Source of the DNA: a virus
DNA length: 30,128 bases
Direction: 5' to 3' (one strand)
Virus record (IMG/VR): IMGVR_UViG_3300037315_000018
Location: 1 to 30,128 of that record
Each line of letters opens with the position of its first letter. Positions within the stretch are counted from its first letter, which is position 1. The position numbers were made by a program, and so were the translations under genes. The notes beneath the pieces were generated by a model. That model was not told where the DNA came from and searched no databases. It worked only from the letters and a program-made list of their open reading frames with translations. Positions 1 to 30,128 of the stretch are shown one piece after another.

Positions 1-1
1 A

Positions 2-10
2 CTCCCGTGT
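2..10 (-). promoter_or_regulatory. ribosome binding site of a gene cut off by the left edge
   Basis: Read on the minus strand this is CACGGGAGT, the same ribosome binding site that precedes the start codons of the other leftward genes here. The upstream leader (positions 12-28) also matches the leader of the gene starting at 1650. The start codon itself must lie just outside the window, so the leftward gene series continues. Confidence 0.7.
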
Positions 11-41
11 CTGGTCTGGCGTGATAGGTCCGGCGCGACAG

Positions 42-107
42 CTAGGGCCGCCCGTTCGAGGGCCCGGGGAGCGAACCCCGCCGGACCCTCTAGGCGGGCG
101 GCCCTAG
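42..107 (-). other. long structured hairpin between leftward genes
   Basis: A perfect 13-bp inverted repeat (CTAGGGCCGCCCG at 42-54, its complement at 95-107) encloses about 40 nt. These can pair further: AGGG/CCCT, then CGGGG/CCCCG around a TTCGCT loop (about 69-85). It overlaps the stop codon of the gene ending at 104 and precedes the ribosome site of the next leftward gene. There is no T-run, so it is not a classical intrinsic terminator. A processing site, attenuator or protein-bound RNA are alternatives. Confidence 0.6.
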
Positions 108-328
108 AACCGTTCGCCCTCCCAGACCACGACTCCGCGCACGCATTCCGCGCGGCCCGCGTTCAAATCCGCCGCCATGGCGCACGCGGCCCCATAGGCG
201 ATTCCCCGCGCGGTCGACTCGATAGTCTCCCCGTCCGGGCCCGTGATAACGAACCCGGCGCCGGCCGGCTTGACGTTGAACCCGGCGGCCGGGGCCGCGT
301 TGGCGTTGACGTTCGCTTGCGTATTCAT
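104..328 (-). CDS. small hypothetical phage protein
   Basis: This 74-residue protein starts MNTQANVNANAA. I chose the ATG at 328 because ACGGGAGA lies at 338-345, the spacing seen for its neighbours; an in-frame ATG at 358 lacks such a site. After a low-complexity N/A-rich start comes a compact stretch (GFVITGPDGETIESTARGIAYGAA) resembling the short beta-strand plus helix pattern of small phage early proteins. No family is recognised. It is the last gene of its unit; box 377-398 lies upstream and the 42-107 hairpin downstream. Confidence 0.75.
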   Translation of the reverse strand: MNTQANVNANAAPAAGFNVKPAGAGFVITGPDGETIESTARGIAYGAACAMAADLNAGRAECVRGVVVWEGERF

Positions 329-376
329 GGCGCCTTGTCTCCCGTTGGCGTTGACCATGGCCCTAGGTTAGGGCCC

Positions 377-398
377 GATTCGTTGACGTTCCGTTAAT
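377..398 (-). promoter_or_regulatory. leftward promoter box, copy 1 (degenerate CtrA-like dyad)
   Basis: Sequence is GATTC-GTTGAC-N5-GTTAAT, the most degenerate of six copies, but it keeps the GATTC flank and the 11-bp period between half-sites. A -10-like hexamer (CTAACC on the minus strand, 366-371) lies 5 nt further, as in the other copies. The TAA stop of the gene ending at 394 is inside the GTTAAT half-site. A GGCCCT/AGGGCC hairpin (359-375) lies between the box and the ribosome site. Confidence 0.6.
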
Positions 399-789
399 CC
401 CGCTCGAATGCGCCCGGGACGTAGAACCGCCCGGCCGTTGCGCGGTCGCGCACGCTCAGATGGTCCCCGGGCTGGAGTCGCACGTCCGGCCGCCCGTCGG
501 ATTTGCGGGGCCGCACGAAACGCGGCCTTTTCATCTCAGACCGGGCCCGCATGTTTGACTCCACGGCCGCCCGTTCCGCCCGGGTTCCGACCGCGACCGC
601 GAACAAGGCGCGGCCCGGGGCGAGTCCCCATCCGGAAAGAAAGGAGTCGGTCGCGACCACGTATCCCATAGCGGGCCGCCCGTCTTCCCGCTTGTCATCC
701 GTGACGGGGGCGGGGAGGGGTTGCACGCCGCACGCGGCGGCCGGGTTATCCGTGACGCTGAATCCGTACCCTGTATCGCGATACGCCAT
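394..789 (-). CDS. hypothetical phage protein with FLSGWG and RSEMKR motifs
   Basis: A 131-residue soluble protein starting MAYRDTGYGF. Its ribosome site TCTCCCGT (797-804, plus-strand reading) supports the ATG at 789. The middle carries GYVVATDSFLSGWGLAPG (about residues 42-59) and the second half NMRARSEMKRPRFV, then DVRLQPGDHLSVRDR. I associate an ATDxFLSGWG ... RSEMK arrangement with an uncharacterised family of small phage and mobile-element proteins, from memory and not proven here. Role unknown. It follows the tiny gene 851-979 and is probably co-transcribed with it from box 1028-1049; a 9-bp hairpin separates the two. Confidence 0.8.
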   Translation of the reverse strand: MAYRDTGYGFSVTDNPAAACGVQPLPAPVTDDKREDGRPAMGYVVATDSFLSGWGLAPGRALFAVAVGTRAERAAVESNMRARSEMKRPRFVRPRKSDGRPDVRLQPGDHLSVRDRATAGRFYVPGAFERD

Positions 790-817
790 TGCCTATGTCT
801 CCCGTGGTTTGAGGGGA

Positions 818-843
818 GGGCCCGGGCTAGGCTACCCGGGCCC
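818..843 (-). other. intergenic GGGCCC hairpin
   Basis: A 9-bp inverted repeat, GGGCCCGGG/CCCGGGCCC (818-826 and 835-843), with an 8-nt loop, lies between the stop of the 42-residue gene (851) and the ribosome site of the gene starting at 789. No T-run follows. It is one of several GGGCCC-rich hairpins in leftward leaders. Confidence 0.5.
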
Positions 844-850
844 CGTAGTC

Positions 851-979
851 CTAGCGCATGGGGAAGCGGTCTGAGACCCATTCCGCGACCGCGACCGCGC
901 CCGTCGCCACAAGGGCGAAAAGGAATGGGGACAAAAGGAAACCCGCGACTATGAGCGCTCCCGCGTCCGCGTCTGTCAT
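851..979 (-). CDS. small membrane protein (42 aa)
   Basis: This reads MTDADAGALIVAGFLLSPFL then a further hydrophobic stretch and a short charged tail ending DRFPMR. One transmembrane segment is evident at about residues 8-32. The ATG at 979 has the standard site CACGGGAG at 988-995. It is the first gene after box 1028-1049. The size and layout (short acidic N-terminus, one membrane span, basic tail) resemble small phage inner-membrane proteins. A holin or superinfection-related role cannot be told apart from sequence alone. Confidence 0.7.
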   Translation of the reverse strand: MTDADAGALIVAGFLLSPFLFALVATGAVAVAEWVSDRFPMR

Positions 980-1027
980 GGTCTCGACTCCCGTGTCATC
1001 CGTTGAACATGAGTCGAGACTAGGCGG

Positions 1028-1049
1028 GATTCCTTAACAAACCGTTAAC
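1028..1049 (-). promoter_or_regulatory. leftward promoter box, copy 2 (TTAA-N7-TTAA next to GANTC)
   Basis: Sequence is GATTC-CTTAAC-N5-GTTAAC. On the minus strand the TAGTCT hexamer (1017-1022) lies 5 nt beyond the box. If that is the -10, the TTAA-N7-TTAA dyad covers about -38 to -24, overlapping the -35 region as in CtrA-activated promoters. The TAA stop of the gene ending at 1045 is embedded in the GTTAAC. The downstream start codon at 979 is about 50 nt away. Confidence 0.75.
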
Positions 1050-1650
1050 AGCGCATATCGAAAAGCGCGCCCGTGGCGTCCCCGCCATATACCCGCGCGT
1101 ACGCGTCCGCCGCGTCCCGCCGGATGCGCGGGAAGGCCGCCGCCAACGCGTCACGCTGGGACTCGTACATATCGGGGAGGCAACGGAACGACTCGCCCTT
1201 CCCGTATTGCGCAGACCATAGCTCCCGCCGCGCGTGGACGTTCCCAGCGATTCGCGTGGTATCCCAGCCGGCCGCCGCCGCAACTTCCCATTCGTGCGCG
1301 GGTTCCGTTTCGTGCGCCGGGCAATGCCTCAGACCGACTCCGGGGATATAGAGAATCGCCCGCGTCCCCGACTCCGAGACTCCAAGCGCGACGCCATACA
1401 GGCGGCCCCCGTCATCCGGACACGCGCGCGGCATGGCGGCCGGGGCCCCGTGCGGGATAGACGCTAGCAGGGCCGCGCAAGCGAACGTGTCGCCATACCG
1501 GGCCCGGGCGCACAAGTGAGCGCGCACGGCCGGCGCATCCGTGAAAATCGAACCGTGCGGAACGAGTCCATGGTCTGGCGTGATAGCGAATCCCTCCCCG
1601 TGCGCACGGTCGCGCTGGGCAGGGGTTAGGTCTGCAATCGGTCGCGCCAT
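1045..1650 (-). CDS. hypothetical phage protein (201 aa)
   Basis: Start chosen at 1650 (MARPIADLTPAQ) because TCTCCCGT (plus-strand reading) at 1659-1666 gives the usual ribosome site; the frame stays open to 1716 but without a site. The protein is soluble, rich in A, R and G, with no signal peptide. Segments such as GRLYGVALGVSESGTRAILYIPGVGLRHC (about residues 95-123) suggest a beta-rich core, followed by a helical C-terminal half. I do not recognise a family. It shares a transcription unit with the winged-helix gene upstream, separated by the hairpin 1687-1714. Confidence 0.8.
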   Translation of the reverse strand: MARPIADLTPAQRDRAHGEGFAITPDHGLVPHGSIFTDAPAVRAHLCARARYGDTFACAALLASIPHGAPAAMPRACPDDGGRLYGVALGVSESGTRAILYIPGVGLRHCPAHETEPAHEWEVAAAAGWDTTRIAGNVHARRELWSAQYGKGESFRCLPDMYESQRDALAAAFPRIRRDAADAYARVYGGDATGALFDMRC

Positions 1651-1686
1651 GGTCAATGTCTCCCGTGTCTGGCGTGATAGGTAGGC

Positions 1687-1714
1687 GGGGCCCCGGCCGG
1701 TCTCCCGGGGCCCC
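1687..1714 (-). other. intergenic GGGGCCCC hairpin
   Basis: A perfect 10-bp inverted repeat, GGGGCCCCGG/CCGGGGCCCC (1687-1696 and 1705-1714), with an 8-nt loop, sits between the stop at 1721 and the leader of the gene starting at 1650. No T-run follows. It may attenuate or protect the message. Confidence 0.5.
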
Positions 1715-1720
1715 ATGGGG

Positions 1721-3028
1721 TTAGGCGCCGGGGTTGTCCCGTGCGATCAAGCGCGGCGCCATGGTGGGGCGGTATTCATCCGGCCGAATATCCACGCGGG
1801 ACACGGAGTCGCCCTCGAATGCCAGCGTGACCAGATACCCGGAGTCGGGGCGATGCCCGATTATCAGGAACGCCGGCCGCCCGGTCTCCCCGGGTTCAAC
1901 GCCGCGCGCCTCCCGGGTATCCATGCCCGGCCGCGTGTCCGGCGCGTATTCAACCCATGCGAGTCGGCCGTACCCGATGCCCGCGAACGTCCGCGCGGCC
2001 TTGTCTCCCGGGGCCCATACGTCCGCCGCGCGGCGCACGTAGTCATGGGCCGCAAGGTAGGCGCCGGCCGGGCCGCCCGGGTATTCCTGCCCATACGGAG
2101 TCCCGTTGACTACCCATCGAGTCGCGAACGTCGACTCGCGATAGATGGGGCGGGAACCGGCCGGGCGGAACCCGGCGGGGCGATAGAGCAACCCCACGGG
2201 GCCGCCGGACGTGGTCAACTCCCCGGCCGCTAGGACAACATCGGGATTCAGCGCTTTGAGGGCCCGGGCAAGCGGGGCCATGTAGTCATGCGCGGCCCGG
2301 CCGCGTTCGATCAACGCAACCGCTTCCCGTTCGCTCATTCCCTTGTCATCCGCGAACCGCCCCGGGCTTAGGTAGTCATTCCACCATTCGCGGAACCCGG
2401 ACACGTCCGCCGGGTTGATCGCGGGCGCAGGGGCGGCCTTGAATGCCTCCCCGCTATAGGACTCGGGAGCGGACTCGTCACGCGCCGGCTTAGGCGCCGG
2501 GGCCGCGTCATCCGACTCGGGTTCCGGTTCCGGACGGTTCCGCACGCGGGCCGCCATGGAGTCAATCGCCTGAGACTCGGCGGACGTGGGGCCCTTGCGG
2601 CGGACGTACCACGCGCGACCATTCGAGACCGTCGCCAGATGCGCCTTGCTTTGTTCGATCAAGCCGGCGCGTTCCAGCGAGTCCAGGGTCCGGGCGATAT
2701 TCGGCCGGGCGATGTCCGCGACGGGAGTCCATTCGCTCCCGATGGAGTCCAGCGTCGCGCGTTGCGTGTCGGTTAGGTCCGCGCCGGCCGTTGCGCCGGT
2801 TTCCATATCGTATGCGGCGGGAAGCCGGCGCCATTCCGGCGCGCGACACGGGCCGCCATCGGAACCGCCGAACGTGCGGCGTTCCACAACCCCGGCTTTT
2901 TCGAGCGCGCCCAGCGTTGGGCAGATGTTCCGAGTCGTCCCGGCCGCGTTGGCAATGGTCGACTCTGTAACCCATTCGGTCCCGATATGGGCCAGAATGC
3001 GGCGTTGCGCGTCTGTCAGCTTGGGCAT
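1721..3028 (-). CDS. tandem winged-helix DNA-binding protein, unknown role
   Basis: At 435 residues this is the largest leftward product. The N-terminus holds two similar winged-helix-like units: residues 4-55 (LTDAQRRILAHIGTEW, then a recognition-helix region and GVVERR) and 85-130 (LTDTQRATLDSIGSEW, then AGLIEQ). Both open LTDxQRxxLxxIGxEW, so they look duplicated. A P/E/A-rich linker (about 155-215) leads to a C-terminal region of about 220 residues with no recognised fold. The ATG at 3028 is preceded by ACGGGAGA and by box 3081-3102. It is the best candidate for a phage transcriptional regulator or origin-binding protein in the leftward set; that role is inference. Confidence 0.85.
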   Translation of the reverse strand: MPKLTDAQRRILAHIGTEWVTESTIANAAGTTRNICPTLGALEKAGVVERRTFGGSDGGPCRAPEWRRLPAAYDMETGATAGADLTDTQRATLDSIGSEWTPVADIARPNIARTLDSLERAGLIEQSKAHLATVSNGRAWYVRRKGPTSAESQAIDSMAARVRNRPEPEPESDDAAPAPKPARDESAPESYSGEAFKAAPAPAINPADVSGFREWWNDYLSPGRFADDKGMSEREAVALIERGRAAHDYMAPLARALKALNPDVVLAAGELTTSGGPVGLLYRPAGFRPAGSRPIYRESTFATRWVVNGTPYGQEYPGGPAGAYLAAHDYVRRAADVWAPGDKAARTFAGIGYGRLAWVEYAPDTRPGMDTREARGVEPGETGRPAFLIIGHRPDSGYLVTLAFEGDSVSRVDIRPDEYRPTMAPRLIARDNPGA

Positions 3029-3080
3029 TGCCTAAATCTCCCGTGTCTGGCGTTGCCTCTATGATTCCCAGCCTAGGCGC

Positions 3081-3102
3081 GATTCCTTAACAAACCGTTA
3101 AC
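3081..3102 (-). promoter_or_regulatory. leftward promoter box, copy 3
   Basis: Sequence is GATTC-CTTAAC-N5-GTTAAC with TAGGCT on the minus strand (3070-3075) as the -10-like hexamer, again exactly 5 nt away. The TAA stop of the gene ending at 3098 is inside the GTTAAC. It would drive the genes starting at 3028 and 1650. Confidence 0.75.
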
Positions 3103-3316
3103 GCGCCGCGTCCGGGTAGACTCGGCGGGCGGAATGATTCCGCGTCCGCCCCGAACGCTCCCCGCGAACCGTCACGGTCGCGCCGGGCCCGCTTTCGATA
3201 ATCCGAGTCACGGTCCCGGGGAACCTATAGCCCGTCTGGGCAGATTCGACCGTCACGCGGTCCCCAAGGGCGATTCGGCCGTTGGGCGATTCGTACGAGT
3301 CGACATATTGCGCCAT
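3098..3316 (-). CDS. small SH3/KOW-like hypothetical protein (72 aa)
   Basis: The protein begins MAQYVDSYESPNGRIALGDR and continues as alternating hydrophobic strands (VTVESAQTGYRFPGTVTRII, then ATVTVRGE), a pattern like a small SH3/KOW-type beta-barrel, ending in a basic tail. The fold call is inference from the strand pattern. The ribosome site is CCGGGAGC at about 3329-3336. Only 3 nt separate it from the stop of the upstream gene, so the two are almost certainly translated from one message. The stop codon lies in promoter box copy 3. Confidence 0.75.
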   Translation of the reverse strand: MAQYVDSYESPNGRIALGDRVTVESAQTGYRFPGTVTRIIESGPGATVTVRGERSGRTRNHSARRVYPDAAR

Positions 3317-3319
3317 GGT

Positions 3320-3802
3320 CTAGCGCTCCCGGTTCGAGGGGGCGGAGTCCGTCGGATACAGACTCGCGAACGCGGCGGCCCAGATGTCCGCTTGTTCCTT
3401 TGCGGCGCGTTGAGTCTCCCGCTCGCATACCTGCCCGGACGCGTGGTCGCGGACGTGATACCCGGACGGGGTTTCGCGGCCCCGATAGACCGGGGAGATT
3501 GAAAACCGGCCGCCCCTGGAGTCGACGTGTCCGGACTCCGAACGTCCCCACGTGACAAGCGGGGCCGCGTCCGCCGCCGGTTCGAGCGTATGAAACGCGA
3601 ACGTCGCGCTAACCCGGCCGCCCCATTTTGAGTCGGGCATGTCTAGCGTGACGGTCGCGCGCGGCCCGCTAAGAGTCCCGCTCCCGTGGTATGTCGTGAC
3701 GGTTCCCAGCGTTCCGGCCGGGACGCGAGTCCCGTCGCCTAGGGTTAGGTCTACGTTCGTTTGAACCCGGCCGCCCGGGCGCGTGGTCATGGGGTTAATC
3801 AT
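3320..3802 (-). CDS. hypothetical beta-rich phage protein (160 aa)
   Basis: The product starts MINPMTTRPGGRVQTNVDLT. Residues 10-75 alternate strands and turns (GDGTRVPAGTLGTVTTYHG and ATVTLDMPDSKWGGRVSATF), compatible with an SH3-like barrel. Residues 80-150 include YRGRETPSGYHVRDHASG and a helix (QRAAKEQADIWAAAFASLY). No known family. The ATG at 3802 has ACGGGAGA upstream; MTTRPGG at residue 5 is an alternative start with poorer spacing. It is the middle gene of the unit driven by box 4032-4053. Confidence 0.75.
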   Translation of the reverse strand: MINPMTTRPGGRVQTNVDLTLGDGTRVPAGTLGTVTTYHGSGTLSGPRATVTLDMPDSKWGGRVSATFAFHTLEPAADAAPLVTWGRSESGHVDSRGGRFSISPVYRGRETPSGYHVRDHASGQVCERETQRAAKEQADIWAAAFASLYPTDSAPSNRER

Positions 3803-3831
3803 GGCGCCATATCTCCCGTGTCTGGCGTTGC

Positions 3832-3990
3832 CTAGATCAATTCGAGGGTTTCCCCGCCCCGCCGAACCGCTTCCATAAGCGCCGCGTGCGCGTTGGCGTT
3901 GCGCGCGTCTAGCTCCCGGTCTAGCTCCCGCATGAAAGCGCGGGCCGCGTCCGCCGGGGTTTGGTCTAGCGTCTGGCGTTGCGTGGTCAT
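3832..3990 (-). CDS. small helical hypothetical protein (52 aa)
   Basis: Starts MTTQRQTLDQTPADAARAFM and is almost entirely predicted helix, with many charged residues (RELDRELDARNANAHAALM). The start at 3990 is preferred because ACGGGAGT sits at 3998-4005 (minus-strand reading); an in-frame ATG at 4044 lies inside promoter box 4032-4053. It is the first gene of a three-gene unit. Function unknown; a small dimerising or protein-binding role would fit the helix but is not shown. Confidence 0.7.
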   Translation of the reverse strand: MTTQRQTLDQTPADAARAFMRELDRELDARNANAHAALMEAVRRGGETLELI

Positions 3991-4031
3991 GGTCTCGACT
4001 CCCGTTTGCTTGATGATTCGATTATGGCCCG

Positions 4032-4053
4032 GATTCGTTAACAAGGGGTTAAC
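4032..4053 (-). promoter_or_regulatory. leftward promoter box, copy 4
   Basis: Sequence is GATTC-GTTAAC-N5-GTTAAC, both half-sites perfect. The aligned hexamer on the minus strand is CATAAT (4021-4026), the best match of the set to a classical -10. The stop codon of the gene ending at 4049 lies in the outer GTTAAC. Downstream are the genes starting at 3990, 3802 and 3316. Confidence 0.78.
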
Positions 4054-4321
4054 GCGCGGCCCATGCTAGCAGAAAAAGGAACCCGCGCCCGGACCATGCG
4101 AGACCGAACCCCGCGACCGTCGCGGCGTAGGGGACCGCGACATATACCAGCGTCGCCGCGTCCGGGTTAGGCGCCTCGAACGGGGGCCATGCGAGCGAAT
4201 AGACCGCGAACCCCAAGCATGCGAGCGCGCCAAACGCGGCGGCCCCGGCGCCTAGGGCCGCGACGGGCCCCGTCACCATGCGGGCCAACTCGACTCCGAT
4301 ATTCCAGACCGTGCGAATCAT
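4049..4321 (-). CDS. small integral membrane protein (90 aa)
   Basis: Two or three hydrophobic segments are visible: about residues 17-46 (PVAALGAGAAAFGALACLGF onward), 57-75, and 79-89 near the C-terminus. A short amphipathic N-terminus (MIRTVWNIGVELARMV) precedes them. The ATG at 4321 has ACGGGAGC at about 4331-4338. It lies directly downstream of the 42-residue gene 4356-4484 and probably shares its promoter box 4533-4554. Size and topology fit a holin, but no lysin gene is nearby, so this is only one possibility. Confidence 0.75.
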   Translation of the reverse strand: MIRTVWNIGVELARMVTGPVAALGAGAAAFGALACLGFAVYSLAWPPFEAPNPDAATLVYVAVPYAATVAGFGLAWSGRGFLFLLAWAAR

Positions 4322-4355
4322 GGCGCTTTGCTCCCGTTGCCTTGCGCGTTGCCTG

Positions 4356-4484
4356 CTAGCGGCCCGTCACGGTCGCGACCGTATCCGCGACCATGCTTAG
4401 GGTCTCGAATGCGACCGCGATGTGAGGGCCCGCGAACGCCGCGACCATACCCGCCGCCGCTAGGACTAGAACGAAACCGCGCAT
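4356..4484 (-). CDS. tiny hydrophobic peptide (42 aa), possibly membrane or exported
   Basis: The product begins MRGFVLVLAAAGMVAAFAGP, which looks like a short basic start plus hydrophobic core, that is a signal or membrane anchor, and then HIAVAFETLSMVADTVATVTGR. The ATG at 4484 carries the standard site CACGGGAG at 4493-4500. Its leader is almost the same as that of the other 42-residue gene (851-979), both following a TAGTCT-type hexamer. Function unknown. Confidence 0.65.
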   Translation of the reverse strand: MRGFVLVLAAAGMVAAFAGPHIAVAFETLSMVADTVATVTGR

Positions 4485-4532
4485 TGCCTCGACTCCCGTG
4501 TCATCCGTTGAACGTGAATCCAGACTATCCCG

Positions 4533-4554
4533 GATTCCTTAACAGACCGTTAAC
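4533..4554 (-). promoter_or_regulatory. leftward promoter box, copy 5
   Basis: Sequence is GATTC-CTTAAC-N5-GTTAAC with minus-strand hexamer TAGTCT (4522-4527), the same hexamer and spacing as copy 2. The gene upstream ends at 4564, just outside the box. It would drive the two membrane-protein genes at 4484 and 4321. Confidence 0.75.
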
Positions 4555-4563
4555 GCGGGCGGC

Positions 4564-5079
4564 CTAGGCGACGATTCGCCCGTCGCGCCGAATCATGGTC
4601 ACGTGCGACCGCCCGGACGCGCCCGACTCGTACAGGGCGAACCACGCCCATTCCCGCGCTTCCCGCGCGTCATCCGCCCGGACATCGAACGAATGCGAGA
4701 CCATGCGCCCGGCGGCCGTTTCGATCCGGACATGCGCGCGATAGACCATGCCGGCCGCGTCATGCGTCCGCGCCTCTACATACTCGAACGCGTCGCCCAG
4801 CGTGTCCGCCACCATGCCGGCCGCGTCGCCGTAGCTTTCCCGGGCCGCCTGCCCATGGGCCACCATGCGCCCAGCCGCGCGCTTAATCCGGTTCGCCCGG
4901 GCATTCGCCCAGACCGTGGCCCATGCCTCATTCGTGCGCGCGACCGTCGCCTTGCGTGCCCGTTGCGCCCGCTTGTCCGCCACGAATAGGGCCGCCGCCG
5001 CGCCCGCGAACATGACAGACGCGACCGCGCAAAGGGCCGCCATGGTCAGAGGGGCGATAGTGTGAATCTGGTCAAGCAT
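4564..5079 (-). CDS. membrane-anchored protein with repeated AAG-MV motifs
   Basis: A 171-residue protein. Residues 11-34 form one transmembrane segment (TMAALCAVASVMFAGAAAAL), followed by a basic stretch (DKRAQRARK), so the body is probably cytoplasmic. The body is helical and contains four short repeats of the form AAG(R)MV at about residues 68, 86, 108 and 122. The C-terminal end (VTMIRRDGRIVA) looks like a beta hairpin. ACGGGAGA precedes the ATG at 5079. It is the first leftward gene beside the control region, so it should be among the first expressed. Function unknown. Confidence 0.8.
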   Translation of the reverse strand: MLDQIHTIAPLTMAALCAVASVMFAGAAAALFVADKRAQRARKATVARTNEAWATVWANARANRIKRAAGRMVAHGQAARESYGDAAGMVADTLGDAFEYVEARTHDAAGMVYRAHVRIETAAGRMVSHSFDVRADDAREAREWAWFALYESGASGRSHVTMIRRDGRIVA

Positions 5080-5167
5080 TGCTCTGGTCTCCCGTGCTAG
5101 CGATTCGTTGGCTTGCGGGCCCTACTGTCTCAGGGGCCCTGAATTGACGCAAGGGGAACGTCGCACG

Positions 5168-5189
5168 GATTCGTTAACAGAGCGTTAAC
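5168..5189 (-). promoter_or_regulatory. leftward promoter box, copy 6
   Basis: Sequence is GATTC-GTTAAC-N5-GTTAAC with both halves perfect. The aligned hexamer is weak (GACGTT), and the leader to the ATG at 5079 is about 90 nt and includes a GGGCCCT/AGGGGCCC hairpin (about 5117-5140). It lies at the edge of the control region and would drive the gene starting at 5079. Confidence 0.65.
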
Positions 5190-5380
5190 AAGGGCCCTCC
5201 CACGCGCGCACGATTCAGGGGACGGGATAGACGGGGAGACATGGCGGCCGGGCGGCCCTGATACCCGGGAAAAATCGCCTTTTTCTGTTAACGCATAGAG
5301 GATGCCTAAGGTTGCCCAGAGATGCCCGGCGGGGAAGTTGCTCGGATGCCCAGAGATGCCCGGGCAACTTTGGGCAACCT

Positions 5381-5398
5381 TAACCCCTTGATTTTCCC
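5381..5398 (+). repeat. AACCCCTTGATTTTCC repeat, copy A
   Basis: Matches 18 bp of copy C (5874-5896) in direct orientation and the core of copy B (5472-5494) inverted. It lies inside the iteron array. The AT-rich core differs strongly from the surrounding GC-rich DNA. Confidence 0.7.
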
Positions 5399-5471
5399 AG
5401 ACATTTAGATGCAATTTTGAGGATGCCCAGGATGCCCGGGCAACTTCGCCGGGCAACCTTTGGAAAGTTGA

Positions 5472-5494
5472 GGAAAATCAAGGGGTTATATAGG
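5472..5494 (-). repeat. 23-bp repeat, copy B (inverted)
   Basis: The exact reverse complement of 5874-5896 over 23 bp. It contains GGTTATATAGG, and TTGAGG begins 15 nt upstream of TATAGG, so a rightward promoter is possible. Together with copy A it makes an inverted pair about 90 bp apart. Confidence 0.75.
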
Positions 5495-5873
5495 TTGCCC
5501 GGATGCCCGCCCCCCGTCTCTGGGCAACCTGGGCAACCTTTCGGTTTGCCTACAGGTATGCCCGTATGCCCAGAGGGGAGCGCTATCGAATCGGGCAAGC
5601 TAGAACCGTGGCGATAGAGGGGAATACGTTAACAGACCGTGCGACGGGAGGGCCCGCGCCTTTGTTAACGAATCCCTAGGAATCCCGCCATGTTAACGCT
5701 AGGAAAAATTCGCTTAAAATCCACGCTAGCCCGGTCCCTCCCGTCTATGCCTCCCCTTGCCTGCCCTCCCGCTAGGTCTCCCGCCCCCCTTCCGCTCCCC
5801 TTCCGCTCCCCTCCGGAATCGGGGGCCCGCCGCCCCATAGCTCTAGGGTCCGCCCCCGGGAGACACATTGCAG

Positions 5874-5896
5874 CCTATATAACCCCTTGATTTTCC
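5874..5896 (+). repeat. 23-bp repeat, copy C
   Basis: Inverted partner of copy B about 380 bp away, with CCTATATAACCCC at its left end. It is too short to be an insertion-sequence end and has no transposase or target duplication between copies, so a protein-binding or promoter role is more likely. Confidence 0.75.
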
Positions 5897-6021
5897 CCGC
5901 TTGTTAACCCATTGCCCGGGGCCCTCGAACCCCTCGAATCCAGGGCATTCCGCCCCCATACAGGGGCCAAATCAGGCAAAATTGAGCTAAATTTGAGGGT
6001 TCCGGGGCCCTCCCCGGGAGG

Positions 6022-6338
6022 GTTAATCGGGAGTTAACAAGGGCCCGCCCCCGGCATGCGTTAACTAATGAGTAACCCTAAGCGCGCGGCCTTGTTAACC
6101 ATAGGGGAGGGGCCGTTAACAAATGAGTAACCATAACGCGCGCCCAAGAAACCTTAATCTTTTGTTAACCATGCCCGGGCGGCCCTCCCCGCTAGGGTTA
6201 ATCGTCTGTTAACGGGCCCCGCTTGCGTTAACTCCCGATTAACCCTCCCCCTCCCCATGCTCCCAGTATGGTTAACAAAGCGTTAACCTGCCCGCCTCGG
6301 CGGCCCCTCCCCGCCGTTAACCCTTTGTTAAGGTTAAC
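6022..6338. repeat. cluster of eight TTAA-N7-TTAA (CtrA-box-like) dyads
   Basis: Six exact TTAA-N7-TTAA dyads begin at 6023, 6154, 6198, 6228, 6272 and 6317, and two degenerate ones (second half GTAAC) at 6061 and 6116. Four more complete matches or near matches to TTAACCAT occur at 6095, 6127, 6165 and, inverted, 6268. Unlike the promoter boxes, these lack the GATTC flank. The set resembles an array for a cooperative DNA-binding protein. CtrA is the named candidate because its consensus is exactly TTAA-N7-TTAA. Confidence 0.75.
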
Positions 6339-6464
6339 AGCCTGCCTTTGTCTCAAATGCAATCTATTAAGGTTAACGCGAGGTATTTTAAGCGAATCCG
6401 ATTTTTAACCACCCCGGGGCGGGGTTCCCTCCCGCGCTAGAGCCGCCTAATTTTTGGAGAAACC

Positions 6465-6776
6465 TTAGACAGGAGGGCCCACGGGTATTCTAGTGCATTA
6501 TTTTGTTAACGTATCGCGCTATGAGGCGTAAACAGGAGGGTTCAAGGGTATCGGATCGCGTTTTCAGGTGAAAAATGGGCTCAAAATTTTGTTTTCGGTA
6601 TTTTCGGGGGTCGATTTCCCCTTGTGCTCAGACAGGAGGGCCCATACGTTAACAAACCGTGGCCGTAGCCGGATTTTCGCCCTGATTTCCACGTGTCTCC
6701 TGAGCCCGTAAGGGCGATTGAGCGCACGCGAGCGATTTAGAAGGGTGTTGACAGGAGGGACCACGGGGCATATCAC
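6465..6776 (+). promoter_or_regulatory. four GACAGGAGGG-type elements, putative rightward promoters
   Basis: The core (T)(T/A)(G/A)ACAGGAGGG(N)(C/T)CA occurs at 6465-6481, 6528-6544, 6628-6644 and 6748-6763, all on the plus strand. The last is a TTGACA with a 17-bp spacer to TATCAC (6771-6776); the first has TAGACA, 17 bp, TCTAGT (6489-6494). The conserved GGAGGG just inside the -35 is not part of an ordinary sigma-70 promoter and suggests an extra protein contact. They precede the first rightward gene. A ribosome site role is unlikely because no start codon follows at a suitable distance in the first three copies. Confidence 0.6.
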
Positions 6777-6797
6777 GGGGTTTCAAGGAGGCGAGCG

Positions 6798-7103
6798 ATG
6801 GCGTTAGAGCCGATGGACTGGGAATGGGTAGGCGCTCTGAAGCACTACCGGAAGGTGATCGAGGGTGAGACCTGCCGGATCACGAAGCTACGGGGAGTGG
6901 AGACGGATTTCCCGTGGAAGGTCCACATCGACGGCCTGGGCTCGGTGAACATCGAGAACCAGGGCCTAGCTCGGTCGATGAACGAGGCCAAGCGTATCGC
7001 TCGTGAGGCGGCCGAGGGCCGTCCGCGGAAGGGGATGGACAATCCCGAGTTCGCGAGAGCCCGTCGGCGCCATCAACGCCGTGTTCACAAACCACTCTGG
7101 TAG
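6798..7103 (+). CDS. hypothetical early phage protein (101 aa)
   Basis: First rightward gene. The ATG at 6798 has a strong AAGGAGG at 6785-6791. The product starts MALEPMDWEWVGALKHYRKV; residues 20-60 look like alternating strands (CRITKLRG, FPWKVHIDGLGSVNIENQ), followed by a helix (ARSMNEAKRIAREAAEG) and a very basic tail (RARRRHQRRVHKPLW). The basic tail would fit nucleic-acid binding. No family recognised. It follows the fourth GACAGGAGGG element by about 35 nt. Confidence 0.8.
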   Translation: MALEPMDWEWVGALKHYRKVIEGETCRITKLRGVETDFPWKVHIDGLGSVNIENQGLARSMNEAKRIAREAAEGRPRKGMDNPEFARARRRHQRRVHKPLW

Positions 7104-7116
7104 GGAGACGACAGGC

Positions 7117-7509
7117 ATGAAGGATATTCCGGATAGTGAATTTCGGATAGGGCGTATCATCGTCATCAGAAGTGGTTCCCGAGACCATGAATGCGCCGGC
7201 TACCGGATCGAGGAGACGACGGCGAAGCGGGTCTACGTCGGCGAGCTGGTGTGCGGCAGGGAGGCGATCTACCTGCCGGGCCAGGGCGGGCGCCGCAAGC
7301 CGAGTCGGCCCTACGTGAGCAAGACCGATGTGCTGGCGGTCGTCGACACCGTGGAGAAGTTCAACGCGGTGCAGATGGCTTTGAACAGCTACACCCGCGA
7401 GATCGGCGAGATCAACGCCGAGCGCTCTGAGCGGGCGCGTCGCGCGGGCAACCAGTTCGTCGACGAGCTGGACCGGATCGGCGTAGCGCACAACCGAAGC
7501 CGGCCCTGA
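7117..7509 (+). CDS. hypothetical phage protein (130 aa)
   Basis: The start MKDIPDSEFRIGRIIVIRSG at 7117 is supported by TAGGGAGACGAC at 7101-7112, a ribosome site repeated before several genes of this block; the open frame runs further upstream into the previous gene without one. Residues 8-80 are beta-rich and the C-terminal 50 residues form a helix with charged face (EKFNAVQMALNSYTREIGEI). This gives a small barrel plus helix layout. Function unknown. Confidence 0.8.
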   Translation: MKDIPDSEFRIGRIIVIRSGSRDHECAGYRIEETTAKRVYVGELVCGREAIYLPGQGGRRKPSRPYVSKTDVLAVVDTVEKFNAVQMALNSYTREIGEINAERSERARRAGNQFVDELDRIGVAHNRSRP

Positions 7510-7537
7510 CCACCAAACCATAGGGAGACGACAGAAG

Positions 7538-8239
7538 ATGGCACGATCCACGATCATGGCCGCGGAGGCGGCCGACCAGCAGAACCAGGAGAACGAGCGC
7601 AAGCGTGTCGCGCGGGAAGAGGAGGAGATTCTGTACCGCGACGCCAACGGCGACCCGCTCTCGCTCTTCAAGGCCATGCACCAGCTCGTGCTCAACACCC
7701 TGGTGCCGTACCGCGAGCGCGCGTTGTTGGCGGAAGGGCGCCTGAAGCGCTCGTACGACGCCATCGGGCAGGCGCTCACTGAGCAGCGGGAGCGCAACGA
7801 GGTCGATTTCGATGAGAAGTACGGCAAGCCGAACAACCGCGGCGGCCAGAACGGCTTCGTGATCTCGCCGGCCTGCATCGTCGACGTGGAGGTGGTGTGG
7901 GACAACGAGGCGGCGATCATCCGCTTCGGGGACCGGCGCATCGCTCCGCGGATCAAGGAGTGGCTGGACTGGCATCGCGAGGTCCTGCCGGCGCCGATGA
8001 GGCGACCCCTCTACCACAAGAAGCCCATCGCCGGCATGGGAGCTGTGAGGACCGACGACCGCGTGGTGATCCGCGTGAGCGATGATCGCAAAGAGGTCGT
8101 CATGAAGGTCGACGGCTTCGAGGATCGAGGCAATGAGACCTGGGTCCACGGCAAGGTGCAGAACGGCAAGACCGGGCGCTTCGCGAACTCGGCCATCGTT
8201 TCCGAGCGGCGCGTTCTGCGCTACGCTGATCCGGATTAG
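7538..8239 (+). CDS. hypothetical phage protein (233 aa) with charged helical N-terminus
   Basis: TAGGGAGACGAC (7521-7532) precedes the ATG. Residues 5-35 form a strongly charged, probably coiled helix (QQNQENERKRVAREEEEI); 40-95 continue helical; 105-175 contain FVISPACIVDVEVVWDNEAA and a tryptophan-rich segment (KEWLDWHREVLP); the C-terminus is beta-rich (DRVVIRVSDDRKEVVMKVDG), like a small barrel. No catalytic motif is visible and I do not recognise the family. It sits in a run of similarly spaced genes with the same ribosome site. Confidence 0.8.
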   Translation: MARSTIMAAEAADQQNQENERKRVAREEEEILYRDANGDPLSLFKAMHQLVLNTLVPYRERALLAEGRLKRSYDAIGQALTEQRERNEVDFDEKYGKPNNRGGQNGFVISPACIVDVEVVWDNEAAIIRFGDRRIAPRIKEWLDWHREVLPAPMRRPLYHKKPIAGMGAVRTDDRVVIRVSDDRKEVVMKVDGFEDRGNETWVHGKVQNGKTGRFANSAIVSERRVLRYADPD

Positions 8240-8255
8240 GCCCTAGGAGACGACC

Positions 8256-8459
8256 GTGGCGCGCAAGTCTGAGAGCGGAGTGTCTGTGGATAACGTGGAG
8301 GACCTCATCGACCTGATGGGGTCTCAGGTCGCCGTGGCTGATGCCTATGGTGTCAGTCGCGCCCACGTGTGCCAGTCACTCCGCCGGGCTCGCGCCAAGA
8401 AGCGCCGGCAGGCCGACGAGGGCGGAGACGAGGAGCTGAGCCTTGAAGACATCTTGTGA
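8256..8459 (+). CDS. small helix-turn-helix DNA-binding protein (67 aa)
   Basis: GTG start with TAGGAGACGACC just upstream. Residues 13-45 (VEDLIDLMGSQVAVADAYGV then SRAHVCQSLRRARAKK) form a helix-turn-helix like those of Cro/YdaS-type or resolvase-like HTH proteins: the A-x-A-YGVSRAHV turn and recognition helix followed by a basic arm. The C-terminus is acidic (EGGDEELSLEDIL). It is a plausible phage transcription regulator. The gene contains TGTGGATAA (8285-8293), a perfect DnaA-box sequence, perhaps by chance. The next gene overlaps its 3' end. Confidence 0.75.
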   Translation: MARKSESGVSVDNVEDLIDLMGSQVAVADAYGVSRAHVCQSLRRARAKKRRQADEGGDEELSLEDIL

Positions 8460-8646
8460 CCCAGACCTGTTCGGTGCGCCGAGGCGGTTGTCGGACATCG
8501 AGGTGCGTAAGGTGGTGGATCACGGCCACAGCACACTTCACTACATCGTGAGCTACCGCGGCCGGCGGATCGACTCCTCGCTGAAACGCAAGGTGGCGCT
8601 GAGGCGGCGCCGAGACTTCTACGCGAAGGCGTGCAAAGCCAAGTGA
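8443..8646 (+). CDS. small basic hypothetical protein with TTG start
   Basis: The 67-residue frame has no ATG near its start. TTG at 8443 has AGGAG at 8431-8435 with a 7-nt gap, which makes it the likely start. It overlaps the previous gene by 17 nt, suggesting coupling. The product has a strand-rich middle (STLHYIVSYRGRRIDSS) and a basic C-terminal helix (LKRKVALRRRRDFYAKACKA). A nucleic-acid-binding role is possible but unproven. Confidence 0.65.
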   Translation: MKTSCDPDLFGAPRRLSDIEVRKVVDHGHSTLHYIVSYRGRRIDSSLKRKVALRRRRDFYAKACKAK

Positions 8647-8652
8647 GGCGTC

Positions 8653-8778
8653 ATGAAACAGGCGCTAGCCTGGGCCAGCGGATTGGGAGCAACGTGGTTC
8701 ACGGAGCCGCTGCCTCAAGCCCTGCTTCTGGCCCTGGCTGCCGCCTGCGCCGCCTCGATCATCAACGACCGGTTCTAG
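8653..8778 (+). CDS. tiny membrane peptide (41 aa)
   Basis: The product is MKQALAWASGLGATWFTEPL, then an alanine/leucine membrane-like segment (ALLLALAAACAASII) and NDRF. A short GAGG lies 5 nt upstream. It begins 6 nt after the preceding stop and ends 11 nt before the next gene, so it fits the gap exactly, and its stop overlaps the TAGGGAGACG ribosome site of the next gene. One transmembrane helix at about residues 20-36. Function unknown. Confidence 0.6.
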   Translation: MKQALAWASGLGATWFTEPLPQALLLALAAACAASIINDRF

Positions 8779-8789
8779 GGAGACGAACC

Positions 8790-9506
8790 ATGAGCGACTT
8801 TGGGTATGGCTGGATGATCGGCGGAGGGATCGTGCTCTTCTTCGTGTTCATCGCATACTGCGCCTTCATCCTGTCCGGCCGGATCGGCGACGACATGGAC
8901 GGCGTGGGGGCGCACCGCCCGTTCGAGGGCTCGCCGTTCCTGCCGCCCGAGGACACCGACCGGCCGGAGCACGACGCCTTGGCCGACAAGATCGAGCGGG
9001 AGAAGTACGGGCAGTGTCCGGCCGAGACCCAACTGCCGCCTGCGCGCGAAAGCTCGGCGCAGAAGGCGGACATGGCCCAGGAGATCAAGGTCTACCGCCA
9101 GACCTTGGAGGCTCTCGCGCACTTTACGAGCGATCCATGGGCCGAGCACTTGGCGCGTAAGGTCTGGGACAAGCCCACGACTGAAACGGCCGAGTTCGCT
9201 ATCGCCCAGGCGCCGCGTATGAGCCCAGATCAGAAGAAGACCAAGCTGGTCGAGGCCAAGGGCAGCGCGCTTGTCGTGAAGGACGACAAGATCGGCCAGT
9301 ACGTCTTGACGGTCGGCCAGCAGATCAAGTGGTTCGACCGGGGAGGTGGTTTCCAGCGCGGCCGGATCGAGAGCTTCTACGAGAACGAGAACGCGGCCGA
9401 TGATTCGGATCGCTGGTACGTCCGTGTCCTCGATGAGCGCACTGGCAAACCGAGGACCGTGCTCTCGAACCGCGTCCAGCCGCTCACGAAGGACCTGTGG
9501 ACATGA
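8790..9506 (+). CDS. membrane-anchored hypothetical protein (238 aa)
   Basis: TAGGGAGACGAACC precedes the ATG at 8790. Residues 8-30 are a clear transmembrane helix (MIGGGIVLFFVFIAYCAFIL). A proline-rich, charged linker follows (about 45-100), a helical part (KVYRQTLEALAHFT), and a C-terminal beta-rich domain from about residue 170 (GQYVLTVGQQIKWFDRGG ... WYVRVLDER) resembling an SH3-like barrel. Likely inner-membrane with the body in the cytoplasm, as the residues after the helix include R and D without a signal cleavage site. The stop overlaps the next ATG. Confidence 0.8.
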   Translation: MSDFGYGWMIGGGIVLFFVFIAYCAFILSGRIGDDMDGVGAHRPFEGSPFLPPEDTDRPEHDALADKIEREKYGQCPAETQLPPARESSAQKADMAQEIKVYRQTLEALAHFTSDPWAEHLARKVWDKPTTETAEFAIAQAPRMSPDQKKTKLVEAKGSALVVKDDKIGQYVLTVGQQIKWFDRGGGFQRGRIESFYENENAADDSDRWYVRVLDERTGKPRTVLSNRVQPLTKDLWT

Positions 9507-9838
9507 TGCGCCGGATAGAGGTCTGGACCGGCACGGAGCACGTGACCGTCCCGATGTTCTGCGTGCCGATGCCGCGGACCTTCGAGAACCAGGGCTGGGC
9601 GAGGCACTACCGCCGGCTGCTCGAACTGCGGCAGTGGAACCGCAAGCTCTACAACGCCGTCGCCGAGCACCACCTGGGCGACCGAAGCCAGTTCCATCGG
9701 CCGCAGATCGGCCGGGGATGGCTGTACGGCAAGCGTCGCTACTGGCTCGTCTACCCGAACCGGGATCGGAAGGGCGCGACCGGCGCCTTCCCGACCTTCA
9801 TGGAAGCCTGCAACTGGTATCGAAACGGAGGCCGCTGA
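9503..9838 (+). CDS. hypothetical protein rich in W, Y and R (111 aa)
   Basis: The ATG at 9503 overlaps the previous stop (ATGA), typical translational coupling; the frame could also begin at GTG 9497. The product has PMPRTFENQGWARHYRRLLEL near residue 30 and GWLYGKRRYWLVYPNRDRKG near residue 75. The aromatic and arginine content suggests nucleic-acid or protein contacts, but no family is recognised. The next gene starts 1 nt after its stop. Confidence 0.75.
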   Translation: MMRRIEVWTGTEHVTVPMFCVPMPRTFENQGWARHYRRLLELRQWNRKLYNAVAEHHLGDRSQFHRPQIGRGWLYGKRRYWLVYPNRDRKGATGAFPTFMEACNWYRNGGR

Positions 9839-9839
9839 G

Positions 9840-10460
9840 ATGTCCCAGAAACCCGGATACGGCTACACCACGGAGCGCGTTTGCGACGGCTCCTTCTCTT
9901 TCCAGATGGCCCCAGGCGACATCGACAACTGGAAAGACAGCGGCAACCGGCGAGTCGAGGTCCAGTTCGAGAACTACGAGCTGGCGCACGGCTTCATGAC
10001 TTGGTTGAGGGACCATGGCGTTTCGGAGATCACGGAGAAGCCGCCGTATGCCAAGGTGCTCCCGACCTTCACCTTCGCGCCGGCCGACGTTCTTGCGGCC
10101 GTGAAGTTCCAGAACAGCGTCTACCACATCAGCTTCGGCAACGGGCAGGTCGCGGAGCAGTTCGAGCGGTTCTGCCAGGAGGCCGGCATCAACTTCGATG
10201 ACAGCAGTGGGAACGTCGAGAACACCGTCTCGAAGCTGAAGGAGGAGCTTCAGGGCATTCGCCAGACCAACGAAAGCCTGAAGGAACACGCGGTTCGCCT
10301 GAAAGAAGAGCGTGACCGCGCCCGGGAAGAGAAGGAGCGGATGGAAGACGGGGTCGGTCGCCTGGAAGATCGAATCGAGGCGTTGCAAGAGGCGCTGACG
10401 GACGCAGCGGAGCGCGAATTGCGCCTTAAACGGCGTCTCGATACCCAATCAAGGGGATGA
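9840..10460 (+). CDS. hypothetical protein with C-terminal coiled coil (206 aa)
   Basis: GGAGG at 9827-9831 precedes the ATG. Residues 1-115 form a globular, mixed domain (VEVQFENYELAHGFMTWLRD; FTFAPADVLAAVKFQNSVYH). From about residue 128 to the end heptad-like charged helix dominates (KLKEELQGIRQTNESLKEHA; LEDRIEALQEALTDAAEREL), which should form a coiled coil and oligomerise. No catalytic motif. It is the last gene before a 230-bp gap that carries a fresh promoter-like element. Confidence 0.8.
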   Translation: MSQKPGYGYTTERVCDGSFSFQMAPGDIDNWKDSGNRRVEVQFENYELAHGFMTWLRDHGVSEITEKPPYAKVLPTFTFAPADVLAAVKFQNSVYHISFGNGQVAEQFERFCQEAGINFDDSSGNVENTVSKLKEELQGIRQTNESLKEHAVRLKEERDRAREEKERMEDGVGRLEDRIEALQEALTDAAERELRLKRRLDTQSRG

Positions 10461-10469
10461 GAACACTCG

Positions 10470-10498
10470 TTGACAGGAGGGTCCAGTTACTTCAGATT
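10470..10498 (+). promoter_or_regulatory. fifth GACAGGAGGG element, putative promoter
   Basis: TTGACA (10470-10475), 17-bp spacer starting GGAGGG, then CAGATT (10493-10498). The first 16 bases match the four copies in the control region. It lies in the 10461-10689 gap directly upstream of the next gene, which supports a promoter role over a chance repeat. The rest of the gap shows no gene with a ribosome site. Confidence 0.6.
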
Positions 10499-10689
10499 CG
10501 GTTCTCTTGGACGAGGGCGTGGCGCCGGCCCCGCGTCCAGGTCGCCCCTCCCCGACCGCGACTCCGTCGGGATGTCTGCGGTCTCTGGGGCGCAGAGGCA
10601 AGGGGCTAAAGGTGAGGTCAGCCTTGCACCGACGGGTGTCTGAGGAGGCCCCCAGGCCGGCAACACTGAAACACGAAGGAGACGGACGG

Positions 10690-11124
10690 ATGCCTCGTAA
10701 GATGGAGTTCTTGGAAACCAGTGCTGTCGGTCTCGACGGCATCTTCAACACCTGTCGCCTGGGCCTGAAGTGGTTCGAGGCCGTCAGCGCCGGCACGCCG
10801 GTCGACCTTGTGGTGGTCGGCGAGGACGGCATGAAGCAGAAGTTCGGGCAGGCCACGGTCATCGGCAAGGTCTTTGGCCCGTACGAGGGCCTTGCGCCTC
10901 TGCATGCCGCTTACAACCATGCTGCCGCGCATGACGACATCAACGGCGCCGAAGACCCCGTGCAGCGGCTCGAAATCGCCATGATGCGGGCCTACGGCGA
11001 CCGCTTCAAGCCGAGCGAAGGCGTGGCGTTCGTCTACATGATCCGCACCGACACCAACGAAGCCGGCCGCCACGAGGCTCCGCAGATCGTCGGCCATGAT
11101 CCGGCCGCGGACAAGGACGACTAA
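10690..11124 (+). CDS. hypothetical protein, possibly ASCH/PUA-like (144 aa)
   Basis: The frame is open from 10507, but AAGGAG at 10676-10681 marks the ATG at 10690 (MPRKMEFLETSAVGLDGIF). Residues 20-65 (LKWFEAVSAGTPVDLVVVGE then KFGQATVIGKVFG) and the late segment AMMRAYGDRFKPSEGVAFVYMIR resemble the layout of ASCH/PUA-like barrels, in which a small barrel ends in a strand after RAYGxxF. This assignment is tentative. ASCH-type proteins usually bind RNA or modified nucleotides. It heads a second accessory unit. Confidence 0.75.
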   Translation: MPRKMEFLETSAVGLDGIFNTCRLGLKWFEAVSAGTPVDLVVVGEDGMKQKFGQATVIGKVFGPYEGLAPLHAAYNHAAAHDDINGAEDPVQRLEIAMMRAYGDRFKPSEGVAFVYMIRTDTNEAGRHEAPQIVGHDPAADKDD

Positions 11125-11126
11125 CC

Positions 11127-11309
11127 GTGAAGCTGGTAGAGAAAAAGGAGGGCTTCTCGCGCGAGCAGGAGAGCTGGGCGCGTGAGGCCCTCCAAGCCGG
11201 CCGTCCCCGGCGTCAAGTCGTGGACGGTCTTGTGGCAGACGGTGTGCAGAAGGACACCGCCCTGCGTCTGACCCGCCGAGTACGGGATCAGATCAAGACG
11301 GGAGGCTAG
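11127..11309 (+). CDS. small helical basic protein (60 aa)
   Basis: GTG start 2 nt after the previous stop, with AAGGA about 11 nt upstream. The sequence begins MKLVEKKEGFSREQESWARE and continues ALQAGRPRRQVVDGLVADGV, then DTALRLTRRVRDQI. This gives three short helices with a turn, much like a compact HTH, but no known family is clear. It lies tightly between its neighbours (1-2 nt gaps). Confidence 0.65.
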   Translation: MKLVEKKEGFSREQESWAREALQAGRPRRQVVDGLVADGVQKDTALRLTRRVRDQIKTGG

Positions 11310-11310
11310 G

Positions 11311-11754
11311 ATGGAAGCGCTTGAAGGTTTCGCTGCGGAATACGGCAGCGTGTTCCTGTGGATCGCCAGTACCGTTGTCGTACTGGGAGGCGTCGTTCTC
11401 TTCATGGCGATGTTCCTGGCGCTCGCAGAGCGGCGGGACCGGTTGAAGCGCTTCTCCCGGCCGCCGTGGATCGACAACCGCGTGTACCGCCACATCAAGA
11501 GCCGGCGGCTGTACCGGTTGCTCTACTCCAACGTCTATCTGGAAGCCGAGTATCCGGACACGCCGATGTGCCTGTACCAGAGCTTGGCGGACGGTACTCT
11601 CTGGACCCGACCGGCCAGGGAGTTCTTCGAGCCCGGACGATTCCGAGAGGTCGGTGAGTACAGCCTGCTCCTGGAAGACGCCCTGCGTGACCCAGGTAAG
11701 CAGCCGTACGATACGCCGAAGCTCGACGATCTGTCGTTCCGAGGCATGGCTTAA
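11311..11754 (+). CDS. membrane-anchored hypothetical protein (147 aa)
   Basis: GGGAGG lies upstream of the ATG at 11311. Residues 13-38 are a transmembrane helix (VFLWIASTVVVLGGVVLFMA), followed by a basic stretch (ERRDRLKRFSRPP) that should be cytoplasmic. The C-terminal 90 residues (KSRRLYRLLYSNVYLEAEYP; DGTLWTRPAREFFEPGRFRE) look like a small mixed domain. Function unknown. Confidence 0.78.
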   Translation: MEALEGFAAEYGSVFLWIASTVVVLGGVVLFMAMFLALAERRDRLKRFSRPPWIDNRVYRHIKSRRLYRLLYSNVYLEAEYPDTPMCLYQSLADGTLWTRPAREFFEPGRFREVGEYSLLLEDALRDPGKQPYDTPKLDDLSFRGMA

Positions 11755-11774
11755 CCAATAGGGAGACGACCCTG

Positions 11775-12851
11775 ATGTTCCTGAAGATCATGAGTGACGA
11801 GGACTTGCCGGACGAGGACCCGCGGAAGAGCTACACCCTCTTCGAGAAGGTCGACGAGGTGAAGTTCGCCCGCGAATCCCGGGGCGGCGGAACCTTCGTG
11901 CAGTACATCGACGCCCACGGCACCCCTGTCGACCGACCGCTGTACGGCAATGCCTACGTGTTCAACGACATCGGCCACCTCATCAGCTCCTTCGGCGTCG
12001 CGAGCCCGTATGCGCCCGGCGAGGACGATGAACCTGAGCCGGAAGGCTACCACGTCGAGCCCGGCTGGCCCTTCGGCCCGAGCGGCGGCCCGATCCCGGG
12101 CGAGACCCCGCCGATCTGCACCGGCTACCACAATCTCGACGCTGCGCCATACCTCGGTATTAAGTCCGAGCCCGGTTTCACCGACGATCTCTCGGAGCGG
12201 TTCGAGCTGCTCCGCATCCCCGACAGCGCCGACGTGGTCATCCGGGACAAGGTCACGGGCGAAGGCGCCATCCTGGCCGGTGAGGGTCAGACTGGTGAAG
12301 ATGCACAAGGCCCCACCATCGACACGTTCGAGGCCCTTCAAGGCCAGCACATCCTCATGGCGGAGGCTTTCCACCTCGTCCAGAACGCCGGCCTGATCGT
12401 GCCGAAGGACGCCCTGGACGCCCGTCTAGATGGCGGCCGAGAGCGGCGTCAGAAGCAGATCGAGAGCTACAAGCAGCAGATTCGCACCTTGGAGAACGAC
12501 CGGCCGTTCCTGCTCGATCTGGTCTTGGGTGTTCCGGAAGCCCACTTCGACTCGCTCGTCTCAGCGGCCGTGTTCTGCGCTGTCTCGGCGCGCGGACATG
12601 ATCCGGTCCTGGTGCCGGAGACGATCAAGTCTACTGGTGGCCCGGATCGCATCGGTGACGCTCGTCTTTTCGAGCTGATTGACGCGCTCAATGCTTACCT
12701 GAAGAAGGGCGACGTTCAGAGCCGCCAGGACCTCGCGATCTCCGCCATGCGGCTCTACGCCTGGGAGAACAAGGTCCGCTCGACGAGCGACGAGGGCTAC
12801 CGGGCGATGGAGAACCTGCGCAACGTCGCCGACGCCGTGCTTACCGCTTGA
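11775..12851 (+). CDS. hypothetical acidic phage protein (358 aa)
   Basis: TAGGGAGACGACC precedes the ATG at 11775. It is soluble and acidic. Residues 20-75 are beta-rich (YTLFEKVDEVKFARE; TFVQYIDAHGTPVDRPLYG). A P/G-rich loop follows (80-125). Residues 185-240 contain helix (EALQGQHILMAEAFHLVQNA) and a coiled segment (RRQKQIESYKQQIRTLEND). The C-terminal 110 residues are helical. No motif links it to a known enzyme. It ends the accessory block, with hairpins after it. Confidence 0.8.
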   Translation: MFLKIMSDEDLPDEDPRKSYTLFEKVDEVKFARESRGGGTFVQYIDAHGTPVDRPLYGNAYVFNDIGHLISSFGVASPYAPGEDDEPEPEGYHVEPGWPFGPSGGPIPGETPPICTGYHNLDAAPYLGIKSEPGFTDDLSERFELLRIPDSADVVIRDKVTGEGAILAGEGQTGEDAQGPTIDTFEALQGQHILMAEAFHLVQNAGLIVPKDALDARLDGGRERRQKQIESYKQQIRTLENDRPFLLDLVLGVPEAHFDSLVSAAVFCAVSARGHDPVLVPETIKSTGGPDRIGDARLFELIDALNAYLKKGDVQSRQDLAISAMRLYAWENKVRSTSDEGYRAMENLRNVADAVLTA

Positions 12852-12854
12852 CTT

Positions 12855-12887
12855 GATGGCCCCTTAGCCTAAGCTGAGGGCGTCATC
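12855..12887 (+). terminator. hairpin after the accessory block, possible terminator
   Basis: CCCTTAGC-CTAA-GCTGAGGG (12861-12880) pairs over 8 bp with one G-T pair, extended by GATG/CATC. It begins 4 nt after the stop at 12851. No T-run follows, so termination is possible but not shown. It is the first of three hairpins in the spacer. Confidence 0.45.
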
Positions 12888-12962
12888 GTCGACTCCTCCG
12901 GGCCGGGTCTTGAGCGAGATGCTTGGGGCCCGGCCTACTCTTGTCTGGGTGCGGAAATTAGA

Positions 12963-12997
12963 AGCCCCGCCCCCGGGAGACGGACAGGGGCGGGGCT
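12963..12997 (+). terminator. strong 11-bp GC hairpin, possible terminator
   Basis: Perfect stem AGCCCCGCCCC/GGGGCGGGGCT (12963-12973 and 12987-12997), 13-nt loop. Very stable but with no T-run downstream; it may be Rho-assisted or act as a message stabiliser. Confidence 0.5.
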
Positions 12998-13098
12998 GGG
13001 AGACGACAGGCGATTGATGCCGACCGGATCGCCCGTACCAGGAGGCGCGCACTCCGGGTGCTTCATACCTACGCCGCCATGTCAACCGTGTCAAGCTC

Positions 13099-13121
13099 AT
13101 GGTTAACGCTTGCTCGTTAAG
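13099..13121. promoter_or_regulatory. TTAACCAT half-site plus GTTAAG upstream of the late module
   Basis: ATGGTTAA (inverse of TTAACCAT) at 13099-13106 within GTTAAC 13102-13107, then GTTAAG at 13116-13121, so the half-sites are 14 bp apart instead of 11. GGGTAGCTT follows, with a possible -10. It precedes the first gene of the late block by about 50 nt. Confidence 0.5.
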
Positions 13122-13169
13122 ACGGCCTCGGGTAGCTTCAACTCTGGGCACATCGAGAGGAGAAGCTTT

Positions 13170-13430
13170 GTGCTTTGGAGTTACCCGGTCAAGGTCGCAT
13201 TGCAGGCTGTCTTCGACAGGCGGCCGACACGGCATTTTGCCCGGGGTTTCCTGGCATGCTACATGCTCGTCACCAGCATCGAGATGATGCTGTGGGAGAG
13301 CTTGCTATCCGAATGCTGGTACGACACCGCGCTCTACGCGCTTGTCTGGCCGGTCTACAAAATCGCCGTGGCCTTGCGGATCGAGATGATCCAAGACTGG
13401 GTCGTGGCGTTCACCTCTTGCGGAGGATAG
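13170..13430 (+). CDS. small membrane protein (86 aa), GTG start
   Basis: The frame is open from TTG 13110 across the GTTAAC sites, but GAGGAG at 13157-13162 points to GTG 13170 as the start. The product is hydrophobic, with likely membrane segments around residues 25-45 (GFLACYMLVTSIEMMLWES) and 50-80 (TALYALVWPVYKIAVALRIE). There are two cysteines. It begins the late block, 4 nt before the next gene. Function unknown; a holin cannot be excluded. Confidence 0.6.
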   Translation: MLWSYPVKVALQAVFDRRPTRHFARGFLACYMLVTSIEMMLWESLLSECWYDTALYALVWPVYKIAVALRIEMIQDWVVAFTSCGG

Positions 13431-13434
13431 GACG

Positions 13435-13683
13435 ATGATGATCTCTGCGACTGCGGCTCTTGACATCAGGTCGCCGATCCGTGACTTCGACATCAGCCTG
13501 ACGGTGATGGACTCCGTGGACGAGATGGACGACTTCCGCTCTGCTGCTGTCGGCTGGAACCTTCCGCTGACGATGGAGAAGCAGGCGTGGAAGGACTTCT
13601 TGTTCATGTTCAATCGCGGTCAGGACTCGCTCTACGTCGGCGTCCTTGGCTTCTACGTGCGCTACCTGGGTGATCCGGACTAA
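13435..13683 (+). CDS. hypothetical protein before the terminase (82 aa)
   Basis: GGAGGATAGG lies just upstream of the ATG at 13435. The product (MMISATAALDIRSPIRDFDI; then FRSAAVGWNLPLTMEKQAWK and FLFMFNRGQDSLYVGVLGFY) is mixed with no HTH, so it does not look like a small terminase despite its position before the large subunit. Three nucleotides separate it from the terminase gene, so they are co-translated. Function unknown. Confidence 0.7.
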   Translation: MMISATAALDIRSPIRDFDISLTVMDSVDEMDDFRSAAVGWNLPLTMEKQAWKDFLFMFNRGQDSLYVGVLGFYVRYLGDPD

Positions 13684-13686
13684 GAC

Positions 13687-15342
13687 ATGAGTGATCGTCG
13701 CAGCCCGGCCTCGATTCAGTGGGTAGACGACCTCAAGGATCACATCGAAGGGCTACAGGCTGACGCTCTCGGCTGCGATGTCGGCGACGTACTCGAACGT
13801 CGTGTCGTCAGCGAGGACGAAGGTCAGCTCTGCGAGTGGCGCTTGATGGTCTCCGACTCGGAGCGCGTCTTCGAGTGGGTTCCCTGCGTTGTCGAGAAGC
13901 AGACCGGTCAGGAACGCTACCCAAAGTGGATGATGCTGCCGGGATCGCAGCAGGTATTCCTCTCGTGTCCGATCTTCGAGGCGCTCTACGAGGGCACGCG
14001 TGGCCCTGGTAAGACGCTCACGTTGCTCATGGACTTCGCCAAGGACGTAGGCAAGGGGTACGGCGACGCTTGGCGCGGTATCCTGTTCCGCCGTCAGTTC
14101 GGCGACCTGGACGACGTGGTGCGTAAGGTCGAGGAGTGGTTCCCGCAGATTTTTCCGGGCTTCCGGTTCCTAAAGTCGAAGTCCGAGTACATGGGCGTCT
14201 GGCCTGACGGCGAGGCTCTGCTTTTGCGCCACATGCGCGGTCCAGAGGACTATGACGAGTACCACGGCCACGAATACCCGTGGATCGGCTGGGAAGAGCT
14301 GACGCAGTGGGAGAGCCCCGAAGCGTTCGACCTCATGATGTCGTGCTGCCGGCCGCCTCGCCCGGGTGTCCCGCGCCGCGTTCGCGCGACCACGAACCCA
14401 TACGGTGTCGGCCACGTCTGGGTGAAGAAGCGCTACCGGCTGCCCGAGCGCCGGAATCAGGTTATCCGTAACCCGGGTGAGATGCCCCGCGTGGCGATCC
14501 ATGGTGGCCTGAAGGAGAACTTCTTGCTCACCTACGCCGAGCCGGACTACCCGATCACGATCCGACAGGCAGCGCGCAACCCTGCCCAGGCGGATGCGTG
14601 GCTTAACGCGGACTGGAACGTCACGTCCGGCGGCATGATCGACGACCTGTGGAACTACAACACCCACGTGCTACCGCCGATCCCTGCCGAGAAGATTCCG
14701 TCGAGCTGGAAGATCACGCGGGCTTATGACCACGGCCAGTCGCACCCGTTCGCTGTGGGATGGTTCTTGGAGTCGTCGGGCGAACCCATCGTGATCGACG
14801 GCAAGCGAATCGGCTCCGTCCGCGGCGACCGCATCTTCTGGTACGAGTGGTATGGCACGACCGGCCAGCCCAACGAGGGCGTCCGCATGCCGGCCTCGCG
14901 TATCGGCGCCGGTATCCGCGACCGTGAAGAAGACCTCGGCGTGCGTCACCCGGGCGCTCGATCCCGCGTCATCCCGGGTCCGGCTGACACCGAGATTTTC
15001 AACAAGAGCAGCGACCGGGATGGGCGCTGCCCGGCTGACGACATGGAGGACGAGGGCGTCGACTGGGAACGCGCGGACAAGACCCCGCACTCCCGCCGCC
15101 GCGGCTGGGAGATGATGCGCTCCTACCTTCAGAACGCCTTCCCAGAGCCGGACGGCACGCGAGATAAACCGGGCTTCTTCATCTGCTCGAACTGTGAATA
15201 CGCGCTCGATCTCATCCCGCCGATGCCGCGGGCGCCGGACGATCCGGATGACGTGCCGAAGAGCTACGAGGACCACATCTGCGACATGGTGCGCTACTTC
15301 TTGAACTGGGAAATTCCTGGGATGTGGCGCCGGGGTTTCTGA
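13687..15342 (+). CDS. terL: terminase large subunit (ATPase-nuclease)
   Basis: Packages DNA into the prohead and cuts it. The 551 residues show a Walker A loop GTRGPGKT (103-110), a Walker B region PWIGWEELTQ with acidic pair E203-E204, and the coupling-type motif ATTNPYG (234-240) in the N-terminal ATPase. The C-terminal RNase H-like nuclease has AYDHG (346-350, first Asp D348), GPADTEIF (D434) and EDHICDM near 528-534 (last Asp). Length is typical. The ribosome site is weak, so translation probably follows the gene 3 nt upstream. The small-subunit candidate lies four genes downstream rather than upstream. Confidence 0.95.
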   Translation: MSDRRSPASIQWVDDLKDHIEGLQADALGCDVGDVLERRVVSEDEGQLCEWRLMVSDSERVFEWVPCVVEKQTGQERYPKWMMLPGSQQVFLSCPIFEALYEGTRGPGKTLTLLMDFAKDVGKGYGDAWRGILFRRQFGDLDDVVRKVEEWFPQIFPGFRFLKSKSEYMGVWPDGEALLLRHMRGPEDYDEYHGHEYPWIGWEELTQWESPEAFDLMMSCCRPPRPGVPRRVRATTNPYGVGHVWVKKRYRLPERRNQVIRNPGEMPRVAIHGGLKENFLLTYAEPDYPITIRQAARNPAQADAWLNADWNVTSGGMIDDLWNYNTHVLPPIPAEKIPSSWKITRAYDHGQSHPFAVGWFLESSGEPIVIDGKRIGSVRGDRIFWYEWYGTTGQPNEGVRMPASRIGAGIRDREEDLGVRHPGARSRVIPGPADTEIFNKSSDRDGRCPADDMEDEGVDWERADKTPHSRRRGWEMMRSYLQNAFPEPDGTRDKPGFFICSNCEYALDLIPPMPRAPDDPDDVPKSYEDHICDMVRYFLNWEIPGMWRRGF

Positions 15343-15403
15343 GCCTGGACAGTACAGTCCGCATCGAGCATGATGCGTTGACCAAACGAGGAGCTGACGA
15401 ACG

Positions 15404-16945
15404 ATGGCCGAGAAAGACCCCAACGACCCCAGCGTCCCCTCGGCGGCCTACAACTACATGGCCCCGAAGTGGGCGCGGATCGACACGCTGCTTGGCGGCA
15501 CGGATGCCATGCGCGAGGCCGCGGACGAGTACCTGCCGCCGCACGATCAGGAAAGCTCGGCCAACTACCAGGATCGCTTGCACAGCACGACCCTTTTCAA
15601 CATGGTCGAGCTGACGCTGGATTCGCTCGTCGGCCGCCCCTTCTCGTCTGAAGTCCAGCTCAGCGACGACATGCCCGAGAACATGCAGGCGCTCATGGAC
15701 GACGTTGACCTTCAGGGCAACAACGTGACCGTGTTCGGCCGCGCATGGTTCCGTGAGAGCATGGCGAAAGCCTTCTCGCACGTCCTGATCGACATGCCAG
15801 CGATGCGAACGACGGATGACGAGGGTCGACCGATCCGCCGGACCCGTGCCGATGACGCCCGCGAGCGGCGCCGGCCGTACTGGGTACTCATCAGCCCTGA
15901 AAACGTCCTCGCCATGTACTCCGAGGTCGTGAACGGCCAGGAGCAGCTCACGCACGTCCGGATCAAGGAGGATGTGGTCGAGCGCGAGGGCTTTGCCGAG
16001 GTCCTGCGTGAGCGAATCCGCGTCCTGGAACAGGGCAGCTACGCGGTCTACGAGAAGCAGTACATCTCGAAGAAGTCGAGCAAGTTCAAGTGGGTCAAGG
16101 TCGAAGAGGGTCAGACTGGTCTCCCGATCATCCCCATGGTGACGTTCTACACGAACCGCCAGGGGCTCATGATGGGTAAGCCGCCGCTCGACGACTTGGC
16201 GCATCTCAACGTCCGCCATTGGCAGTCGACGGCCGACCAGATCAACGTCCTGACGGTCGCCCGGTTCCCGATGCTCGCTGTGGCTGGCGCCACGGACACC
16301 AGCGGCGCCACTATGGCAATCGGTCCCCGGCAGCTCCTCGGTACGAAGGATGCCAACGGCCGCTTCTACTACGTCGAGCACACCGGACGAGCGATCAACG
16401 CCGGCCGTCAGGACCTCATCGACCTCGAAGAGCAGATGGCAAGCTACGGGGCCGAGTTCCTGAAGCGGCAGCCGGGCAACGCGACGGCGACCGGCCGCGC
16501 ACTGGACTCGTCCGAGGCTACCTCGGCGCTACAGGACCACGCGATCCGTTTCACCGATGCGCTGAATCAGGCCATCGCGATTACCGGCATGTGGTTGAAC
16601 ATGCAGGAGCCGGGCAGCGCGAAGATCAACACCGAGTTCGGCCAGGGTCAGATCGAGGATGCCGAGGTCAAGGCCCTGCTCGAAGCGCGGAAGAACGGCG
16701 ACATCCCGCGCGAGACGTTCCTTGCCGAGTTGAAGCGTCATGGCGTCCTGTCTGACGACTTCGATCCGCGGCGAGCGATGATGCTCTCGCTTATGGAAGC
16801 TGCCGGAATGGACCCCGCACTGGCCGACCAGTTGCAGGGTGACATGAGCGAGATTCGCCGATTGGCCGCTCAGGCTGAGCAGAACAACCAGGGAGACGGA
16901 AATGAAGGAGAGCCGGGCGCTCCGGGCAATGCCGGCAACGGTTAA
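15404..16945 (+). CDS. portal protein (DUF4055 type)
   Basis: Forms the dodecameric ring at the capsid vertex through which DNA is pumped. The 513 residues match the DUF4055 portal pattern: N-terminal YNYMAPKWARIDTLLGGTDA and REAADEYLPPH, then TTLFNMVELTLDSLVGRPFS (about 67-86), the body with FPMLAVAG and GPRQLLG motifs, a helical part AEFLKRQPGNATATGRALDS, and a Q/G-rich tail. GAGGAG lies 10 nt before the ATG. It directly follows the large terminase, as usual. The last 44 nt overlap the HExxH gene. Confidence 0.9.
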   Translation: MAEKDPNDPSVPSAAYNYMAPKWARIDTLLGGTDAMREAADEYLPPHDQESSANYQDRLHSTTLFNMVELTLDSLVGRPFSSEVQLSDDMPENMQALMDDVDLQGNNVTVFGRAWFRESMAKAFSHVLIDMPAMRTTDDEGRPIRRTRADDARERRRPYWVLISPENVLAMYSEVVNGQEQLTHVRIKEDVVEREGFAEVLRERIRVLEQGSYAVYEKQYISKKSSKFKWVKVEEGQTGLPIIPMVTFYTNRQGLMMGKPPLDDLAHLNVRHWQSTADQINVLTVARFPMLAVAGATDTSGATMAIGPRQLLGTKDANGRFYYVEHTGRAINAGRQDLIDLEEQMASYGAEFLKRQPGNATATGRALDSSEATSALQDHAIRFTDALNQAIAITGMWLNMQEPGSAKINTEFGQGQIEDAEVKALLEARKNGDIPRETFLAELKRHGVLSDDFDPRRAMMLSLMEAAGMDPALADQLQGDMSEIRRLAAQAEQNNQGDGNEGEPGAPGNAGNG

Positions 16946-17303
16946 GATCGGGAGCAAGATCGTAGACGTGCGGGCGTCAGAGTGCCTGCGCGAGACCAAA
17001 CAACTCGGTCACTGCAACTGGTTCCAGAGTGACATCACTTTAGAGAAGGATCAGTCCAGCCACGAGTTGGTTAACACGCTCTTGCACGAGGTCCTCCATC
17101 TGCACTGTCGGAAAGCCAGCGCTGAGCACGTTGATGACTTTCGCAAAATCGAGGAGTATGTTGTTAACCTAATGGCTATCTCGTTTTGCGAGATCGTCAC
17201 GGATAACCCGGAACTCATCAAGTGGATAGTTAACACGCTCAAGAGACCTGATGAGGACCGTGAGAGGATGCGAGAGAATGCCCCGGACCCCGAAGAAGAA
17301 TGA
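16902..17303 (+). CDS. HExxH zincin-like protein (133 aa)
   Basis: HEVLH at residues 62-66, followed by an EE pair at 84-85, is the signature of small zinc-metallopeptidase-like proteins (ImmA/SprT-type) found in many phages. The N-terminus (ATVKIGSKIVDVRASE) is beta. Start at ATG 16902 is supported by AGGGAGACGG 4 nt upstream inside the portal gene. The role is unknown; candidates are virion protein processing or regulator cleavage. The gene is lower in GC than its neighbours and contains three GTTAAC sites (17070, 17163, 17229). The terminase-like gene overlaps its 3' end. Confidence 0.85.
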   Translation: MKESRALRAMPATVKIGSKIVDVRASECLRETKQLGHCNWFQSDITLEKDQSSHELVNTLLHEVLHLHCRKASAEHVDDFRKIEEYVVNLMAISFCEIVTDNPELIKWIVNTLKRPDEDRERMRENAPDPEEE

Positions 17304-17820
17304 GACCAGCGAGAAGCTGAGCAAGCGCAAGAAGCGCGCGTTTCTCAATGCTCTTGCCAAGACCGGTCGCGTGGCGCATGCCGCGCGGGCGGCCGGCTAC
17401 ACCGATTCCCGCTACCTTCAGAAGATGCGTCGAGAGGACGAGGAGTTCGCGAAGGAGTGGGACGAAGCGGTCGAGGCGGCCGGAGACCTTCTGGAAGACG
17501 CGGCGATGGAACGCGCCATCCAGGGCGTGGCGGAGCCGGTCTTCTACAAGGGCGTGGTGGTAGGGCACAAGGTCGTCTACAGCGACCAACTCCTTCAATT
17601 CCTGCTCAAGCATAACAAGCCGGACAAGTACCGGGAGAACCACAACGCTGGCGGCGCAGGCGCCTTCAACTTCGCCGTTCTGCCGGTGCCGCTTGCGAAC
17701 CCCGATGACTGGGAGAAGATCGCCGGCAAGGTCCTCGAAGGCCAAGCGATGCCGATCTCTCAGAACGTCGTCAGCACCGAGGACGAAAACGACGGCCGCC
17801 AGCTAGTGAGGAAAGGCTGA
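17278..17820 (+). CDS. terS: terminase small subunit-like protein
   Basis: Small terminases recognise the packaging site and recruit the large subunit. The product from ATG 17278 has 180 residues: residues 16-50 (KRKKRAFLNALAKTGRVAHA, then ARAAGYTDSRYLQKMRREDE) form the HTH, then FAKEWDEAVEAAGDLLEDAA and EPVFYKGVVVGHKVVYSDQL (86-105), and LLKHNKPDKYRE, a layout I know from terminase small subunits. In-frame ATG 17251 is an alternative start. The position after the portal is unusual. ATG of the next gene overlaps its stop. Confidence 0.85.
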   Translation: MPRTPKKNETSEKLSKRKKRAFLNALAKTGRVAHAARAAGYTDSRYLQKMRREDEEFAKEWDEAVEAAGDLLEDAAMERAIQGVAEPVFYKGVVVGHKVVYSDQLLQFLLKHNKPDKYRENHNAGGAGAFNFAVLPVPLANPDDWEKIAGKVLEGQAMPISQNVVSTEDENDGRQLVRKG

Positions 17821-18035
17821 TGCCAACACCACAGAACCAGACACGAACCGTCCCCGCCTGGACTAAGACTTTCTTGCGGGAGTTGGAGAAGGGTCGCCCC
17901 ATTGACACCGCATGCAAGTTGTCCGGCGCCGGCCGCGAGCGGGTAATCCAGCAGAAGCGTAAGGACCCTGAGTTCGCCAAGAAGATGGAAGACGCTCACG
18001 AGAAGGGGCGCAACAAGAAGGGCTTGCAATTCTGA
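17820..18035 (+). CDS. small HTH protein resembling the terminase small subunit N-terminus (71 aa)
   Basis: Start overlaps the previous stop (TGATG). Residues 14-50 (AWTKTFLRELEKGRPIDTAC, then KLSGAGRERVIQQKRKDPEF) have the same helix-turn-helix plus R(K/E)D-x-EFAK pattern as residues 16-58 of the neighbouring small terminase, but the oligomerisation part is missing. It could be a truncated paralogue or a second DNA-recognition subunit. The tail is basic (HEKGRNKKGLQF). An intergenic GTTAAC (18051) follows. Confidence 0.7.
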   Translation: MPTPQNQTRTVPAWTKTFLRELEKGRPIDTACKLSGAGRERVIQQKRKDPEFAKKMEDAHEKGRNKKGLQF

Positions 18036-18071
18036 GCCCTTCACCGATACGTTAACTCATGAGCAGCCTTA

Positions 18072-18112
18072 CCGGGTGATCCGGGAGGCTCAACCCACGC
18101 CGGGTGATCCGG
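18072..18112 (+). repeat. paired CCGGGTGATCCGG repeats before the scaffold gene
   Basis: The 13-mer CCGGGTGATCCGG occurs twice exactly (18072-18084 and 18100-18112), 28 bp apart, and CCGGGTGATCCG recurs at about 19109-19120 before the capsid gene. Each can form a CCGG/CCGG mini-hairpin with a GTGAT loop. They lie in the leaders of two highly expressed head genes. Confidence 0.5.
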
Positions 18113-18130
18113 CCCAGAGGAGCGATGACA

Positions 18131-19003
18131 ATGGACGAGTTCGATTTTGTGCAGAACGAGGCTGTCTCCGACATCGAGACGGTCCCGGAGAAATTCCGCG
18201 GCCTGTATGCCGAGGACCAGGAGAACGGCGGCTACAAGCTCGCCGATCACGCCAAGCCGCTCGCGCAGGCGTACACCGGTCTCCACAAGAACTTTAAGGA
18301 CGCGAAGAACAACAAGAAGAAGGCGAACGACGAGTCCGCCGCGCGCCGGAAGCAGCTTCAGGAGGTCGAGCAACTGGCGTCTGAGCTGGAAGTGGACCTG
18401 GAACAGATCGACGGCGAGCAGAACACCCTCGGTACTGCCCTGAAGGCCAAGATCGACGAGCTGCGCTCCCAGGCGAAGAACGGTAAGGATGTGCAGCACA
18501 ACATCGACAAGGTCCGTCAGGATGCCGAGAAGCGCATCGGCGAGGTCACGCAGGCGAAGGACAAGGAGCTTCAGACCATGCAGACTGCGCTTCAGCAGCA
18601 CATGGTTTCCGACGCTGCGACTCGCGCGATCACGGCCGCCAAGGGTAGCGCTGAGCTGCTCCTGCCGCACATCGAGCGCCACTGCAAGGTCGTGCAGAAC
18701 GGTGAGCGCGCCGACGGCACGCCGAAGTACGAGGTGGCTGTCCTGGACCAGGACGGCGACATCCGGACGAACGGTCGCGGCGACAATATGACCGTCGAAG
18801 ACCTCGTCGAGGAGATGAAGCAGTCCGAGAAGTTCGGCCGTGCTTTCGACAGCGAGACGCCGAGCGGCACTGGCGCTGCCCCGGGCCGGCAAGGTCCGAA
18901 TCCGGGCGCGCGGCAGCAGAACCGCGACAACATGAGTTCGACCGACAAGATCGCGGCTGGCCTCAAGGGCGGCAAGTACGGAAGCGGCCGTCCGCGGGCT
19001 TAA
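18131..19003 (+). CDS. capsid scaffold-like protein
   Basis: Position between terminase/portal and major capsid plus composition support a scaffold, which templates prohead assembly and then leaves. The 290 residues are mostly charged helix: residues 60-150 have coiled-coil character (ARRKQLQEVEQLASELEVDL, DEKRIGEVTQAKDKELQTMQ-like runs), a central globular part (HMVSDAATRAITAAKGSAEL) and a G/R-rich C-terminus (GGKYGSGRPRA). ATG 18131 is preferred over 18125 and GTG 18104 because AGGAG at 18118-18122 leaves an 8-nt gap. Confidence 0.85.
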   Translation: MDEFDFVQNEAVSDIETVPEKFRGLYAEDQENGGYKLADHAKPLAQAYTGLHKNFKDAKNNKKKANDESAARRKQLQEVEQLASELEVDLEQIDGEQNTLGTALKAKIDELRSQAKNGKDVQHNIDKVRQDAEKRIGEVTQAKDKELQTMQTALQQHMVSDAATRAITAAKGSAELLLPHIERHCKVVQNGERADGTPKYEVAVLDQDGDIRTNGRGDNMTVEDLVEEMKQSEKFGRAFDSETPSGTGAAPGRQGPNPGARQQNRDNMSSTDKIAAGLKGGKYGSGRPRA

Positions 19004-19028
19004 TTAGCTGCTTGACTTCCCTGACCTG

Positions 19029-19050
19029 ATGGTTAACAGTCAGGGTTAAC
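19029..19050. promoter_or_regulatory. GTTAAC pair with TTAACCAT upstream of the capsid gene
   Basis: GTTAAC at 19032-19037 and 19045-19050, 13 bp apart; the first is part of ATGGTTAA (19029-19036), an inverted TTAACCAT. It lies in the 215-bp gap before the major capsid gene, where a promoter is expected. Confidence 0.5.
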
Positions 19051-19062
19051 ACATCCGGTGCT

Positions 19063-19082
19063 CCCCGGGCTGCGGCCCGGGG
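19063..19082 (+). other. hairpin in the capsid gene leader
   Basis: Perfect 8-bp stem CCCCGGGC/GCCCGGGG with a TGCG tetraloop. No T-run follows. It may stabilise the capsid message or end upstream transcripts. The remainder of the gap (19004-19218) contains no gene. Confidence 0.5.
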
Positions 19083-19218
19083 GCCACTGTGAGGAGCAAG
19101 GGGCCCTCCCGGGTGATCCGAGGGGCCGTTCTGAAAGACGGCGAGATGCCGTGCCTCCAGACCGGACTCAGAGTTCGAGACTACAGGATCACACGGTAGC
19201 CCAAGGGAGGACCCAATC

Positions 19219-20187
19219 ATGCCTACCGTCACTCTGACCGAATCCGCCAAGCTGGCCCAGGACGAACTCGTCGCTGGCGTCATCGAGAACATCATCACCG
19301 TCAACCGCATGTTCGAGGTCCTGCCGTTCGACGGGATCGAGGGTAACGCGCTGGCCTACAACCGCGAAGAGACCCTCGGCCCGGTCGCGACGGTCGGCGT
19401 CGGCAGCACGGACGGTGCCATCGGCTCCGGCGTCTCCGGCACTAACTCGACCGAGCGCGGTGCTGCGAAGGACGCTGCGACCTTCAAGCAGGTGACTTCG
19501 AGCCTCACCACGATCATGGGTGACGCCGAGGTCAATGGCCTGATCCAGGCGACCCGCTCCGGCGACGGCAACGACCAGACGGCGGTCCAGATCGCTTCCA
19601 AGGCGAAGTCCGCCGGCCGGAAGTACCAGGACCAGCTCATCAACGGCGACGGCTCGAACTTCACGTTCAACGGTCTGCTGGAACTGTGCGCGGCTAGCCA
19701 GGAGGTCGACACCGGCACCAACGGCTCTGCCCTGTCCTTCGCGATCATGGACGAGCTGATGGACCTCGTGACCGACAAGGACGGTCAGGTCGACTACATG
19801 GCGGCGCACGCTCGCACGATCCGCTCCTACAAGTCGCTCCTGCGCGGCCTGGGCGGGGCGTCCATCGGCGACGTGGTCGAGCTGCCGTCGGGCGCCGAGG
19901 TCCCGGCCTACTCGGGTGTTCCGATCTTCCGGAACGACTACATCCCGACTGACCAGTCCAAGGGCACGTCCTCGAACACGACCACGATCTTCGCTGGTAC
20001 GCTCGACGACGGTTCCCGCCAGCACGGCATCGCCGGCCTGACCGCCGAGATGGCCGCCGGCATCCAGGTGGTCGACGTGGGCGAGAGCGAGACCCGCGAC
20101 GAGCGCATCTGGCGCGTCAAGTGGTACTCGGGCCTCGCGCTCTTCTCCGAGAAGGGCCTGAGCTGCGCCCCGGGCATCACCAACTAA
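19219..20187 (+). CDS. major capsid protein
   Basis: Forms the icosahedral shell. The 322-residue size, the position after the scaffold and the sequence pattern fit an HK97-fold coat protein: an N-terminal helix (TESAKLAQDELVAGVIENII), FDGIEGNALAYNREETLGPV leading into an extended loop, a middle helix (AVQIASKAKSAGRKYQDQLI), the NGLLELCAASQEV segment and a C-terminal SGVPIFRNDYIPTD motif typical of this fold. AGGGAGGA precedes the ATG. Third-position GC is among the highest of the window, as expected for strong expression. Confidence 0.92.
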   Translation: MPTVTLTESAKLAQDELVAGVIENIITVNRMFEVLPFDGIEGNALAYNREETLGPVATVGVGSTDGAIGSGVSGTNSTERGAAKDAATFKQVTSSLTTIMGDAEVNGLIQATRSGDGNDQTAVQIASKAKSAGRKYQDQLINGDGSNFTFNGLLELCAASQEVDTGTNGSALSFAIMDELMDLVTDKDGQVDYMAAHARTIRSYKSLLRGLGGASIGDVVELPSGAEVPAYSGVPIFRNDYIPTDQSKGTSSNTTTIFAGTLDDGSRQHGIAGLTAEMAAGIQVVDVGESETRDERIWRVKWYSGLALFSEKGLSCAPGITN

Positions 20188-20208
20188 GGGCTGACGCCCT
20201 GATCCGTG

Positions 20209-20232
20209 GGGGGAGGTCTCCGGGCCTCCCCC
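20209..20232 (+). terminator. hairpin after the capsid gene, possible terminator
   Basis: GGGGGAGG/CCTCCCCC (20209-20216, 20225-20232) with an 8-nt loop, 20 nt after the capsid stop, followed by GCTTCTCCTT. A weak or partial terminator is plausible. Confidence 0.5.
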
Positions 20233-20259
20233 GCTTCTCCTTGAAGGGAGGATACTGAC

Positions 20260-20838
20260 ATGCCTGCGTATCTGGTCGAAGTCGACCCGAGCGTTTCCGG
20301 CCGCTACCTCGCTGGCGGCGGTGATTCGCACGTGGTCTTCGCTGCGGATGCCACGGGGGCTCGCGAAGCCGTCGCCGCTCGATTCGGTGACGACTCGAAC
20401 TCCTTCTGGAACGACACCAACGCCGTCAACGTAACGGAGCTTGTGGCCGATGCAGACCTCGAAGGCTGGGTGTTCGCGATCAAGCTCTACAACACGACGG
20501 ATCGCCTGCCGGCTGAGCAGGTTTCTGTCACGGGCGGGGCTGGCGATGCTCCGGACGATGTGGCTGCTGCTCTGGTTACGGCTCTCAACGCTACTGGGTC
20601 TATCGCCAACGCCTCGTACAACGACACCTCCAACACGCTCACCGTGGCGGGTGCCGGCGACGGCATCGGTGACTGGACCTTCTCGATCACCGCCGTGCCG
20701 CCTTGGGGCGAGACTACTGTCGACAGCCTGTTCGGCACGCTCACCGACGAGGGAGCCTCCGGCGATGCTCTCACCGTGGTGATGCCCGGCGACAGCGACA
20801 CGCTGCCGTTCCACTACGCCACTCTGCGCACGCGCTAA
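20260..20838 (+). CDS. possible head decoration or fibre protein (192 aa)
   Basis: GGGAGGA lies upstream of the ATG. Residues 1-75 form one region (MPAYLVEVDPSVSGRYLAGG; EAVAARFGDDSNSFWNDTNA), then a threonine/alanine-rich beta part (AALVTALNATGSIANASYND; TLTVAGAGDGIGDWTFSITA). Its place between the capsid gene and a real terminator, and its Ig/beta-like composition, suggest a virion surface protein, perhaps capsid decoration. This is inference from context; no family is recognised. Confidence 0.75.
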   Translation: MPAYLVEVDPSVSGRYLAGGGDSHVVFAADATGAREAVAARFGDDSNSFWNDTNAVNVTELVADADLEGWVFAIKLYNTTDRLPAEQVSVTGGAGDAPDDVAAALVTALNATGSIANASYNDTSNTLTVAGAGDGIGDWTFSITAVPPWGETTVDSLFGTLTDEGASGDALTVVMPGDSDTLPFHYATLRTR

Positions 20839-20857
20839 CCGGCGTAGGCTGAAAGCG

Positions 20858-20887
20858 AAGGCCCCAGGTTCACGCCTGGGGCCTTTT
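20858..20887 (+). terminator. intrinsic terminator after the head genes
   Basis: AAGGCCCCAGG/CCTGGGGCCTT (20858-20868, 20875-20885), 6-nt loop, with TTTT at 20884-20887. This is the only classical intrinsic terminator in the window. It would end the abundant capsid transcript. Confidence 0.9.
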
Positions 20888-20968
20888 GCTTGCCAGGGCT
20901 AGTCGAGACGGCTACGCTTCTGGATCGAGGGGTGATCCCTCGCGACGATGACAAAACAGGAGATGACG

Positions 20969-21610
20969 ATGTCGATGATGAGTGTCACGCTCGTACTGAC
21001 GGGCGCGTACAAAGGGCGGACCTGCGTGCTCAACGGCAAGCAGTTCGTTGATGGGAAACACACCATTCAGGGCGATCCTGACGTGATCGCCTCGGTGTGC
21101 AAGTACATGGGGCGCTCCTACCAAGCGTACCCCGAGGGCTCGGAAGAGCTGAAGCTGGCCCAGGCCCGCGACCGCGGAGAGGACATCAGCCATGGCGGCG
21201 ACACTGACGCTTCGGAAGCTAGCGAATCGGGGCCGGCAGAAGCGGTTCCAGGCGACGATCACGCGGAACTCGGATCGTCTGCCGCGGAAGGAGCAGATGA
21301 CGGCCAACTCGATGCTGGAAGTGACGCAGGGGATTCCGGGGTTCGTCCCGACGGGGACGGACACGAACACTCCGGGCTTTCCGCGTCGGGCGAAGGCTCG
21401 GAGCACGGGGCCGGCAACAACCCGCGGCTTAAAGGGGTGATCCAGGACCTCGACCCGGACCTCGACGAGAACTGGACCAAGACCGGCAAGCCGGCGCTCG
21501 CGGCCGTGCAGAAGGCGTACGGCGCCGACGTGACCCGCCAGGACATCAACAACGCGGCGCCCGGCTGGGACCGCGAGAAGGCCCAGGAGAAAGCCCTGGC
21601 CGAGATGTAA
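20969..21610 (+). CDS. head protein with acidic disordered middle (213 aa)
   Basis: ACAGGAG at 20956-20962 fits ATG 20969; upstream in-frame ATGs are 20948 and 20963. The N-terminal 70 residues (MSVTLVLTGAYKGRTCVLNG, KQFVDGKHTIQGDPDVIASV) form a small beta domain, the middle (about 75-165) is D/E/G/S-rich and disordered, and the C-terminal 50 residues (DLDPDLDENWTKTGKPALAA; YGADVTRQDINNAAPGWDRE) form a mixed domain of a kind I have seen in phage head genes after the capsid gene. The role is likely structural. A second frame is open inside the middle region. Confidence 0.8.
   Translation: MSMMSVTLVLTGAYKGRTCVLNGKQFVDGKHTIQGDPDVIASVCKYMGRSYQAYPEGSEELKLAQARDRGEDISHGGDTDASEASESGPAEAVPGDDHAELGSSAAEGADDGQLDAGSDAGDSGVRPDGDGHEHSGLSASGEGSEHGAGNNPRLKGVIQDLDPDLDENWTKTGKPALAAVQKAYGADVTRQDINNAAPGWDREKAQEKALAEM
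21192..21440 (+). CDS. possible nested overlapping gene (82 aa)
   Basis: A different frame inside the acidic middle of the gene above reads MAATLTLRKLANRGRQKRFQ, then TITRNSDRLPRKEQMTANSM and an extended tail. GGAGAGGA (about 21176-21183) precedes its ATG. Third positions are about 82% GC by my count (67 of 82 codons), against roughly 60% in the host frame. However, they are mostly G and coincide with first positions of the GNN-rich host frame, which can produce this bias as a shadow. Treat as a candidate, not a call. Confidence 0.3.
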   Translation: MAATLTLRKLANRGRQKRFQATITRNSDRLPRKEQMTANSMLEVTQGIPGFVPTGTDTNTPGFPRRAKARSTGPATTRGLKG

Positions 21611-21622
21611 CAGGAGGCCGCT

Positions 21623-21772
21623 ATGCCGTGGCGCGTACGCAAGAAGCCGGTCAAGGGTAGCAAGAACTGGGCGATCCAGAAGAAAGAGGGCAACTCCTGG
21701 AAGATCGTGGGTCGCTCTACGTCCAAGCAGAAAGCCCAGGCTAGCGTGCGCGCCCGGCGCGCTTCCGAATAG
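21623..21772 (+). CDS. small basic protein (49 aa)
   Basis: ACAGGAGG lies directly upstream of the ATG. The product is MPWRVRKKPVKGSKNWAIQK, then KEGNSWKIVGRSTSKQKAQA and SVRARRASE. The W-x-I-x-K..G..W-x-I-V-G pattern suggests a short beta hairpin followed by a helix ending ASVRARRASE, a layout I have seen in tiny phage head-region proteins. Strongly basic. First of four small basic products in this stretch. Confidence 0.75.
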   Translation: MPWRVRKKPVKGSKNWAIQKKEGNSWKIVGRSTSKQKAQASVRARRASE

Positions 21773-21783
21773 GTTGACCCCCT

Positions 21784-21824
21784 GTTAACCATGCAGCATA
21801 CTCCTGTTCGAGTTGTCCTCGAAC
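21784..21824. promoter_or_regulatory. GTTAACCAT site and 7-bp palindrome upstream of the 91-aa gene
   Basis: TTAACCAT at 21785-21792 matches the CtrA half-site exactly. Then GTTCGAG-TTGTC-CTCGAAC (21806-21824) forms an inverted repeat just before the ribosome site. The gap between genes is only 68 bp, so both are probably regulatory. Confidence 0.5.
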
Positions 21825-21840
21825 GCAGGGAGAATGCGTC

Positions 21841-22116
21841 ATGGCTATCGTACCTCATCTTGTCGAGAAGGTCGCCGATCCCGGTGACACGGTCATCGAC
21901 GGCATCGAAGCTGTCGTGATCGCTATCGACGACACCCAGGAGACCTCGGCTGCGCTGATCCAGCAGGCGGCGGTCGACAAGGTTAACGCCGAGCTGGGCT
22001 CCGGCAAGCTGCCCGACGGATACTTCACCTCGAACCGTGCTATCGGCGCCACCTTCGACGCGGATGACGACGTGGTCGTCTTCTCCGGCAAGAAGGTGCT
22101 GGAAGCCATCGCGTAA
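21841..22116 (+). CDS. hypothetical head-region protein (91 aa)
   Basis: AGGGAG is 8 nt upstream of the ATG. The product starts MAIVPHLVEKVADPGDTVID and has two beta-strand pairs (IEAVVIAID; VVVFSGKKVLEAIA) around a helix (SAALIQQAAVDKVNAELGSG). A further GTTAAC lies inside (21982). It may be a small virion or assembly protein given its neighbours; no family recognised. Confidence 0.72.
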   Translation: MAIVPHLVEKVADPGDTVIDGIEAVVIAIDDTQETSAALIQQAAVDKVNAELGSGKLPDGYFTSNRAIGATFDADDDVVVFSGKKVLEAIA

Positions 22117-22129
22117 CGGGAGTAGGCCC

Positions 22130-22333
22130 ATGGCCCGCGGTTTCATGAAGCGTGCCGCCATGTTCCGGCAGAAGTCCGGCGGCGGCATGAACAACCCCAC
22201 GACCAGCGGCCGGGCCTCGTCCCCTCGACGCCCTGCCAACGTCTTCGGTCGTGCGTCTCAGTTCTCGAACGCCATGTCGAACCCGCCTAACAAAGGCGCT
22301 CGTCGGGCGAAGCTGGGCAACCTCAAGACGTAG
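22130..22333 (+). CDS. small basic protein (67 aa)
   Basis: CGGGAG lies 8 nt before the ATG. MARGFMKRAAMFRQKSGGGM, then an S/N/P-rich stretch and NKGARRAKLGNLKT at the end. It is low in hydrophobic residues and probably disordered and basic. It lies 13 nt after the previous stop and 10 nt before the next start, with all small genes sharing strong ribosome sites. Confidence 0.68.
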   Translation: MARGFMKRAAMFRQKSGGGMNNPTTSGRASSPRRPANVFGRASQFSNAMSNPPNKGARRAKLGNLKT

Positions 22334-22343
22334 GAGGTCGTCG

Positions 22344-22394
22344 ATGGCGAAGCACATGAAGAAGAAGCGCAAGAGCAAGCGTAAGTCCAAGTAG
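22344..22394 (+). CDS. 16-residue poly-basic peptide gene
   Basis: The product is MAKHMKKKRKSKRKSK, eleven of sixteen residues being K, R or H. TAGGAGGT at 22331-22338, one of the strongest ribosome sites in the window, precedes the ATG with a normal gap, and the reading frame fits exactly between neighbours. A peptide this basic could bind packaged or host DNA or RNA. Small size makes the call uncertain, but a strong site ahead of a random short frame would be unlikely. Confidence 0.55.
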   Translation: MAKHMKKKRKSKRKSK

Positions 22395-22429
22395 ACCGGC
22401 TGCGGCCGGCGGCATAGGAGGGCCATATC

Positions 22430-22627
22430 ATGGCAAAGCGAGGGACTACCAAAAGCGTCGGGATGGGCTTCAAGCGCATGTCCAGCTCCGGCGTCCGTAA
22501 GGGCAACGATGGCCGGAAGAACGTGGTCATGCGGGGCCGTCCGAAGAGCACCAGTTCCCAGTTGATGACCGGCATGGTCGGTCGCAACATCCGAGGCACC
22601 TACCTCGGCAGCGGCGGCGGCAACTAA
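22430..22627 (+). CDS. small basic glycine/serine-rich protein (65 aa)
   Basis: TAGGAGGG precedes the ATG at 22430 with a 10-nt gap. MAKRGTTKSVGMGFKRMSSS, then VRKGNDGRKNVVMRGRPKST and a GG-rich tail. The basic, flexible composition resembles small DNA-binding or internal head proteins. It is followed by a strong hairpin (22658-22683). Function unknown. Confidence 0.7.
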   Translation: MAKRGTTKSVGMGFKRMSSSGVRKGNDGRKNVVMRGRPKSTSSQLMTGMVGRNIRGTYLGSGGGN

Positions 22628-22657
22628 GACCGCTCCCCTGCGGGACAACGACTAACC

Positions 22658-22683
22658 GGGCCGGGGCCGCGATGCCCCGGCCC
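22658..22683 (+). terminator. 10-bp GC hairpin, possible terminator
   Basis: GGGCCGGGGC/GCCCCGGCCC (22658-22667, 22674-22683) with a 6-nt loop, then CCACTACT. Stable but without a T-run. It separates the small basic genes from the connector genes. Confidence 0.5.
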
Positions 22684-22703
22684 CACTACTACAGGAGGCG
22701 TCC

Positions 22704-23351
22704 GTGGCGTTCACGGTTGAAGATGGTGGCGGGAATAGCTCGGCGAACGCGTATATCGACGAAGCCTTCGCTGACCAGTACCACGAAGACCATGGTCACG
22801 CCGGCTGGGGCCTCCTGACGACTCCTGAAAAAGAGACTTCCATCGTCCGGGCAACCTCGTTCGTCGATAAGCGCTTCGGCATGCGCTACGTCGGCTTCCG
22901 CCGCTCGAAGTCTCAGAACCTCGAATGGCCGCGTCTGGACGCTTTCGACAAGGACGGGTTCCTGCTCAGCGGCGAAGATGAGATTCCGCGGCTCCTGAAG
23001 CGCGCGGTCGCCGAGTACGCGCTGCGGGCCGCTATCTACAACATCCTGGCGCCTGATCCGCTGCGGGCGGTGCCGGGCCAGGATTTCAGCGATCTCTCGA
23101 CTGCCCAGAGCGGTCGTAGCGCGAGTCAGGCCGGCGCTGTCAAGAGCACGCGCGTCAAGGCCGGGCCGGTCGAAAGCGAGACCGAGTTCCAGACGGCCGC
23201 CGACATGGCCGCCAAGTCGAGCGGCGGTCGCGGCCTGCAATCCGGTCTGCTCAACGACTTCTACATTCCGGAGTACCCGGAAGCTGATATGTGGATCGAA
23301 GAGCTGCTGCGCAGCGGTCAAACCGGCGTCATCCTCTCGCGAGGAGATTAA
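22704..23351 (+). CDS. head-tail adaptor, DnaT-like family
   Basis: GTG start with CAGGAGG upstream. The 215-residue product has the pattern of phage proteins annotated as DnaT-like (DnaT_2): NSSANAYIDEAFADQYHEDH, GWGLLTTPEKETSIVRATSF (about residues 33-52), then a helical AVAEYALRAA and the RLLLxxFYIPE-like ending GLLNDFYIPEYPEADMWIEE. Members occur right after the capsid gene and probably serve as head-tail adaptors. The name DnaT is historical; a replication role is not implied. Confidence 0.8.
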   Translation: MAFTVEDGGGNSSANAYIDEAFADQYHEDHGHAGWGLLTTPEKETSIVRATSFVDKRFGMRYVGFRRSKSQNLEWPRLDAFDKDGFLLSGEDEIPRLLKRAVAEYALRAAIYNILAPDPLRAVPGQDFSDLSTAQSGRSASQAGAVKSTRVKAGPVESETEFQTAADMAAKSSGGRGLQSGLLNDFYIPEYPEADMWIEELLRSGQTGVILSRGD

Positions 23352-23354
23352 CCT

Positions 23355-23741
23355 ATGGCAATCGACTACGCGGCCTTGGCCGGCGACGTGAAGCAGCTAA
23401 TCGAGGACAACGGCCGTGAGGTCGATCTGATTCTGCACAGTGAGGCGCCGGCCGATAGTCAGAAACCCTGGCGTGGCCGAGACGACTCCAACGACACCAC
23501 GATCACCGCTACAGCCATCCTCGTTGAGTACGAAGAGGATGAGATCGACGACCAGCTCGTTCGCCGGGGCGATCAGCGCTGCCTCCTGGCGGCCACGTCG
23601 GCGAACGTCGCCGGCCAGGACATCAAGAGCTTCGACACGCTCGACGACAGCGGGGTGACGGGCATCTGGCACATCATCAACGTGAACCCAGTGCAGCCGG
23701 GTGACACGCTGGTGGTCTACGACATCCAGCTTCGGAGATAG
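23355..23741 (+). CDS. putative head closure/neck protein (128 aa)
   Basis: Starts 3 nt after the adaptor's stop. MAIDYAALAGDVKQLIEDNG, then beta-rich segments (TITATAILVEYEEDEIDDQL, RCLLAATSANVAGQDIKSFD, GIWHIINVNPVQPGDTLVVY, DIQLRR). The barrel-like strand pattern and location between adaptor and tail terminator are those of head-closure (stopper) proteins, which seal the packaged capsid. Assignment rests mainly on context. Confidence 0.75.
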   Translation: MAIDYAALAGDVKQLIEDNGREVDLILHSEAPADSQKPWRGRDDSNDTTITATAILVEYEEDEIDDQLVRRGDQRCLLAATSANVAGQDIKSFDTLDDSGVTGIWHIINVNPVQPGDTLVVYDIQLRR

Positions 23742-23743
23742 AG

Positions 23744-24193
23744 ATGGGTTTCACGGTCGAAGAAGCGGTCGATGCGATCTACAAGCGCTTCACGGACGAG
23801 TGGGAAACTCTCGCGACGCCGCCGCTGCTCTTGTACGATGACTTCGGTCAGGACATCCCGAACACCGATACGCCGTGGGCCCGCATCCAGATCAGGCACA
23901 ACGGCGGTGAGCAGTCGACGCTTCAGGAGCGTGGACAGCGCGAGTTCGAGCGCCTGGGCATCATTACCGTGCAGATTTTCACACCGCTCAACGACGGCCG
24001 GAAGGCAGTTGACCTGTACGCTCAGACCGCCATGCGGGCTTTCGAGCGACAGGCAGCGACGAAGATTGGCGGTACGAGCGTGGACGAGGTCTGGTTCCGC
24101 AACACCCAGACCAACGAGATCGGCCGCAACGAGGGCTGGTATCAGACCAACATCACCTCGCAGTTCGAGTACGACTTCTCGGAGAGCAGCTAA
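23744..24193 (+). CDS. tail terminator-like protein (DUF4128 type)
   Basis: 149 residues starting MGFTVEEAVDAIYKRFTDEW, 2 nt after the previous stop. The sequence PWARIQIRHNGGEQSTLQER, then LGIITVQIFTPLNDGRKAVD, VDEVWFRNTQTNEIGRNEGW and YQTNITSQFEYDF matches the layout I know for tail terminators, which cap the tube and bind the head closure. The gap before the tube gene follows it. Confidence 0.82.
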   Translation: MGFTVEEAVDAIYKRFTDEWETLATPPLLLYDDFGQDIPNTDTPWARIQIRHNGGEQSTLQERGQREFERLGIITVQIFTPLNDGRKAVDLYAQTAMRAFERQAATKIGGTSVDEVWFRNTQTNEIGRNEGWYQTNITSQFEYDFSESS

Positions 24194-24206
24194 CCGCTTG
24201 CCAGCC

Positions 24207-24246
24207 GTTAACTGACGAGGTACTTTAACCGCCAAGCATGCTTGGC
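24207..24246. promoter_or_regulatory. GTTAAC site and 16-bp palindrome upstream of the tail tube gene
   Basis: GTTAAC (24207-24212) and TTTAAC (24224-24229) precede GCCAAGCATGCTTGGC (24231-24246), a perfect 16-bp palindrome. They lie in the 76-bp gap before the tube gene, where a promoter, operator or terminator of upstream genes would be expected. Confidence 0.5.
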
Positions 24247-24269
24247 TCACCCTAACGGGAGCACGAAAG

Positions 24270-25841
24270 ATGGCCGTCTCGGATAAGGTCGACTCCAATA
24301 TCACAGGGCTTCGGTTCGCCGTGGAAGACACCCTCGGCGTTCTGCCCGGCTCACCCACTTGGTACGGCCTTGAGCCGAACTCCTACGATGATTTCGGCGG
24401 GCAGATCAGCACCACGGCTCGCGCCCCCATCAACGCCGGGCGGCAGCGCCAGAAGGGTGTTGTGACGGACCTGGATGCGTCGGGCGGGTTCAACAACGAC
24501 CTGACCCAGACCAACTTCCAACGCCTCCTTCAAGGCTTCTTCTTCGCCGACTTCCGTGAGAAGGCGGACACGAACCCCTTCAACGGAACGGCCGTCACGA
24601 TTACGAATGTGGACGGCACTGGCGAGACGTACGACGCGGGCAGCGGTCTCGACGTTTTCACCGAAGGCGATCTGATCTTCGCCTCGGGCTTTACGAACTC
24701 GGCCAACAACGGCTTGAAGACCACTGCCGGTGCCGGCGCTCCGACGGCGACGGCGGTAACGGTCAACGAGGACATCGTGGATGAATCCGCGCCTCCCGCA
24801 GCCGCTCGGCTGGTCAAAGTCGGTTTCGAGTTTGGTGACGGCCTCGTTGAGGTCGATGCCAGCGGCGACCTTCCGGTGCTGGACTTCCAGACTGGCGCCG
24901 ATCCGGACAGCCTCGGTGTGATCCCGGGTGAGTGGATTTACATCGGCGGTGACACGTCGGCGACCCAGTTTTCGACGGCGGCCAACAACGGCTATGCTCG
25001 CGTCTTCTCGGTGACGGGCGGTGACGCCGGCTCGATCACCCTAGACAAGACGCAGGCTGACATGGTCACGGAGACCGGGACCACTGGTGTCAGCCTGCAA
25101 ATCTTCACCGGTCGGGTTATCAAGAACGAGGCCGAACCGTCAAATCAGGTGCGTCGCAGCTTCCAGCTCGAACGCACGCTGGGCTCGCCGGACGATGCCA
25201 ACACGGACCTTCAGGCCGAGTACCTGATCGGGTCTATCGCCAACGAGTTCACGCTCAACTTCGCGACGGCAGACAAGATCACCGCAGACCTGAGCTTCGT
25301 CGCCATCGACAACGAGCAGCGCACGCAGAGCGAAGGCGTGAAGAGCGGCGACCGCCCGCAGGTCAGCTCGGGCGACGCCTACAACACGTCGAACGACTTC
25401 TCGCGGTTGAAGCTGAGCCTGCTCGACCGCACGAACTCGAACCCGACCAAGCTCTTCGCGTTCGTCACCGAGTTCTCCGTGCCGATCAACAACAACGTCA
25501 GCCCGAACAAGGCCATCTCGGTCCTGGGCGCGTTCGACGTGACGGCCGGCGACTTCACCGTGGACGGCTCCGCCACGGCCTACTTCTCGCAGGTCGAGGC
25601 GGTCCAGGCGGTGCGCAACAACTCGGACGTGACGCTCGACTTTATCCTGGGCAAGAACAACGTCGGCATCGCGGTCGACGTGCCGCTCATCGCGCTTGGC
25701 GACGGCCGCCTCAACGTCGAGAAGGACGCGCCGATCACTCTGCCGCTTGAGCTGGGTGCCGCCGCGGACGGCGTGTTCAATCACACCCTCCTGGCGGTGT
25801 TCTTCGACTACCTGCCGGACGCGGCGATGCCGTCGGCATAA
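24270..25841 (+). CDS. major tail tube protein
   Basis: Polymerises into the tail tube. The 523 residues follow the Phage_tube_2-like pattern: N-terminal GLRFAVEDTLGVLPGSPTWY and NSYDDFGGQISTTARAPINA, RQRQKGVVTDLDASGGFNND (about 60-79), the central inserted repeats, and RRSFQLERTLGSPDDANTDL leading into FVTEFSVPINNNVSPNKAIS. The long middle part (about 90-260) looks like an added Ig-like or beta domain, making it larger than a minimal tube protein. CGGGAG precedes the ATG. Confidence 0.88.
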   Translation: MAVSDKVDSNITGLRFAVEDTLGVLPGSPTWYGLEPNSYDDFGGQISTTARAPINAGRQRQKGVVTDLDASGGFNNDLTQTNFQRLLQGFFFADFREKADTNPFNGTAVTITNVDGTGETYDAGSGLDVFTEGDLIFASGFTNSANNGLKTTAGAGAPTATAVTVNEDIVDESAPPAAARLVKVGFEFGDGLVEVDASGDLPVLDFQTGADPDSLGVIPGEWIYIGGDTSATQFSTAANNGYARVFSVTGGDAGSITLDKTQADMVTETGTTGVSLQIFTGRVIKNEAEPSNQVRRSFQLERTLGSPDDANTDLQAEYLIGSIANEFTLNFATADKITADLSFVAIDNEQRTQSEGVKSGDRPQVSSGDAYNTSNDFSRLKLSLLDRTNSNPTKLFAFVTEFSVPINNNVSPNKAISVLGAFDVTAGDFTVDGSATAYFSQVEAVQAVRNNSDVTLDFILGKNNVGIAVDVPLIALGDGRLNVEKDAPITLPLELGAAADGVFNHTLLAVFFDYLPDAAMPSA

Positions 25842-25846
25842 TCCTG

Positions 25847-25872
25847 GGGGCGGGTCTGACCGGGCCCGCCCC
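25847..25872 (+). terminator. hairpin after the tail tube gene, possible terminator
   Basis: GGGGCGGG/CCCGCCCC (25847-25854, 25865-25872) with a 10-nt loop, 5 nt after the tube stop. There is no T-run; it may be partial termination that lowers expression of the chaperones and tape measure. Confidence 0.5.
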
Positions 25873-25897
25873 TCCATTCCCATAAGGAGACGAGACG

Positions 25898-26359
25898 ATG
25901 ACGACCTCCAAGCAGAACCAGAACGATTCCGCCGAGGGCGCCGAGAAGAAGACCTCGATCTACGACCTGTTCGGCATGGACGACAACATGGAGAAGAAGG
26001 GCATCTGGATCGACTACGGCCCGGCCGGCTCGTTCCTGATCGCTCGTGCCGGCGGCTCGAACCAGAAGTTCGCCAACATCCTTCAGGCCAAGACTCGGCC
26101 GTACAAGTTCCAGATCGACAACGAGCTGATCGACCAGGAGACCGGACAGCGGCTCATGTATGAGGCGTTCGCCGAGGCCGTCGTGCTGGACTGGGAAGGC
26201 GTCTGCGACCGGGATGGCAACCCGATCCCCTTCTCCCAGAAGAACTGCGTCAAGCTGTTCGAGGACCTGCCTGACCTGTTCCACGACCTGCGTGAGCAGG
26301 CATCCAAGCTCGCCAACTTCCGGCAGCAGAGCTTGGAGGAGGCGGCAAAAAACTCGTAG
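25898..26359 (+). CDS. tail assembly chaperone, short product (G-like)
   Basis: 153 residues from ATG 25898 (TAAGGAGACG upstream). It stops at TAG 26357. Together with the extended product it coats the tape measure and guides tube assembly. The sequence has KGIWIDYGPAGSFLIARAGG, ILQAKTRPYKFQIDNELIDQ and NCVKLFEDLPDLFHDLREQA, a layout I associate with phage proteins placed immediately before the tape measure. The last codons (GCA AAA AAC TCG TAG) contain the slip site. Confidence 0.88.
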   Translation: MTTSKQNQNDSAEGAEKKTSIYDLFGMDDNMEKKGIWIDYGPAGSFLIARAGGSNQKFANILQAKTRPYKFQIDNELIDQETGQRLMYEAFAEAVVLDWEGVCDRDGNPIPFSQKNCVKLFEDLPDLFHDLREQASKLANFRQQSLEEAAKNS

Positions 26360-26733
26360 AGGTCCTGCTTTACCAGCTAGAGCAAGGACCCGTCGAGCAG
26401 CAGATCATCCAGCAGTGCCGGCGTATGAAGGCGCCGATCCCTGATCGGATCAAGAACAAGCCCTATGTCAAGTACGGGCACGAGTTCTGGTGGCAGGCGT
26501 ACATGGACCTGTCGACCGAGCGCATCAACGGCATGGGCGAGGGAGCGATTCCCTGGTCCGCCGTGATGCGCTACGGTATGCACTACGGCTGCAACTTCTT
26601 CGACCTCGAAGACCTCTGGGAGATCGTCAAGCACATGGACGTGGCGTATCTCAAGCACCGAGAGAAGAAGATGAAGTCGAAGCAACCGTCCTCGTCGAAG
26701 GGTAAAGGCATAGGGAAGAGCGGCAATGCCTAG
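25898..26733 (+). CDS. tail assembly chaperone, -1 frameshift product (GT-like)
   Basis: A -1 slip on A-AAA-AAC (26347-26353) joins residues 1-152 of the short product to 126 residues from the next frame (CTC at 26353 onward) giving 278 residues. The downstream frame begins KKLVEVLLYQLEQGPVEQQI and joins MKAPIPDRIKNKPYVKYGHE without a stop. The ATG at 26425 inside it has no ribosome site, so slipping is the only sensible entry. The ending (KSKQPSSSKGKGIGKSGNA) is basic. Confidence 0.85.
26347..26353 (+). promoter_or_regulatory. ribosomal -1 slippery heptamer A-AAA-AAC
   Basis: The zero frame reads GCA AAA AAC TCG TAG. Thus the heptamer is in the X-XXY-YYZ register, the strongest known bacterial and phage slip class, 4 nt before the stop. 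The stop is only one codon beyond, and the -1 frame runs on for 126 codons. Confidence 0.88.
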
Positions 26734-27184
26734 GGACTTTAGAGAGCTTCCGTCTTTCCTGAGCAAGGTCGGTCGGAACATCGACATGAACACCGAGAAC
26801 TTGGTGAAGCGCGTCGCCATCGAGGTAGGTGACGTGCTCATCAACAACACTCGGGTCGACACTGGCCTTGCTCGCTCGAACTGGCAAGCTACTCTTGATG
26901 TCCCTGCTGCCGGAACGATCCCGCCGTACGCCCCCGGCCGCAAGCTCGGCTTGGCGGAGACGGCGAACGCGAATGCGGCCAAGGCTCAGCTACAGTCAAC
27001 TACGTCTATCTTTGACCTCGGCCGCAACCGTGCGATCTTCATCACGAACAACGTACCGTACATCGGCTTGCTCAACGACGGCAGCGTGGCTGAGTCGCCT
27101 ACTAACTTCGTGGAGAAGGCTGTGCAACGCGGTCAGGCTGTGGTAAAAGCTCAGAGGAGCTTGACGAAACGACCGCGAAGGTAA
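26726..27184 (+). CDS. HK97 gp10-like tail component (152 aa)
   Basis: Overlaps the chaperone stop by 8 nt. The product contains FRELPSFLSKVGRNIDMNTE, VKRVAIEVGDVLINNTRVDT (the conserved DTGLARSNW-like strand follows), NWQATLDVPA and FITNNVPYIGLLNDGSVAES then NFVEKAVQ, typical of the gp10-like family of head-tail/tail components. Its usual place is before the tube protein; here it follows the chaperones, a rearrangement worth noting. Confidence 0.85.
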   Translation: MPRDFRELPSFLSKVGRNIDMNTENLVKRVAIEVGDVLINNTRVDTGLARSNWQATLDVPAAGTIPPYAPGRKLGLAETANANAAKAQLQSTTSIFDLGRNRAIFITNNVPYIGLLNDGSVAESPTNFVEKAVQRGQAVVKAQRSLTKRPRR

Positions 27185-27190
27185 GGCCCC

Positions 27191-29704
27191 GTGGCAACCG
27201 AACGCTTCATCATCGGAGTCGAGGCCCGAGGTACGCGTCGCGTCAAGCGTGACATCGACGCCATCGGCAAGTCGGCCCGGACCACGCAGCGCACGCTCGC
27301 GTTCCTGCGCTCGGCCCTCGTTGTCGTGGCGTCCGCTCGTGTCCTGCAAAACCTGAGTCAGTTCGTCGACGCCTTCACGAACATCCAGAACCGTATCCGG
27401 CTGGTGACGGACTCGACGCGTCAGCTCAATGCTGTGACGCGAAGGCTGTTCACGCTGTCACAGGAGACACGTACGTCCTTCGCGACAAACGCTGAGCTGT
27501 TCCAGCGGCTCGCCCGAAGTACGCAGGGGCTCAACCTAACCTTCGGAGAGTTGTTCGGTCTGACGGACACGATCACGAAGGCTCTGGCTCTGTCCGGTGC
27601 CACGGCGCAGGAGGCGAGCAACGGTCTGATCCAGTTCGCGCAGGGTCTCGCGTCTGGTACGCTCCGCGGCGACGAGTTGCGCTCCGTGGTCGAGCAGCTC
27701 CCGGCCCTCGCTGACGCCATCGGTGAAGAGTTCGGCGTGGCCGGCGGCCAGCTCATCGCTTTCGCCAAGGCGAACGAGGGTATCCTGACGACCGAGCGCG
27801 TCCTGCGCGGCATCGAGAAGGCCAGCGGCGACATCGACGCGGCGTTCCAGAACACCGAGGTCACGGTCGGGCAGGCGCTCACTCGCGTCCAGAACGCCCT
27901 TCAGTTCTTCTTGGGCGGCCTGTCGAACGCGACCGGCGCGAGCCGCGCGCTCGCACAGGGGCTCACCTTCGTGGCCGAGAACATCGACCGCATCGCCCTG
28001 GCGCTTGTAGCACTGGGCGGCCTTCTGGTGTTCAACCTCATCACGGCTCAGGTTATCGCTCTCATTGCCCGTCTGAGGGCTCTACTGACCCTCATTGTCC
28101 GTGGCATTGGTATCGCGGCCGTCAAGGCGATCTTCGCTCTCACAGGCGCTCTAAAGGGCGTGGCGGGCTTGCTACGGGTGATCCGCGGTCTCGTCCTCAC
28201 GAACCCGCTGTTCCTGATCGGGGCCGGCGTGATCGCAGGTGTCGTCGGCGCCTTTTTCCTCCTAGCAAACGCTATCAGTAGCGTAGAAGACGTGCTCTCG
28301 CGCCTGGGACAGCTCGTAGACAACATCGTGGCCGCGTTCCTGGCCGGCTTGGAGACCATCGTGCTTCGATGGCGTGACCTGCCGGCGGCATTCCTGGACC
28401 TGGGCACGCAGGCGGCAAATGCCTTGATCGGTCAGATCGAGCGAGCTGTCGGCGGAGCTGTGAGCGTTCTCAACGTCCTCCCTGGTATCGACTTGGACCC
28501 GCCGGAGTTTGGTCGAATCACGAATGCGGCTGAAGGCGCTGCCGCGAGCATTGGAGAGACCTTCGACTCCGTGTTTCAGCGGATCGAAGAGGGTGGTGGC
28601 GGTATCGCCGAGCTTCAGCGCCGATTCGAGCAGATTCAGAGCTTCGTCGAGCAGTTCACGGCTCGCGGCGCCGGGCTGTCACCAGATGAGCTTGCGCAGC
28701 TCAACGAAGCGCTTCCGACTCAGCAGATCGGTGCGGCTGGCGAAGGTAACATCGGCCAGGGCGACGGTCTGAGCAAGAGCGACCTGGACTCGCTGCGCTC
28801 GTCGGTCGAAAGCCTCGTCAGCTCGGTGAGCCCGCTTCAGGACGCGATCTTCCAGGTGGCCGATGCGACCGAGACCTTGAATGCTGCCGAAGAGGCAGGG
28901 ATCGACATCGGGCTTCGACGGGAAGAGGTGCTTCGCCGGCTGCGCCGCGAGATCGTCGGCGTCGGCAACGATACTACCGGTTATCGAGAGCAGCTCAAGC
29001 TCCTCAACGAGGCGCTTCAGGATGGCGTCATCAACCAGCAGGAGTTCACTCGGGCGGCTCGGGACTTGCGCATCTCGTTCCTGGACGATCAGACCTCGCT
29101 CGCGGCCGGCTTCGAGCGGACGTTCCTCAAGCTCACCCGAGACGCGGCCGATGGTGCCTCCTTCATCGAGGAGAGCATCAGCGGGGCCTTCCGCGGCGTT
29201 GAGGACGCCATCGTGCAGTTTGCCGAGACCGGAAAGCTCGCCATCGACGACTTCGCTCAGCAGGTCCAGGCGGACCTCCTGCGGCTCGCGACGCGCGGCG
29301 TGCTCAAGACCGTCGTCGGCGGCCTGGGCAACCTCCTGTTCGGTGCTCTGGGCGGGGGCGGCTTTGGCGGCGGCATCGGTCTGGGTCTCGGCCTCGGCGG
29401 GCCGGGTGCAGCGGGCCTGACGGGCTTCCAGGACGGCGGTACGTTCCCGGTGAACCGCCAGAACTCCGTCGGTGAGGTGCCGGGCGTGGATAATCGTGTC
29501 GTGGCCTTCCGAGCGAACGACAGCGAAGAGGTCGAGGTGCGTAAGAAGGGCGCAGGAGGTGACAAGGGCGGTCGAGGTGGTATGGTGGTCAACCAGACCT
29601 TCAACATCCAGACCTCGGATGCCGAGAGCTTCCAGCGCTCGCAGGGCCAGATTCTCACCAAGGCCGGCGCCGCGATCTCTCGCGCCACACGGAGAAACGG
29701 CTGA
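27191..29704 (+). CDS. tail tape measure protein
   Basis: Sets tail length and threads the tube; 837 residues from GTG 27191 (AAGGTAAGG upstream). The N-terminal tape-measure domain (about residues 40-230) includes QFVDAFTNIQNRIRLVTDST, LFQRLARSTQGLNLTFGELF and GLIQFAQGLASGTLRGDELR. Hydrophobic, membrane-like segments occur at about 255-300 and 305-395. The C-terminal lambda-type part shows TSLAAGFERTFLKLTRDAAD, FAETGKLAIDDFAQQVQADL and a Gly-rich run leading to GFQDGGTFPV. The stop overlaps the next ATG. Confidence 0.92.
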   Translation: MATERFIIGVEARGTRRVKRDIDAIGKSARTTQRTLAFLRSALVVVASARVLQNLSQFVDAFTNIQNRIRLVTDSTRQLNAVTRRLFTLSQETRTSFATNAELFQRLARSTQGLNLTFGELFGLTDTITKALALSGATAQEASNGLIQFAQGLASGTLRGDELRSVVEQLPALADAIGEEFGVAGGQLIAFAKANEGILTTERVLRGIEKASGDIDAAFQNTEVTVGQALTRVQNALQFFLGGLSNATGASRALAQGLTFVAENIDRIALALVALGGLLVFNLITAQVIALIARLRALLTLIVRGIGIAAVKAIFALTGALKGVAGLLRVIRGLVLTNPLFLIGAGVIAGVVGAFFLLANAISSVEDVLSRLGQLVDNIVAAFLAGLETIVLRWRDLPAAFLDLGTQAANALIGQIERAVGGAVSVLNVLPGIDLDPPEFGRITNAAEGAAASIGETFDSVFQRIEEGGGGIAELQRRFEQIQSFVEQFTARGAGLSPDELAQLNEALPTQQIGAAGEGNIGQGDGLSKSDLDSLRSSVESLVSSVSPLQDAIFQVADATETLNAAEEAGIDIGLRREEVLRRLRREIVGVGNDTTGYREQLKLLNEALQDGVINQQEFTRAARDLRISFLDDQTSLAAGFERTFLKLTRDAADGASFIEESISGAFRGVEDAIVQFAETGKLAIDDFAQQVQADLLRLATRGVLKTVVGGLGNLLFGALGGGGFGGGIGLGLGLGGPGAAGLTGFQDGGTFPVNRQNSVGEVPGVDNRVVAFRANDSEEVEVRKKGAGGDKGGRGGMVVNQTFNIQTSDAESFQRSQGQILTKAGAAISRATRRNG

Positions 29705-30128
29705 TGGCGTTCCACGACGTAAGGCTGCCCGAGCAGATCGAGCGCGGAAGCACAGGCGGGCCACGGTTCAAGACGACCGTGGTCACGCTTGCATCCGGTC
29801 ACGAGTTCCGCAACGGCGACTGGGAACGGACTCGCGGCAAGTGGGATGCGGGCTACGGCATCCAGAACACCGACGATCTGTTCGACGTGGTCAATTTCTT
29901 CTACGCCCGGGAAGGGCGCTTGAATGCGTTCCGGTTCAAGGATTGGACCGATTTCAGACTGGACAACAACATCGCGACCGGTGACGACACCACGACCGTG
30001 TTCCAGCTCGTCAAACTCTACGAGTCCGGCAGCTTCCAGTATCAGCGCCGGATCACGCGGCCGGTCGCCGGTACGATCACAGCGAGTGCGACGGTGAACC
30101 TCGTCGGAACCACGACCTACCAGTGGAC
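29704..30128 (+). CDS. DUF2460 minor tail protein, truncated by the window edge
   Basis: The ATG overlaps the tape measure stop (TGATG). About 141 residues are visible: MAFHDVRLPEQIERGSTGGP, then RFKTTVVTLASGHEFRNGDW, KWDAGYGIQNTDDLFDVVNF and FYAREGRLNAFRFKDWTDF. This is the characteristic start of DUF2460 (TIGR02217) proteins, which follow the tape measure in phages and gene transfer agents of alphaproteobacteria and related hosts. It is likely part of the distal tail. The gene runs off the window. Confidence 0.92.
   Translation, partial: MAFHDVRLPEQIERGSTGGPRFKTTVVTLASGHEFRNGDWERTRGKWDAGYGIQNTDDLFDVVNFFYAREGRLNAFRFKDWTDFRLDNNIATGDDTTTVFQLVKLYESGSFQYQRRITRPVAGTITASATVNLVGTTTYQW

Follow-up and report, generated by a model that had tools for sequence, protein, structure and literature searches.

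CtrA is the protein that times the alphaproteobacterial cell cycle. A 2022 study of Brevundimonas phage Delta and the phiCbK-like phages (PMC9437464) described an arrangement of its sites like the one analysed here, which answers a question of precedent raised by the first-pass annotation of this DNA. In phage vB_BsubS-Delta (MN862068), a 1.3-kb gap between a leftward module and a rightward, structural one is packed with TTAA-N7-TTAA, and DELTA_120 is bound and repressed by CtrA in this gap (Mascolo et al. 2022, PMC9437464). At the phiCbK gp005 and gp018 promoters, CtrA binding was observed by EMSA and abolished by mutation (Mascolo 2022, PMC9437464), with CtrA-dependent activities of >29-fold and 5-fold, respectively (PMC9437464). 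On the Caulobacter chromosome, the box of the CtrA-activated ctrA P2 promoter has its 5' end at -39, an activating position (PMC4287350), and replication from the origin Cori is silenced by CtrA sites, as cited in PMC9437464.

We analysed a 30,128-bp viral record, a genome fragment whose full length is referred to as the window. It shares its overall layout with Delta and with G003, an independent 93-kb relative:

104-5079, minus strand: leftward module of 11 small genes (starts at 328, 789, 979, 1650, 3028, 3316, 3802, 3990, 4321, 4484 and 5079)
5080-6797, no strand: 1.7-kb intergenic gap between leftward and rightward modules
13687-29704, plus strand: YuA-like structural module
13687-15342, plus strand: terminase large subunit
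15404-16945, plus strand: portal (DUF4055)
19219-20187, plus strand: major capsid
27191-29704, plus strand: tape measure

The structural module fixes the phage lineage. The genes for the large terminase subunit, portal, capsid and tail are ordered as in YuA-like phages (Mesyanzhinovviridae), and identity to YuA is 76% for the capsid, 58% for a tail protein and 50% for the terminase. Delta likewise has a YuA-like capsid and terminase, but these are only 56% and 36% identical to those of the window, so that YuA is the closer of the two. Judged by the capsid, the isolated phages most closely related to the window have the non-alphaproteobacterial hosts Pseudomonas, Bordetella and Sphaerotilus, which counts against a CtrA reading of its sites. 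A scan of genome contigs for the host returned only MAG contigs of mixed taxa. All 11 leftward genes carry a CGGGAG leader. Use of ACGGGAG as a host marker was dropped, as its occurrence is specific for the leftward module (13 in 5.2 kb vs 3 in 23 kb) and Caulobacter phages do not share it. Among the leftward proteins, informative family matches were confined to phrog_5423 (unknown function) for gene 394-789 and two weak winged-helix/HTH segments in the 435-residue product of 1721-3028. Searches of viral contigs with proteins 1721-3028, 1045-1647 and 4564-5079, and of isolated phages with 1721-3028, returned no relatives.

Eleven exact TTAA-N7-TTAA dyads are present in the window, all within 1034-6331 (starts at 1034, 3087, 4038, 4539, 5174, 6023, 6154, 6198, 6228, 6272 and 6317) and none at 6798-30128. 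One-mismatch copies begin at 383, 6061 and 6116, with a further one outside the left region at 21774. Dinucleotide shuffles yielded on average 0.02 dyads (maximum 1) for region 1-6797 and 0.05 for the gap. When TTAA spacings of 0 to 30 were compared, only N7 was enriched, every other spacing occurring at most three times, and the control patterns TTAA-N6, TTAA-N8, AATT-N7-AATT and TATA-N7-TATA gave no copies. Eight of the exact dyads are wholly intergenic, and the other three (1034, 3087 and 4038) overlap just the final 4 bp of the leftward gene lying upstream, at its stop codon. Both the excess over chance and the almost exclusively non-coding placement reported in the first-pass annotation are thus borne out. 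It is very improbable that the dyads arose by chance, reflect low complexity in AT-rich intergenic DNA or are the product of a chimeric contig. Chance is excluded by the shuffles. The left 6.7 kb does differ in word composition, with densities inside the left 5.1 kb sharply different from those elsewhere (GATC 1.2 vs 7.6 per kb; CTAG 4.7 vs 0.6 per kb), but a GATC drop is also seen at the phiCbK terminal repeat, and a chimera was rejected because G003 has the same module order: a GANTC-rich leftward module, a gap with TTAA dyads and a rightward module with terminase. The dyad excess of G003 is less clear than that of the window (5 vs 1.34 by chance, in AT-rich DNA).

Five exact boxes and one degenerate copy each lie approximately 45-95 bp upstream of a leftward start codon (taken as 328, 979, 3028, 3990, 4484 and 5079), with the ranks below referring to a promoter matrix scan:

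383-397, minus strand: degenerate CtrA-type box TTAACGGAACGTCAA, abutting GAATC, TAACCT 12 bp on; downstream gene 104-328
1034-1048, minus strand: CtrA box TTAACGGTTTGTTAA, GAATC, TAGTCT 11 bp on, then GACTC; downstream gene 851-979; rank 2
3087-3101, minus strand: CtrA box TTAACGGTTTGTTAA, GAATC, TAGGCT 11 bp on, GAATC; downstream gene 1721-3028; rank 1
4038-4052, minus strand: CtrA box TTAACCCCTTGTTAA, GAATC, CATAAT 11 bp on, GAATC; downstream gene 3832-3990; rank 4
4539-4553, minus strand: CtrA box TTAACGGTCTGTTAA, GAATC, TAGTCT 11 bp on, GATTC; downstream gene 4356-4484; rank 3
5174-5188, minus strand: CtrA box TTAACGCTCTGTTAA, abutting GAATC; downstream gene 4564-5079; rank 9

A -10-like element follows 11-13 bp past four of the five exact boxes and the 383 copy. 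The four exact boxes share the geometry of the CtrA-activated class (box over -35, -10 approximately 11 bp on) with an offset of 11, and the 383 copy has an offset of 12; box 5174 departs from it, with no clear -10 at 11-13 bp. The earlier proposal that the leftward boxes cover the -35 region therefore stands as to their position ahead of leftward starts, and falls short at 5174, where no clear -10 follows at the expected place. The 5' end of the boxes falls near -38, resembling chromosomal CtrA-activated promoters such as ctrA P2, where TTAA-N7-TTAA has its 5' end near -39 (PMC4287350).

Boxes 1034 and 3087, read on the promoter strand, are both TTAACGGTTTGTTAA and match the sites ahead of phiCbK gp005 and gp018 at 15/15 positions. 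In a search of a viral collection, the same 15-mer in high-GC, dyad-rich DNA appeared in phiCbK-like Caulobacter phages. The window was scanned with a matrix built solely from 11 promoters of two related phages, phiCbK and CcrPW. Boxes 3087, 1034, 4539 and 4038 took the top four ranks on the correct strand, with a -10 placed 11 bp on, scoring 34.1-24.9, compared with a mean of 11.9 and a maximum of 15.7 for the best match in shuffled windows. Based on the phiCbK identity, the independent matrix and the position near -38, the assignment of the boxes as CtrA sites, as first proposed from the motif, is well supported at the sequence level. The TTAAC-N5-GTTAA core is also an inverted repeat to which a phage HTH dimer could bind, which counts against a host-CtrA reading. 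The boxes might then be operators of a phage regulator, for example the 435-residue protein with its weak winged-helix/HTH segments and a box in its own promoter, scattered like temperate-phage stoperators and only fortuitously CtrA-like. We consider this improbable and demoted the repressor-operator reading to a rival, given the 15/15 match to CtrA-bound phiCbK sites, a box to -10 geometry equal to that of CtrA promoters in unrelated phages, and gap sites some of which, as with CtrA sites, lack inverted-repeat symmetry (TTAATC...GTTAAC). A phage-encoded CtrA mimic, also raised earlier, found no support: no CtrA-like protein was found within this fragment, and neither PF00486 nor PF07750 occurs in the record or the 93-kb relative. 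The OmpR-type DNA-binding (PF00486), GcrA (PF07750) and N6/N4 methyltransferase families were absent from this fragment record and three relatives. Dyads were lacking in YuA and Bordetella FP1, relatives with non-alphaproteobacterial hosts, and equally in Sulfitobacter M39 and Sphingomonas Kharn, which have related terminases and alphaproteobacterial hosts; an alphaproteobacterial host therefore does not imply such sites.

Two features occupy the gap:

6023-6331, no strand: CtrA-type dyad cluster (exact at 6023, 6154, 6198, 6228, 6272 and 6317; one-mismatch at 6061 and 6116)
5310-5571, no strand: iteron-like array of 16 repeats (RKWTGCCC / GGGCAAC[CT]), oriented both ways

Consecutive TTAA half-sites in the cluster are repeatedly 11 or 33-34 bp apart. 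The iteron-like repeats (16 in 262 bp beside the cluster, none in 1-5000, 8 in 7000-30128) are a possible phage replication origin, and a site cluster beside such repeats resembles Cori. Unlike Cori, the gap contains no TTATCCACA DnaA box, and origin function in the window is a candidate assignment. Instead of controlling promoters, the cluster might mainly silence this possible origin, in the way that CtrA silences the chromosomal origin of Caulobacter; it adjoins the repeats, lies far from genes (470-775 bp from the first rightward gene, approximately 950 bp from the nearest leftward start), and most of its sites lack a good -10 alongside. Such a main role seems unlikely to us, as the origin is a candidate drawn from repeats, the fragment contains no recognisable replication initiator and Delta shows promoter repression in such a gap (PMC9437464). 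Origin silencing by the cluster would be compatible with promoter control of the leftward genes. By-eye inspection of the gap yielded no small ORF resembling DELTA_120 with a convincing leader.

In each of the six leftward promoters the box directly adjoins a CcrM site, GAATC, placing GANTC between -35 and -10 as at GcrA/CcrM promoters, and a second GANTC follows 17-18 bp on in four of the six. The surrounding module is enriched as well:

104-5079, no strand: GANTC-rich stretch, chiefly GAGTC/GACTC (58 in coding sequence vs 28.4 +/- 2.7 expected from synonymous-codon shuffling)

By the same shuffling, no 5-mers of the leftward genes are more over-represented than GAGTC/GACTC, and this is repeated in a relative, a second phage whose leftward genes cannot be aligned. 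No GANTC abuts the CtrA sites of phiCbK, Karma, CcrPW or Delta, and in the parts of Delta examined GANTC is strongly avoided. CcrPW promoters read GAAATAG at the equivalent place, and the abutting GAATC may therefore be mere spacer sequence. Chromosomal Caulobacter CtrA promoters differ from those of the window, which are phage-borne and hold GAATC between -35 and -10 in 6/6 cases. The abutting GAATC and the GAGTC/GACTC excess appear to be undescribed. A scan for a composite GATTC-N-TTAAC-N5-GTTAA was set aside, returning 37 mostly AT-rich stretches with one match each, at chance level. Two host cell-cycle signals might be read at once, with CtrA boxes and CcrM sites (methylation/GcrA branch), GAGTC/GACTC loading included, jointly gating the leftward genes and the CtrA cluster silencing an iteron origin, which we regard as a doubtful proposal.

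Very probably, the boxes are host CtrA binding sites. Six small transcription units would each have one box for host CtrA over their -35, in promoters of the phiCbK/CcrPW type, TTAACNNYYTGTTAA-N11-TANNNT. Phosphorylated CtrA would most likely activate these genes, and strong leftward transcription would therefore be limited to times when active CtrA is present in the host. At the Delta-like gap array of six to eight close sites, CtrA would more likely repress, or build a larger nucleoprotein complex that covers the divergent control region. The sequence itself shows the sites with their spacing and position, the promoter geometry and the identity to tested sites. From these we infer binding, whether CtrA activates or represses, a host among the alphaproteobacteria and the cell-cycle timing of infection ('lytic deferment'). 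Given the dense and precise CtrA-type sites, the phage probably ties its leftward genes to the host cell cycle, switching them on and off with it.

Judged from its sites, the phage is probably one of the CtrA-wired 'LPEG' phages, in a lineage nearer to Pseudomonas YuA, which itself lacks such sites. Its sites are concentrated in one genome part (11/11 in 1034-6331 of a fragment record) and have the intergenic or promoter placement of LPEG sites in a gap or terminal repeat, six of them in the gap cluster. Box sequence and -10 spacing are shared with phiCbK, Karma and CcrPW, as is, with the phiCbK-like phages, a series of small genes of unknown function in units headed by a CtrA box. However, those phages belong to another genome lineage (capsid only approximately 25% identical) and carry CtrA-activated genes and sites in direct terminal repeats, not in a gap with its leftward module, whereas Delta, in the parts examined, has dyads in the gap only and none before single leftward genes. 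One genome would thus combine Delta's gap-cluster mode with phiCbK's promoter-cassette mode, and a lineage close to Pseudomonas YuA phages would join those with CtrA control. The leftward promoters are testable in the existing C. crescentus assay. Further, the GAGTC/GACTC excess, seen in a second phage, is a concrete lead towards a possible role of CcrM methylation in the control regions of phages.

All 11 exact TTAA-N7-TTAA sites in the window lie inside 1034-6331, confirming the count and location given in the first-pass annotation, against 0.02 sites expected from dinucleotide-keeping shuffles of 1-6797. A spacing test yielded 11 copies for N7 and at most three for every other spacing. Judged from sequence, CtrA is very probably the identity of these sites. 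The surrounding region is arranged as follows:

104-5079, minus strand: leftward module, 11 small genes
5080-6797: gap separating the leftward and rightward modules
5310-5571, both orientations: 16 copies of the iteron-like repeats RKWTGCCC/GGGCAAC[CT], adjoining the gap cluster
6023-6331: gap cluster, six exact and two near sites
From 6798: rightward module, with structural genes of YuA type for terminase, a DUF4055 portal, capsid and tail, and for a DUF2460 protein

Six minus-strand transcription units are headed by boxes, five exact (1034, 3087, 4038, 4539 and 5174) and one degenerate (383), with roughly 45-95 bp between box and start codon. The box is directly followed by [GC]GAATC at all six promoters and then by a -10-like element at five (TAGTCT, TAGGCT, CATAAT, TAGTCT and TAACCT). 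Boxes 1034 and 3087 read TTAACGGTTTGTTAA on the minus strand, exactly matching the sites upstream of gp005 and gp018 in the Caulobacter phage phiCbK, where phosphorylated CtrA binds both promoters and expression in C. crescentus requires CtrA (Mascolo et al., PMC9437464). This 15-mer occurred in 63 stretches of the viral collection, the dyad-rich, high-GC ones being phiCbK-like Caulobacter phages. Promoters of the Caulobacter phage CcrPW read TTAACNNNTTGTTAAGAAATAGNNNNTANNNT and share the 11-bp step from box to -10 with the window. A promoter matrix trained on 11 phiCbK and CcrPW promoters, window data being left out, favored the leftward boxes: 3087, 1034, 4539 and 4038 (minus strand, offset 11) took ranks 1 to 4, scoring 24.9-34.1 compared with a shuffled-window maximum of 15.7. 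Reckoned from the predicted -10, the box starts near -38; since an activating full CtrA site of Caulobacter ctrA P2 lies at -39 (PMC4287350), activation seems the likelier effect of CtrA at the leftward promoters. Further, two hydrophobic 42-residue proteins, probably membrane proteins, are encoded at 851-979 and 4356-4484, each directly behind a CtrA box, and the leftward genes (104-5079) have a common CGGGAG leader (mostly ACGGGAG) immediately 5' of the start codon.

In the 6023-6331 cluster, half-site distances are often 11 or 33-34 bp, near whole helical turns. Because few gap sites have a -10 at the correct distance, repression or a larger complex would fit the cluster better than activation. 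The Brevundimonas phage Delta contains a 1,312-bp gap, likewise flanked by leftward and structural modules, with 30 TTAA and many dyads, where CtrA represses a small gene (PMC9437464). The iteron-like array is accompanied by a 17-bp inverted repeat, TAACCCCTTGATTTTCC, at 5381 and 5472 (inverted), found again at 5880. The 5310-5571 repeats resemble replication iterons and may mark a replication origin. The Caulobacter chromosome origin is held off by CtrA, and by analogy a phage origin in the gap could be held off likewise. A 23-bp repeat around ACAGGAGGG is present in four rightward copies (6466, 6529, 6629 and 6748, the last being TTGACA-N17-TATCAC); these are candidate rightward promoters or operators upstream of the gene at 6798.

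The window capsid is 76% identical to that of Pseudomonas phage YuA and 56% to that of Delta (terminase: 50% and 36%). Metagenomic relatives reach 62-69% terminase identity. Dyads were absent from the scanned stretches of YuA and Bordetella FP1 and from Sulfitobacter M39 and Sphingomonas Kharn, which have related terminases. The 93-kb metagenomic relative G003 carries dyads in an AT-rich gap positioned as in the window, in modest excess (5 vs 1.34 by chance). The dyads may represent an independent gain in the window's lineage, or a gain at the base of that lineage followed by turnover.

All six leftward promoters, degenerate 383 included, have GANTC, the target of CcrM methylation, directly next to the box; an abutting GANTC was absent from all 28 exact dyads of Delta, Leszy, G003, CcrPW and Karma. 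At four of the six, a further GANTC lies 17-18 bp on. Since CcrPW has GAAATAG in place of GAATC, the latter may be a spacer variant rather than a methylation signal; the six boxes may also be copies of one ancestor. Against synonymous-codon shuffling, GANTC numbered 58 vs 28.4 +/- 2.7 in leftward coding DNA, 49 vs 48.9 in the rightward genes and 81 vs 49.5 in G003, counts being approximate as ORFs were mechanically called and ORF 3832-4044 takes in a box region. GACTC and GAGTC ranked as the top two 5-mers in the window leftward module and third and first in that of G003, and they headed the list of words enriched in both modules. The leftward genes of the window (104-5079) and G003 (4142-12958) are unalignable, and each of the two sets shows GATC depletion (z -3.2). 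Avoidance of GANTC is seen in Delta and Leszy (observed/expected 0.2 in each) and in the cores of phiCbK (0.60) and CcrPW (0.81), but not in the phiCbK terminal repeat (1.2) or the CcrPW CtrA segment (1.36). Additionally, at a second spot in G003 (41782-47500) a TTAA-N7-TTAA dyad precedes minus-strand genes in DNA rich in GANTC (13 vs 4.5 expected), and coding DNA of Kharn (43,408 bp) almost totally avoids both GANTC (0 vs 79 expected) and GATC (2 vs 135 expected). No GcrA, OmpR-type domain or N6/N4 methyltransferase was found within the linear 30,128-bp IMG/VR virus record, which the window covers in full and which is probably a fragment, and our literature search found no report of box-abutting GANTC or GANTC excess.

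CtrA control of phage genes is an already known phenomenon. New in the window is the predicted presence of two known CtrA modes within one genome, in a lineage adjoining YuA, together with a methylation-site signature that may itself be new.
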